From Pseudomonadota bacterium (GTDB taxonomy: Bacteria > Pseudomonadota > Alphaproteobacteria > Rhizobiales > Rhizobiaceae): a stretch of DNA of 50,603 nt. The stretch covers positions 1 to 50,603 of the forward strand of contig JAEXMK010000114.1 in the NCBI GenBank assembly GCA_023444445.1. Direction: 5' to 3'. Made by a program: the position numbers and the translations under genes. The notes under the pieces were generated by a model. That model was not told the DNA's origin and did not search any database. It saw nothing but the letters and a program-made list of their open reading frames with translations. Of this stretch, positions 1 to 50,603 are shown one piece after another; position 1 is the stretch's first letter, and each line of letters opens with the position of its first letter.

Positions 1-123
1 CCATTTCCAGCCTCCGTCGCCGATCCCGACGGAGCACCGCGCGCCGCCTTCCATGATCGTTTCACGAAGGCATCATCGCCACAGCCGCAGCGCTGGCCAG
101 CGGGCACAACACAGTACCCCGGC
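1..123 (+). CDS. C-terminal tail of an upstream gene (partial, unidentified)
   Basis: Frame 1 is open from the window edge to a TAA at 121-123 and reads as a Pro/Ala-rich tail of about 40 residues. In related elements a replication-initiator-like gene often precedes parA, so this may be its end, but the tail has no motif I can recognise. Frame 2 is also open here, so coding is uncertain. Confidence 0.25.
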
Positions 124-167
124 TAACATAGAATCTAACTTTTCTTCTTTGACGCGCGCGCATGAAA

Positions 168-184
168 GGCACGGTGCCAGTGCC
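168..184. promoter_or_regulatory. Evenly spaced GGCAC/GTGCC repeats before parA (candidate par operator)
   Basis: GGCAC (168-172), GTGCC (174-178) and GTGCC (180-184) are spaced exactly 6 bp apart, the first inverted relative to the others. They lie 30 bp before the parA start. Short repeated boxes upstream of parA are the usual target of small ribbon-helix-helix partner proteins, and one is encoded directly after parA. The operator/centromere role is inference. Confidence 0.25.
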
Positions 185-213
185 ACTTCCCGCCGACCTG
201 GGCGGGGTACGCC

Positions 214-867
214 ATGATCGTCGCGCTCCTCAATCAGAAAGGCGGCGTGGGCAAGACCACGCTGGCGCTGCATCTTGCCGGAGCCTGGGCTGCGCAAGGC
301 AAGCGCGTCATCCTGATCGATGCCGACCCGCAAGGCTCCGCACTCGACTGGTCGGAGCGGCGCAGCCATGAAGGGCTGCCAAGGCTGTTCACCGTCATCG
401 GACTTGCCCGCGATACCCTGCACAGGGAAGCGCCGGAGCTGGCGCGTGACGCCGATCATGTCGTCATTGATGGTCCACCCCGTGTCGCTGGCCTGATGCG
501 CTCTGCGCTGCTTGCAGCCGATCTGGCGCTGATCCCGGTGCAGCCATCTCCTTTCGACGGCTGGGCCTCGGCCGAGATGCTGGCGCTTCTGAACGAAGCG
601 CGCATCTATCGACCGGAGCTGTCCGCCCGTTTTCTGCTGAACCGATGCGTTGCGCGCACCGTCATCGCCCGCGAAACGGCCGAGACACTGGCGGACCATG
701 ATCCGCCCTTGCTGGCCACGACGATCGGCCAGCGTGTCGCCTTCGCCGAAGCCGCACAGACCGGGCGACTGGTCTCCGAGACTGATGGCGGCGAACGGGC
801 CGCACAGGAGGTCACAGCGCTGGCGGCCGAAATCGATGGCCTCGGTATCGGGAGGATCGTGCCATGA
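214..867 (+). CDS. parA: ParA/MinD-family partition ATPase
   Basis: A 217-residue Walker-type ParA ATPase, expected to position or stabilise the excised element on the nucleoid. The deviant Walker A motif KGGVGKTT is at residues 9-16 and is followed by LIDADPQGS, the second conserved ParA segment. VVIDGPP near residue 85 fits the Walker A' position. There is no N-terminal DNA-binding domain, so it is a short (type Ib-like) ParA that would need a separate centromere-binding protein. The next gene, overlapping by ATGA, encodes a small ribbon-helix-helix protein that fits that role. ParA-type genes next to DUF2840 and traF are a standard start of trb-type ICE transfer regions. Confidence 0.9.
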   Translation: MIVALLNQKGGVGKTTLALHLAGAWAAQGKRVILIDADPQGSALDWSERRSHEGLPRLFTVIGLARDTLHREAPELARDADHVVIDGPPRVAGLMRSALLAADLALIPVQPSPFDGWASAEMLALLNEARIYRPELSARFLLNRCVARTVIARETAETLADHDPPLLATTIGQRVAFAEAAQTGRLVSETDGGERAAQEVTALAAEIDGLGIGRIVP

Positions 868-1118
868 CACGGCCGCCCGTCAAATCCGGCTTCGCATCGC
901 GTCCAGGCAATCCCGATAGCTGGGTCAGAGCCGCCGATGCGCCGGCAACCGCCAAGACGCCAACGGAGGCGTTCACCGCCCGCCTGACCATCGACATCAC
1001 GCCCGAACTGCGCGGGCGCATCAAGGTTGCCGCTTTCCGGCGTGGCGTCACCGTCGCCATGATGCTGCGCGAGCTGCTGGTCCGCGAGTTTCCACCCATC
1101 GAAGGAGATCAGCCATGA
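864..1118 (+). CDS. Small ribbon-helix-helix protein, likely ParA partner
   Basis: An 84-residue protein with a disordered N-terminal half (about residues 1-38, rich in Pro/Ala/Thr). The C-terminal half reads TARLTIDITPELRGRIKV, then two helices ending VAMMLRELLVREF, which is the strand-helix-helix pattern of MetJ/Arc/ParG-type DNA-binding proteins. It starts inside the parA stop (ATGA, 864-867) and its own stop overlaps the next start, so the three genes are probably translationally coupled. By analogy with ParF/ParG it may bind the repeats upstream of parA and stimulate the ATPase. The fold is read from the pattern; the partner role is inferred from position. Confidence 0.7.
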   Translation: MTRPPVKSGFASRPGNPDSWVRAADAPATAKTPTEAFTARLTIDITPELRGRIKVAAFRRGVTVAMMLRELLVREFPPIEGDQP

Positions 1119-1633
1119 CCGGCAAAACCGTGCGCGCTGCGCATGAACATCCGCAGGCGGACGGGCCTGCACCGTTCACCACATTGGTCGAACTGACCTT
1201 CCAGAAGAAGAAGGTCGAGCACTGGATACGCTTCGGCCGCAAGAGCTTTGAGCAGATCATCGACCGCCGCCGCAGTCTGATCGGTTTTGCGCCCGAAAGC
1301 ATATTCGCCTTCGTCCGTTGGGCCTCCAACGATTACGGCACCATCGTTTCGCGGCTCGACATCCTGCGCGCTGTCGGGCGTGGCGAACCGTACCAGACCG
1401 TGCCCTTCGTTCGTCCTGGCGGCGAGATCCTGCTGCGTATCGACGGCTGGCGACAAGTCCAGCGGGTGCTGGCCCTGATTGATGCCGTGGACGCGCTTGG
1501 CGTCGATCCGGCGGATGTTGCGCCGGACCATTGGCGGCACGTCCACAACCGTTTGAGTGCCGGTCAGGAACCCAACCCCTACACCCCGGAGCGCCATGCC
1601 GCGTGGATCAGCCGCCGGAGGATCGCACCATGA
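1115..1633 (+). CDS. DUF2840 family protein
   Basis: A 172-residue protein that I recognise as the DUF2840 family found in rhizobial and sphingomonad ICEs between parA and traF. Landmarks are VELTFQKKKVEHWIRFGR near residue 25, FAPESIFAFVRWASNDYGT near 60, and a basic C-terminus (AAWISRRRIAP). It has no signal peptide or membrane segment, so it should be cytoplasmic. No function is established to my knowledge. ATGA overlaps at both ends (1115-1118 and 1630-1633) place it in one transcript with parA and traF. Confidence 0.75.
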   Translation: MTGKTVRAAHEHPQADGPAPFTTLVELTFQKKKVEHWIRFGRKSFEQIIDRRRSLIGFAPESIFAFVRWASNDYGTIVSRLDILRAVGRGEPYQTVPFVRPGGEILLRIDGWRQVQRVLALIDAVDALGVDPADVAPDHWRHVHNRLSAGQEPNPYTPERHAAWISRRRIAP

Positions 1634-2175
1634 GCCGCCGTCATATCCTTGCCGTGTCCATGCTGGCCGTCGGCACGCTTGTCGCCACGGCTGTTGCCGA
1701 TCTGCCAACCCGGTTGATCTGGAATGCGACTGCCAGCGCGCCCATCGGCTTCTACACAGTTGCTCCCGCCGATGCGCTCGAAGTTCCCGAACTGGTCGCC
1801 ATCATGCCGTCTGAGCCGCTGGAGCGGTTCATGGTCCAGCGCGGCTATATCGGACGCGGCGTGCCGTTGCTGAAGCGTGTCCTCGGCCTGCCGGGGCAGC
1901 GCGTCTGCCGTAACGGTGCGACCATTACCGTCGATAATGTCGAGATGGGGGACGCGCTGGAGCGCGACCGCATGGGCCGCGATCTGCCGGTCTGGCAGGG
2001 CTGCCGCATCATCGGCGACGGTGAACTCTTCCTCATGAATTGGGACATCCGGGACAGCCTCGATGGCCGTTACTTCGGACCTGTTCCCGCCAGTTCCGTC
2101 ATCGGCCGGGCGCTGCCGCTCTGGACCGATGGGGAAGGTGATGGCCGCTACGAATGGCGGGCGGCCACGCATTGA
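1630..2175 (+). CDS. traF: TraF-like conjugative S26 signal peptidase
   Basis: A 181-residue member of the S26 peptidase family, like RP4 TraF, which processes and cyclises the TrbC pilin in the periplasm. An N-terminal membrane anchor covers about residues 6-24. The catalytic serine is S36 in the family motif NATASAPIGFY, and the general-base lysine is K82 in PLLKRVLGLPG. The C-terminal segment LMNWDIRDSLDGRYFGPVP is the conserved peptidase box. The ATG at 1630 overlaps the previous stop and puts the anchor at the start. Its likely substrate, TrbC, is encoded at 15161. Confidence 0.9.
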   Translation: MSRRHILAVSMLAVGTLVATAVADLPTRLIWNATASAPIGFYTVAPADALEVPELVAIMPSEPLERFMVQRGYIGRGVPLLKRVLGLPGQRVCRNGATITVDNVEMGDALERDRMGRDLPVWQGCRIIGDGELFLMNWDIRDSLDGRYFGPVPASSVIGRALPLWTDGEGDGRYEWRAATH

Positions 2176-2210
2176 ACCCACGCCGAAACCTCGACGACAG
2201 GAGATTTTTC

Positions 2211-2546
2211 ATGCCACAGATCGGATTGTTCACGCGCGATGAAACGGGCTTTTCCGGGCGACTTCACACGCTCACCCTTTACCGTGAGCTTACCATCCTA
2301 CCAGCCGAGCATTCAGACGCCGAAAATGCGCCGGACTACCGTGTCCATCACGGTGCGGATGACGGTCCCGAGGTCGGCGCTGCATGGAAACGCACCGGCG
2401 AAAAGGCTGGCGAATATCTCTCGGTGCTGCTCGACGATCCCGCCTTGCCGCAGCCGATCCGCGCCAACCTGTTCCGCGACGACGATGCAGGCTCGTCATG
2501 GTCGCTGCACTGGAGCCGTCCGCGGCCCCGCGAAGATCGGGACTGA
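2211..2546 (+). CDS. DUF736 family protein
   Basis: A 111-residue cytoplasmic protein of the DUF736 family. It begins MPQIGLFTRDETGFSGRLHTL, has a central acidic stretch (DAENAPDYRVH) and ends with LSVLLDDPALPQPIRANLF and a Trp-rich tail. Members are small single-domain proteins common on alphaproteobacterial plasmids and ICEs. Their function is not established. The ATG at 2211 is preceded by GACAGGAGA at normal spacing, and the upstream extension of the frame lacks family character. The transglycosylase start follows 4 bp after the stop, so it is co-transcribed with the transfer genes. Confidence 0.8.
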   Translation: MPQIGLFTRDETGFSGRLHTLTLYRELTILPAEHSDAENAPDYRVHHGADDGPEVGAAWKRTGEKAGEYLSVLLDDPALPQPIRANLFRDDDAGSSWSLHWSRPRPREDRD

Positions 2547-2550
2547 GATC

Positions 2551-3261
2551 ATGCGATCCCGCGCCCTTCTTCTCTTCACGGCCCTTCTGTCGGCTGGCAG
2601 CGGATTGACGCCAGCGATTGCGCAGGTCACGCCGCAACCCGCGCCTGTCACTGCGCATCCCCATGCTGCTTTCATTGCCGAGGCGTCACAGCGTTTCGGC
2701 ATTCCAGAGCACTGGATTCGGGCCGTGCTGCGTGTGGAAAGCGCGAGCGATGTGCGCGCCATCTCATCGGCGGGTGCAATGGGACTGATGCAGGTCATGC
2801 CCGATACCTGGGCGGGCCTGCGCAGCCGCCATGGCCTCAGACGCGATCCTTACGATCCGCGCGACAACATCCTCGCAGGTACGGCGTATCTGCGCGAGAT
2901 GTGGGACCGCTATGGCAATGTCGCGGCCATGCTTGCCGCCTACAATGCCGGTCCCGGTCGCTATGACGAGCATCTGGCGACAGGCCGCACTTTGCCCGCA
3001 GAAACACGCGCCTATGTCGCCACGCTCGCACCTGTTCTCGGGCATACGGCTGCGCCTGATGTGCCGACGATTGTGCCGCCGCCACCGCCGGATTGGCGCG
3101 AAGCTCCGCTCTTCGTTGCGCAATCCAGCGGCAATTCGGCGGCGGCCAATCAGCCGTCGAGCGACGTCCGCGCAACCGTTCCTCTGCGCGATTCCGTCGA
3201 TCAGGAGCCGCAGGACGGCGGCATATTCGTGGCCCGTGCGAACAATGGAGATGCGCCATGA
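2551..3261 (+). CDS. Lytic transglycosylase of the conjugation system (VirB1-like)
   Basis: A 236-residue exported SLT-domain protein that would open peptidoglycan for assembly of the type IV channel. The signal peptide spans residues 1-24 (cleavage near PAIAQ). The catalytic glutamate is E63 in VLRVESASDVRA, followed by the motifs SSAGAMGLMQVMP (72-84) and AAYNAGPGRY. The region after about residue 165 is Pro-rich (PPPPPDW) and probably disordered. I chose the start at 2551 because it gives an intact signal peptide, whereas the open frame extends about 100 codons upstream through the DUF736 gene. It overlaps the next small reading frame by ATGA. Confidence 0.9.
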   Translation: MRSRALLLFTALLSAGSGLTPAIAQVTPQPAPVTAHPHAAFIAEASQRFGIPEHWIRAVLRVESASDVRAISSAGAMGLMQVMPDTWAGLRSRHGLRRDPYDPRDNILAGTAYLREMWDRYGNVAAMLAAYNAGPGRYDEHLATGRTLPAETRAYVATLAPVLGHTAAPDVPTIVPPPPPDWREAPLFVAQSSGNSAAANQPSSDVRATVPLRDSVDQEPQDGGIFVARANNGDAP

Positions 3262-3578
3262 GCATGGCGTCTCCACGCGCTTTCGGTCCGCTTCCGGTGT
3301 GCAGTCAGGCAAGGGGTCGCCTGACTGCATTCCCGGCAGGAAGGGCAAAAAGGGCAGGGAAGGCGGAGGGCAAGATAAAGGAAACCGGCACCCTCTCGGG
3401 CCTGTTTCTGGGCAAGCCCTTGTCTGCACACTGTTTTGGGGCGCGGAGCACGGCACCCTGCTTTTGGGCCTCGCGTGCCGAGATATGGCGCAAAGCCTTG
3501 ACTTTTCTGGGTTTTGACCGGCACTATAGCCGAATATCTGCCGTTTGCGTGCCTGAACGGTATGGGATGCGCTCATGA
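3258..3578 (+). CDS. Small hypothetical protein in the transglycosylase-relaxase gap
   Basis: A possible 106-residue basic protein with no family I can name. In its favour, its ATG overlaps the preceding stop (ATGA 3258-3261) and its TGA overlaps the relaxase start (ATGA 3575-3578), as real genes do elsewhere in this operon. Against it, the stretch holds a perfect 10-bp hairpin and a nic-like sequence, composition is Lys/Arg/Ala-heavy with scattered Cys and Trp, and no domain is visible. It may be a real coupled gene, or a non-coding oriT region that happens to be open. Confidence 0.4.
   Translation: MSMASPRAFGPLPVCSQARGRLTAFPAGRAKRAGKAEGKIKETGTLSGLFLGKPLSAHCFGARSTAPCFWASRAEIWRKALTFLGFDRHYSRISAVCVPERYGMRS
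3301..3328. repeat. Perfect 10-bp inverted repeat upstream of the relaxase
   Basis: GCAGTCAGGC (3301-3310) and GCCTGACTGC (3319-3328) pair without mismatch across an 8-nt loop. No T-run follows, so it is not a classic terminator. Its place 250 bp before the relaxase start fits an oriT-associated inverted repeat or an mRNA attenuator. Confidence 0.6.
3521..3560. other. Candidate oriT/nic region
   Basis: About 35 bp before the relaxase start the sequence reads GAATATCTG then CCGTTTGCG, with the possible nick between 3540 and 3541. It resembles the P-type/Ti-type nic core (YATCCTG|Y) with one C missing. Relaxases of the VirD2/TraI type generally nick close to their own genes, and the perfect inverted repeat at 3301-3328 lies in the same gap. 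The match is short and made by eye, so this is a candidate only. Confidence 0.35.
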
Positions 3579-5647
3579 GCGCCGACGACGAGAACCGCTT
3601 TCGTCCCAGGCCGGGTCGGATCAAATCCGACGTGCCGAAGGCGGGCAAGGCGAAGAGCTTTCTGACGCAGGCGAAGAAGCTGGCGCGTCAACATAGCAAC
3701 AGCCCAAGCAGATCATCATCATTCGCATCACGGACTTCCTCGTCGCTTTCATCTGGTTCGGCCGGAAAGAGCGGGAAGGCATCGAGGGCTGGCAAAGGTC
3801 CGGGTGTCAAGCGTGGCCGCGGCGCGGCCTTTGTCCGCGCCCGAACCCTGTCGGGCGGCTGGCGTCACAGTACGGCCGGAGCGCGCCGCGTCGTCGTCAA
3901 GACCCGGTACGTCCAGAGCGCGGGGAAGAATGGCAAAGGGGCAGCCCATCTGCGCTACATCCAGCGCGACGGCACCTCGCGCGATGGCGAGCGTGGCCAG
4001 CTCTATTCGGCGACCGACGACCGCGCTGATGGAGATGCCTTCCTTGATCGCGGCAAGGATGATCGCCACCAGTTCCGCTTCATCGTTTCGCCCGAAGATG
4101 CCGCCGATCTTTCCGACATCACCGAACACACCCGCGATCTGATGAGCCGCATCGAGGTCGATCTTGGCACGAAACTCGATTGGGTCGCGGTCAATCATCA
4201 CAATACGGGCCATCCCCATGTCCATGTCATCGTCCGGGGCAAGGACGATCTGGGCGAGAACCTGGTCATCAATGGCGACTATCTCGCCAATGGTATTCGT
4301 GAGCGGGCGAGCGAGTTGACCACACTGGAACTCGGTCCCGTGACCGAGATCGAGCAGAGCCGCAAGCTGTCTGCCGAAGTGGATCAGGACCGCTTCACGC
4401 GCATCGACCGCGCCATGACCGAGGAGGCCGACGAACGCTTCCTTGATCTGCGCCATGAACCGGCAGATGCACGCCGCCAGTTCAACCGCACGCTTCGCCT
4501 GCGCCGTCTCGCCAAACTGGAAAAGATGGGGCTGGCCACCGAACACGCGCCGAGCGTCTGGGAGCTTGGCGCGAAGATGGAACCGGCGCTGCGTGAACTT
4601 GGTGAGCGCGGTGACATCATCCGCAACATGCACAAGGCGCTGAAGGCTGATGGGCAGGAACGTGATCCGATGACCTTCCAGCTTCACGATACAGCACCGG
4701 CGGCATCCATCACCGGCCGCGTCGTGGACAAATATCTCACCGACGAGATGGGCGAGAACCTGACGCTCGTGGTGGACGGCATCGACGGGCGCACACACCA
4801 TCTTTCCGGCATTGGTCCGGCCCGCGTCGAAGATGCCCGGATCGACAGCATCGTGGAAGTCGGCCCCGCCGACACCGCAAGCCGTCCGTCCGACCGCGCG
4901 ATAGCGGCCATCGCCGAGGATGGCACCTATCGGCCGAGCCGCCATCTGGAGCAGGCGAAGTTCGAGGGCCGCGTTCCGGGCGGCGATTATGAGGGCTTCG
5001 TCGATTCTCATGTCCGGCGACTGGAGGCGTTTCGCCGCGCCGGGATCGTCGAGCGGATCGACCCCGATCAATGGCGCATCCCGGAGGATTTCGAGAGCCG
5101 CGCCGCCGCGTATGATGCAGGCCGCAACCGGCAGGCCAGCATCCGCGTCATCTCGACCTTCGATCTGGAAAAGCAGATCAGCGCGGACGGCCCGACCTGG
5201 CTTGACCGGCGGATGCTCGCCAATAACGCCTCGGATCTCGCGTCGGCCGGATTCGGCCAGCAGGTGCGCGAGGCGATGGATCAGCGCCGCGACCATCATA
5301 TCGAACAGGGCGACGCCACCCGCCAGCACAACGGCCGCATCCTCTATCGGCGCAATCTACTCGTCAATCTGCGGGAACGGGAGGTGGCCCGCGTCGGTGC
5401 GGAGATCGCGCAGAGCAAAGGGCTGCCATTTCGGGCTGCTGCCGATGGCGAGACCGTCAGTGGCAAGTTCACCGGGACCACCCATCTATCGAGCGGCAAG
5501 TTCGCCATTGTCGAAAAGAGCCACGAGTTCACCCTTGTCCCATGGCGGCCGGTCATCGACCGCCAACTCGGCCGCGAGGTTGCGGGCATCGTGCAGGGCG
5601 GGGCGGTATCGTGGCGGTTGGGTAGGCAACGAGAATTGGGCCTCTGA
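3575..5647 (+). CDS. rlxS: DUF3363 (VirD2-like) conjugative relaxase
   Basis: A 690-residue relaxase that would nick oriT, attach covalently to the 5' end and lead the strand into the recipient. The N-terminus (1-105) is basic and Ser-rich. The catalytic core follows: ARRVVVKTRYVQ near 105, a conserved tyrosine in HLRYIQRDG near 127, and the metal-binding histidine motif HPHVHVIVRG near 210. The C-terminal half matches DUF3363, ending FTLVPWRPVIDRQLGREVAGIV. The name rlxS follows related rhizobial ICE relaxases. Its ATG overlaps the preceding stop. In related elements traG follows nearly directly, but here a 5.9-kb cargo block intervenes. Confidence 0.9.
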   Translation: MSADDENRFRPRPGRIKSDVPKAGKAKSFLTQAKKLARQHSNSPSRSSSFASRTSSSLSSGSAGKSGKASRAGKGPGVKRGRGAAFVRARTLSGGWRHSTAGARRVVVKTRYVQSAGKNGKGAAHLRYIQRDGTSRDGERGQLYSATDDRADGDAFLDRGKDDRHQFRFIVSPEDAADLSDITEHTRDLMSRIEVDLGTKLDWVAVNHHNTGHPHVHVIVRGKDDLGENLVINGDYLANGIRERASELTTLELGPVTEIEQSRKLSAEVDQDRFTRIDRAMTEEADERFLDLRHEPADARRQFNRTLRLRRLAKLEKMGLATEHAPSVWELGAKMEPALRELGERGDIIRNMHKALKADGQERDPMTFQLHDTAPAASITGRVVDKYLTDEMGENLTLVVDGIDGRTHHLSGIGPARVEDARIDSIVEVGPADTASRPSDRAIAAIAEDGTYRPSRHLEQAKFEGRVPGGDYEGFVDSHVRRLEAFRRAGIVERIDPDQWRIPEDFESRAAAYDAGRNRQASIRVISTFDLEKQISADGPTWLDRRMLANNASDLASAGFGQQVREAMDQRRDHHIEQGDATRQHNGRILYRRNLLVNLREREVARVGAEIAQSKGLPFRAAADGETVSGKFTGTTHLSSGKFAIVEKSHEFTLVPWRPVIDRQLGREVAGIVQGGAVSWRLGRQRELGL

Positions 5648-5791
5648 TGGTTTGCCTGACAAGATCTTTCTATCGAACACTGAAGAACGGCCCTGACCAT
5701 TGGCTTGTCTCAATTAGCGATGTTGAAAGGCATGAAGAAGGTTGCCAGACAAAGCTACATCTCAGTTGTACGGGATGGATGCTGATCGGTA

Positions 5792-6742
5792 TCACGCTTG
5801 GTAAATACTTGCCGTTTCGAGTTCTTCTTTAGCCTCGCGGACTAAGCTGACCAAGAAGTCTGCTACCACGCGCACCCGGCGTGACTGCCCCAGATCTGAA
5901 TGGACGGCGAGCCAGATTTCCTGGTCGATCCCAATGTCGGCCTGTACGCAAACGAGATTATTCTGCCGTCCGAGGAAGTGTGGCAATACGGCCAAGCCGA
6001 CGCTGGCGACTACCGCCGACAGTTGCGCCGATAGGGTAGTCGTCGTCAGAACAGGTGGATGGCCGCGAAGCGCTCGTTCCACCCATTGAGCGGCGGGAAG
6101 ATGACCGTAAGTCTCGCACCATGTGATGAATTTGTCAGTTTCAAGCCGAGCCGCTTCCTGTCTCTGTTTGGCATAGGCCCGCGAAGCATAAAGACCGAAG
6201 CCAAGCGTGCCGAGGCGTCGGATCGTGACATTGCCGCGCTGAGGCTTGACCAGCCTGACAGCAAGATCGGCATCACGCCGATGCAGGTTGACTGTCTGGA
6301 CATCAGTGACAACTTCAAGCGTCAGGTCAGGATATTGGCTCGTCAGCTTCGGTAGCGCCGGGATGATGACGTGGTTCGCAAGCGTCTCTGCCGTGGCAAG
6401 CCTCACCCGTCCAGCGATCGCAGCTTGTGCAGCCGATCCTTCGGTAAAGGCTTCGGCTGCCTGTTCCAGCGCCTCGGCACGTTCCAGCAGAGCCGCGCCA
6501 TCATCAGTTAATCGATAGCCGTTTTGGTGCCGGCTGAACAGCGTCAGGCCGAGCGCGGCTTCCAGCCGCTCGATTTGGCGCGACACGGTGGCAAGACCGG
6601 TGCCGAGCTTCGTTGCCGCACCGCTCAACGATCCGCTGCGCGCAATGGCAAGGAAGACGCGCGCGTCGTCCCATCGCAGGCGGCTTCCATCACGGTTTCC
6701 GTTTTCGGAAATCAGTTTACGGTTATTGGCGGTTTTATTCAT
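5792..6742 (-). CDS. LysR-family transcriptional regulator, divergent from the aldo/keto reductase
   Basis: About 316 residues. The winged HTH is in the first 75 residues (RWDDARVFLAIARSGSLSGA, then TVSRQIERLEAALGLTLFSR), followed by a periplasmic-binding-like effector domain (AGRVRLATAETLANHVIIPALP, DLAVRLVKP). It is transcribed away from the aldo/keto reductase gene across about 46 bp, the usual layout for a LysR protein that controls its divergent neighbour and itself. ATG at 6742 is preferred over the TTG one codon upstream; neither has a good ribosome site. The inducer is unknown; the regulated genes suggest an aldehyde, quinone or other electrophile. Confidence 0.9.
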   Translation of the reverse strand: MNKTANNRKLISENGNRDGSRLRWDDARVFLAIARSGSLSGAATKLGTGLATVSRQIERLEAALGLTLFSRHQNGYRLTDDGAALLERAEALEQAAEAFTEGSAAQAAIAGRVRLATAETLANHVIIPALPKLTSQYPDLTLEVVTDVQTVNLHRRDADLAVRLVKPQRGNVTIRRLGTLGFGLYASRAYAKQRQEAARLETDKFITWCETYGHLPAAQWVERALRGHPPVLTTTTLSAQLSAVVASVGLAVLPHFLGRQNNLVCVQADIGIDQEIWLAVHSDLGQSRRVRVVADFLVSLVREAKEELETASIYQA

Positions 6743-6788
6743 CAAAAAAGAAAACCATGTTTAGCCAGTACAAGCAAGGAGCAAAGCA

Positions 6789-7772
6789 ATGCAGCATCGA
6801 ATGCTCGGCCCTGATCTTTCGGTCTCCGCGATCGGTCTTGGGTGCATGGGAATGAGCGAGTTCTATGGGCCGCGTGACGATGTGGAATCACTTGAGGTGC
6901 TGCAACAGGCGGTCGATCTGGGCATCGACTTTCTCGACACCGCCGACATGTATGGCCCGCACCACAATGAGGAATTGATCGGGCGATTCCTTGCCGAAAG
7001 CGGTGCCAAGCTGAAGATCGCGACCAAGTTCGGCATCGTGCGCAAACCAGGCGAATACGCACGCAGCATCGACAACAGTGCCGATTACATGCGTCGTGCC
7101 TGTGAAGGATCGCTCAAGCGATTGGGAATTGAGCGGATTGACCTCTATTACGTCCATCGCATCGACCGTGAACGCCCCGTCGAAGAAACGATGGAGGGAC
7201 TGGCCGCTCTGCGCCGCGAAGGTAAGATCGGTCATATCGGGCTTTGCGAAGTCAGCGCCGAGACGCTGCGCCGCGCCCATGCAGTCCATCCGGTCACAGC
7301 GGTCCAGACCGAATACTCGCTCTGGACCCGCGATGTGGAAGCCGAGATCCTGCCAACTTGCCGCGAACTGGGCATCGGCTTCGTCGCCTATTCGCCGCTT
7401 GGGCGCGGGTTCCTCACCGGAAGATTTCAAGCTGGATCGCAGTTCGAAGAAGGGGATTTTCGCGCCAGCTTGCCGCGCTTCACGCCGGATAACGCTGCGA
7501 CCAACGGTGCACTGGTCGATGTCGTGCGGAGTATTGCAGACGAAAAGGAATGCACCCCGGCACAGGTGGCTTTGGCATGGCTGCTGGCCAAGGGCGACAA
7601 CATCGTGCCGATCCCCGGCACCAAGCGGATCAAATATCTCGAAGAAAACGCTTCTGCCACTTCTGTAGGGCTGACTGCTGACGAACTTTCCGATTTAGAG
7701 CGCTCGATCACTGTGCTTCCCATAGTAGGGGACCGTTACACGGCGGAAGGCATGAAGGGGGTCAACATATGA
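6789..7772 (+). CDS. Aldo/keto reductase
   Basis: A 327-residue NAD(P)H-dependent oxidoreductase of the AKR superfamily (subgroup including plant-type and YghZ/Tas-like enzymes). The catalytic tetrad is visible: D50 and Y55 in DTADMYGP, K80 in ATKFG, H123 in LYYVHRID. The C-terminal NADP-binding segment reads [16 protein letters not shown]. The start follows AAGGAGCAAAGCA, a good ribosome site. Its stop overlaps the start of the following gene (7769-7772). It probably reduces aldehydes or ketones in the cytoplasm; the actual substrate cannot be read from sequence. Confidence 0.9.
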
Positions 7773-8146
7773 CTCTGGATCGACGTGCCAAGGCCCTTGC
7801 TCTTCTTGAGCAACTCGATCCTGACGCCCCAACACGAGTTGCCGCCAATCTGGACGCGCTGTCGGATGATTTCCTCGAAATCATTCTCGGCTTTTCATTC
7901 GCGGATGTCGTGTCTCGTCCTGGCATCGATCTTCGCATCCGCGAGATGCTGACTGTCGCGGCTTTGATGGCGATGGGGACGGCGCCGGGACAACTGGAGT
8001 TCCATATCCGCGCGGCCTTGAATACCGGCGTCACCCGCGAAGAGATCATCGAAATCCTTCTTCAGATAGCGGTCTATGCCGGTGTCCCTGCCTGCATGAA
8101 TGGCATCTCGGCCGCCAAAAAGGCCTTCGCTTCTCAAGGCGCCTGA
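7769..8146 (+). CDS. Carboxymuconolactone decarboxylase (AhpD-like) family protein
   Basis: A 125-residue single-domain protein of the CMD family. The family core runs through [33 protein letters not shown] and [17 protein letters not shown]. Only one cysteine is present in the core, so the CxxC redox pair of true AhpD peroxidase partners is missing. That points to the decarboxylase-like branch or an unknown lactone/quinone role. It overlaps the aldo/keto reductase by 4 bp and precedes the MFS gene by 58 bp, so it belongs to the same operon. Confidence 0.85.
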
Positions 8147-8204
8147 CATTTCCGGCCCGCTCGTTCCGGGTCATCAGAGCTTCCAATTCCAAGGTTCAAT
8201 TCAA

Positions 8205-9398
8205 ATGCAAGAACAAGAAGAACACGCCTCGTGGCGAAATTGGCTGGCTGTCGGTGTTTTGGGGGTCGGATCATTTGCGATCGTCACCACGGAGCTGGCA
8301 CCGATCGGCCTGCTGACTTCAATAGCAGGCGATCTCGGCGAGAGCGAAGCCAAGGTCGGCCTGATCGTTACTGGCTACGCCTGGATCGCGGCCTCTGGCG
8401 CATTAATTTCGGCAATGACATTGGGACGGATACCACGGAAGCCGCTTCTTGTGGCGCTGATGCTGGTGCTGGCATTGTCCAGCGCCGTAGCGGCCATGAC
8501 CACGACCTTCCCGGCGCTTTTCGGCGCCAGAATCATTGGCGCGGTGGCTCACGGCATCTTCTGGGCGATGATCGGGACGCTCGGCGCGCAGATTGTTCCC
8601 GCCAGGCATGTCGGTGTTGCAACCTCGATCATTTTCGGCGGCGTGTCCGCAGCCAGTGTTCTGGGTGTTCCCTTGGCGGGAGTGATCGGTCACCTCGATA
8701 GCTGGCGAACAGCGTTTGGCTGTATCGCAGCACTATCTTTTGTGACCGCAGCCGCCATTGTTTTTTCGGTGCCGCCTGTCCAAGCCGCTGCGCCGGTGGG
8801 CAGCAAAGCTCTTTCCGCCATTGCCCGCGATCCGGTGTTTCTTCGAATTTACGGTGCGACGGCCTGCGCGATAACAGCGCATTTTGCTGCATTCACCTAT
8901 ATCGAACCATTGCTTTCGGGCACTCTGCATATGCCCGCGAATACACTGTACGCGCTCCTTCTCGCGTTCGGTGTCGCCGGTCTCCTCGGCAATGTGCTGA
9001 CCGGCGTCTTCGTGGACCGCTATCTCAAAGCGCTCCTGTTGGGGGCGCTCGCGTTGATGGCGTTATGTCTGGGTGGAATTGGATTGATCGGTGCGGACGC
9101 AGGCGCAGTTGTCGCCGGTATCCTGCTGGTTGGCTGGGGGATCGGTGTTGCGGCCGTCTTCGTCGGTTTTCAGACTTGGATTCTACGCGCAGCGGGTGAC
9201 GCGGCACTTCCCGCATCCGCAATATATGTCGCGATTTTCAATGCGGCGATTGGTACAGGCGCGTTGCTGGGTTCGATTGTTATTTCTTTCACCGATCTCG
9301 GCGGCCTCATGATGGTCGCAGCTGTCGCGCTCGCCGCCAGCCTCATACCCGTGACTTTCTTGTCGACGCCGGCCGGTTTGCAGCCGCCGAGAGAATAG
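8205..9398 (+). CDS. MFS efflux transporter (sugar-efflux/AraJ-like)
   Basis: A 397-residue major facilitator with about 12 hydrophobic segments. TM1 begins NWLAVGVLGVGSFAIVTTEL, a start typical of the DHA1/AraJ-SotB drug and sugar efflux group, and the loop 2-3 region carries GRIPRKPLL. A second bundle begins near residue 205 (FLRIYGATACAITAHFA). The ATG at 8205 is chosen because the upstream extension is hydrophilic and overlaps the previous gene. It lies downstream of the reductase and CMD genes and probably exports the compound or product the cargo block deals with. Inner membrane; substrate unknown. Confidence 0.88.
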   Translation: MQEQEEHASWRNWLAVGVLGVGSFAIVTTELAPIGLLTSIAGDLGESEAKVGLIVTGYAWIAASGALISAMTLGRIPRKPLLVALMLVLALSSAVAAMTTTFPALFGARIIGAVAHGIFWAMIGTLGAQIVPARHVGVATSIIFGGVSAASVLGVPLAGVIGHLDSWRTAFGCIAALSFVTAAAIVFSVPPVQAAAPVGSKALSAIARDPVFLRIYGATACAITAHFAAFTYIEPLLSGTLHMPANTLYALLLAFGVAGLLGNVLTGVFVDRYLKALLLGALALMALCLGGIGLIGADAGAVVAGILLVGWGIGVAAVFVGFQTWILRAAGDAALPASAIYVAIFNAAIGTGALLGSIVISFTDLGGLMMVAAVALAASLIPVTFLSTPAGLQPPRE

Positions 9399-9455
9399 GC
9401 TTGCCGCATTAGAGTTGCGTCACGGATACCGAAATAAAATTCCCGGAGAATACGT

Positions 9456-10427
9456 ATGGATACTGTAGTCCTCATGACCGGCGTCGGGGGTGTCGAAAAG
9501 CTGGAGATTTCACAAATCTCGTCGAAACAGCCAGGGCCTGGCATGGCGCGGATCAGAAACCTCGCTATCGGCGTAAACTTCATCGACATCTATCACCGGA
9601 CTGGCCTTTATCCCCTCTCTTTACCTGCCACCCTCGGCGTTGAGGGTGCCGGAGTGGTGGAAGCCTTGGGCGAAGGCGTCACTGGATTTTCAATCGGGGA
9701 TCGCGTTGCCTATGCCGGTGCGCCGGTCGGTGCTTATGCAACGGCGCGCTCTTTGCCGGTCGCACGGCTCATCAAACTGCCGGACGGTATAGAGTTTCGC
9801 AGCGCAGCGGCGTCGATGCTCAAAGGGCTGACTGCCCATATGCTGCTGACCCGCACCTATGCCGTTGAGCGAGGGACTACCTTGCTTGTGCACGGAGCCG
9901 CTGGCGGCCTGGGTTCGATCCTCGTGCGCTGGGCGAAGCATCTCGGAGCCACGGTCATCGGCACGGCAGGGTCGGAAGCAAAGGCCGACATCGCGCGATC
10001 CTACGGTGCGGATCATATCATCGTCGGACGAAATGCTGATCTTGTGTCCGAGGTCGGATCGCTGACCCACGGCGTTGGTGTAGATTTTACCGTCGACGGG
10101 ATCGGTGGTGATACGCTGCTTAAAAGCCTGGCTTGCACCCGGCGCTTCGGAACGGTCGCAAGCATCGGTCAGGCAGCCGGACCTATTCCGTCACTTGCGG
10201 TAGAGGATATCGGTCCCATCCGTTCGTTGTCGCTCGCCCGGCCAAGTGTGATGGCTTATGCCGCCGACCTGCCAGCCTATCATCATGCAGCCGAAGCTTT
10301 GCTCGAAATGATGCAGAAAGGCGTCTGCACCGAGATTGGCGGCGAGTATCCTCTGGCCGACGCGGCGCAGGCTCAATCCGATCTTGAAGCCGGTCGCACG
10401 ACCGGAAGCCTCTTGCTGATACCGTAG
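9456..10427 (+). CDS. NADPH:quinone oxidoreductase (zeta-crystallin-like MDR)
   Basis: A 323-residue zinc-free medium-chain dehydrogenase/reductase. The quinone reductase signature NFIDIYHRTGLYP lies at 41-53, the GroES-like core follows (LGVEGAGVVEALGEGV), and the Rossmann motif HGAAGGLGSILVRWAKHLGA starts at 146. It matches the QOR family length of about 325. The structural-zinc lobe is absent, as expected. It is spaced 57 bp from the MFS gene and reads in the same direction. With the AKR it suggests a response to reactive carbonyls or quinones. Confidence 0.9.
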   Translation: MDTVVLMTGVGGVEKLEISQISSKQPGPGMARIRNLAIGVNFIDIYHRTGLYPLSLPATLGVEGAGVVEALGEGVTGFSIGDRVAYAGAPVGAYATARSLPVARLIKLPDGIEFRSAAASMLKGLTAHMLLTRTYAVERGTTLLVHGAAGGLGSILVRWAKHLGATVIGTAGSEAKADIARSYGADHIIVGRNADLVSEVGSLTHGVGVDFTVDGIGGDTLLKSLACTRRFGTVASIGQAAGPIPSLAVEDIGPIRSLSLARPSVMAYAADLPAYHHAAEALLEMMQKGVCTEIGGEYPLADAAQAQSDLEAGRTTGSLLLIP

Positions 10428-10453
10428 GCTCCTCCATGCGTAGGCGGAGGAGC
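10428..10453. repeat. 8-bp perfect hairpin at the quinone reductase/LysR junction
   Basis: GCTCCTCC (10428-10435) pairs with GGAGGAGC (10446-10453) across a 10-nt loop. It lies directly behind the quinone reductase stop, and the loop contains the first possible ATG of the next gene. There is no T-run, so termination would be weak. It may instead attenuate or occlude translation of the downstream LysR gene. Confidence 0.5.
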
Positions 10454-11407
10454 AACATTTCAGAAAGCGCAGAGCTGAGAAGTGCTATTCTTGGCGTTCG
10501 CGTTCCGATGGTCGCTTTGGTCCAGGCGCTCGCGGTCGCAGAGTATCTCAGCTTCCACCGTGCAGCGCAGGCGCTCGGCACCAGCCAGTCAAGCGTCAGC
10601 TCACGGATAAAGGCGCTGGAGGAAGATTTGGGCGTCGTCCTCTTCGACCGTAACACGCGCGGCGTCCGCGTGACCGAAGCTGGCCGACGTTTCGTCGATC
10701 ATGTCGAGGACGCGATGGGCATCCTCGACCGCGCCATCAAGACGGCGGGGATGCAAGCGTGCGGAAAGGAAAGCATGCTTCGCATCGGCATCCACGCCCT
10801 CACGCCGGGCTGCTTTCTAGACCGACTGCTGGAGCGGTTCCATACCAAGAATCCCGGCGTTCAACTGCATATCACCGAGGGCACGGCGCGCGATGGGCAA
10901 AACATGGTGCGAGAAAGCAGGCTTGATGTTGCCTTTATGGCCTGCACCCACCAAATCCCGGATCTCAATTCCCGCGTCATCTGGCGGGATCGGTTGATGG
11001 TGGCGCTGCCGGTGAAGCATCCCTTGGCAGCACAATCGGATGTGGAGTGGCAGCAGCTTGCGAGCGAAACCTTCCTTGTTCGCCATGGTGGGACCGGTCC
11101 ACAGGTTCATGACCTTATTGTGCTTCGCTCGGCCGGGAAATGGCCAACGCCTACGATCCGCCGCGTCGATACTGGCCGCAGCGCACTGTTGTCGGTGATT
11201 GCTTCCGGGCATGGTGTCTCGCTTTTTGTTGAGGAAACCGCGGCGGCGTGCACGCCAAATCTGATTTTCCTTCCAGTGGTTGACGAACCCGAAGCCATCC
11301 CATTTTCGGCCATCTGGTCGCCCCACAACCGAGATCCCGCACTATTGAATTTACTCACGCTGGCGACACAGATGGGCCGCACAAAGCCGAAGTTTCATTC
11401 GCGATAG
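10436..11407 (+). CDS. LysR-family transcriptional regulator
   Basis: The HTH region reads VQALAVAEYLSFHRAAQALGTSQSSVSSRIKALEEDLGVVLFDR, and the effector domain begins near MLRIGIHALTPGCFL. The full frame gives 323 residues. However, the first ATG sits in a hairpin loop and adds a 24-residue tail unusual for LysR proteins. ATG at 10508 (MVALVQALAV) gives a canonical N-terminus and may be the real start. Effector-domain motifs include TARDGQNMVRESRLDVAFM and VIASGHGVSLFVEE. It closes the cargo block and may regulate it together with the LysR gene at the other end. Confidence 0.88.
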   Translation: MRRRRSNISESAELRSAILGVRVPMVALVQALAVAEYLSFHRAAQALGTSQSSVSSRIKALEEDLGVVLFDRNTRGVRVTEAGRRFVDHVEDAMGILDRAIKTAGMQACGKESMLRIGIHALTPGCFLDRLLERFHTKNPGVQLHITEGTARDGQNMVRESRLDVAFMACTHQIPDLNSRVIWRDRLMVALPVKHPLAAQSDVEWQQLASETFLVRHGGTGPQVHDLIVLRSAGKWPTPTIRRVDTGRSALLSVIASGHGVSLFVEETAAACTPNLIFLPVVDEPEAIPFSAIWSPHNRDPALLNLLTLATQMGRTKPKFHSR

Positions 11408-11560
11408 TCCACCGTGAACGGTGCCGGAATTGTGCCGCCGTCACTCATCCGATTTGCCGCCGATAGTATTCGGCAGCCCTATGGCCACACCTTGGCTGTT
11501 GCACTTCCCGAAAACGCCATTCTCTGATCGGCTCCGTCTCTTTTGCCGATTGGAGTCTAT

Positions 11561-13549
11561 ATGCGTGGAGGGCGAATACTCTGGGGCCAGATCATTGTCG
11601 TGTTCACCATCGTCGTTGTGATGGTCTGGGCTGCAACGCAATGGGTGGCTTTCCGGCTCGGCTTCCAGCCACAGCTCGGCAATCCCTGGTTCGATATTGC
11701 CGGATGGCCGTTCTATTATCCACCGGCCTTCTTCTGGTGGTGGTTTTCCTATGACGCCTATGCGCCCGGCATCTTTACCGAAGGCGCGTTCATCGCCACG
11801 TCCGGGGCTGTTCTTGCCATAGCCGCCGCCTTTCTCCTGTCGATCATCCGGGCACGGGAAGCGCGCAATGTCGCCACCTACGGTTCGGCGCGATGGGCCG
11901 AGGATAGAGAGATCCATGCTGCCGGATTGCTTGGTCCTGATGGCGTGGTGTTGGGACGGCACAGCAAGGACTATCTGCGTCATGACGGCTCCGAGCATGT
12001 GCTGTGCTTCGCGCCAACCCGATCCGGCAAGGGAGTCGGTCTTGTTGTGCCAACGCTGCTGACCTGGCCGGGAAGCTGCATTGTCCATGACATCAAGGGC
12101 GAGAACTGGAATCTGACCGCAGGCTTCAGGACCAATCATGGCCGCGTCCTGCTGTTCGATCCGACCAATGTGCATTCTGCGGCCTACAACCCGCTTCTGG
12201 AAGTGCGGCAGGGGGAATGGGAAGTCCGTGATGTGCAGAACATTGCGGACATTCTCGTTGATCCCGAAGGCAGTCTCGACAAACGTAACCATTGGGAAAA
12301 GACCAGCCATTCGCTGCTGGTCGGCGCCATCCTGCATGTTCTCTATGCCGAGAAGGACAAGACGCTGGCCGGCGTCGCGAGTTTTCTGTCCGATCCCCGC
12401 CGTCCGGTCGAGGCAACCTTGCGCGCCATGATGGACACGCCGCATCTGGGCGAAGCCGGTGTGCATCCCGTCATTGCCTCATCTGCGCGGGAGCTTCTAA
12501 ATAAATCGGAAAACGAACGGTCAGGCGTGCTGAGCACCGCGATGTCGTTTCTCGGTCTTTACCGAGATCCGGTTGTGGCCCGCGTGACGGCGCGCTGCGA
12601 TTGGCGCATCGCCGATCTGGTCGGCGCAAAAGAACCCGTCAGCCTCTATCTCGTCGTACCACCCTCGGACATCAACCGCACCAAGCCGCTGATCCGCCTC
12701 ATCCTCAATCAGGTCGGTCGGCGGCTGACTGAAGAACTGGAAACGTCCGGTAAGCGGCATCGCCTCCTGTTGATGCTCGATGAGTTCCCGGCACTCGGAC
12801 GGCTCGATTTCTTTGAATCGGCGCTCGCCTTCATGGCCGGTTACGGTCTGAAAGCCTTTCTGATCGCCCAATCGCTCAACCAGATCGAGCGCGCCTATGG
12901 GCAAAACAATGCCATTCTAGACAACTGCCATGTGCGCGTGGCCTTCGCGGCCAACGATGAACGCACCGCCAAGCGGATCAGCGATGCGCTTGGCACGGCA
13001 ACCGAAATGCGCGATTCCACGAACTATGCGGGCCATCGCCTCGCGCCGTGGCTGGGGCACCTTATGGTGTCGCGGCAGGAAACGGCTCGCCCACTGCTGA
13101 CGCCCGGCGAAATCATGCAGCTTCCGCCCACCGACGAGATCGTCATGGTGGCGGGCGTGCCGCCGATCCGTGCTGCCAAGGCGCGCTACTATGCTGATGC
13201 GCGGTTCCAGGAGCGGGTGATGTCGCCGCCCGATCTGCGCAAACAGCCTGTGAAAATCAGCACATCGGCGCCAGATGACTGGACGAACCGCATTGCCGCG
13301 GTCGCCAGTGGCAATGGGCCCGCCTCAGATAAATCCGATGACGATACTGCCAATGCAGGTATCCGCCGTGAACCGGAACTGCCCGAGCATGAGGAAATCA
13401 TCCCGCCACCTCTGCCACCATCGCAGGAGTTCGATTTCCTCGATGATGAGCCGGACGTCGATGCCGCCAAGGCCCGTGCCATGCGCCAGCGTATGCGCAT
13501 GGTCGCACGGCAGGCATCGCTTGACCCCAATGACGGCATCGAATTGTGA
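11561..13549 (+). CDS. traG: TraG/VirD4-type conjugative coupling protein
   Basis: A 662-residue inner-membrane ATPase that links the relaxase-DNA complex to the Trb channel. Hydrophobic segments lie at about 8-30, 50-65 and 76-95. Walker A APTRSGKGVG is near 151-160 and Walker B LLLMLDEFPALGRL near 402-415. The conserved LIAQSLNQIERAYG and a long acidic/Pro-rich C-terminus follow. The ATG at 11561 has TTGGAG six bases upstream. A short leader of 153 bp separates it from the LysR cargo gene. It overlaps the next frame by GTGA if that frame's GTG is used. Confidence 0.93.
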   Translation: MRGGRILWGQIIVVFTIVVVMVWAATQWVAFRLGFQPQLGNPWFDIAGWPFYYPPAFFWWWFSYDAYAPGIFTEGAFIATSGAVLAIAAAFLLSIIRAREARNVATYGSARWAEDREIHAAGLLGPDGVVLGRHSKDYLRHDGSEHVLCFAPTRSGKGVGLVVPTLLTWPGSCIVHDIKGENWNLTAGFRTNHGRVLLFDPTNVHSAAYNPLLEVRQGEWEVRDVQNIADILVDPEGSLDKRNHWEKTSHSLLVGAILHVLYAEKDKTLAGVASFLSDPRRPVEATLRAMMDTPHLGEAGVHPVIASSARELLNKSENERSGVLSTAMSFLGLYRDPVVARVTARCDWRIADLVGAKEPVSLYLVVPPSDINRTKPLIRLILNQVGRRLTEELETSGKRHRLLLMLDEFPALGRLDFFESALAFMAGYGLKAFLIAQSLNQIERAYGQNNAILDNCHVRVAFAANDERTAKRISDALGTATEMRDSTNYAGHRLAPWLGHLMVSRQETARPLLTPGEIMQLPPTDEIVMVAGVPPIRAAKARYYADARFQERVMSPPDLRKQPVKISTSAPDDWTNRIAAVASGNGPASDKSDDDTANAGIRREPELPEHEEIIPPPLPPSQEFDFLDDEPDVDAAKARAMRQRMRMVARQASLDPNDGIEL

Positions 13550-13563
13550 GAGCGAAAACAGGC

Positions 13564-14025
13564 ATGACGACGCGCACCCGCATGAATGTCTATTTCGATC
13601 CCGCTCTGCTGAAACAGGTGGAAGCGCTGGCCTTGCGCCGCAATGTCTCGAAATCCGCAGTGATTGAGGCCGCGGTAGCATCCTTCATGTCCGGCGATAC
13701 GACCGAGCGGCTGGAAGCCGCCATGTCTCGCCGCCTCGACAAACTCGGTCGCCAGTTCGAGATGCTTGACGAAGATGTCGCCGTGCTGGGCGAAACCCTT
13801 TCTCTATTTGTACAATTCTGGCTGACCCTCACGCCGCCGCTGCCCGACAGTGCAAAACAATCTGCGCGCATCAAGGGAAACGAGCGCTTTGAGGGCTTCA
13901 TGCAGTCCCTTGGTAAGCGTCTCGCTACCGGTGACAGGTTCCTCAAAGAAATATCGCACGACATGGCTGCACTACGCGACACCCCATCGGGGGCTAAAAC
14001 GGAAGGTGATGGCGATGGGATCTAG
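13564..14025 (+). CDS. CopG/ribbon-helix-helix protein between traG and trbB
   Basis: A 153-residue protein whose first 45 residues (TRMNVYFDPALLKQVEALALRRNVSKSAVIEAAVASFM) form a CopG-type ribbon-helix-helix. The remainder is helical (MSRRLDKLGRQFEMLDEDVAVLGETLSLFVQFWL), consistent with oligomerisation. This gene is a regular member of traG-trbB junctions in this ICE family, and it may repress the trb operon. A GTG at 13546 overlaps the traG stop and would add six residues. The ATG at 13564 matches the expected family N-terminus better. Confidence 0.82.
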   Translation: MTTRTRMNVYFDPALLKQVEALALRRNVSKSAVIEAAVASFMSGDTTERLEAAMSRRLDKLGRQFEMLDEDVAVLGETLSLFVQFWLTLTPPLPDSAKQSARIKGNERFEGFMQSLGKRLATGDRFLKEISHDMAALRDTPSGAKTEGDGDGI

Positions 14026-14119
14026 GATTGCAACCCGTCCTATTCACCGCCAGGCCCCGTCGATGACCGCACGCGCGTAAACATCTGTTGAAACAGCCCA
14101 AAATCAGGTTCTTTTAATC

Positions 14120-14136
14120 GACCCCGATCCGGGGTC
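14120..14136. repeat. 7-bp inverted repeat in the trbB leader
   Basis: GACCCCG (14120-14126) and CGGGGTC (14130-14136) pair across a 3-nt loop. This GC-rich hairpin lies 36 bp before trbB, next to an AT-rich stretch (TTCTTTTAATC). It could be an operator for the adjacent CopG-like protein or an mRNA structure. Confidence 0.5.
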
Positions 14137-14148
14137 CGTCTGTTGCGC

Positions 14149-14167
14149 GCCCCGTCATTAACGGGGC
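14149..14167. repeat. 7-bp hairpin immediately upstream of the trbB start
   Basis: GCCCCGT (14149-14155) pairs perfectly with ACGGGGC (14161-14167) across the loop CATTA, only 4 nt before the trbB ATG at 14172. trbB has no clear Shine-Dalgarno of its own: the only purine-rich stretch is the right arm of this stem. The hairpin would hide the ribosome site, which suggests translational control of the first trb gene. Confidence 0.5.
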
Positions 14168-14171
14168 CGCC

Positions 14172-15164
14172 ATGACTGCATCACATCGAAAGCCGGAAAC
14201 GATTGCCCGTGGCGCGCGGATGCTACGCACCGCGCTTGGGGCATCCATCGCCCGGTTTCTGGAAGATCCCGGTGTGGTGGAGGTGATGCTGAACCCGGAT
14301 GGCCGCATCTGGGTGGATCGGCTGTCCGAAGGGTTGGCCGATACGGGGGAGAAGCTGTCCGCGGCCGATGGCGAGCGGATCGTGCGTCTCGTCGCACATC
14401 ATGTCGGCGCCGAGGTTCATGCCCGCAATCCGCGTGTGTCGGCTGAACTGCCCGAGACCGGCGAACGGTTCGAGGGTCTGCTGCCGCCGGTGGTCGCAGC
14501 ACCCGCTTTCGCCATACGCAAGCCTGCCGTCGCGGTGTTCACGCTCGACGAATATGTAAACGCTGGGATCATGACCAGTGCTCAGGCCGAGGTGCTGCGC
14601 CTGAACGTCGCCACACGCGCCAACATCCTCGTCGCAGGCGGCACCTCTACCGGCAAAACCACACTGACCAATGCGCTGCTGGCTGAGGTGGCGAAGACCT
14701 CGGATCGCGTGGTCATCATCGAAGACACGCGCGAACTGCAATGTGCCGCGCCCAATCTCGTGGCCATGCGGACAAAGGATGGCGTTGCCACGCTCTCCGA
14801 TCTGGTGCGCTCGTCGCTACGCCTTCGCCCTGATCGCATTCCGGTCGGGGAGGTCCGCGGTTCCGAAGCCCTCGATCTCCTCAAAGCCTGGGGGACGGGA
14901 CATCCCGGCGGCATCGGCACCATCCATGCCGGTTCAGGCATCGGTGCCCTGCGCCGCCTCGAGCAGCTCATCCAGGAAGCTGTCATCACCGTCCCGCGCG
15001 CGCTGATCGCCGAGACCATCGACCTTGTTGCTGTCCTTGCCGGACGCGGATCTTCCCGCCGCCTGGTCGAACTCGCCCGCGTTGATGGGCTGGGACCAGA
15101 CGGCGACTACCGCATCACGCATCCCATCACTTCGGCAACCACCTCAAAAGGAGACCCTTCATGA
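14172..15164 (+). CDS. trbB: TrbB, VirB11-type hexameric ATPase
   Basis: A 330-residue cytoplasmic secretion ATPase energising pilus and channel assembly. The N-terminal domain includes [22 protein letters not shown]. Walker A GGTSTGKT is at 156-163, followed by [12 protein letters not shown] (Asp box), [17 protein letters not shown] (Walker B region) and [15 protein letters not shown] (His box). It is the first gene of the trb operon, its stop overlapping trbC by ATGA. The leader carries two hairpins. Confidence 0.95.
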
Positions 15165-15493
15165 TCCGCACGATTTCGCGCGGCTGCCGCATCATGGCAA
15201 CCGCCGCTGCCACTGTTTCCATCAGTCTGATGCTGGCGCCTGCCGCACACGCCTCCGGCTCCTCCATGCCCTGGGAGGCACCGCTTCAGTCGATCCTCCA
15301 GTCGATCGAGGGTCCTGTCGCCAAGATCATCGCCGTCATCGTCATCATCGCCACCGGCCTGGCGTTGGCCTTTGGCGATACCTCCGGCGGCTTCCGCCGC
15401 CTGATTCAGATCGTCTTCGGCCTGTCCATCGCTTTCGCCGCGTCGAGCTTCTTCCTGTCGTTCTTCTCGTTCGGCGGCGGGGCGCTCATCTGA
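15161..15493 (+). CDS. trbC: TrbC, VirB2-type pilin precursor
   Basis: A 110-residue precursor of the conjugative pilin. A long signal peptide ends at about APAAHA (30-31). Two hydrophobic helices follow (AKIIAVIVIIATGLALAF and LIQIVFGLSIAFAASSFFLSFF) with a short polar loop, as in VirB2/TrbC. RP4 TrbC is processed and cyclised by TraF, and a TraF homologue is encoded at 1630. It sits between trbB and trbD, with its stop overlapping trbD (TGATG). Confidence 0.92.
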   Translation: MIRTISRGCRIMATAAATVSISLMLAPAAHASGSSMPWEAPLQSILQSIEGPVAKIIAVIVIIATGLALAFGDTSGGFRRLIQIVFGLSIAFAASSFFLSFFSFGGGALI

Positions 15494-15774
15494 TGGCGGG
15501 CGGGTTTGAACAGCTCGATACGGTGCCGGGCTTCTCCATCTCGGTTCACCGGGCGCTGACCGAGCATATCCTGCTCGGCGGCGCTCCGCGCTCCATCGCT
15601 ATTGTGAACGGCACGCTGGCCGGGGCCGTCGGCCTCGGCCTTCGTCTCTGGCTGGTTGGCATCGCCATCTGGGCGGTCGGTCACTTCCTCGCGGTATGGG
15701 CAGCCAAACGCGATCCGCTCTTCGTCGAAGTCGGGCGCAGACATCTGCGCATCCCCGGTCATCTGTCGGTGTGA
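15493..15774 (+). CDS. trbD: TrbD, VirB3-like membrane protein
   Basis: A 93-residue protein beginning GGFEQLDTVPGFSISVHRAL, a typical TrbD start. It has one or two membrane segments (SIAIVNGTLAGAVGLGLRLWLVGIAIWAVGHFLAVWA) and ends RDPLFVEVGRRHLRIPGHL, also characteristic. The start at 15493 overlaps the trbC stop; the open frame extends far upstream through trbB/trbC but only this portion has TrbD character. It is expected in the inner membrane next to TrbE. Confidence 0.9.
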   Translation: MAGGFEQLDTVPGFSISVHRALTEHILLGGAPRSIAIVNGTLAGAVGLGLRLWLVGIAIWAVGHFLAVWAAKRDPLFVEVGRRHLRIPGHLSV

Positions 15775-15784
15775 GGGCGCGAGC

Positions 15785-18235
15785 ATGATGAACCTCACCG
15801 AATATCGCCGCACCTCCGCTCGGCTTTCCGACTATCTGCCATGGGCAGCCCTGGTAGGCCCCGGCGTTGTGCTGAACAAGGATGGCAGCCTCCAGAGGAC
15901 AGCGAAGTTTCGCGGGCCGGATCTGGATTCTGCTGTGGCTGCCGAACTGGTCGCGGTTGCCGGTCGCATCAACAACGCCGTGCGCCGTCTTGGCTCCGGC
16001 TGGTCGATTTTCGTCGAGGCGCAGCGTTCCGAGGCCGCGACCTATCCCGACAGCCGTTTTCCAGATGCGGCTTCCGCACTGGTCGATGCCGAGCGCAAGG
16101 CCGGGTTCGAGGAGGCGGGCACGCATTTCGTGTCGGGCTATTTCCTGACCTTCCTATGGCTGCCGCCCGCCGAGGACGCCGCCCGCGCCGAAACCTGGCT
16201 CTATGAAGGTCGCGAACAATCCGGCGTCAATCCGCATGAGCTGATGCGCGGCTTCATCGACCGCACGGACCGCGTGCTGGCGCTGCTCGATGGCTTCATG
16301 CCGGAATGCCGCTGGCTGGATGACGCTGCCACGCTAACATACCTCCATTCGTCGATTTCCACGAAGCGTCATCGCGTGCGCGTGCCCGAAGTGCCCATGC
16401 ACCTCGATGCGCTGCTGGCCGACCAGCCCCTGACCGGCGGACTGGAGCCGCGCCTTGGTGACGCGCATCTGCGCGTCCTGACCATCATCGGTTTCCCGAC
16501 CGCGACGACGCCTGGCCTGCTCGATGAGATGAACCGGCTCGCGTTCCCGTATCGCTGGTCAACCCGCGCCATCCTGATGGACAAGACGGACGCGACGAAG
16601 CTGCTGACCAAAATCCGCCGTCAATGGTTCGCCAAGCGGAAGAGCATCGCCGCGATCCTCAAGGAGGTGATGACCAACGAACAATCCGCCTTGGTGGACA
16701 CCGATGCGTCCAACAAGGCGCTCGACGCCGACATGGCCTTGCAGAAACTCGGCGCTGATGTCGCGGGTATGGCCTATGTCACAGCGACCGTCACCGTCTG
16801 GGACATTGATCCGCGTATCGCGGACGAGAAGCTACGCCTGGTCGAGAAGATCATTCAGGGCCGTGATTTCACGGCCATGCCCGAAACCGTCAATGCCGTC
16901 GATGCCTGGCTCGGCTCGATCCCCGGACATGCCTACGCCAATGTCCGGCAGCCCCCAATCTCGACGCTCAACCTTGCTCATATGATCCCGCTTTCGGCCG
17001 TGTGGGCGGGGCCGGAACGGAACGAACACCTCGGAGCGCCCCCCTTGCTGTATGGCAAGACCGAAGGTTCGACGCCGTTCCGGCTTTCCCTTCATGTCGG
17101 CGACGTGGGCCATACCCTCGTCGTCGGCCCGACCGGCGCGGGCAAGTCCGTGTTGCTGGCGCTGATGGCGCTGCAATTCCGCCGCTATGAACGCAGCCAG
17201 ATCTTCGCCTTCGATTTCGGAGGATCGATCCGCGCATCCGCGCTCGCCATGGGTGGCGACTGGCATGACCTCGGCGGCGGGTTGACCGAGGGATCGGAGG
17301 TTTCCGTCTCCCTGCAACCGCTCGCACAAATTGATGACGCTTATGAGCGGTCATGGGCCGCTGACTGGATCGCTGCGATCCTGATGCGTGAAGGCATGAC
17401 CATCACGCCGGAGGTGAAAGAGCATATCTGGACGGCGCTGACCTCGCTGGCATCCGCCCCCGTCAGCGAGCGCACCATCACCGGCCTTGCGGTCTTGCTG
17501 CAATCCAATGATCTGAAACAGGCATTGCGGCCTTACTGCATTGGCGGGGCTTATGGCCGGTTGCTCGACGCCGAAACCGAACAACTCGGCTCAGCGGATG
17601 TGCAGGCGTTCGAGATCGAGGGACTGGTCGGAACTGGCGCGGCCCCGGCCGTGCTCGCCTACCTGTTCCATCGCATCGGCGACCGGCTCGACGGTCGGCC
17701 GACGCTGCTTATCATCGACGAAGGCTGGTTGGCGCTGGATGACGAAGGCTTCGCCAACCAGCTCCGCGAATGGCTGAAGACGCTCAGGAAGAAGAACGCC
17801 AGCGTCATCTTTGCCACGCAGTCTCTCTCGGACATTGACGGCAGCAACATCGCGCCTGCCATCATCGAAAGCTGCCCGACACGGCTGCTGCTGCCGAACG
17901 AACGCGCGATCGAGCCACAGATCACCGCAATCTATCGGCGGTTCGGGCTGAACGACCGGCAGATTGAGATCCTCGCACGGGCCACGCCCAAACGGGATTA
18001 TTACTGCCAGTCGCGCCGCGGCAATCGGCTGTTCGAGCTGGGTCTTTCCGAAGTCGGCCTCGCGCTCTGCGCCGCGTCATCCAAAACCGATCAGACCCGC
18101 ATCGCCGATCTTGTCGCCGAGCATGGGCAGGAGGGCTTCCTCGCCGCCTGGCTGCGCGAGCGCGGCGTCGAATGGGCGGCGGAGCTGATCCCCGATCTCA
18201 CCAATCTCATCCCTCAGACCGAAAAGGAGTCCTGA
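15785..18235 (+). CDS. trbE: TrbE, VirB4-type conjugation ATPase
   Basis: An 816-residue ATPase, the largest and most conserved part of the channel. The N-terminal CagE/TrbE domain starts NLTEYRRTSARLSDYLPWAALV. Walker A GPTGAGKS is at 448-455 and is followed by IFAFDFGGSIRASALAMGG. Walker B LLIIDEGWLALDDEGF is centred on D645, with NASVIFATQSLSDIDGS after it. The start is one of two adjacent ATGs at 15785/15788, 10 bp after trbD; the frame upstream overlaps trbD and is ignored. Confidence 0.95.
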   Translation: MMNLTEYRRTSARLSDYLPWAALVGPGVVLNKDGSLQRTAKFRGPDLDSAVAAELVAVAGRINNAVRRLGSGWSIFVEAQRSEAATYPDSRFPDAASALVDAERKAGFEEAGTHFVSGYFLTFLWLPPAEDAARAETWLYEGREQSGVNPHELMRGFIDRTDRVLALLDGFMPECRWLDDAATLTYLHSSISTKRHRVRVPEVPMHLDALLADQPLTGGLEPRLGDAHLRVLTIIGFPTATTPGLLDEMNRLAFPYRWSTRAILMDKTDATKLLTKIRRQWFAKRKSIAAILKEVMTNEQSALVDTDASNKALDADMALQKLGADVAGMAYVTATVTVWDIDPRIADEKLRLVEKIIQGRDFTAMPETVNAVDAWLGSIPGHAYANVRQPPISTLNLAHMIPLSAVWAGPERNEHLGAPPLLYGKTEGSTPFRLSLHVGDVGHTLVVGPTGAGKSVLLALMALQFRRYERSQIFAFDFGGSIRASALAMGGDWHDLGGGLTEGSEVSVSLQPLAQIDDAYERSWAADWIAAILMREGMTITPEVKEHIWTALTSLASAPVSERTITGLAVLLQSNDLKQALRPYCIGGAYGRLLDAETEQLGSADVQAFEIEGLVGTGAAPAVLAYLFHRIGDRLDGRPTLLIIDEGWLALDDEGFANQLREWLKTLRKKNASVIFATQSLSDIDGSNIAPAIIESCPTRLLLPNERAIEPQITAIYRRFGLNDRQIEILARATPKRDYYCQSRRGNRLFELGLSEVGLALCAASSKTDQTRIADLVAEHGQEGFLAAWLRERGVEWAAELIPDLTNLIPQTEKES

Positions 18236-18237
18236 CC

Positions 18238-19020
18238 ATGACTATCCGTCTTTCCCGTTCGCGGGCCATGCTCATGGCGGCAACACTGCTTGCCGCGCCA
18301 CTTGCGCTCTCGCCCATGCTGACCAGTCCGGCCCATGCGCAATTCGGTTTCGGCCGCATCGTCTATGACCCGACCAACTATGCGCAGAACCTGCTCACGG
18401 CCGCGCGCACGCTGGAGCAGATCAACAATCAGATCACCTCGCTTCAGAACGAAGCGCAGATGCTCATCAATCAGGCGCGTAACCTGACCAGCCTGCCATA
18501 TTCATCGCTCCAGACCTTGCAGCAGAACGTCCAGCGCACGCAGCAGCTTCTGGCCCAGGCACAAAACATCGCCTTCGACGTGCAGAACGTCGATCAGATG
18601 TTCAGCCAAAAATACGGCAATGTCCCGCTGTCGGCGACCGACACCCAGCTTGTCGAAGATGCCCGTTCGCGCTGGCAGAACACAGTTGGCGGTTTGCAGG
18701 ATGCCATGCGCGTGCAGGCCGGCGTGGTCGGCAACATCGACACCAACCGCGCCGAGATGTCGGCCTTGGTCGGCCAGAGCCAGAACGCCACCGGCGCCTT
18801 GCAGGCCACGCAGGCGGGCAATCAGCTTCTCGCCCTCCAGTCGCAGCAGCTTTCCGACCTGATCGCGCTGATGTCGGCCAATGGTCGCTCGGAAGCGCTG
18901 ATCGAGGCCGAGCGCGCCACCGCCGCCGAACAGGGCCGCGTGCAGCGTGAACGCTTCCTGACGCCGGGATCGGGCTACCAGCCCGGCAATGCCCGGATGT
19001 TCGGCAACGGCAACAACTGA
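18238..19020 (+). CDS. trbJ: TrbJ, VirB5-like channel/pilus protein
   Basis: A 260-residue exported protein. The signal peptide covers residues 1-38 (cleavage near SPAHAQ), followed by the family phrase FGRIVYDPTNYAQNLLTAARTL. The body is rich in Gln/Asn and strongly helical (QINNQITSLQNEAQMLINQA; LQQNVQRTQQLLAQAQN), consistent with a coiled-coil VirB5/TrbJ minor pilin. ATG at 18238 follows AAAAGGAGTCCTGACC, with the stop of trbE inside the spacer. It acts in the periplasm or at the pilus tip. Confidence 0.92.
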   Translation: MTIRLSRSRAMLMAATLLAAPLALSPMLTSPAHAQFGFGRIVYDPTNYAQNLLTAARTLEQINNQITSLQNEAQMLINQARNLTSLPYSSLQTLQQNVQRTQQLLAQAQNIAFDVQNVDQMFSQKYGNVPLSATDTQLVEDARSRWQNTVGGLQDAMRVQAGVVGNIDTNRAEMSALVGQSQNATGALQATQAGNQLLALQSQQLSDLIALMSANGRSEALIEAERATAAEQGRVQRERFLTPGSGYQPGNARMFGNGNN

Positions 19021-19040
19021 CCGGACAGGAGGGGCGCGAC

Positions 19041-19328
19041 ATGGACGGCAAGATGCTGGCCCGGCTGGGCGCGATCATATTCGCGGCTATCGCCATCACT
19101 GCCACGGTGATCGAAATGACCCGCGAGGATGAACCGGCGCATCACCGTCCGGCTCCATCGCTTCAGCCCTCTGCCGATCCGCTGCGCCAGAGCCTGCGCC
19201 GTTGCCAGCAATTAGGCGAGGCCGCCGTGAGTGATGCCGGGTGCCTCGCCACCTGGGCCGAGAACCGCGATCGCTTTCTCGGCCGGACGCCGGTGCCCGC
19301 CGCCCCGCATCAGAACGGGGGAGAGTGA
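19041..19328 (+). CDS. TrbK-alt, putative entry exclusion protein
   Basis: A 95-residue protein with one N-terminal membrane helix (LARLGAIIFAAIAITATVI) and a periplasmic tail with two cysteines (LRRCQQLGEAAVSDAGCLATWAENRDRF), the pattern of the TrbK-alt family placed between trbJ and trbL. In this position TrbK-type proteins block redundant transfer into cells already carrying the element. The start has a strong AGGAGG eight bases upstream. The exclusion role is inferred from family and place. Confidence 0.8.
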   Translation: MDGKMLARLGAIIFAAIAITATVIEMTREDEPAHHRPAPSLQPSADPLRQSLRRCQQLGEAAVSDAGCLATWAENRDRFLGRTPVPAAPHQNGGE

Positions 19329-19331
19329 ACC

Positions 19332-20699
19332 ATGGGCGGCACCGGCGTCATCGACAATTTCCTGGGCGTATTCACCGGCTATATCGACAGTGGCTTCGGT
19401 CTGCTTGGAGGTGAAGTCGCCTTCATCGCTACCACGCTGATCGTCATCGACGTAACGCTGGCGGCGCTGTTCTGGAGCTGGGGCGCAGATGACGACATCA
19501 TCGCCCGGCTGGTCAAGAAAACGCTGTTCGTCGGTGTCTTCGCTTATCTGATCAGCAACTGGAACAATCTCGCCCAGATCATCTTCGACAGTTTTGCCGG
19601 TCTGGGCCTGAAGGGATCAGGCACCGGCTTCTCCGCCGCCGATCTGCTTCGTCCCGGCAAGGTGGCGCAGACCGGCCTTGATGCTGGGCGCCCGCTGCTC
19701 GAATCCATTTCTGACATGATGGGCTACTGGTCGTTCTTCGAGAACTTCATCCAGATCGCCTGCCTGATGTTCGCCTGGGTGCTGGTGCTTCTCGCCTTCT
19801 TCATTCTCGCCGTGCAGCTCTTCGTCACGCTGATCGAGTTCAAGCTGACGACACTGGCCGGCTTTGTGCTGATCCCATTCGGACTATTCGGCAAGACCGC
19901 CTTCATGGCCGAGCGCGTTCTCGGCAATGTCGTTTCCTCTGGCATCAAGGTGCTGGTCCTGGCTGTCATTATCGGTATCGGCTCGACGCTGTTCAGCCAA
20001 TTCACCGCAGGCTTCGGTGGCGTAACGCCGACCATCGACGACGCCATGGCGATCGTGCTGGCCGCACTTTCTCTTCTCGGCCTAGGCATATTCGGTCCCG
20101 GCATCGCTTCCGGTCTGGTGTCTGGAGGCCCGCAGCTTGGCGCAGGTGCTGCCGTTGGAACCGGCCTTGCCGCAGGTGGCATGATGCTGGCCGGAGGTGC
20201 CGCCGCTGGCATGGCCGCGAAGGGAGGAGCCGCAGCGCTCTCTGGTGGGGCGGCTGCCGCGCGGGGTGGTGCCGCCGCCGCAGGTGCGGCGAGCGCCGCC
20301 TATAGTGTCGGTTCGCTTGGCCAGTCCGGCGCTGCCGGTGTCGCCTCCGGTCTGGGCGGTGTTGCCCGTGCCGCAGGCTCTGCCGCCGCATCGCCCTTGA
20401 AGCGCGCCACTTCCAAAGCCTCCGAAAGCGTCAAGTCCAGCTTTTCCGATGGAGCGCGTGCCGGCTTCGGCGTCACCGGTGGCTCCTCGACGGCTGGAAC
20501 AGTCGGAGGCGCCAGCGAGGCCGCGAGCGCTGCCCCATCACCCGCCGCGAAGGCCGGCGGCTCTCCGGCATGGGCAAAGCAGATGCAGCGCAAACAGACA
20601 CTCAGTCACGGCACGTCGATGGCCGCCCATGCCGTGCGCGCCGGCGACAGCCATGGCGGCGGCTCCTCCATCAATCTTTCTGAAAGTGACCGCTCATGA
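19332..20699 (+). CDS. trbL: TrbL, VirB6-like polytopic channel protein
   Basis: A 455-residue inner-membrane protein. The N-terminal 270 residues carry about six hydrophobic segments (for example FIATTLIVIDVTLAALFW, LMFAWVLVLLAFFILAVQLF, VLVLAVIIGIGSTLF). The C-terminal 180 residues are extremely Ala/Gly/Ser-rich and presumably disordered, as in other TrbL proteins. Opening motif GVIDNFLGVFTGYIDSGFGLLGG is typical. It starts 4 bp after the TrbK-alt stop and overlaps trbF by ATGA. Confidence 0.93.
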   Translation: MGGTGVIDNFLGVFTGYIDSGFGLLGGEVAFIATTLIVIDVTLAALFWSWGADDDIIARLVKKTLFVGVFAYLISNWNNLAQIIFDSFAGLGLKGSGTGFSAADLLRPGKVAQTGLDAGRPLLESISDMMGYWSFFENFIQIACLMFAWVLVLLAFFILAVQLFVTLIEFKLTTLAGFVLIPFGLFGKTAFMAERVLGNVVSSGIKVLVLAVIIGIGSTLFSQFTAGFGGVTPTIDDAMAIVLAALSLLGLGIFGPGIASGLVSGGPQLGAGAAVGTGLAAGGMMLAGGAAAGMAAKGGAAALSGGAAAARGGAAAAGAASAAYSVGSLGQSGAAGVASGLGGVARAAGSAAASPLKRATSKASESVKSSFSDGARAGFGVTGGSSTAGTVGGASEAASAAPSPAAKAGGSPAWAKQMQRKQTLSHGTSMAAHAVRAGDSHGGGSSINLSESDRS

Positions 20700-21385
20700 A
20701 CATCTTCAAACGTCCAGCTGCCCATTACGGCAAATCGCCCGAACCCGAGACGCCCTATCAGAAAGCTGCCCAGGCCTGGGACGAACGTATCGGTTCGGCC
20801 CGCGTGCAGGCAGAGAACTGGCGCATCATGGCCTTCGGCTCGCTGATCCTCTCGGCCGGTTTCGCCTCGGCCCTGGTCTGGCAATCGGCGCGCGGGACGG
20901 TCGTGCCCTGGGTGGTGCAGGTCGATAACCTCGGCCAGTCGCAGACCGTCGCGCCCGCCGTGGCTGACTATCGCCCGACCGATCCGCAGATCGCATTCCA
21001 TCTCGGCCGCTTCATCGAGCAGACGCGCTCGATCCCGGCGGATGCCATCATCGTGCGGCAGAACTGGCTGCGCGCCTATGAGTTCACCACGGATCGGGGC
21101 GCGGCAACCCTCAATGATTATGCCCGTGCCAATGACCCGTTCACCAAGGTCGGCAAGCAACAGATTGCGGTCGAGGTGTCCAGCGTCATCCGCGCCTCGA
21201 ATGACAGCTTCCGTGTCGCCTGGACCGAGCGCCACTACGAAAACGGCCAGCTTTCCACCACCGAACGCTGGACCGCGATCCTGACCATCGTAATCCAGAC
21301 GCCGCGCGATGCTGAACGCCTGCGCGCCAATCCACTCGGCATCTACGTCAATGCAATTTCATGGTCGCGGGAGATGAGCCAATGA
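20696..21385 (+). CDS. trbF: TrbF, VirB8-like assembly protein
   Basis: A 229-residue bitopic inner-membrane protein. A cytoplasmic N-terminus (FKRPAAHYGKSPEPETPYQKAAQAWDERIGSARVQAENWR) is followed by one membrane helix at about 48-65. The periplasmic NTF2-like VirB8 domain comes next (WVVQVDNLGQ; FRVAWTERHYENGQL; NPLGIYVNAISWSREM). It is a scaffold linking the inner-membrane ATPases to the outer-membrane core. ATGA overlaps join it to trbL and trbG. Confidence 0.95.
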   Translation: MNIFKRPAAHYGKSPEPETPYQKAAQAWDERIGSARVQAENWRIMAFGSLILSAGFASALVWQSARGTVVPWVVQVDNLGQSQTVAPAVADYRPTDPQIAFHLGRFIEQTRSIPADAIIVRQNWLRAYEFTTDRGAATLNDYARANDPFTKVGKQQIAVEVSSVIRASNDSFRVAWTERHYENGQLSTTERWTAILTIVIQTPRDAERLRANPLGIYVNAISWSREMSQ

Positions 21386-22395
21386 CCCGCATGATGGTTC
21401 GTAATTCCGGCTTGCCGGTTTTCCGTAAACCCGCTTTGGCGGCTTTGTTGCTGTCAGCGACAATGCTGGCCGGTTGCGCCACCAACAAAGCGCCGCAGTT
21501 CAGCTATGACGCCGACGTGCCATCGCTTCCTGTCGTGCCGACAGCCGTCACCGATGACCGACCCCGGCCTTTGCACACGCCGCCGGCATGGACTGTGGCG
21601 CGCGGCGGAACCGCTGCCGGAACACCGACTGGCCGCGTCGAGAACGCCAATGCCGCTGCCCGGGTCGAACCGCGGCGTGAGGGCTATTACAACGCCATCC
21701 AGATCTACCCCTGGTCGGAAGGGGCGCTGTTTCAGGTCTATGCCGCACCGGGACAGATCACGACAATCGCGCTTGAACCGGGCGAAAGCCTGACCGGCGC
21801 GGGACCGATTGCAGCAGGCGACACCGCCCGATGGATCATTGGTGATACCGAAAGCGGATCGGGTACGAGCCGCCGCGTCCATATCCTCGTCAAACCGACC
21901 CGTGAGGATATTTCCACCAATCTTGTCATCAGCACGGATCGCCGCGTCTATCTCATCGAGCTTCGCGCCCGCGCGGCACTCTATATGCCTGCTGTGGCCT
22001 GGGCCTATCCCGCGCTGCCTGCCGGTCAGCGCGTGACCGTTCCGGCAGCCCCCATCATCCCCGTCGAGACGGCACGCAACTATCGCTATGGACTGACTGG
22101 AGATACGCCACCATGGCGGCCCATCTCCGTCTTCGACGATGGCCGCCGTGTCTATGTCGTCTTCCCGCGCGGCATCGTGCAGGGCGAGATGCCCCCGATC
22201 TTCGTCATAGGCTCAGAGGGCGAAACGCAGATCGTCAACAGCCGCATTCACCAGAACATCCTGATCGTGGATCGCCTGTTCGGGGCTGCCGAGCTGCGCC
22301 TTGGCAGCGGCGATCGCCAGCAGACCGTCAGGATTGTCCGCGTTGAACAAAGGCAGGTGATCCAGCCCGCAAGGACCGGGGAGAAGCCGTCATGA
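21382..22395 (+). CDS. trbG: TrbG, VirB9-like outer-membrane core protein
   Basis: A 337-residue exported protein with a lipobox (SATMLAGC, lipidated Cys near 32). VirB9/TrbG landmarks are YYNAIQIYPWSEGALFQVYAAPGQITTIALEPGE, RRVHILVKPT, DRRVYLIELRA and the C-terminal WRPISVFDDGRRVYVVFP and HQNILIVDRLFGAAELRLG. It forms the periplasm/outer-membrane ring with TrbI. Start at 21382, overlapping the trbF stop. Confidence 0.94.
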   Translation: MTRMMVRNSGLPVFRKPALAALLLSATMLAGCATNKAPQFSYDADVPSLPVVPTAVTDDRPRPLHTPPAWTVARGGTAAGTPTGRVENANAAARVEPRREGYYNAIQIYPWSEGALFQVYAAPGQITTIALEPGESLTGAGPIAAGDTARWIIGDTESGSGTSRRVHILVKPTREDISTNLVISTDRRVYLIELRARAALYMPAVAWAYPALPAGQRVTVPAAPIIPVETARNYRYGLTGDTPPWRPISVFDDGRRVYVVFPRGIVQGEMPPIFVIGSEGETQIVNSRIHQNILIVDRLFGAAELRLGSGDRQQTVRIVRVEQRQVIQPARTGEKPS

Positions 22396-23525
22396 GCGAA
22401 GAGACGACCACCAACGCAGCCCCGATGCGTCTTCGCGCCGAGCCGCCGCACGTCACCCGCCTGTCACGCAAGATGCTGGCCGGTGTGGGCGCCGTCGCAC
22501 TCCTCGGCGTTGGTGGCGCATTGATCTATGCACTCCAGACCCGCGACATGAGTGGAAATGGCGAGGAACTCTATTCAACCGAGAACCGCCCTACAGCGGA
22601 CGGGCTGGCCGGTTTGCCGCGCGATTATACCGGCCCCGTCCTGGGGCCAGCTTTACCGGGAGACCTTGGCGGCCCGATCCTCGACGCCCAGAACAGGGGG
22701 CAACCCGTTACGCCGCCCGCGATCGCAGCACCGGCCCGTGATCCCGCCGAGGAGCGCCGTTTGGCCGAGGAAGAAGCCGCACGTCTTAGCACCGTGTTCT
22801 TTCAGTCGGTCCAAAGGACTGCGACGACACCTGGCTCCAATATGCCGGGCCTTGCGAGTCTTGACCTTGGCGGTCAGCCCGCCACGCAGGACCGGCACAC
22901 GGCATTTCTCAATGGTCCGGTGGATCGCCAGACCGTTGCCATGGATCGGATCATGGCGCCAGCGTCGCCCTATATCCTTCAGGCAGGAGCCGTAATCCCG
23001 GCGGCGATGATAACCGGCATCCGTTCGGACCTTCCCGGCCAGATCACCGCGCAGGTCACGGAGAATGTCTATGATAGCCCAACCGGCGCGCTGCTCCTGA
23101 TCCCGCAAGGAACGCGCATCATCGGCCAGTACGATGCCGGTGTGCAGTTCGGCCAGCGCCGTGTGCTGCTGGTCTGGAATCGCCTGATCCTGCCCAATGG
23201 CCGCTCGATCGTGCTGGAGCGCCAGCCCGGCGCTGACGCTTCCGGATATGCCGGTCTGGAAGATGGCGTCGATTACCACTGGTGGGACCTGATGAAGGCC
23301 GCGGGCCTGTCCACGCTGCTTGGCATCGGTATGGAGCTGGCGACCGACGACGAAGACCGCCTGATCCGCGCCATCCGCGACGGGGCGCAGGACACCATCA
23401 ATCAGGCCGGACAGCAGATCGTCCAGCGCCAGTTGCAAGTTGCCCCAACGCTGACCATCCGGCCTGGCTATCCGGTCAGGGTCATCGTCACCCGCGATCT
23501 CGTACTCGAACCATTCAGGAACTGA
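22392..23525 (+). CDS. trbI: TrbI, VirB10-like core channel protein
   Basis: A 377-residue bitopic protein. It has a cytoplasmic N-terminus, one membrane helix (MLAGVGAVALLGVGGALIYAL, about 32-52), a Pro-rich periplasmic linker, and a C-terminal VirB10 domain from about residue 190. Motifs in that domain are ILQAGAVIPAAMITGIRSDLPGQITAQV, LLIPQGTRIIGQYD, RRVLLVWNRLILPNG and RPGYPVRVIVTRDLVLEPF. It spans the envelope and senses ATPase activity. Overlaps trbG by ATGA. Confidence 0.95.
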   Translation: MSEETTTNAAPMRLRAEPPHVTRLSRKMLAGVGAVALLGVGGALIYALQTRDMSGNGEELYSTENRPTADGLAGLPRDYTGPVLGPALPGDLGGPILDAQNRGQPVTPPAIAAPARDPAEERRLAEEEAARLSTVFFQSVQRTATTPGSNMPGLASLDLGGQPATQDRHTAFLNGPVDRQTVAMDRIMAPASPYILQAGAVIPAAMITGIRSDLPGQITAQVTENVYDSPTGALLLIPQGTRIIGQYDAGVQFGQRRVLLVWNRLILPNGRSIVLERQPGADASGYAGLEDGVDYHWWDLMKAAGLSTLLGIGMELATDDEDRLIRAIRDGAQDTINQAGQQIVQRQLQVAPTLTIRPGYPVRVIVTRDLVLEPFRN

Positions 23526-23527
23526 CT

Positions 23528-23749
23528 ATGGCAAAGCTGAAACTCGGACCGCTTGTTGAGGACAAGCCTGTGAAAATGACGGTGGAACTGCCCGGTTCGC
23601 TCCACCGTGATCTGATCGCCTATGCTGAGGTGCTGGCCCGCGAAAGTGGCCAGTCCGCTACCGATCCCGTCAGGCTCATCGTGCCGATGCTGGAGCGTTT
23701 CATCGCCACCGATCGTGGCTTCGCGAAGGCTCGGCGAGCCGGGCGCTGA
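23528..23749 (+). CDS. DUF2274 family protein
   Basis: A 73-residue protein of the DUF2274 family, the regular last gene of this type of trb operon. It begins KLKLGPLVEDKPVKMTVELPGSLHRDLIAYAEVLARESGQ, which looks like a ribbon-helix-helix fold, and ends VPMLERFIATDRGFAKAR. It may be a small DNA-binding regulator; the family function is not established. It starts 2 bp after trbI. The conserved transfer module ends here and insertion sequences follow. Confidence 0.85.
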   Translation: MAKLKLGPLVEDKPVKMTVELPGSLHRDLIAYAEVLARESGQSATDPVRLIVPMLERFIATDRGFAKARRAGR

Positions 23750-23871
23750 AACGATCATTGGCCTGTCAGAAAATGCTATTGGTGGTTTCAGATCGAGAAT
23801 AATCGCTGGTAGGTAGCCTCGTCAGGGTCTGCCGTTTCTTCAGTGCTGGTCCTTCACGAGTGCCTGTTTAA

Positions 23872-24374
23872 GACCGCAATGTCATCGTGATGCGCTCGAA
23901 CCTGCGCTGGTGCAGCGACGAATTCGATGTCAGCTGTTGGAAGGCGATGTCGTCTGTGGCGTCTTCCTTATCGACGTCTATAACCGCAAGATCATCACCT
24001 GGCGCGCCGTGATGAATGCCGAAATCAGCAGCTCGGATATCCGCGATCTGCTGTTCGAAGCCATAGAACGGCGGTTCTCTGCCCTGCGCGCCAGTGGTCA
24101 TCGAGGTTCTCACAGATACATCACCAGGGACACGCAGATCTTCGACCGCCAGCTTGGGCTGAAGCCATGCTTCGCACCGGTTGGTAGCCCGCAGAGCAGC
24201 AGCATGTCGGAGGACTTCGTCAAAACCCTGAAGCCTGACTATTTCCAAGTCACGCCGTTGACTGACGCCCCCACAGTCCTCGGATCGATTGGAACCTGTG
24301 CCGCGGATTACAACGACAACGACCCGCACTCAGGGCTGAAGGTGCGCTCGCCCCGCGAGTTCATCGCAGCTTAA
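23872..24374 (+). pseudogene. Degenerate IS3-family transposase OrfB fragment
   Basis: This is the C-terminal half of an IS3-type DDE transposase. The series RSNLRWCSDEFDVSCW (from about 23893), then in another frame GDVVCGVFLIDVYNRKIITWRAV, QLGLKPCFAPVGSPQSSSMSEDFVKTLKPDYFQVTPL and DYNDNDPHSGLKVRSPREFIAA*, follows the family order. A frameshift lies near 23935-23945. The block normally containing the second catalytic Asp (LSDNGS) is corrupted near 24105-24120, so the gene is dead. No OrfA or left end is visible. Confidence 0.75.
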
Positions 24375-24388
24375 ACCGTAACCGTGTG

Positions 24389-24396
24389 AGTGTGTG
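24389..24396. repeat. Left target-site duplication of the IS66 element
   Basis: AGTGTGTG directly abuts the left inverted repeat and is repeated exactly at 26937-26944. Eight base pairs is the duplication size of the IS66 family. Confidence 0.9.
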
Positions 24397-24473
24397 GTAA
24401 GCGGGTAGGCCACCCCACGTAGCGGATTTTCGGTTTGAGGCTCATTTTCCTCGTGAATCACGAGGAGAGTCAT

Positions 24474-24881
24474 ATGAGCGACAGGGTGAGTCAGGTCCGA
24501 ACGTTCGAGGTTTTGACGGCGACGGCGGTGTCGCCGCGTCGGCCGCCGCGTCATTGGTCGGACGATGAGAAGGCGCGGCTGGTTGCGGAGGCGTTTTCGC
24601 CGGGAAGCACGGTGGTAGAGGTCGCCCGCGCTTATGAGCTGGATGTGTCGCAACTCTATGCGTGGCGGCGGAAGGCGTTGTCGTCGGGGGCGGTCGCGCC
24701 GTTGGCAGTGCCCTTGGGCGGGCGTGGCGGCTCGCCGAACGATCCGGTGAAGTTCACGCGATTTGATGCGGGTTCCGGCGCGCCGGTGGAGATCGTGCTG
24801 TGCGATGCTGTCGTGCGCGTCGGCGGCGATATCGATCCTGACCAGTTGGCGGGGATCATCCGCGCGGTGCGCCAGGCATGA
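24474..24881 (+). CDS. tnpA: IS66 accessory protein TnpA
   Basis: A 135-residue protein with the helix-turn-helix typical of IS66 OrfA/IS3 OrfA-like proteins: RRPPRHWSDDEKARLVAEAFSPGSTVVEVARAYELDVSQLYAWRRKAL (about 20-68). It is needed with TnpB for IS66 transposition. The start at 24474 is preceded by GAGGAG, and a small perfect hairpin (CTCGTG-AAT-CACGAG, 24450-24464) partly covers that site. Its stop overlaps the tnpB ATG (ATGA). Confidence 0.88.
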   Translation: MSDRVSQVRTFEVLTATAVSPRRPPRHWSDDEKARLVAEAFSPGSTVVEVARAYELDVSQLYAWRRKALSSGAVAPLAVPLGGRGGSPNDPVKFTRFDAGSGAPVEIVLCDAVVRVGGDIDPDQLAGIIRAVRQA

Positions 24882-25221
24882 TCGCGTCGGGTGTTGTGGT
24901 TTACGTATCGGCGCAGCCGGTGGACTTCCGTAAAGGGGCAGCGTCCCTGATGGCGCTGGTGAGGGATAGCGGCCTCGACCCGTTCTCAGGTGCTCTGCAT
25001 GTGTCCGGTCGAAACGGGCGGACCGTATTCGCATCGTGTGGTGGGATGGCAGCGGGGTCTGCCTCTATGCGAAAGTTCTGGAGGAAAACAGCTTCTGCTG
25101 GCCGGGCATATCGGCTGCTCGGCTGCGTCTGGACCATTCGCAACTCATGGCGCTTCTGGCAGGTCTCGATTGGAAGAGGATCCGACCCGCGCGGATCAAA
25201 CGCCCGCAGTTGACGGGGTGA
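24878..25221 (+). pseudogene. tnpB: IS66 TnpB with an internal frameshift
   Basis: The first 43 codons read as normal TnpB (VYVSAQPVDFRKGAASLMALVRDSGLDPFSGALHV). Then the frame shifts: the expected continuation (RIRIVWWDGSGVCLYAKVLEENSFCWPG, ending ARIKRPQLTG) is found in the frame one base back, up to the TGA at 25219-25221. This fits a single-base loss at about 25000-25010. Without repair the protein would end in about 65 unrelated residues (stop at 25213). A sequencing error is possible. Confidence 0.85.
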
Positions 25222-25296
25222 ACATGCCTGCCGGATTGGGCGCTAAAATCGGCTGAACCCATTGGAAAACAGGGCGTTTTGTGCTCTATTCCATGC

Positions 25297-26928
25297 ATGG
25301 TTTTGCCCGTTGCCGAACTGCCGGACGATGTTGATGCGCTGAAGGCGATGATCCAGGCAATGGCGCGCGAACATGCCGAAATCGCCCGCGGGAATGCAGC
25401 CCGATTGGATGCTGCGATGGCAGAGGTCGCCCGTCTGAAGACGGTGGAGGCGGCAGCCAATGAGCGGATCGCCAACCTGACGACGATCATGAACGTCCTG
25501 CAACGCACGCAGCATGGCACCCGGTCGGAGCGGCTGCGGCTTGCCGTGGATGACGAGCAGGTATCCTTTGCCTTCGAGGAGGTCGAGACGGGTCTTGCGG
25601 CGATCCAGAGCGAACTTGACCGCGCGAGCGGCGACAAGACGAAGCGTGCGCCGCGTCCGCGCAAGGGCTTTGCCGCGCATCTCGAACGCATCGAGGAGGT
25701 GATCGAGCCGGAAATCCCGGCCGAATATGCGGCCCTGGAGAAAGTTCTAATCGGCGAGGCTCGGTCCGAGCGCCTGGATGTCGTGCCGCCGAAGTTCCGG
25801 GTCATCGTGACGCGCCGCCCCAAATATGCCTTCCGGGGCCATGACGGCGTGATCCAGGCGCTGGCGCCAGCGCACATCATCGAAAGCGGCCTGCCGACGG
25901 AGCGGCTGCTCGCCTATATCGCCGTCTCCAAATATGCCGACGGTCTTCCGCTCTACCGGCAGGAGGCGATCTACCTGCGCGACGGCGTCGAGCTCAGCCG
26001 GAACCTGATGGCGCAATGGATGGGGCATCTGGGCTTCGAGCTTCAGATATGCGCCGATTATATCCTGGAGCGGGTCAAGGAGGGCGAAAGGATCTTTGCC
26101 GACGAAACGACCTTGCCCACCCTTGTCCCCGGCTCCGGGAAGGCCATGAAGGCCTGGCTCTGGGCTTACGCACGCGATGATCGGCCCTATGGCGGAACCT
26201 GCCCGCCGATGGTGGCCTATCGCTTCGAGGACAGCCGAGGCGGCGAGTGCGTGGCACGTCATCTCGCAGGGTTCAACGGTATCCTTCAGGTCGATGGATA
26301 TGGCGCCTATACGAGCCTTGCCAAAGCGCGCGCCAAGGCTGGCAGCAATGACACGATCCAGCTTGCCGGGTGCTGGGCGCATCTGAGGAGAAAGTTCTAC
26401 GACCTGCACATCGCCGGGGTATCACAGGCCGCGACGGATACGATCGTCACCATGAGTGCGCTGTGGAAGATCGAGGATGAGGTTCGCGGCCAGAATGCCG
26501 AGACCAGGGCGGCGCTGCGGCAGGAAAGGGCCACGCCCATTGTCACCGGCCTCTTCGACCTGTGGGAGAGCGAACTGTGTAAAGTCTCCGGCAAATCCAA
26601 AACCGCCGAGGCGATCCGCTATGGGCTCACCCGGCGCGAGGCGCTGGAGCGGTTCCTGGCCGATGGTCGCATCGAGATCGACTCCAACATTGTCGAGCGC
26701 GCAATCAGGCCCCAGACGATCACGAGGAAGAACAGTCTGTTCGCCGGAAGCGAGGGCGGTGGACGAACCTGGGCAACACTTGCCACGCTTCTTCAGACCT
26801 GCAAGATGAATGACGTCGATCCGCTTGCCTGGCTGGCTCAGACCCTAAGCCGCATCGCTCAAAGCTGGCCGGCCGCCGACATCGAAGCCCTGATGCCTTG
26901 GAACTTCACGCCCGATGCCATCGGCTGA
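25297..26928 (+). CDS. tnpC: IS66 transposase TnpC
   Basis: A 543-residue DDE transposase. An N-terminal leucine-zipper-like coiled coil (LPDDVDALKAMIQAMAREHAEIARGN) precedes a helix-rich region and the catalytic core. The DDE residues are likely D269 (RIFADETTLP), D333 (LQVDGYGAY) and E467 (IEIDSNIVERAIRP). The C-terminal IS66 tail NDVDPLAWLAQTLSRIA is present, so the protein looks intact. ATG at 25297 is chosen over an upstream TTG. It is intact, so the element could be mobile if a TnpB is supplied by another copy. Confidence 0.92.
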   Translation: MVLPVAELPDDVDALKAMIQAMAREHAEIARGNAARLDAAMAEVARLKTVEAAANERIANLTTIMNVLQRTQHGTRSERLRLAVDDEQVSFAFEEVETGLAAIQSELDRASGDKTKRAPRPRKGFAAHLERIEEVIEPEIPAEYAALEKVLIGEARSERLDVVPPKFRVIVTRRPKYAFRGHDGVIQALAPAHIIESGLPTERLLAYIAVSKYADGLPLYRQEAIYLRDGVELSRNLMAQWMGHLGFELQICADYILERVKEGERIFADETTLPTLVPGSGKAMKAWLWAYARDDRPYGGTCPPMVAYRFEDSRGGECVARHLAGFNGILQVDGYGAYTSLAKARAKAGSNDTIQLAGCWAHLRRKFYDLHIAGVSQAATDTIVTMSALWKIEDEVRGQNAETRAALRQERATPIVTGLFDLWESELCKVSGKSKTAEAIRYGLTRREALERFLADGRIEIDSNIVERAIRPQTITRKNSLFAGSEGGGRTWATLATLLQTCKMNDVDPLAWLAQTLSRIAQSWPAADIEALMPWNFTPDAIG

Positions 26929-26936
26929 CCGCTTAC

Positions 26937-26944
26937 AGTGTGTG
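26937..26944. repeat. Right target-site duplication of the IS66 element
   Basis: AGTGTGTG, identical to 24389-24396 and directly following the right inverted repeat. Confidence 0.9.
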
Positions 26945-26973
26945 GTGAAACGGGGAAATACCACACCCACCTT

Positions 26974-26982
26974 GTGACTCAC
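26974..26982. promoter_or_regulatory. Small palindrome in the BREX leader (candidate operator)
   Basis: GTGA-C-TCAC is a 9-bp palindrome 77 bp upstream of the HTH gene, in the 114-bp leader between the IS66 duplication and the operon. TATATG at 27012-27017 could serve as a -10 box, but no convincing -35 accompanies it. The palindrome could be bound by the HTH protein encoded next; this is inference. Confidence 0.2.
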
Positions 26983-27058
26983 TTCACGTTTTCCTTGCTG
27001 AATGTTGCCAATATATGCCAAGAAGGCACAACGAAACCACAAGGGCCTTGGCCGTAGT

Positions 27059-27277
27059 ATGATTGAACCGTCCAACGAAATCCTCACACTTGAGGAAGTC
27101 GCCGCCTATCTGAAAGCTGGCCGGCGCACGGTCTATCGCTTGGCGGCCAATGGGCAGATTCCCGCGTTTAAATTGGGCGGTACATGGCGCTTCCACCGCG
27201 CCGAATTGGATCGGTGGATCGCGGCGCAAATAGCCAGCCAAGAAGAAAAGCCCAAGCCGGACGAGGGGAAGCAATGA
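27059..27277 (+). CDS. HTH_17 (excisionase/MerR-like) DNA-binding protein, first gene of the BREX operon
   Basis: A 72-residue single-domain winged helix: ILTLEEVAAYLKAGRRTVYRLAANGQIPAFKLGGTWRFHRAELDRWIA. This is the classic HTH_17 pattern shared by recombination directionality factors and small regulators. ATG at 27059 is preferred, although the frame continues upstream to 27002. Its stop overlaps the brxF start by ATGA, tying it to the defence operon rather than to ICE excision. The likely role is operon regulation or a DNA-binding BREX subunit; an excisionase role cannot be excluded from the fold alone. Confidence 0.8.
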   Translation: MIEPSNEILTLEEVAAYLKAGRRTVYRLAANGQIPAFKLGGTWRFHRAELDRWIAAQIASQEEKPKPDEGKQ

Positions 27278-27771
27278 CCCATGCGTTCTCACTATCGGCA
27301 GAGATGGCCCACCTTCCTGCGCTTGAACGGCTCATCGGGGAAATCAACTCACTCCAGAGCAAGCTAATCCTGCTCGTCGGCAGCAGCGGCAAAACGCGCC
27401 TGCTGCGCGCTTTGGCGCGACGGTTGAGTGCTAAGCCTCTCAATCTTGGTGTGACGCTGGGGCGTCGCTTGGCTGTCACGCCCGTCTCAGATCGCAGCTT
27501 CTCGACGAACGAGCTGCTCCGCGAAATCACCTATTACGTGGACGGTGACGCTCCGCTGCTGCTCGACAACCTCGAAGTGCTCTTTGAGCCTAGTCTGAAG
27601 GTCAATCCACTCAACGTCATCAAACTGCTGGCGCACTCACGCCCGGTCATAGCGGTATGGCCAGGTGAAATGAGAAACGATCGACTGATTTACGCCCGCA
27701 TGGGACATCCCGAACACCGCGACTACAGCCGCGACGGCATCGTCGTTTTTGAAACGGCGCAACGCCAATAA
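27274..27771 (+). CDS. brxF: BrxF, BREX type 3 P-loop protein
   Basis: A 165-residue small ATPase. The P-loop VGSSGKTRLLRALA lies at residues 35-48, followed by a putative Walker B hydrophobic strand APLLLDNLEVLF near 91-102. Its size, position directly upstream of a very large BrxC ATPase, and single P-loop domain match BrxF, a signature of BREX type 3 (Goldfarb et al. 2015 classification). It is cytoplasmic, and its biochemical role is not established. It overlaps the HTH gene by ATGA and precedes brxC by 21 bp. Confidence 0.85.
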   Translation: MTHAFSLSAEMAHLPALERLIGEINSLQSKLILLVGSSGKTRLLRALARRLSAKPLNLGVTLGRRLAVTPVSDRSFSTNELLREITYYVDGDAPLLLDNLEVLFEPSLKVNPLNVIKLLAHSRPVIAVWPGEMRNDRLIYARMGHPEHRDYSRDGIVVFETAQRQ

Positions 27772-27792
27772 GTGGACTGGAAGGTCAGGAAT

Positions 27793-30700
27793 ATGAAGTA
27801 CAAAGATCTCATTCAGTTCGAGCAGATCGAGTCGGTTGTTCAACTGCTCGACGCCGACCGTCCCGACGAAGCCAAGAAACTCGTTTCGACATTTGTCATC
27901 TCCGATGACATGGCCGAACGCATTGCCAAACTCATGGTGCCGCAGCTCGGCTTCGACGAATCTGTCGATCACAAGGGCGTGCTCATCGTTGGCAACTACG
28001 GCACCGGTAAATCGCACCTGATGTCGGTGCTATCACTGGTGGCCGAAGATGCAGCCTATGCGCAGATGATCCGACACCCCAAAGTGGTGGATGCTGTCGC
28101 GTCCATCGCGGGGCGCTTCAAGGTGCTGCGCATCGAAGTTGGTGGCCTTGAAATGCCGCTGCGCCAGATCATCACCCAGCAGATCGAACGCTTCCTCAAG
28201 AAACTCGACATCGATTTCACCTTCCCGAGCGCCGATCAGGAACTGAACAATAAAGACTCCTTCGAGGAGATGATGGCTGCGTTCGGCGAAAAGTTCCCGG
28301 ATCAGGGGCTTTTGCTCGTGGTGGACGAGTTCCTTGAATACCTGCAATCACGTCGCGATCACGAACTGGTGCTTGACCTGGCCATCCTGCGTCAGATCGG
28401 CGAAGTTGCCAAACATTTGAAATTCCGCTTCGTTGCGGGTGTGCAGGAAGCCATCTTTGATAGTGGTCGGTTCCAGCACGTCGCTGACAGCATCCGCCGC
28501 GTCAACGAACGCTTCACGCAAATCCTGATCGACCGCCAGGACGTGAGCTTCGTTGTATCTGCGCGCCTGCTCAAGAAGTCCGCCGACCAGCAGAATAAAA
28601 TTCGCGAATACCTGAAGCCTTTCGCCAAGTTCTACGGATCGATGAACGAGCGTATGGACGAGTATGTGCGGCTATTCCCGGTTCATCCGGATTATCTCAA
28701 AACCTTCGAGCAGATTCACTTCACCGAGAAACGTGGTGCGCTCAAAACCATCGAAGCCGCGATGCAGGCCATTCTCGATCAGAACGTTCCCACTGATCGG
28801 CCGCAACTGATCGCCTATGAAAGCTTCTGGAATACGGTCAAGAGCAACCAGGTGCTGCGCGCCGATCCCAACATCAAGGAAGTCTTGCGCGTATCTGAAG
28901 TTCTGGAATCTCGCATCCAGCAGGCATTCACGCGACCGACCTACAAGCCGATGGCGCTGCGCGTTATCAACGGCTTGGCTGTGCATCGCCTGACCACCGG
29001 CGGCGACATCCACGTCCCGATTGGTCCCACCGCCGCAGAGTTGCGCGATTCCTTGTGCCTGTTCCAGCCCGGTGTCGGGGATATGCCCGGCGAACCGGCC
29101 GAGAACCTACTGTCTATGGTGCAAACCGTGATGCGCGAGGTGCTGAAGACCGTTAACGGCCAATTCATCTCCAAAGCTGCCGACACGGAGCAGTATTACC
29201 TCGATCTCAAAAAAGACGTCGACTACGATGCACAGATCGATAAGCGCGCCGAAGCATTGTCAGACGACGCTCTCGACCGCGCCTATTACAGCGCCATCAA
29301 AGTGCTGATGGAGTGCAGCGACGATCTTCGCTACCCCGGCTTCCAGATCTGGCAATATCAGATCGAATGGCAGGAACACCGCGTAGAACGCCTCGGTTAT
29401 CTTTTGTTCGGAGGTCCCAACGACCGTCCGACCGCGCAGCCCGAGCGTGACTTCTACATCTACTTCATTCAGCCATTCGACAAAGGCCAGCGTACCTACT
29501 CACAACAGCCGGATGAAGTGTTCTTGCGCTTGAAGGCGCTGGACGAGGATTACAGGCGCTATCTTTCCCAATATGCCGCCTCGCTCGACCTCAGTTCCAC
29601 GGCCAGTGGGGGCGCAAAGGCTGTCTATCAGTCTAAAGCGCAGGATGCTTTGCGCGCCATGAGCAAGTGGCTGCAAGAAAAGCAGCTGACCGCGTTTGAA
29701 GTCACATATCAGGGCAAGGCCAAAACGCTGCAAGACTGGGCCAAAGGTGTGTCACTGCGGGACCGCGCGCGCTTGGGGCCTGACGAGAGGATCAACTTCC
29801 GCGACATTGTGAACATCGTCTCGGGCCTCGTTTTGTCCCAGCACTTCACTGACATCGCGCCCGAATATCCCAAGTTTCCGGTGCTCGTCACCGAGGCCAA
29901 CCGAAAATCCCTGATTGCCAGTACGCTGCGCGCGCTGGCGGGCGGCACGCGCACCAAGGATGCTGCGGCGGTGCTTGATGCGCTGGAAGTGCTCGACGGC
30001 GAGCGTATTGACCCGGCAGGCTCCCGTTACGCCCAGGAGGTGCTGAACCGCCTCAAGGCCAAAGGCCATGGCCAGGTGCTGAACCGAAACGAACTTATCA
30101 CCGGCGCGACCGATGTGGAGTATTTCTCCCCGGTCAAGCACAGGCTTGAGCCTGATCTGCTGGTTGTGGTGCTGGGCGTACTGGCCTATTCGGGCGACAC
30201 CGTGCTCGCGATCACTGGCGACAAAATCGACTCTGGCAAGCTCTCCTTGCTGGCCGAGCGCTCGCTCGATGAACTCAAGCAATTCAAGCACATCGAGGCA
30301 CCCAAGGAAATCAACCTCGCGATTCTGCGTGCGCTGTTCGAGTTGCTCGATCTGCCATCCGGCCTGGCCCAGAAGGCCAGCCAAGGCGATAGCGAACCAG
30401 TCATCGCATTGCAGGAAAGGATCAGTGCCCTAGTGCCGCGCGTGCTCAAGGCGGGCTCCGATCTCCAGCAGGGCAAGCTCGCCTTCTGGGGCCAGAACCT
30501 GCTGCGCGAGCAAGAAGCCAAGGATTGGTATGCGCGGCTGGATGCCCTCAAAAAATTCACGGAATCTTTGTCGCCCTATAACACCGTCGGCAAGCTCAAA
30601 AACCTGCGTACCACGCAGGAAGAAATCGACATCCAGAAGAAGAATCTGGACGTGCTCGCCGGCGTCGAGCGCTTGTTGGAATTGGTCGGAGAATTGGGCG

Positions 30701-31533
30701 GCGCCGCATCCTATCTGTCGCAGGCGGAGATGATCTTGCAGCCCGGCCACGACTGGGTGAGGCAGGCCGAAGCCGCACGCAAAGCTCTGTTCGATAAGCT
30801 GGCAGAGGACCGCACGGCAGAACGCGCCGCTGCCATCCTCAGCGAAGGTCGCCAGACTCTCGCTGGGCTCAAAAAGGATTACGTCACCGCCTATATCGCC
30901 AGCCACAGCAAGGCGCGGCTCGGCGTCGCCGAAGAGAAGACACGTAATGCGCTGCGCCGGGACGACCGCTTGTTGTCGTTGCGCGTGCTCGCAGGCGTCT
31001 CGCTGATGCCAACCAGTCAGCTCACCGGCTTCGAGGACGCGCTTAACGGCCTGAAAAGCTGCTCCGCGCTGGACGAGCCGACGCTGCTCAGAACGCCAGT
31101 ATGCCCCCACTGCCAGTTCCGGCCGTCCGCCGAGCAGCTCGAACTGCTGCCAGCCGCCAGTCGCCTTAACAAGCTGGACGATGATCTCGACCAGTTGCAG
31201 GCTAACTGGCAGCAGACATTGCTGGAGAATCTGGAAGACCCCTTCACACAGGACAGTCTAGGTCTGCTGCCGCCCGTATCGAAGGCGCTAATCGATGCCT
31301 TCCTCGCCGTGCGCAAGCTGCCGGAGCCCGTTACAGCCGAGTTCGCCAACGCTGTGCAGGAAGCTCTGTCGGGGTTGGAAAAGATCACGGTCAAAGCCGA
31401 CGAACTGCGTCAGGCCCTGCTGCAAGGAGGCTCGCCCGCCACGCCGGATGAACTTCGCAAACGGTTCGACGCGCTCATCAGCGAGCGGGGCAAGGGCAAG
31501 GACGCCACCAAGCTCCGGTTCGTGATCGAGTGA
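27793..31533 (+). CDS. brxC: BrxC, large BREX P-loop ATPase (DUF6079-type)
   Basis: A 1246-residue ATPase, one of the two proteins common to all BREX systems with PglZ. Walker A GNYGTGKSH is at 67-75, preceded by HKGVLIV. Walker B LLLVVDEFLEYL is at about 173-184, and VSARLL follows near 256. The long C-terminal part is mostly helical and contains a lone CPHCQ near 1100. ATG at 27793 has AGGTCAGGA in front; a GTG at 27772 would add seven residues. Size and position next to brxF match type 3 BrxC. Role: an AAA+-like motor in phage DNA sensing, with the mechanism unresolved. Confidence 0.9.
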   Translation: MKYKDLIQFEQIESVVQLLDADRPDEAKKLVSTFVISDDMAERIAKLMVPQLGFDESVDHKGVLIVGNYGTGKSHLMSVLSLVAEDAAYAQMIRHPKVVDAVASIAGRFKVLRIEVGGLEMPLRQIITQQIERFLKKLDIDFTFPSADQELNNKDSFEEMMAAFGEKFPDQGLLLVVDEFLEYLQSRRDHELVLDLAILRQIGEVAKHLKFRFVAGVQEAIFDSGRFQHVADSIRRVNERFTQILIDRQDVSFVVSARLLKKSADQQNKIREYLKPFAKFYGSMNERMDEYVRLFPVHPDYLKTFEQIHFTEKRGALKTIEAAMQAILDQNVPTDRPQLIAYESFWNTVKSNQVLRADPNIKEVLRVSEVLESRIQQAFTRPTYKPMALRVINGLAVHRLTTGGDIHVPIGPTAAELRDSLCLFQPGVGDMPGEPAENLLSMVQTVMREVLKTVNGQFISKAADTEQYYLDLKKDVDYDAQIDKRAEALSDDALDRAYYSAIKVLMECSDDLRYPGFQIWQYQIEWQEHRVERLGYLLFGGPNDRPTAQPERDFYIYFIQPFDKGQRTYSQQPDEVFLRLKALDEDYRRYLSQYAASLDLSSTASGGAKAVYQSKAQDALRAMSKWLQEKQLTAFEVTYQGKAKTLQDWAKGVSLRDRARLGPDERINFRDIVNIVSGLVLSQHFTDIAPEYPKFPVLVTEANRKSLIASTLRALAGGTRTKDAAAVLDALEVLDGERIDPAGSRYAQEVLNRLKAKGHGQVLNRNELITGATDVEYFSPVKHRLEPDLLVVVLGVLAYSGDTVLAITGDKIDSGKLSLLAERSLDELKQFKHIEAPKEINLAILRALFELLDLPSGLAQKASQGDSEPVIALQERISALVPRVLKAGSDLQQGKLAFWGQNLLREQEAKDWYARLDALKKFTESLSPYNTVGKLKNLRTTQEEIDIQKKNLDVLAGVERLLELVGELGGAASYLSQAEMILQPGHDWVRQAEAARKALFDKLAEDRTAERAAAILSEGRQTLAGLKKDYVTAYIASHSKARLGVAEEKTRNALRRDDRLLSLRVLAGVSLMPTSQLTGFEDALNGLKSCSALDEPTLLRTPVCPHCQFRPSAEQLELLPAASRLNKLDDDLDQLQANWQQTLLENLEDPFTQDSLGLLPPVSKALIDAFLAVRKLPEPVTAEFANAVQEALSGLEKITVKADELRQALLQGGSPATPDELRKRFDALISERGKGKDATKLRFVIE

Positions 31534-31537
31534 CGTC

Positions 31538-33403
31538 ATGACCAAAGACGACCTCATCACCGCGCTCCAATCCATCGAATGGAACGACATCGAATTTAAG
31601 GAAGCGGCCTGGGCTGTACCCAAGGACGCGCTTTCGACTGTCAGCGCCTTTGCCAACACGGAGGGTGGGCATCTGGTGTTTGGCGTTAAGCAGACCAACG
31701 GCACATTTACCGTCACGGGCGTGACCGACGCCGATCAGATGCAGAACACCTTCCTAGGCCAGGTACGCGATACCAACAAGGTCAGCGTTCTCCTGCCTGT
31801 TGAGCCGAAAAAGCACGACTTACCGGAAGGCATTGTGCTGGCGTTCTACATCCCTGAAGCCTCACGGCAGCAGAAACCTGTCTATATCGATGGGAATCCG
31901 AAAAAGGCTTATATCCGCCGTGGCGGTCGTGACGATACCTGCACGGGCGACGAGCTGCTGCGCTACATCCGCGACGCATCTACTACCCGATACGATGCCG
32001 AAACACTGGACGTCGATATTAGCCGGTGTTTCGATGAAGCCTCTGTGCGTTGGTATCGTACGCGCTTTGCCGCCAGCAACCCCGGCAAAGACACTGCTGC
32101 CGATGACACCACGTTCCTGCGGAACTGGGGTTTTCTGGTCGAACAAGGCGGCGTGTTGCGCCCCACCCGCGCCGCCATTCTGGTGCTTGGCAGTGGTGAA
32201 TACGTCCGGCAGGTGCTGCCGCGGATGGTCACGGACGTGCAACTCTATCGCAACGCCAGCACCGAGTATGACTCCACGGTCCGCTGGGCCGATCGCCTCA
32301 CCGTCGAGGACAACCTCCTTAAGGCGTGGCAGGCCATCGTGGAGTTCTACTTCCGGCACAGCGAGCGCCCCTTCGCCGTGGACGCCGCCACCCTGCGGCG
32401 CGACGACGATCCGCCCGACTACATCTCCTTCCGCGAAGCCGCCATCAATCTGCTGATCCACCAGGACTTTGGCGACACCACCCGTGTGCCGGTCATCCGC
32501 TTCTTCCGCGACCAGACCGAGTTGTTCAATCCCGGTGATGCCTTCGCCTCGCGCGAGCAACTGCTCGATCCCGGTGACAAGGAGGTTCGCAACCCCAGTA
32601 TCGTGAACGCCTTCCGCCGCATCGGCCTGTCCGATCAGGGCGGCACTGGCGTGCGCGCCATCTTCGACGGCTGGCGCAAGTTAGGCTATCTGCCGCCTCA
32701 GATCGAGAACCATAGGGCCGAAAAAAGCTTCCGCCTGCGCCTGTGCAAGGTTAAACTCATCACCGAAGCCCAACTTCTGGCGCAGGCGAGCCTGGGTGCG
32801 CACCTATCCGAGCATGAGGCGGCAGTGTTTGCCTTCCTTCTGCGCAGCGGCCAGGTCGATGTGGCTGACATTAAGGCGCTGACTGGTCTCACCGGCGCGC
32901 AGGCACTGGATTTGGCGCGGCGCCTCACTGTCCAAGTGCTGACGGAACCGCTCGGCGAAGCGGCCCACACTTGGCGTCTGGTGCCTCACTTGCGCACCCG
33001 CTTCGCCGTCGATGCCGCCGCAAATGCCACGGGAGATCAACCGGCTGGCGCGGAAACGGTGGCCGCAGACACTACCGAACAAGTCACCGAACAAGTTGCG
33101 CCGGAACAGGCCGGACTTGATCGGTCACTTGATCAGTTGACGGAAGTGCAGTGGCGTATCGTCGGCTACGCCGATGTCCCGCGCTCGCTGGCCGAACTGA
33201 TGGCCCACGCCGGCTATCGCCAGCGCCCGCACTTCGTTGCCACGCATATGGACCCACTCCTGACCGGCGGCGTACTGCGCCCAACCATCCCGGATAAGCC
33301 GCGCTCGTCGCGGCAACGCTACGTGCTCACAGAAACGGGCATCCAACTCAAGCTACTGCGCGAACAGGCGCTGGCCAAGCCGGACGAAGACGATGGATAT
33401 TGA
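31538..33403 (+). CDS. AlbA_2/RecG-like ATP-binding protein inserted in the BREX operon
   Basis: A 621-residue protein. The N-terminal AlbA_2 (Schlafen-type) domain is seen in WNDIEFKEAAWAVPKDALSTVSAFANTEGGHLVFGV (15-50) and KKAYIRRGG near 121-129. A HATPase_c_4-like segment follows, with an N-box-like FREAAINLLIHQDFG (298-312) and NPSIVNAFRRIGLSDQGGTGVRAIF around 352-376. The C-terminal third looks like two winged helices (from LSEHEAAVFAFLLRSGQVDVADIKALTG, and the final 90 residues). Annotated relatives are often called RecG-like, but no helicase motifs are present. It is not one of the six core BREX-3 genes. It starts 4 bp after brxC and overlaps the next gene by 11 bp. Confidence 0.8.
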   Translation: MTKDDLITALQSIEWNDIEFKEAAWAVPKDALSTVSAFANTEGGHLVFGVKQTNGTFTVTGVTDADQMQNTFLGQVRDTNKVSVLLPVEPKKHDLPEGIVLAFYIPEASRQQKPVYIDGNPKKAYIRRGGRDDTCTGDELLRYIRDASTTRYDAETLDVDISRCFDEASVRWYRTRFAASNPGKDTAADDTTFLRNWGFLVEQGGVLRPTRAAILVLGSGEYVRQVLPRMVTDVQLYRNASTEYDSTVRWADRLTVEDNLLKAWQAIVEFYFRHSERPFAVDAATLRRDDDPPDYISFREAAINLLIHQDFGDTTRVPVIRFFRDQTELFNPGDAFASREQLLDPGDKEVRNPSIVNAFRRIGLSDQGGTGVRAIFDGWRKLGYLPPQIENHRAEKSFRLRLCKVKLITEAQLLAQASLGAHLSEHEAAVFAFLLRSGQVDVADIKALTGLTGAQALDLARRLTVQVLTEPLGEAAHTWRLVPHLRTRFAVDAAANATGDQPAGAETVAADTTEQVTEQVAPEQAGLDRSLDQLTEVQWRIVGYADVPRSLAELMAHAGYRQRPHFVATHMDPLLTGGVLRPTIPDKPRSSRQRYVLTETGIQLKLLREQALAKPDEDDGY

Positions 33404-35282
33404 AACCTCCGGTGCCATCAGGCTGTTTTTCCCCAACCCATCGTTGACGCTGGTCTATTTTGAAGCGCTGGCCAATGCGCTGGACGCGGGCGCGACTGAC
33501 GTGTCGATCGATATCGACATTCAAGCTTTTGATCAGCCCGAGACGTTGAAAATTGCCGTCTCGGACAACGGCGATGGGTTCACCGACGAGAACTTCGATC
33601 GTTTCAAAACCCTGTTGAAGCCCAGGGACAAGTTCCACAAGGGAATTGGTCGCTTGGTGTTTCTTAATTACTTCAATCGCGTTGAAGTTGTCAGTACACG
33701 GGACACCTGGCAAAGGACGTTTACTTTTAAAGAAGGCTTTGATGGCAACGCGCCACTTCAAAATATTGAGCAGTCCAAAGCCGCCAAAACAGCGCTCACA
33801 TTCACTGGTTTTACCGGAGCGCGCGTAAAGTCCTATGACGATCTGAAACCGGATGCCATCAAGCCGCTCTTGATCGAACAGTTTCTACCGACTCTGGATG
33901 CGCGCAAACGTGATGGCAAAGCATTCAAGATTTCGGTCAACTTAAAAACCAATGAAAGCAACGCGCAGAAAGATTTCTTTCCGAACGAGGTAGCGATAAC
34001 TGCCGATGACTTGCCAGCAATGACCAAGATCACCATCCAGGACAATACACTGGATGCCATCTCGACCATTGATATGCACTATCACATTGCTCCGGTATCA
34101 GGAAAAGGCAGCTCACTTGTCGCGTTTAGTATCGATGGCCGAACAATACCAGCGAACCTGATCCCTTCGTCATCGTTCCCGCCGGGGCACCTTTGCGTTT
34201 TTCTCTTCGAGTCCGAGCTTTTCCATTCGAATGCGGACAGCTCTCGGCAAAAGCTTGTGCTGCCAGAGGGAACACCTGAGGCTCATCTTTTCCGAGTTCT
34301 GCGCCGTGAACTTGGCAGGGTTCTGGCTGAGCAGGTCCCACAGATCACCGAACGGAATGAAAAAACCAAAGAAAAATTTGAAGAGCAATTCCCACATTTG
34401 CTCGGATTTTTTGAGGACGACACCGTTGGCCTAATCGACCGGGATGATGCGCTGTCGATCGCACAGCAGCGATTTTTCAAAGAGCAGAAGGCAATACTTC
34501 AGTCTGAAAAGCTGAACGATGCCTCGTACGAAAAATCCTTGGAAATGTCATCCCGAACGCTGACCGAGTATATTTTGTATCGAGACAAAATCATTAGTCG
34601 AATGAAGGAGATGACGGGTGGCAACGCAGAATCCGAGATTCACAATCTGATCGTTCCACGATTTAAAGAGTATTCGCAAAGCGCCATGCCATCTGAGATA
34701 TACCAGAATAATGCTTGGTTGCTCGATGACAAATTCATGGTTTTCAGGACCATCCTGAGCGAGAAGAGCATGGATGCCGTCATCAATGCCGTACGCCTGG
34801 ATGATGAAGTCGTAGGCGATACGGGTCGGCCGGATATCGCGATGATCTTTTCGGCAGACCCCAGCGACTCAACGCCAGTCGATGTCGTGGTTGTTGAGAT
34901 CAAAAAGAAGACGGATGACGAGAAAGACAATTCCTACGCTGTGAATCAGCTCCTGGACCGAGCTGGTAAGCTTGTTGCGCATTGTCCGAACATTCAGCGC
35001 GTTTGGTATTACGCGATTATGGACGTCAATGACGTAATGGCCTTTCGCTTAAGGCAGCTTAAGTGGACGCCATTTTTCTCAAAAGGAAGGGTTTACTATC
35101 AGGAATTTGAGACCCCGCATCCTGATGGTCGCGTTATCCCGACGCCGACCTTCGTAGTTTCGTTTGATGCAGTCGTAGCTGATGCCGAAAGCAGAAACCA
35201 TACCTTCTTAGAGATTCTACGGGAGGGTATGAAAAAATACGCTGACGAACATGCCGACAGCAAAGCTCCTGGCGATGAATAA
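33393..35282 (+). CDS. GHKL (paraMORC/MutL-like) ATPase fused to a PD-(D/E)XK-type nuclease domain
   Basis: A 629-residue protein. The Bergerat ATP site is explicit: N-box YFEALANALDAGA (22-34), G1 DNGDGF (58-63), G2 FHKGIGRLVFLNYF (81-94). A transducer-like middle follows, including a lysine in SSRQKLVLPEG. A helical Lys/Glu-rich stretch covers about 315-420. The C-terminal part carries RPD (D481), then VDVVVVEIKKK (E502, K504), which is the D-(x)n-E-x-K pattern of PD-(D/E)XK nucleases, plus YAVNQLLDRAGKL. Similar GHKL ATPases are known from restriction-modification neighbourhoods as paraMORC proteins. It is visibly AT-richer than flanking genes and is not a core BREX-3 component, so it may be a later addition. 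Confidence 0.8.
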   Translation: MDIETSGAIRLFFPNPSLTLVYFEALANALDAGATDVSIDIDIQAFDQPETLKIAVSDNGDGFTDENFDRFKTLLKPRDKFHKGIGRLVFLNYFNRVEVVSTRDTWQRTFTFKEGFDGNAPLQNIEQSKAAKTALTFTGFTGARVKSYDDLKPDAIKPLLIEQFLPTLDARKRDGKAFKISVNLKTNESNAQKDFFPNEVAITADDLPAMTKITIQDNTLDAISTIDMHYHIAPVSGKGSSLVAFSIDGRTIPANLIPSSSFPPGHLCVFLFESELFHSNADSSRQKLVLPEGTPEAHLFRVLRRELGRVLAEQVPQITERNEKTKEKFEEQFPHLLGFFEDDTVGLIDRDDALSIAQQRFFKEQKAILQSEKLNDASYEKSLEMSSRTLTEYILYRDKIISRMKEMTGGNAESEIHNLIVPRFKEYSQSAMPSEIYQNNAWLLDDKFMVFRTILSEKSMDAVINAVRLDDEVVGDTGRPDIAMIFSADPSDSTPVDVVVVEIKKKTDDEKDNSYAVNQLLDRAGKLVAHCPNIQRVWYYAIMDVNDVMAFRLRQLKWTPFFSKGRVYYQEFETPHPDGRVIPTPTFVVSFDAVVADAESRNHTFLEILREGMKKYADEHADSKAPGDE

Positions 35283-35299
35283 AGAAAAGATGGGCTGAT

Positions 35300-38065
35300 A
35301 TGAACGATCTACTGAACAACCATCGCAACGGAACGAACGGCCCGGTTGAATGTCTCGGTGAGACCTTTGCCAGCGACGATGTTCGACGTGAGCATTTCCT
35401 GAAGCTGCTGGCCGAGAAGCTGGAAGACCCCGCGTTTCGCAAGCAGGAGGGGTTTCCGAAGGGATCGGATGCGGCGATTCTCGCCATGTCTGACCCGCCA
35501 TACTACACCGCATGCCCGAACCCGTGGCTGGCGGAATTCGTGGCGCATTACGGCAAGCCCTACGACCCGACGGCGAAGTACAGTCGCGAACCGCTGGCGA
35601 TCGATGTGAGCGTGGGTAAGACCGACGCTATCTACAAGGCGCACAGCTACCACACCAAGGTCCCACACTTGGCCATCGTGCCATCGATCCTGCACTACAC
35701 CCAGCCGGGCGAAGTGGTGCTAGACGGTTTTTCTGGTTCGGGAATGACCGGCGTTGCCGCACAATGGTGCGGCACAGCACCGTCCAGCTACCGGCACGAA
35801 CTGGAACTGAGCTGGAAGAAGGAAGGCCGCGCCGCACCCAAATGGGGGGCGCGCCGCGCCGTGCTGAACGATCTGTCGCCAGCTGCCACCTTCATCGGTG
35901 CGAACTACAACATCCCCTTCGATGTCGATGCGTTCGCCAAGGCGGGGGAGCAATTGCTTAAGGCCGTGGAACAGGACGTCGGCTGGATGTACGAAACGCT
36001 TCACAGCGACGGTAAGACCAAGGGTCGCATCGAATATACGGTGTGGAGCGAGGTATTCAGTTGCCCGGAATGCGCGGGCACTGTGAACTTCGTCGCTGAG
36101 GCGCTGGAAGTCGAAAGTAAGCGGGTGCGCGACGTGTTTCCGTGCCCGCACTGCGGCGCGGAACTGAATAAAGACAGGCTGGAGCGCGTGTTGGAATCGC
36201 GCGTCGATCCGGCGACCGGCCAGTCTTGGCAGCGGGTGAAGTTCCAGCCGTCGATCATTGCCTATTCGATCGGTAAGACTCGCTACGAGAAGGAACCTGA
36301 CGCAGCGGACTTGGCCACCTTGGCAGAGATCGAAGCTCTGCCGCTACCCGCGTCCGTGCCAACGAGTCGCTTTCCGATCGAGGATATGTATCACGGCTCA
36401 CGAATTGCTCCCAAAGGCTTCACCCACATCCATCACTTCTTGCTGCCGCGCGCGGCGCAGGCGATGGGCGCATTGTGGGCAAAGGCGCAAGCGCATCCTG
36501 ATGCCCGCGTGCGCCTGTTTCTAGAGTTCTTTGTGGAGCAAGCGATTTGGACGGCCACGTTGTTGAACCGATACCGTCCTACAGGCTTCTCGCAGGTCAA
36601 TCAGTATCTGACAGGCGTGTACTATGTTGCATCTCAACATGCCGAGTGCAGCCCCTGGTACATCCTTGATGGAAAGCTCAGCCGGCTGGCTAAGACGTTT
36701 CAAGCGTTCAAGCCTGCCCCAAATGTGGCTGTCTCGACGGGCACAGCAGCGAGGCTTCCACTATCCGACGACACGGTTGATTACATCTTCACCGATCCGC
36801 CATTCGGCGAGAACATCTATTATGCCGATCTGAACTTTCTGGTCGAGGCTTGGCACGGCGTCACCACCGACGCCAAACCGGAAGCCATCATCGACAAGTT
36901 CAAGAACAAGGCGCTGCCCGAATACCAGCACCTGATGCAGCGCTGCTTCGCAGAATATCACCGGGTACTGAAGCCGGGGCGCTGGATGACCGTGGTGTTT
37001 TCCAACAGCAAGGCGGCGGTGTGGAACGCTATTCAGGTCGCCTTGCAGCAAGCAGGCTTTGTGGTGGCCGAGGTAACGGCCCTGGACAAGGTGCAGGGCA
37101 GCTACCGGCAAGTAACGTCCACCACTGCCGTCAAGCAGGATCTGGTGATTTCAGCCTATAAACCCAACGGCGGGCTGGAAGACCGTTTTGAGAAGAGCGG
37201 CGCGACCGTGGAGTCGGCCTGGGACTTCGTGCAGACCCATTTGCGCAATCTCTCCGTCACCAAGGTGAAGAGCGGTGAACTGGAGTTCATCGTCGAGCGT
37301 GATCCACGCCGCATCTACGACAGGTTGGTGGCATGGTTCGTGCGCCACGATGCGCCCGTGCCGCTATCCAGCGACGAGTTCCTCTCCGGTATTCGCAGCC
37401 GCTTTCCCGAGCGTGACGGCATGGTTTTCCTGCCAGAGCAGGTAACAGAATACGACAAGAAGCGCGCTCAAAACGCGCAGGCGCCGCAGATGGAGCTGTT
37501 CGTCTCCGACGAGCGCAGCGCCATCGACTGGGTGGCGGACTTCCTGAAGACGCGGCCTTCTAGCTATCAGGACATTCATCCTGAGTTTACGAAGCAATTG
37601 GGTGCGGGTTGGAAGAAGCACGAGGCGCGACCCGAGCTTATGGCTCTACTGGAGGCAAACTTCCTGCGCTACGATGGCAAGGGCGAGGTGCCGAGCCAGA
37701 TTCACCGCTATCTCTCCACCAACTACCACGACCTTCGCGGTCTGGAGAAAACAGATCCGCGCCTCAACGCCCGCGCACAGGATCGCTGGTATGTGCCCGA
37801 TCCGAACAAGGCGCAGGATTTGGAGAAGAAGCGCGAAAAGGCGCTGCTCAAGGAGTTCGAGACCTACAAGGCATTTACCGGCCGCAAGATCAAGGAAACG
37901 CGGCTGGAGGTGCTACGGGCAGGTTTCAACGCAGCGTGGGCGGCGAAAGACTACGCCACCATCCTCGGCATCGCCCACAAACTGCCCGACGAAACCCTGC
38001 AAGAAGATGAGCGGCTACTCACCCTCTACGACATGGCGCTGACGCGCACCGAAGACGGAGCATAA
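35300..38065 (+). CDS. pglXI: PglXI, BREX type 3 adenine-specific DNA methyltransferase
   Basis: A 921-residue DUF1156-like N6-adenine methyltransferase, expected to mark host DNA as self. The SAM-binding motif LDGFSGSGMTGVAA lies at 141-154. A catalytic-type motif TDPPFGENIYYADLNFLVEAW is at about 498-518. A second SDPPYYTACPNPWL occurs early (64-77). A zinc-ribbon is formed by CPEC and CPHC (about 256-290). The C-terminal third (from about 690) has no motif I recognise and could be the target-recognition part. The start at 35300 follows AAAAGATGGGCTGAT. It starts 17 bp after the GHKL gene and is followed by brxHII after 3 bp. Confidence 0.88.
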   Translation: MNDLLNNHRNGTNGPVECLGETFASDDVRREHFLKLLAEKLEDPAFRKQEGFPKGSDAAILAMSDPPYYTACPNPWLAEFVAHYGKPYDPTAKYSREPLAIDVSVGKTDAIYKAHSYHTKVPHLAIVPSILHYTQPGEVVLDGFSGSGMTGVAAQWCGTAPSSYRHELELSWKKEGRAAPKWGARRAVLNDLSPAATFIGANYNIPFDVDAFAKAGEQLLKAVEQDVGWMYETLHSDGKTKGRIEYTVWSEVFSCPECAGTVNFVAEALEVESKRVRDVFPCPHCGAELNKDRLERVLESRVDPATGQSWQRVKFQPSIIAYSIGKTRYEKEPDAADLATLAEIEALPLPASVPTSRFPIEDMYHGSRIAPKGFTHIHHFLLPRAAQAMGALWAKAQAHPDARVRLFLEFFVEQAIWTATLLNRYRPTGFSQVNQYLTGVYYVASQHAECSPWYILDGKLSRLAKTFQAFKPAPNVAVSTGTAARLPLSDDTVDYIFTDPPFGENIYYADLNFLVEAWHGVTTDAKPEAIIDKFKNKALPEYQHLMQRCFAEYHRVLKPGRWMTVVFSNSKAAVWNAIQVALQQAGFVVAEVTALDKVQGSYRQVTSTTAVKQDLVISAYKPNGGLEDRFEKSGATVESAWDFVQTHLRNLSVTKVKSGELEFIVERDPRRIYDRLVAWFVRHDAPVPLSSDEFLSGIRSRFPERDGMVFLPEQVTEYDKKRAQNAQAPQMELFVSDERSAIDWVADFLKTRPSSYQDIHPEFTKQLGAGWKKHEARPELMALLEANFLRYDGKGEVPSQIHRYLSTNYHDLRGLEKTDPRLNARAQDRWYVPDPNKAQDLEKKREKALLKEFETYKAFTGRKIKETRLEVLRAGFNAAWAAKDYATILGIAHKLPDETLQEDERLLTLYDMALTRTEDGA

Positions 38066-38068
38066 TCC

Positions 38069-40894
38069 GTGACGGGAGGTGGCTTCGATATCGGCGATTG
38101 GTGCTGGCACACGCGGCAGGCTACGCCTTGCCGCGTGGTCGAGCGGCTGACGCTGTGGGGCGATTCGGCCTACCGTGTGTGGCTGCCCGCGAAGGACGCC
38201 GTGCTCCGCGCATGGGCGGCGGAGTTGGCGGTGCTCTCCAGCGTGCGCCCCACGGTGGAGCAGATTCTGCACGCCACTGCGGCGGCCAAGCTGCAGGATG
38301 CGCTCGAAGATAAGCTGCTGCTCGCCCCCATTCAGTCCAGCGTCATCCCGCTACCACACCAAATCTATGCACTGAACCGCGCCGTCGGACAGGATCGCAT
38401 CCGCTACCTGTTGGCTGACGAGGTGGGTCTGGGCAAGACAATTGAGGCCGGTCTGGTTCTGCGCGAACTGAAGTTGCGCGGACGTGCCAAGCGCATTCTG
38501 GTGGTCGCGCCAAAAGGGCTGGTGCGACAATGGCAGGCGGAAATGCGCCAGCATTTTGGGGAGTCGTTCCATTTCGTCGATCCCTCATCGCTGGCTGCTT
38601 TGCGGCAATGGCGCGGGGTTAGTGACGAAGACAATGCCTGGCGGATGCACGACCAAGTGATCTGCGCCCTGGATTCGGTGAAGCCGATGGAATCGCGACG
38701 TGGCTGGAGCCTGGATCAGATCCAGGCCTACAACCGCGAACGCTTCGAGGATCTGGTGTCGGCGGCCTGGGATCTCGTCATCATCGATGAAGCTCACCGT
38801 ATGGGCGGTAGCACGGAACAGGTGGCGCGCTACAAACTGGGCGCGGCGCTGGCCGAAGCCTCGCCCTATCTGCTGCTGCTTTCGGCTACGCCCCACCAAG
38901 GTAAGACCGATCAGTTCATGCGCTTGATGCAGTTGCTGGATAGGGATGCTTTCCTCGACGAAGGCAGCGTCAGTCGCGAGCGTGTGCAGCCTTTCGTGAT
39001 CCGCACCGAGAAGCGCGCCGCCATCAATGCCGAAGGGCAGCCACTGTTCCGCCCCCGGCTCACACGCTTGCACCCTGTTGCGTGGCAGGCGCGGCACGCG
39101 GCGCAACAGCAACTGTACGAAGCCGTAACCGATTATGTGCGCCACGGCTACAATCAGGCTCTGGCAGCCAAGCAGCGCCACATCGGCTTTCTGATGATCT
39201 TGATGCAGCGGCTGGTGACGTCCAGCACCGCTGCCATCCGCGCCACGCTGGAGAAACGCCAAGCCGCTCTGGACACGTCGCAGCCGCAGCCGCGCCTCTT
39301 CGACACTCTCAGCGTCGACGAGTGGGCTGATCTTGACGGTGAAGCGCAGGTGGAACTAGCGCTTCAAGCCAACGGTCTGGAGCTGGAGAAATCGGAGGTC
39401 GAAACGCTGTTGGCGTTGGCGCGCTCTACCGAGGCTGCCGGCACCGACGCAAAGGCCGAAAGCCTGCTGGAGCTGATTTACAAGCTGCAACAGGAGGAAG
39501 GTGACCCTGCGCTGAAAATCCTGGTGTTCACCGAGTTCGTGCCGACGCAGGCGATGCTGTCGGACTACATGGAAAGCCGGGGCTTTACGGTAGCCACGCT
39601 CAACGGTGGCATGGACATGGAAGCCCGCACCCGAACTTTGCAGACTTTCGCAGGGGACGCGCGAGTGCTGATTTCAACCGATGCGGGCGGCGAAGGTTTG
39701 AACCTCCAATTCTGCCACGTCATCGTCAATTTCGACATGCCGTGGAATCCGATGCGCATCGAGCAACGCATCGGCCGCGTGGATCGTATCGGTCAGAAGC
39801 ACGTCGTTCGCGCTCTGAACTTCGTGCTGGAAGACACGGTGGAATACCGCGTCCGGCAGGTTCTGGAGGAAAAACTTGCCATCATCGCCGATGAGTTCGG
39901 CGTGGACAAAGCGGCAGATGTCATGGATTCAGCCGAAGTGGAGCCGGTGTTCGACGAACTTTTCGTCCAAAGTCTCCAGCACCCGGAAGCAATTCAACGC
40001 GAATGCGAAAGCGTGATTTCGCAGTTGCGCGCCACTCTGGAGGAATCCAACCGGAACAGCGGTCTACTGATCGTACCCCACGACCTCGATGCGGAGCAAG
40101 CGCGCAAGTGGCGCGACCACCCGGCGCAATTCTGGTTGGAACGTGCCGTCGTCAACGGACTGCCACTACGCGGCGGATCGGCGACCCAAGATGGCAAACT
40201 CTGGCACGTGCGCTGGGCTGACGGTGCAGAGACACCACAGGCCTGCTTCGACGTGCGCGCTGCAGGCGAAAATCCGGCGGCAGAATGGCTGACAATGGAA
40301 GACACGCGAGCGCGGGCTATCATCAGTGATATACCGCGGTTCGTTGCAGGCCAGCCTTTGCCCGTAATCCGGGTGACGGGCCTGCCGGACTCATTCAGCG
40401 GTATCTGGTCGCTATGGGAAATCGGACTTGCCGCACCGGGCGCGAACCGAAAGCGTTTTCTGCCGGTCTTCGTCAATGACGAGGGGCGCTCTTTTGTGCC
40501 TGCCGCCAAGCGGGTTTGGGATCTGTTGTTGACGGAAACCGTGTCCGTGTCGTCAGTGGCCGATCCGGAAGATTCTGCACGCTGGTACGAGACGTCGTTC
40601 TCGGTGGCAGGCACGCAAGGCGAATCCCTGTTCACAGCGCTAACAGAAGAGCACCTTTCCCGTATCAACGAAGAACGGGATCGTGCCACGTACGCTTTCG
40701 ATGCTCGTAACCAGGCGATCGGGCGCATTGGCCTGCCTGCCGTGCGCCAGTTCCGTCGCCGGCGCCTGCAAACCGAGCACGAGGCACGCCTGGCCGCGCT
40801 TGACGAAATGAAGTCCAGCGTGCCGGAATTGAATGCCGTGACCATGGTTCGGATTGACGCCAATGCCGGCAAGACCAGCGAGCGTGCCGCATGA
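38069..40894 (+). CDS. brxHII: BrxHII, SNF2/RapA-like helicase of BREX type 3
   Basis: A 941-residue superfamily 2 DNA translocase. Motif I DEVGLGKT (117-124), motif II DEAH (240-243) and motif III SATPHQG are followed by LVFTEFVPTQAML, LISTDAGGEGLNLQ and motif VI QRIGRVDRIGQ (566-576). The C-terminal 300 residues are helicase-family specific and unclassified. The start is GTG at 38069, immediately after pglXI. Overlaps pglZ by ATGA. DrmD of DISARM is a close relative in form, but the neighbours place this one in BREX. Confidence 0.9.
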   Translation: MTGGGFDIGDWCWHTRQATPCRVVERLTLWGDSAYRVWLPAKDAVLRAWAAELAVLSSVRPTVEQILHATAAAKLQDALEDKLLLAPIQSSVIPLPHQIYALNRAVGQDRIRYLLADEVGLGKTIEAGLVLRELKLRGRAKRILVVAPKGLVRQWQAEMRQHFGESFHFVDPSSLAALRQWRGVSDEDNAWRMHDQVICALDSVKPMESRRGWSLDQIQAYNRERFEDLVSAAWDLVIIDEAHRMGGSTEQVARYKLGAALAEASPYLLLLSATPHQGKTDQFMRLMQLLDRDAFLDEGSVSRERVQPFVIRTEKRAAINAEGQPLFRPRLTRLHPVAWQARHAAQQQLYEAVTDYVRHGYNQALAAKQRHIGFLMILMQRLVTSSTAAIRATLEKRQAALDTSQPQPRLFDTLSVDEWADLDGEAQVELALQANGLELEKSEVETLLALARSTEAAGTDAKAESLLELIYKLQQEEGDPALKILVFTEFVPTQAMLSDYMESRGFTVATLNGGMDMEARTRTLQTFAGDARVLISTDAGGEGLNLQFCHVIVNFDMPWNPMRIEQRIGRVDRIGQKHVVRALNFVLEDTVEYRVRQVLEEKLAIIADEFGVDKAADVMDSAEVEPVFDELFVQSLQHPEAIQRECESVISQLRATLEESNRNSGLLIVPHDLDAEQARKWRDHPAQFWLERAVVNGLPLRGGSATQDGKLWHVRWADGAETPQACFDVRAAGENPAAEWLTMEDTRARAIISDIPRFVAGQPLPVIRVTGLPDSFSGIWSLWEIGLAAPGANRKRFLPVFVNDEGRSFVPAAKRVWDLLLTETVSVSSVADPEDSARWYETSFSVAGTQGESLFTALTEEHLSRINEERDRATYAFDARNQAIGRIGLPAVRQFRRRRLQTEHEARLAALDEMKSSVPELNAVTMVRIDANAGKTSERAA

Positions 40895-42927
40895 ACAAAT
40901 GGCATCAACGCATTCTTGGCTCTTTTACGGCGGATCTCTCTCGGCTGTGGGTGGCCTGCGATCCCGACGGCGTGCTGCTCGACGAAAAGCTCCTGTCCGA
41001 ATTGCGCTCTCGCGGTTTCGAGGTGATGGGATACGACGACCCCTTTAGGTTTCGCGCTGAATATGAGGAGCGGTATCGCGCAGCTTGGGATTCCAACGAC
41101 CCGGCGCCGTCATCAGCGCTGATCGTGCATCTGAGCCACGACAACGCGAACGATTTGCCCTGGGACATCGTACATAACGCTCGCCCAGCAGTTCGACTGA
41201 ATCTCGCCGAACTGCTCCCCAAGCTAGCGTATGGCGCTGTGCGGCAAGTAGAGCCGGAAAGGCTGGGCTTACTGTTCGATGCCCACCAAACCGAGTTGCA
41301 GTCTGTGCGCGGTGAAAAAGAATCGAGGGATTTCATCCTCGAGCACGTTTATCAGTTGACGCCGCGATCCATCCGCACGCCTGTAGATTTCTGGCGCGAA
41401 ACGCTGCGACTGCACTTTGCTGGGCGCGCATTACCGGAGCCGTTCGCCGAGCATGTGGCGACCATCCTCCACGACAGAGGCTTGCTTGTCGGCCATCCGG
41501 TATCAGAGTGGTTGTCATCCAAGAGTGCGCTGCTGCGTGTGGTGCAGCATGGGTGGTATCGCAATCTTGAAAAGCTCAAGCTGGATGGCAATCCTGTAAT
41601 CAAGGCTCCTGTGACACCCGATGGTGCAGGCGAAACCGGCATGGAAATCGAGATCCCCTTTGATCACACCGACGTACACGCAATCATCGATTCGATGTTC
41701 CTTGACGGCAGCTTACATCCGCTTGCGGTATCCGCCGTTCCAACCGCCATGCCGGGCTGGATCAAAGCCGGCGTCGTTGCCGACAAGTCGTCACAACTCG
41801 CGCTGATGGAAAAAAGCATTGAGGCGCTTGCCTCGGCGGTGCCGAATGTAGATTCCTCTCATAGGCAGTGGAGCGACTTTGCCAAGCGCTTTGGCGAGAT
41901 GCTGAGCCGGGTTCACGACCTGCCAGGCATGGATGCCGGTGAACGGATGACTACCATCAGAGCGCGTGTCAAAGAGATCCAGACACTGGCGGACGAACAG
42001 TTGCAGGCATGGATCATCGCAGGCCACTATGCCGACCTGATCCTACAACCGTCAATCAAAGGCCCGGTGATGGTGCACCACGTTCCGCGCTTCCTGCGGC
42101 AGCGCCGCAGCGCGGGCGAGATCAAGGTTGCACTACTGGTGTTCGACGGAATGGCTTTCGATCAATGGGTACAGATCAGGGAGCATCTGATTGCCACCCA
42201 GCAGCCTTTCTCGTTCGACGAGAACACCGCCTTTGCGTGGCTTCCCACGGTTACATCAGTGTCCCGCCAAGCGCTCTTCTCCGGTTTGAGACCACGTGAG
42301 TTCGACGATTCCATAGACCACACCAACAAGGAAGAAGCCTTGTGGAAAGCGTTTTGGCAAAGCGAAGGCAATATTGCGTCCGGCGAGGTAATGTACCGTC
42401 GCTCGCTGCACCAGGTCGAGCAACTGGATACCCTGGAAGCCGACATTACAAGCCGTAAGCCCAGTGTCTTGGGGCTGGTAATCGATGAGGTGGATGAACG
42501 ACTACACAAAGAGCGGTCCAAGGAAGATGTAGCGATGTGGATCGGGCGCTGGCTCGGCTCCGGCTTTGTTGAGCGCCTGTTTGCCTTCCTGCTAAGCGAA
42601 GGGTTCAGCATCTACGTCACCGCGGATCACGGCAATGTAGATGCTATCGGCGTAGGTCGGCCCAATCAGGGAGTAATCGCAGAAACACGTGGCGAGCGCG
42701 TGCGTGTTTATCGTAGCGACCCGTTGCGCGCCGAGTCCGCGGTGGCCTATCCGGGTACTGTCGCCCTGGACATCTCCGGGTTGCCAGCGAACTTGAAACC
42801 ACTCTTCGCTGGCGGGCGCACTGCCTTCGTTCCGAACGGCGAGCAGGTGGTCGTCCATGGCGGCGTGTCGGTCGAGGAACTGGTCGTTCCCTTCGTGAGG
42901 GTCTCAGATATGAGTGGAGCTAGGTGA
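40891..42927 (+). CDS. pglZ: PglZ, BREX alkaline-phosphatase-superfamily protein
   Basis: A 678-residue protein, the defining BREX component. The metal-binding features of the alkaline phosphatase fold are readable: LLVFDGMAFDQW with D419, PTVTSVSRQALFSG (nucleophile region, 452-465), VTADHGN with D579/H580, and HGGVSVEELVVPF with H656. The N-terminal 400 residues are the variable PglZ part. In other BREX systems PglZ proteins bind divalent metals and are needed for defence; the substrate is unknown. It overlaps brxHII (ATGA) and brxA (GTGA). Confidence 0.92.
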   Translation: MNKWHQRILGSFTADLSRLWVACDPDGVLLDEKLLSELRSRGFEVMGYDDPFRFRAEYEERYRAAWDSNDPAPSSALIVHLSHDNANDLPWDIVHNARPAVRLNLAELLPKLAYGAVRQVEPERLGLLFDAHQTELQSVRGEKESRDFILEHVYQLTPRSIRTPVDFWRETLRLHFAGRALPEPFAEHVATILHDRGLLVGHPVSEWLSSKSALLRVVQHGWYRNLEKLKLDGNPVIKAPVTPDGAGETGMEIEIPFDHTDVHAIIDSMFLDGSLHPLAVSAVPTAMPGWIKAGVVADKSSQLALMEKSIEALASAVPNVDSSHRQWSDFAKRFGEMLSRVHDLPGMDAGERMTTIRARVKEIQTLADEQLQAWIIAGHYADLILQPSIKGPVMVHHVPRFLRQRRSAGEIKVALLVFDGMAFDQWVQIREHLIATQQPFSFDENTAFAWLPTVTSVSRQALFSGLRPREFDDSIDHTNKEEALWKAFWQSEGNIASGEVMYRRSLHQVEQLDTLEADITSRKPSVLGLVIDEVDERLHKERSKEDVAMWIGRWLGSGFVERLFAFLLSEGFSIYVTADHGNVDAIGVGRPNQGVIAETRGERVRVYRSDPLRAESAVAYPGTVALDISGLPANLKPLFAGGRTAFVPNGEQVVVHGGVSVEELVVPFVRVSDMSGAR

Positions 42928-43658
42928 GTTTTGGAATGATGACGTTGGCTCCACGGATAGGATTTGATCGGTTCATCGCACTCGAATGGGCAACTACCGC
43001 ACTGAAAGTTCGCGCCGGTACAGCGAAGCTGGAAGACCTAGAGTTATTGCTGGATGACGCCAGTTTGGGCGCCGCCGCGCGCACGAAGACACGCACGGTG
43101 TTGAAGCGCCTATGGCTGGACCCGCGTGTTGAGTTGGTGGACTTTGCGGATCGTGGTGCGGCGATCTTCAAGGCGGTCCCGGATCTGCCCCTCACAGCAA
43201 TGCATTGGGGTATGGCCATCGCCACCTATCCCTTCTTCGGTAAGGTTGCTGAGCTGATCGGGCGCTTGTCCGCCCTTCAAGGAGATTGCGCGTCAGCCGA
43301 AATTCACCGGCGGATGAGCGAAGCTTATGGCGAGCGGGAAGGCACTTACAGAATGACCAATATGGTCATTCAGAGCCAGGCTGCTTGGGGTGCTGTGGAG
43401 CGAGTTGAAAAGGGCAAACGTGTCCTCCGTCTTGTCCCCGCCGTTGTGGAAAACGACGAACTTACGGTGTGGCTGATCGAAGCGGCCGTGCGTAACGCGG
43501 GCAAGCCGTTAGCAGTTCTAGGTCTGCAATCTCTGCCTGTGCTTTTTCCGTTTAACCTGACGGGACCTTTAGCCTATCTTGTCTCAAATAACGAACGCTT
43601 GGTTGTGAGAAACGATGGGCCGAACAGCCAGGTTGTGGCTCTGCGTGGTTCAACATGA
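42924..43658 (+). CDS. brxA: BrxA, small BREX protein
   Basis: A 244-residue, mostly helical protein, last in the operon. The GTG start at 42924 overlaps the pglZ stop (GTGA). Segments such as KTRTVLKRLWLDPRVELVDFADRG and YGEREGTYRMTNMVIQSQAAWGAVERVEKGKRVLRL fit the BrxA (DUF1819-like, NusB-like fold) family. I assign it partly from its place: in type 3 the published order is brxF-brxC-pglXI-brxHII-pglZ-brxA. BrxA from other systems binds DNA. A strong terminator lies 113 bp downstream. Confidence 0.8.
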   Translation: MSFGMMTLAPRIGFDRFIALEWATTALKVRAGTAKLEDLELLLDDASLGAAARTKTRTVLKRLWLDPRVELVDFADRGAAIFKAVPDLPLTAMHWGMAIATYPFFGKVAELIGRLSALQGDCASAEIHRRMSEAYGEREGTYRMTNMVIQSQAAWGAVERVEKGKRVLRLVPAVVENDELTVWLIEAAVRNAGKPLAVLGLQSLPVLFPFNLTGPLAYLVSNNERLVVRNDGPNSQVVALRGST

Positions 43659-43770
43659 GCGGCCTTTACAGCGTCAAATCGCAACTTGTACTGAATGTCG
43701 GCATCGGTAGTTGCGTGCCCCCGCAACCAAGTCAAACCTGAATGTTCGACCATTCATATCACCTAACAGA

Positions 43771-43806
43771 AAGCTCCTCCGCGCAAGCGTCGAGGAGCTT
43801 TTTGCG
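43771..43806 (+). terminator. Intrinsic terminator of the BREX operon
   Basis: AAGCTCCTC (43771-43779) and GAGGAGCTT (43792-43800) form a perfect 9-bp stem with a 12-nt loop, and the right arm runs into TTTTT (43799-43803). It ends the long + strand operon. It lacks a comparable A-run for efficient use in the other direction. Confidence 0.85.
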
Positions 43807-43892
43807 TTTCTGCTCCCTGTCCAACGCGCAAGCAAGAAGCTTCTCAAGATAAGCGTGCCGCCTCAGTGCCTCAAACTGCTTATCGAGAATGG

Positions 43893-43997
43893 TCAAGGCT
43901 CCATCGCAGCCAGCATGCTGGCGATCCGGCCGTGGACTGAGAGGGATGTGGGCTGGTGCCCCAAGGTCTTACCGATCACCATGTTCTGCGCAAGCGA
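43893..43997 (-). pseudogene. Tyrosine-integrase C-terminal remnant
   Basis: The minus strand reads a 34-codon tail: SLAQNMVIGKTLGHQPTSLSV, then HGRIASMLAAMEP and TGA. VIGKTLGHQ is the hallmark of the C-terminal box of phage-type integrases (LGH then a nucleophilic Tyr about nine residues on). Here the spacing is eight and the expected Tyr is His, and a TAA interrupts the frame just upstream. It therefore looks like a dead integrase relic. It lies between the BREX terminator and chromosomal genes, where an ICE or phage end would be expected. Confidence 0.4.
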
Positions 43998-44011
43998 TTA
44001 GACGATCGGCA

Positions 44012-44206
44012 TCACCTGACGTTTGCTTTCATCTTTTTTGCTGCGGCGCGCTGCAGTAAGAAATGGCGCATGCGCAGTTCCGTCTGAGCGCGATTGTGAC
44101 GCTGCTTTAATTCTTTGATTTCAGTCCGCATGCCCGGATCGGACGAGTTGATAGCGTCAATCTCCTTTGCAGGCGCTCTTAGGGGCGAGGAAGCTTGTCC
44201 GATCAT
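44012..44206 (-). CDS. Small hypothetical protein, basic and helical
   Basis: A possible 64-residue protein: an N-terminal loop, then a charged helix EIKELKQRHNRAQTELRMRHFLLQRAAAKKMKANVR. It has coiled-coil character and no recognisable family. There is no neighbouring operon partner. Its start has no clear ribosome site, so it may not be expressed. It is the only plausible frame in the junction segment. Confidence 0.25.
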   Translation of the reverse strand: MIGQASSPLRAPAKEIDAINSSDPGMRTEIKELKQRHNRAQTELRMRHFLLQRAAAKKMKANVR

Positions 44207-44380
44207 TTTTGCCGGATGCTAAAGAGCCGCTCTAGGCCGACTAGTTTCAGCATCTATTCAGGTGTCATGGCACGAGCCAAACGCGCCGGAAGCCTTCACT
44301 CTCAAGGCAATCGGTGCCCCTGCTATTGCAAGAGCGGATGCACTGTCTTCGCCAACACCGGTACGATTGGAAAGCCAGCG
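44207..44380. other. Probable ICE/chromosome junction segment without a supported gene
   Basis: Together with 43659-43770 and 43807-43892 this stretch holds no gene I can support. Short frames are open on both strands around 44262-44390 but match nothing familiar. No tRNA is evident. The boundary between element and chromosome should fall between the BREX terminator and here; the att repeat cannot be defined without the other end of the element. Confidence 0.35.
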
Positions 44381-45301
44381 TCAACCTCGGTTAAATCGGA
44401 AGGGTGCAAATCCTCTTGTCTGTGTCGGGATCATCCACACGCCGCCGGAGAAAGGAGCCTGTTCGAGCCGGTCGGACGACATGTTGTGGCGGTGCGAGGT
44501 GACGAAAAGAGTGCTGAAATCGGGTCCGCCGAAGCAGGGCATGGTTGGGTGTGGCACAGGCATCTTTATCGACGCCGTCTGTTTGCAGCCGTCTTCGGCG
44601 AAGACATTCAGCATGCCGGCGGAAACGCCTGCGCTATAATAGGTGCCGCTGCAGTCGAGGCAGCCGCCATCGGGCCTTCCCGTTTCTTCGGTCAGCTGAG
44701 CCACAAGCACACCCTCGTCGAACAGGCCGTGTACCCTGTCGAAATTGCGTCTGCGTATCCATTTCTGCACTGAATCGCTTTGCCACATGATGGAACCATC
44801 AGGGGAGAAAGCCAGCCCGTTTGGACATGTCAGTCTCGTCTGCATGCGCTTGGCGCTCTTTGCGGTGATCCGCCAAAGTTCGCCATGGGGCTCCATGTCG
44901 GAGAGTGGAACATTGTGCATGGTTCCCACCCAGAAAGCGCCATCGGGGCCAACACGGCCGTCATTCAGCCGGCAGGGGATGCCCTCCGGCGCCGGAATGG
45001 AGTGGAGCAGACTTGTCCTGCCGCTATCGGGATTGAGGATGACGATATCCATGCCGCAGGCGATGACGAGATCGCCGTTTTCACAAAGTCCGAGGCTCGA
45101 TACCGTGTGAGGAAACGACCATTGCCGATATTGGCCGGGCCCGAGTGCTGCGGACCGCACCGTCTTGCCGAGGATATCGCACCAGAAAAGGACCTGGCGC
45201 CGCTCGTCCCAAACGGGGGATTCCGCCAGCGTGCTCATCGTGTCGCACAAAAGTTTCGCCTTCGTCATAGCAAGCGCTTGTTCGGGATTTGCCGTATTCA
45301 T
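44381..45301 (-). CDS. SMP-30/gluconolactonase-family sugar lactonase
   Basis: About 306 residues, a six-bladed propeller hydrolase that opens sugar lactones, using a divalent metal. Family motifs include TLAESPVWDERRQVLFWCDILGK (metal Glu), GIPCRLNDGRVGPDGAFWVGTM (Asn/Asp ligands), CPNGLAFSPDGSIMWQSDS, and PDGGCLDCSGTYYSA. It ends normally with GGVWMIPTQTRGFAPFRF. The start is set at ATG 45301; an inner ATG at 45268 is possible. It lies 31 bp downstream of the GntR gene and is co-transcribed with it. With the dehydrogenases opposite it suggests an oxidative sugar pathway through a lactone. Confidence 0.88.
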   Translation of the reverse strand: MNTANPEQALAMTKAKLLCDTMSTLAESPVWDERRQVLFWCDILGKTVRSAALGPGQYRQWSFPHTVSSLGLCENGDLVIACGMDIVILNPDSGRTSLLHSIPAPEGIPCRLNDGRVGPDGAFWVGTMHNVPLSDMEPHGELWRITAKSAKRMQTRLTCPNGLAFSPDGSIMWQSDSVQKWIRRRNFDRVHGLFDEGVLVAQLTEETGRPDGGCLDCSGTYYSAGVSAGMLNVFAEDGCKQTASIKMPVPHPTMPCFGGPDFSTLFVTSHRHNMSSDRLEQAPFSGGVWMIPTQTRGFAPFRFNRG

Positions 45302-45332
45302 GATGCTCGAACCGTTGAAATGATGCCGCAGC

Positions 45333-46046
45333 CTATTCGAAATAGTCCTGGTGGTTCTCAAAGACCTGCGAAAGAATGCCGAGGACGCGCCTCAAGTGCT
45401 TACGCAATTCTTCCGTCGCCAGCGTTTCGTCTCCGGCTTTGATAGCGTCATACACCGCCTCATGCTCGGAAAGCAGCCGCGCCATATGCGCCTCGTCGGT
45501 GATGGCGAGGGCACGCAGGCGGTCCAGCCCCGCCTTTTCGCGGATCAGCAGGGTCTCCAGTCTCTCCAGCCCCGTCGCGGCTGCAAGTGCGCTGTGGAAC
45601 TGGTCGTCATGCACACGGAAGGCTTTGCGGTCTCCGCTGCGCATGGCCGCGCGCTGGCCGCTGAGGGCATGTTCGATCTCCTGTTCGGCCTCCGGGGTAA
45701 TGCCGATCTGGCAGAGCCTGCAGACGGCGGCCACCTCCAACGCCTCGCGAATGAACTGCGCGCTGCGGATGTGTTTTTCCGATAATTTGGAGACATAAGT
45801 GCCGCGGCTCGGCAGGGTGACGATCAGGCCGTCGTCTCTCAGCCTGCTTAGCGCTTCCCGCACCGGCGTCCGGCTGGAGCTGAAGGATTGCCCGATTTCG
45901 TTTTCCGAGACCGCCTGGCCGGGAAAAAGCTCGCGCGAAAGGATGGCGGATTTCAGCGCGGAATAGATCTGATCAACAACCGGACGGTTGAGGTCCAGTC
46001 GCTCCATTGTCGGCACAGTGCCGCCTGTTACGGGAATTTTCGGCAT
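45333..46046 (-). CDS. GntR/FadR-family transcriptional regulator
   Basis: A 237-residue regulator. The GntR winged helix lies in the first 80 residues (VVDQIYSALKSAILSRELFPGQAVSENEIGQSFSSSRTPVREALSRLRDDGLIVTLPSRGTYV). The all-helical FCD effector domain follows, with metal-type residues in FRVHDDQFHSALAAATG and HMARLLSEHEAVYDAI. The ATG at 46046 has GGAGG seven bases upstream. It is divergent from the Gfo/Idh operon, with two palindromes in the shared region, and presumably represses both directions until a sugar-derived ligand binds. Confidence 0.92.
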   Translation of the reverse strand: MPKIPVTGGTVPTMERLDLNRPVVDQIYSALKSAILSRELFPGQAVSENEIGQSFSSSRTPVREALSRLRDDGLIVTLPSRGTYVSKLSEKHIRSAQFIREALEVAAVCRLCQIGITPEAEQEIEHALSGQRAAMRSGDRKAFRVHDDQFHSALAAATGLERLETLLIREKAGLDRLRALAITDEAHMARLLSEHEAVYDAIKAGDETLATEELRKHLRRVLGILSQVFENHQDYFE

Positions 46047-46068
46047 ATACCCTCCAGCGTTCTCATAA

Positions 46069-46080
46069 CCGGTATACCGG
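46069..46080. promoter_or_regulatory. Palindromic operator 1 of the GntR regulator
   Basis: CCGGTATACCGG is a perfect 12-bp palindrome, 23 bp upstream of the GntR start. Its core (GGTATACC) resembles the second box at 46103-46116. GntR/FadR proteins bind such short dyads. Confidence 0.6.
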
Positions 46081-46092
46081 AACACAAGTCTG

Positions 46093-46121
46093 TTGACAAC
46101 CGGCATACCGGTATGCAAATG
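46093..46121 (+). promoter_or_regulatory. Promoter and palindromic operator 2 of the Gfo/Idh operon
   Basis: TTGACA (46093-46098) is a consensus -35. At 17-bp spacing the -10 position reads CAAATG, a poor match. The perfect 14-bp palindrome GCATACCGGTATGC (46103-46116) fills the spacer, so a bound GntR protein would block RNA polymerase. The start codon at 46150 follows GGGAAGGAGG. Confidence 0.55.
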
Positions 46122-46149
46122 ATTGCGCATTGGGAAGGAGGCTCCCGAA

Positions 46150-47202
46150 ATGCAAAATATCAAGACCTGCGTCATCGTTGGTGCCGGAATGGTAGCGAAG
46201 ACGCATGTGCTTGCCTGTGCGGCAAGCCCTGAGAAAATTCACCTGAAGGGCATCGTGGATGGAGGTTCCGGCCGCGCCAAGACGCTGGCCGCTGAAGCAT
46301 CGAAACACACCGGCTATGATGTCGCCGTTTATTCCTCGGTCGAGGAAGCGGCGCGCGATGCGGATGTCGATTTCGCCATCATCGCAACACCGCCAAATGC
46401 CCGCATCGATATCGTCGGGAAACTGGCGAAAGCGGGCAAGCACATCCTGATGGAGAAGCCCGTCGCCCGCAATACGCAGGAAGCAGACGGTCTCGTCGCC
46501 CTGTGTCGCGAGGCAGGTGTTACTCTCGGTATCATCTTCCAGCACCGCATGCGGGCTGCATCGCAAAAAGCCCGTGAGCTCGTTGATGGCGGCACGCTCG
46601 GAGCGCTGGGCCTCTGCGAAATCTCCGTGCCGTGGTGGCGCGCGCAATCCTATTACGACGAACCGGGTCGCGGCACGCTGGCACGCGATGGCGGTGGTGT
46701 TCTGATCTCCCAGGCAATTCATACGATCGATCTGGCATTGAGCCTGACGGGGCCGGTGGCCCGTGTTCAGGCCATGGCTGCTACAACGCGTTTCCATCGC
46801 ATGGAAACCGAAGATTATGTCTCTGCCGGCCTGCGCTTCAAGAACGGCGCTGTCGGCTCGCTCGTTGCAAGCACCGCAAGTTTTCCCGGCGCTGCGGAAT
46901 CGATCCTGCTGCATTTCGACAATGCCAGCCTGCGGCTGGCCTCTGGTCTGTTGCATCTCGACTGGCGCGATGGCCGGCAGGAGACTTTTGGCGGCGCGGC
47001 TGCCAGTACGGGCGGCGGCGCCGACCCCATGGCTTTCACGCACGAATGGCATCAGGGCGTCTTCGATGATTTCGCAGACGCCATCTCTTCAGGACGCCCG
47101 CCTGTTGTCACCGGCGAAGCGGCTCTTTTGTCTCACAGATTGATCGACGCGATCATCAACTCGGCCGACACCGGCAAGGAAGTGGAACTGCAGGATGACT
47201 AA
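46150..47202 (+). CDS. Gfo/Idh/MocA-family oxidoreductase (1)
   Basis: A 350-residue NAD(P)-dependent sugar dehydrogenase. The Rossmann motif VIVGAGMVAKTH is at 8-19. The family EKP motif is in HILMEKPVARN, and the second-domain motif GGGVLISQAIHTIDLALSLTG carries the catalytic-type His. ATG at 46150 has AGGAGG in front. It overlaps the next gene by 8 bp. First gene of the inducible operon; the sugar substrate is not readable from sequence. Confidence 0.9.
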   Translation: MQNIKTCVIVGAGMVAKTHVLACAASPEKIHLKGIVDGGSGRAKTLAAEASKHTGYDVAVYSSVEEAARDADVDFAIIATPPNARIDIVGKLAKAGKHILMEKPVARNTQEADGLVALCREAGVTLGIIFQHRMRAASQKARELVDGGTLGALGLCEISVPWWRAQSYYDEPGRGTLARDGGGVLISQAIHTIDLALSLTGPVARVQAMAATTRFHRMETEDYVSAGLRFKNGAVGSLVASTASFPGAAESILLHFDNASLRLASGLLHLDWRDGRQETFGGAAASTGGGADPMAFTHEWHQGVFDDFADAISSGRPPVVTGEAALLSHRLIDAIINSADTGKEVELQDD

Positions 47203-48211
47203 AGCAATCAAGTTCGTCGCTCTCGGTATCGAGCATCGGCATATTTTCGGCATGGCCCAGAACCTGCTGGATGCCGGCGCGGAATTTGGCGGCTGGTGGA
47301 CGGAAGGCGAGCCCGATGTCGTGGAAGGCTTTGTCAAGCGCTTCCCGGATGTGCCGCGGGCAGCATCGAAAGAGTCGCTGCTGGCTGACGGCACCGTCGA
47401 TCTGGTCGTGATCGCCGATATTCCCTCCAAGCGCGCCGATCTCGCGATCGCAGCGATGGAAGCCGGCAAGGATGTCATGTCGGACAAGCCGGGCTGCACC
47501 ACCTTCGAACAGCTTGATCGTCTTCGCCAGACAGTCGCAAAGACCAAGCGCATCTGGACCGTTGATTTCTCCGAGCGCTTCGAAGTGCCGAGCGTGACCA
47601 AGGCTGCCGAACTCGTTGCCCAGGGCGCCATCGGCCGCGTCATCCAGACTGTCGGCCTCGGCCCGCACCGCCTGAACCGCCAGATCCGCCCGAAGTGGTT
47701 CTTCGAGCGCGAAGCCTACGGTGGTATCATCACCGACATTGCCAGCCACCAGATCGACCAGTTCATGTTCTTCACGGGTTCGACCGAGGTTGAGATCGTG
47801 TCCGCCACCGTCGCCAATTACGCCAACCCAGGCGATCCGGGCCTGCAGGATTTCGGCGAAGTGGTGCTGCGCGGTGACAAGGGCCACGGCTATATTCGCG
47901 TTGACTGGTACACGCCGGATGCGCTGCCGACCTGGGGTGACGGTCGCCTGACCATTCTCGGCACCGAGGGCTACATCGAACTGCGCAAATATGTCGATGT
48001 CGGCAACACCGAAGGCACGGACCGCCTCGTTCTCGTGAATGGTGACCGTTGCGAATATATCGATGCCTCCGATGCCGGTCTGCCCTATTTCGCCCGTATC
48101 TGCGACGATATCCGCAACCGCACCGAAACGGCCATGACGCAGGAACACGTCTTCAAGGTCTGCGACCTGTCGCTGCAGGCACAGGCCAAGGCTGAGGGAG
48201 CCTCGAAATGA
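47195..48211 (+). CDS. Gfo/Idh/MocA-family oxidoreductase (2), atypical
   Basis: A 338-residue family member with departures from consensus. The nucleotide-binding start reads KFVALGIEHRHIFGMAQNLLDAG, without GxGxxG, and the EKP motif is replaced by DKP (VMSDKPGCTTFEQLDRL). The second domain is recognisable (YGGIITDIASHQIDQFMFFTG). Such variants may be lyase/isomerase-like or bind cofactor differently. It is sandwiched between two canonical paralogues with overlapping starts and stops. Confidence 0.85.
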   Translation: MTKAIKFVALGIEHRHIFGMAQNLLDAGAEFGGWWTEGEPDVVEGFVKRFPDVPRAASKESLLADGTVDLVVIADIPSKRADLAIAAMEAGKDVMSDKPGCTTFEQLDRLRQTVAKTKRIWTVDFSERFEVPSVTKAAELVAQGAIGRVIQTVGLGPHRLNRQIRPKWFFEREAYGGIITDIASHQIDQFMFFTGSTEVEIVSATVANYANPGDPGLQDFGEVVLRGDKGHGYIRVDWYTPDALPTWGDGRLTILGTEGYIELRKYVDVGNTEGTDRLVLVNGDRCEYIDASDAGLPYFARICDDIRNRTETAMTQEHVFKVCDLSLQAQAKAEGASK

Positions 48212-49281
48212 TTGGTGTTGCCATTATTGGCGCCGGCATCGGCGCCCAGCATCTGAGCGGCTATCGGGCGTTGCCCAACCGCTTCGTCGTCAAGGCGATC
48301 TGCGATCTTGATCTGGAGCGCGCCCGCTCCGTCGCCGGCGATGATACCTCCATTCATCTCACTACCGATCTCGATGAGGTTCTGGCCGATGAGAGCATCC
48401 AGCTGATCGACGTCTGCCTGCCGCCGCACCTGCATTTTCCGGTGACTCTGAAGGCGCACGCGGCGGGCAAGGATGTGGTCTGCGAAAAGCCCCTGGTCCG
48501 CTCTCTGGAGGAAGCCAATGCGCTGATCGATTCCGTCAAGACGACCGGTCGCGGCGTGTTTCCCGTGTTCCAGTATCGCTTCGGGCACGCCATGCGCCAG
48601 CTGCGCGCGCTCATCGATGCCGGTCTTGCAGGCAAGGCCTTTGTCGCGAGCTCGGAAGTCCATTGGAACCGCGGCGCCAGCTACTACGACATTCCCTGGC
48701 GCGGCACCTGGAAGGGTGAATGCGGCGGCGCGATCCTTGGCCATGCCATCCATGCCCATGATCTTCTCTGCCACGTTCTCGGACCGGTCGATGAAGTTTT
48801 CGCCATGGCCGATACACGCGTCAACAAGATCGAAACCGAAGATTGCGCAGCACTCAGCTTCCGCATGAAAAGCGGTGCGCTGGCAACCAGCTCGGTGACG
48901 CTTGGTGCCGCCGAAGACACGTCGCGCCTGCGCTTCTGCTTCGAGGGCTTCACGGCGGAAAGCGGCACGCTGCCCTATCGTCCGGCGGAAGATACCTGGC
49001 GTTTCATCGCCCGCGCGCCGACGACGCAGGATCAGATCGACGCCGTTCTGGCGACCGTAGCGGATGGCGAAAACGGCTTTGCCGGTTTTGTCGAAGCCAT
49101 TGCCGACGCGATGGAAGGACGCGGCGGCAAGGAGGTGACGGTTCATGACGGCTTGCAGTCCATCGAACTCGTGACCGCCATCTATCGCTCGGTCCGGGAA
49201 GGAAAGCCGGTTCGCCTGTCCGACGCCGCCGAAGGTGAATGGATCAAGGGCTGGGCGCCGAGCGCATCCGCCAAAGCATAA
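48208..49281 (+). CDS. Gfo/Idh/MocA-family oxidoreductase (3)
   Basis: A 357-residue dehydrogenase. The Rossmann motif GVAIIGAGIGAQHLSGYRAL is at 3-22, the EKP motif in DVVCEKPLVRSLEEANAL, and the catalytic-domain motif GGAILGHAIHAHDLLCHVLGP follows. ATGA joins it to the previous gene. With gene 1 it could act on successive oxidation states of one sugar, or one enzyme may produce a keto-sugar and the other reduce it. Confidence 0.9.
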   Translation: MIGVAIIGAGIGAQHLSGYRALPNRFVVKAICDLDLERARSVAGDDTSIHLTTDLDEVLADESIQLIDVCLPPHLHFPVTLKAHAAGKDVVCEKPLVRSLEEANALIDSVKTTGRGVFPVFQYRFGHAMRQLRALIDAGLAGKAFVASSEVHWNRGASYYDIPWRGTWKGECGGAILGHAIHAHDLLCHVLGPVDEVFAMADTRVNKIETEDCAALSFRMKSGALATSSVTLGAAEDTSRLRFCFEGFTAESGTLPYRPAEDTWRFIARAPTTQDQIDAVLATVADGENGFAGFVEAIADAMEGRGGKEVTVHDGLQSIELVTAIYRSVREGKPVRLSDAAEGEWIKGWAPSASAKA

Positions 49282-49303
49282 TCATCTAACGGGAGGAAAC
49301 CAG

Positions 49304-50575
49304 ATGACCAGAAAATACAGCATGGCACTGGCGCTCGCCATTGGCGCGGCGTCCTTTGCCGGTGCCGCGCAGGCGGCCCAGGAAGTGCGCTTCACCTGCG
49401 CTTATGACGGCAACGGCTGCGAAATCCTGAAGGATATTCTCGCGCGTTACGAAAAGCAGCATCCCGATGTGAAGATCGTCACCGACGTCGTGCCCTACAA
49501 GGCGCTGCTGGAAGGCCTGCCCGTGCAGCTCGCCGGCGGCAGCGGTCCTGACTTCGCAACGGTAACCGATCTTGGCGGTCTCAACCGTTATTATCTTGAT
49601 CTGACGCCCTATGTGGACGCGAAATATTGGGAAGATAACTTCTCCAACGTGCTGAAATGGTACCGCAGCGGCCCTGACGACAAGGGCATCTACGGCATGC
49701 ACACGCAGCTCACCATCACCGGCGCCTTCATCAACCGCACGCTGTTCGACCAGGCAAACGTCGCCGTTCCCGGCAAGGATGCAACGCTGGACGACTGGGC
49801 GAAGGCCGCCAATGCCGTCGCGAAGGCAACCGGCACGCCTTACCCGATGGCGATCGACCGTTCCGGTCACCGCATCGCCGGGCCGGCCATTTCTTACGGC
49901 GCGAAGATTTTCGACGCTGACGGCAAGCCGATCCTCGTCGATGAAGGCTTCACGACGTTCGTGAAGAAGTTCGTGGAGTGGAACAAGGACGGCACCATGG
50001 CGCGTGACGTCTGGGCCGGACAGGGCGGCAATACCTACCGTGACGCCGCGCAGGAATTCATCAACGGCCAGCTGGTCTATTATTATTCCGGCAGCTGGCA
50101 GACGGCGCGCTTCGACAGCCAAGTCGGCGATGCCTTTGACTGGGAAGTCGTGCCGCAGCCCTGCGGTGGTGCAGCCTGCACGGGCATGCCCGGCGGCACC
50201 GGCATCGTTGGTTTCAAGCAGACCAAGAACCCGAAGATCGTCGCCGACATCCTGAACTTCCTTGCTCAGGATGAGAACTACCTCGACTTTACGGTGCGCA
50301 CCCGCAACGTTCCGGCCAACAAGTCGGTGGCTGACAAGGGCGTGACCTATACCGGTGCGACACCTGCGACTCAGAAGGCCATGAATGCCTGGCTCGACCA
50401 GATCCCCGGTCTCAGCCCGATTGCCTACGCCTACCAGGGCTACAAGAACAACCGCGCCATGTTCAACATCTCAGTCCAGCGCATCACGCAGGCCATTGTC
50501 GGTGAAAGCACCGTTGATGAGGCCATGGCCCGTGCGAAGACGGACCTTGAGGAAGCGTTGAAGCAGGCGAAGTGA
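49304..50575 (+). CDS. ABC sugar transporter substrate-binding protein (family 1)
   Basis: A 423-residue periplasmic binding protein. The signal peptide is at 1-24 (GAAQA cleavage). The mature part has the CUT1-type fold (DILARYEKQHPDVKIVTDVVPYKALLEGLPVQLAGGSGPDFATV; NGQLVYYYSGSW). It is preceded by GGGAGG and starts 22 bp after the third dehydrogenase. The permease genes presumably follow just outside the window. It should bring in the sugar or glycoside that the dehydrogenases handle. Confidence 0.9.
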   Translation: MTRKYSMALALAIGAASFAGAAQAAQEVRFTCAYDGNGCEILKDILARYEKQHPDVKIVTDVVPYKALLEGLPVQLAGGSGPDFATVTDLGGLNRYYLDLTPYVDAKYWEDNFSNVLKWYRSGPDDKGIYGMHTQLTITGAFINRTLFDQANVAVPGKDATLDDWAKAANAVAKATGTPYPMAIDRSGHRIAGPAISYGAKIFDADGKPILVDEGFTTFVKKFVEWNKDGTMARDVWAGQGGNTYRDAAQEFINGQLVYYYSGSWQTARFDSQVGDAFDWEVVPQPCGGAACTGMPGGTGIVGFKQTKNPKIVADILNFLAQDENYLDFTVRTRNVPANKSVADKGVTYTGATPATQKAMNAWLDQIPGLSPIAYAYQGYKNNRAMFNISVQRITQAIVGESTVDEAMARAKTDLEEALKQAK

Positions 50576-50603
50576 TCCATCGCCTTCCGGCGCGGCGCAT
50601 GCC

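What the first reader, a model, noticed from the sequence alone, without database searches (positions are those of the whole stretch)
33393..35282. GHKL ATPase-nuclease fusion embedded in a BREX type 3 operon
Seen: complete Bergerat motifs (N-box, DNGDGF, KGIGRL) at the N-terminus and a D481...E502-x-K504 pattern at the C-terminus in one protein, inside the brxC-pglXI interval. Known: GHKL paraMORC/MutL-like ATPases occur in restriction-modification neighbourhoods, and the six core BREX-3 genes do not include one. Inference: an ATP-gated DNA clamp with a nuclease that gives BREX, which lacks an identified nuclease, a cutting arm, or a back-up defence if BREX is inhibited. Its AT-richer composition suggests independent acquisition.
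Basis: partly seen in the sequence, partly recalled or inferred. Interest (0 to 1): 0.75.

Follow-up and report, generated by a model that had tools for sequence, protein, structure and literature searches.

The report
Clamp-nuclease passenger in a BREX-3 operon
A bacterial anti-phage operon carries an extra gene for an ATP-driven DNA clamp fused to a likely DNA-cutting domain, a known protein design that some but not most operons of this type seem to pick up as an add-on weapon.

Summary
Window 33393-35282 encodes 629 aa with the GHKL ATP-binding motifs, a MutL/MORC-type transducer (predicted) and a C-terminal E413-D481-E502xK504-Q519 signature. That signature is invariant in an alignment of 69 sequences, 57 of the 68 others being only 17-22% identical to it. 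The gene lies inside a complete BREX-3 operon.

The architecture is known: paraMORC3 (PMC2292703); VcSduA is an experimentally active example (PMC12137116). The Pfam Shedu signature is not met.

It is not a BREX-3 core component. In a census blind to the gene, 1 of 13 assessable BREX-3 loci had it. The 9 searched carrier genomes without adjacent BREX-3 genes have no DUF6079 match. It sits in a variable cargo slot between brxC and pglXI that elsewhere is empty or holds Schlafen, OLD-like ATPase or Mrr genes.

In two pairs of near-identical operons PglXI's recognition region differs while this gene stays 98-99% identical, so it is unlikely to read the BREX site itself.

Best reading: a self-contained, ATP-gated accessory DNase riding in BREX-3. 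DNA cleavage is inferred, not shown.

The parts
33393..35282 (+). GHKL ATPase-nuclease fusion gene (paraMORC3-like), 629 aa
   Evidence: ORF and translation; HATPase_c_3/HATPase_c over cut-off; no PADLOC model matches at E 0.001
33393..34337 (+). GHKL ATP-binding domain plus S5-type transducer, residues about 1-315
33462..33485 (+). N-box E24..N28..D31
   Evidence: E24 and N28 invariant in 69 of 69
33564..33581 (+). DNGDGF, residues 58-63
   Evidence: D58, G60, G62 invariant in 69 of 69
33639..33656 (+). KGIGRL, residues 83-88 (ATP-lid side)
   Evidence: G84, G86, R87 invariant in 69 of 69
34623..35255 (+). Putative PD-(D/E)XK nuclease domain, residues about 411-621
   Evidence: model order H413-420, E453-456, E482-486, E496-503, H510-530, E534-542; weak Pfam hits under cut-off among 12 C-terminal fragments: HSDR_N best 0.0015 (2 of 12), NotI 0.023 (1), PDDEXK_9 0.19 (3), beside unrelated families
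34629..34643 (+). E413-x-x-x-H417 in the first helix of the nuclease domain
   Evidence: both invariant in 69 of 69
34833..34835 (+). D481 (within RPD)
   Evidence: invariant in 69 of 69
34896..34904 (+). E502-x-K504
   Evidence: invariant in 69 of 69
34947..34949 (+). Q519 in the helix after the ExK strand
   Evidence: invariant in 69 of 69
31538..33403 (+). Schlafen-family gene (SLFN_AlbA_2 + HATPase_c_4), co-passenger of the same slot
   Evidence: Pfam; overlaps the GHKL gene by 11 bp; present in 16 of 19 BREX-3 loci found by the GHKL gene
27184..27771 (+). brxF
   Evidence: NF033453 150 bits, cut-off 50
27772..31533 (+). brxC, type 3 (DUF6079)
   Evidence: PF19557 1861 bits; PADLOC BrxC
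35300..38065 (+). pglXI methyltransferase
   Evidence: PADLOC PglXI 1353 bits
38069..40894 (+). SNF2-type BREX-3 helicase (BrxHII position)
   Evidence: PADLOC model named BrxHI|BrxHII 1462 bits (its description says BrxHI); SNF2-rel_dom and Helicase_C
40891..42927 (+). pglZ, type 3
   Evidence: NF033449 725 bits, cut-off 250
42924..43658 (+). brxA
   Evidence: PADLOC BrxA 276 bits

Best explanation
The gene encodes a paraMORC3-like ATP-gated DNA clamp with its own PD-(D/E)XK-type nuclease domain. It is an accessory anti-phage effector carried as cargo in a variable slot between brxC and pglXI of BREX-3, probably co-transcribed with BREX but not part of its core. Proposed working: two protomers bind ATP, their GHKL domains dimerise and close the transducer clamp around DNA, and closure or hydrolysis licenses the C-terminal domains to nick or cut it. 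The trigger is a feature of phage DNA or of infection, not the BREX methylation sequence. Shown: intact ATP-binding and nuclease-type residues under strong purifying selection; GHKL + transducer fold (prediction); operon position; patchy presence; unchanged sequence where PglXI's recognition region differs. Inferred: dimer clamp, DNA cleavage, trigger, anti-phage activity, single transcript.
For: Invariant ATPase and E-D-ExK-Q residues in 69 of 69 sequences. AF2 model pLDDT 82 with MORC/MutL/Hsp90/GyrB-like N-terminal 315 residues and an alpha-beta-beta-beta-alpha-beta order carrying the motif residues where a PD-(D/E)XK core would have them (core order recalled). Same architecture described as paraMORC3 (PMC2292703) and shown anti-phage in VcSduA, where E27A and K557A abolish protection (PMC12137116); relative P0163 has its N-box E at 27 and ExK lysine at 557. 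Passenger status: GHKL in 1 of 13 assessable BREX-3 loci found blind to it; in 4 plasmid BREX-3 regions read (of 11 records matching PglXI) 0 have it, two showing brxC-Schlafen-pglXI and two brxC directly beside pglXI. Of 29 loci found by the gene, 19 have BREX-3 genes with it; of the other 10, the 9 whose genomes were searched have no DUF6079 match at E 0.001. The gene adjoins a type IIG/I-like enzyme in L018 and shares a run of genes with a IIG-like one in L019, and a 23%-identical relative sits inside a BREX-1 locus, L001.
Against: No biochemical or phage data for this protein. The nuclease domain has no above-threshold match to a PD-(D/E)XK family and none to a solved structure; unrelated families match it about as weakly; its fold could not be searched apart from the GHKL part. 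VcSduA itself was not aligned. Within the close clade the gene does cling to BREX-3: 19 of 29 loci (the scan's patterns came from close homologues, so the share is not an unbiased estimate) and a starred 15-row all-BREX-3 clade. Its divergence tracks brxC (rho 0.63) and the helicase (0.71) over 45 pairs of 10 loci, so long co-residence, perhaps co-operation, is not excluded. It has no evident promoter of its own: promoter-like sites in the region are at chance level (5 found, 6.4 expected). The carrier genomes without DUF6079 may be incomplete.
Confidence: 0.62

Rival explanations
1. BREX-directed cutting arm: the GHKL nuclease is recruited or licensed by the BREX-3 complex (BrxC, PglXI, helicase), which supplies self/non-self information, and cuts what BREX marks as foreign.
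For: Inside the operon with short junctions (17 bp to pglXI, 11-bp overlap with Schlafen); 19 of 29 loci found by the gene are BREX-3; divergence tracks brxC, helicase and pglZ, rho 0.63-0.72; where PglXI's recognition region differs the GHKL stays the same, as expected if PglXI alone holds the address.
Against: 12 of 13 blind-sampled BREX-3 loci do without it; 9 of 19 carrier genomes searched have no BREX-3 brxC; VcSduA, a single gene, protects when expressed alone (PMC12137116).
Confidence: 0.2
2. Two-gene module with the neighbouring Schlafen protein: the Schlafen AlbA_2/HATPase_c_4 protein senses or cuts RNA and the GHKL nuclease cuts DNA, both needed.
For: 11-bp overlap; Schlafen in 16 of 19 GHKL-carrying BREX-3 loci against 5 of 12 GHKL-free ones (Fisher p 0.02, not corrected for kinship); the pair also occurs, with distant versions, in the BREX-1 locus L001.
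Against: Three BREX-3 loci carry GHKL with no Schlafen match (L023, L024, L031), and others carry Schlafen without GHKL (L061, L063, L064, L068, L071; two plasmids). Gene order varies: Schlafen before (L003), after (L014, L015, L022) or beyond pglXI (L012).
Confidence: 0.12
3. Not an effector: a regulator, chaperone or repair clamp in which the C-terminal domain only binds DNA.
For: GHKL + transducer modules in MutL/Hsp90 remodel complexes without that module cutting (recalled); no above-threshold nuclease family match.
Against: E413, D481, E502, K504 and Q519 invariant in 69 of 69 sequences, most at 17-22% identity, hard to explain without catalysis; occurrence in BREX and R-M neighbourhoods.
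Confidence: 0.06

Closest known systems
paraMORC3 family of GHKL ATPases (Iyer, Abhiman, Aravind 2008, PMC2292703)
   Same: N-terminal GHKL with all motifs, S5-type transducer, C-terminal domain with E-D-ExK, found in R-M neighbourhoods or as standalone genes, prevalent in proteobacteria and bacteroidetes
   Different: The parts of the 2008 text read (three of four) do not mention BREX; membership was not tested against its reference sequences. This one belongs to a shorter (about 620-630 aa) set with frequent BREX-3 residence
VcSduA, GHKL 'Shedu type I-D' of Vibrio cholerae (PMC12137116)
   Same: GHKL + PD-(D/E)XK architecture in one polypeptide; catalytic positions E27/K557 coincide in number with relative P0163
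   Different: VcSduA is reported to carry the Shedu signature DUF4263; the window's protein does not match Pfam SduA_C at E 5, and at most 1 of 69 aligned members could at E 0.1. VcSduA's sequence was not compared
Auxiliary/backup effectors of BREX loci (PMC12839542, 2026)
   Same: Nuclease cargo genes, among them PD-(D/E)XK enzymes, Shedu and Schlafen proteins, embedded among BREX core genes
   Different: The main text contains none of GHKL, MORC, HSP90, HATPase, Bergerat, gyrase or MutL; its supplementary gene lists could not be read
BbrUII/HgiDII family restriction enzymes (NF050001)
   Same: N-terminal match at the GHKL N-box (E 0.00013)
   Different: 20.6 bits against a cut-off of 550; only residues 21-71 match
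MutL / MORC ATPases
   Different: MutL models far below cut-off (22.9 against 180 bits)

Membership tests
paraMORC3 | N-terminal GHKL domain with intact ATP-binding motifs | tested here: met
paraMORC3 | S5-type transducer after the GHKL domain | tested here: met
   A3 profile matches MLH1 residues 216-332, E 3.7e-4; model residues 1-318 align to MORC and MutL
paraMORC3 | C-terminal RE-fold domain with E-D-ExK | tested here: inconclusive
   motif residues invariant in 69 of 69 and predicted topology compatible, but no above-threshold family match and no separate fold search
paraMORC3 | groups with the 2008 reference sequences | not tested
   reference sequences not at hand
Shedu (SduA) | SduA_C / DUF4263 (PF14082) domain | tested here: not met
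   no match of the window's protein at E <= 5; of 69 aligned members at most 1 could match at E <= 0.1, since PF14082 is not among the 25 of 41 families shown and the unshown ones have one member each; hhalign to three SduA_C proteins E 0.12 and 0.021, probability 0.5 and 2.2
BREX type 3 core gene | present in most BREX-3 loci | tested here: not met
   1 of 13 assessable loci from a DUF6079 census
BREX type 3 system (the operon) | brxF, brxC, pglXI, brxH, pglZ, brxA together | tested here: met
MutL | NCBIfam MutL equivalog cut-off | tested here: not met
   22.9 bits against 180
BbrUII/HgiDII restriction enzyme | NF050001 cut-off | tested here: not met
   20.6 bits against 550
PD-(D/E)XK nuclease | metal-dependent DNA cleavage | not testable with these tools
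   needs biochemistry

The most novel reading that the evidence does not exclude
The GHKL clamp-nuclease is a specificity-blind cutting arm that BREX-3 addresses through PglXI. Near-identical operons that differ mainly in PglXI's recognition insert keep the same nuclease, as type I R-M systems keep HsdR while swapping HsdS (analogy recalled). A subset of BREX-3 would then be a true swappable-address restriction machine with an ATP-gated MORC/MutL-type cutter.
Probability: 0.18. Interest if true: 0.72.

Novelty: new member of a known kind. Interest (0 to 1): 0.42.

Why it matters
It adds a concrete, testable effector to the list of BREX add-ons and points to a specific site, the brxC-pglXI junction, where BREX-3 gains and loses weapons. 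If BREX steers it, it would answer how some BREX-3 systems destroy DNA and would tie MORC/MutL-type clamps to immune targeting. If it acts alone, it is a good model for how ATP-gated GHKL clamps control nucleases.

Tried and rejected
Recent acquisition from the GC dip: rejected, because relatives in other hosts show the same low GC. Coupling to PglXI specificity: rejected (rho 0.23, and the L009/L026 and L014/L015 pairs; pglXI correlates with no gene, so the rho alone is weak). Shedu membership by Pfam: not met. The first structure model, from 17 close homologues, was poor (pLDDT 49) and was not used. Fold searches were filled by the GHKL part, so no PD-(D/E)XK structure appeared in the 50 rows shown; this is no evidence against one. 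A5 profile against the PDB: nothing. Phage or viral origin: no match in 50,697 phage records; in IMG/VR 57 stretches matched a pattern and none encoded a relative. Plasmids gave only two distant hits, E. coli genomes none. A search with P0163 to reach V. cholerae VcSduA listed no protein named as from V. cholerae among its best 120. Gu et al. on Shedu is not held, known only as cited. PMC13373217 holds both GHKL and BREX as terms and was not read. Own promoter or terminator: chance level.

Census limits: 17 non-centre genomes with a DUF6079 match at E <= 1e-30 in three samples that partly overlap, of which 13 could be judged; dropped were L072, L073, L077 and L078 (pglXI not on the contig, or fragments). 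The Fisher test of Schlafen with GHKL (an earlier count, missed two divergent Schlafen genes) ignores kinship. The tree used 25 of the 29 loci; L023, L028, L029 and L030 were left out. The correlations used 10 loci. Only some neighbours of the BREX-3-free loci were scanned, so the context of L016, L017, L020, L021, L025, L027 and L029 is open; L017 has a type II methylase gene nearby.
Full report
WHAT IS THERE. Pfam finds HATPase_c_3 (E 3.2e-7) and HATPase_c (1e-6), both over cut-off; no PADLOC model matches it at E 0.001. The operon runs brxF, brxC/DUF6079, a Schlafen AlbA_2 + HATPase_c_4 gene, this gene, pglXI, SNF2 helicase, pglZ-3, brxA. Junctions are 0, 4, -11, 17, 3, -4 and -4 bp, and promoter- and terminator-like sites are at chance level, so one transcript is likely (inference).

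IS IT MORE THAN CHANCE. A first protein search gave 1279 relatives among 7997 scored candidates, the best 120 being 78-93% identical. A search with a 23%-identical relative from Fusobacterium (L001) gave 68 more. An alignment of 69 sequences (chosen from the two listings and, the window's own included) has 21 invariant columns: ten in the ATPase part (E24, N28, D58, G60, G62, F71, G84, G86, R87, S101) and eleven in the C-terminal part, including E413, H417, D481, E502, K504 and Q519. Of the 68 others, 57 are only 17-22% identical to the window's protein, so the residues are held by selection.

WHERE RELATIVES LIVE. A scan of genome contigs, with patterns from close homologues, gave 29 loci. 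BREX-3 genes lie with the gene in 19; in 10 they do not. Genomes of 19 of the 29 loci were searched for DUF6079: 10 have it, and the 9 without it are all from the second group. In that group L018 has a type IIG/I-like enzyme directly upstream and L019 a type IIG-like enzyme in the same run of genes. The Fusobacterium relative lies between pglX and pglZ of a BREX-1 locus that also has a Schlafen gene. In 398 proteobacterial genomes 7 besides the centre have a relative at E 1e-20, none with a DUF6079 match; in the six of these loci read, no other window BREX or Schlafen protein was found nearby. On the tree the BREX-3 state needs 4 changes, but starred branches force only 1.

IS IT A BREX-3 COMPONENT. 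DUF6079 was sought blind to this gene in 398, 385 and 369 genomes, samples that partly overlap. Leaving out the three centre genomes, 17 genomes had a match at E <= 1e-30, and in 13 brxC and pglXI lie on one contig. One of 13 has the GHKL gene (L067), confirmed by profile search. The interval between brxC and pglXI holds Schlafen in 6 (with GHKL in L067 and Mrr in L064), an OLD-like ATPase (AAA_21/AAA_15) with a small partner in 2, unidentified ORFs in 2, and nothing in 3. Of 11 plasmid records with a PglXI match, four were read: two with Schlafen alone and two with an empty junction. In L003 the slot is stacked further: an AAA_21 gene (397 aa) and a DUF4276 gene (209 aa) stand before Schlafen and GHKL; L026 has a 397-aa ORF at the same place. 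The interval is a cargo slot and this gene is one of its passengers.

DOES IT READ THE BREX SITE. L009 and L026 are 96-100% identical in brxC (the last third only in L009), Schlafen, GHKL, helicase and pglZ but 76% in PglXI, with the difference concentrated at about residues 200-500 (36-63% per 50 aa). L014 and L015 show the same: 98-99% elsewhere, 72% in PglXI, low from about residue 150 to 500. PMC12839542 places PglXI's recognition insert within its methylase domain. So the likely methylation address changed and the GHKL gene did not. Among 45 pairs of 10 loci, GHKL identity follows brxC, helicase and pglZ (rho 0.63-0.72), not PglXI (0.23), which follows nothing.

COMPARISON WITH THE KNOWN. 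paraMORC3 was defined as GHKL + S5 + RE-fold domain with E-D-ExK, partly standalone (PMC2292703, parts 1-3 of 4 read). VcSduA, of the same design, protects against phages and needs E27 and K557 (PMC12137116, passages and section 12). A relative here, P0163, has the matching residues at exactly 27 and 557, a suggestive but indirect link. The Shedu Pfam signature is not met. BREX auxiliary effectors, including PD-(D/E)XK enzymes, Shedu and Schlafen (at least 1017 taxa), are reported in PMC12839542 (section 35 part 1, section 25 part 1 and passages read), whose main text has no GHKL-type term. Six literature searches listed no paper whose title or abstract start puts a GHKL-nuclease in BREX-3; supplements and most subscription papers were out of reach.

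VERDICT. Real, well conserved, correctly recognised in outline, and probably an ATP-gated accessory DNase. Apparently not yet described as a BREX-3 passenger, but of a known kind.

Noticed in passing
L009 and L026; L014 and L015 (pglXI): Near-identical BREX-3 operons differ mainly in about residues 150/200-500 of PglXI (33-63% per 50 aa, while the other genes compared are 96-100% identical): apparent natural swaps of the methylation-specificity insert.
   Followed up: partly
window 31533-35300; L003, L012, L015, L062, L064, L071, L075: The brxC-pglXI junction is a cargo slot holding Schlafen, OLD-like ATPase + small partner (DUF4276 in L003), Mrr or GHKL genes, singly or stacked; in L069, L070, L076 and two plasmids it is empty.
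   Followed up: partly
L001 790-21805: Fusobacterium BREX-1 locus packed with extra genes: AriA-like ATPase (PDC-M12A), Schlafen, distant GHKL-nuclease, DUF4209, AAA-ATPase + PDDEXK_9.
   Followed up: partly
L089 4625-8019: Vibrio fluvialis plasmid type I R-M operon ends in a gene annotated Shedu immune nuclease overlapping by 4 bp a paraMORC3-like ATP-binding gene, 54% identical to P0163.
   Followed up: no
window 11400-24400: traG/trb conjugation module, 92% identical over 95% of this stretch to Ketogulonicigenium vulgare plasmids; an IS66 transposase (25279-26928) stands between it and brxF.
   Followed up: partly
window 43700-50603: Downstream of brxA lies DNA distantly similar to Gfo/Idh/MocA oxidoreductase and ABC transporter genes of alphaproteobacterial, mostly Rhizobium, plasmids.
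   Followed up: no
L078: Remnant BREX-3 locus: brxF and the first 118 or so codons of brxC run straight into the end of pglZ and brxA, an apparent large internal deletion or a misassembly.
   Followed up: no
L025 and L027: In two genomes without BREX-3 brxC the GHKL reading frame is interrupted, with in-frame stops from codon 244 and 339 on, by decay or assembly error.
   Followed up: no
P0101: A close homologue (81%) named as from Pseudomonas aeruginosa stands for 157 contigs; whether it lies in BREX-3 there was not seen.
   Followed up: no
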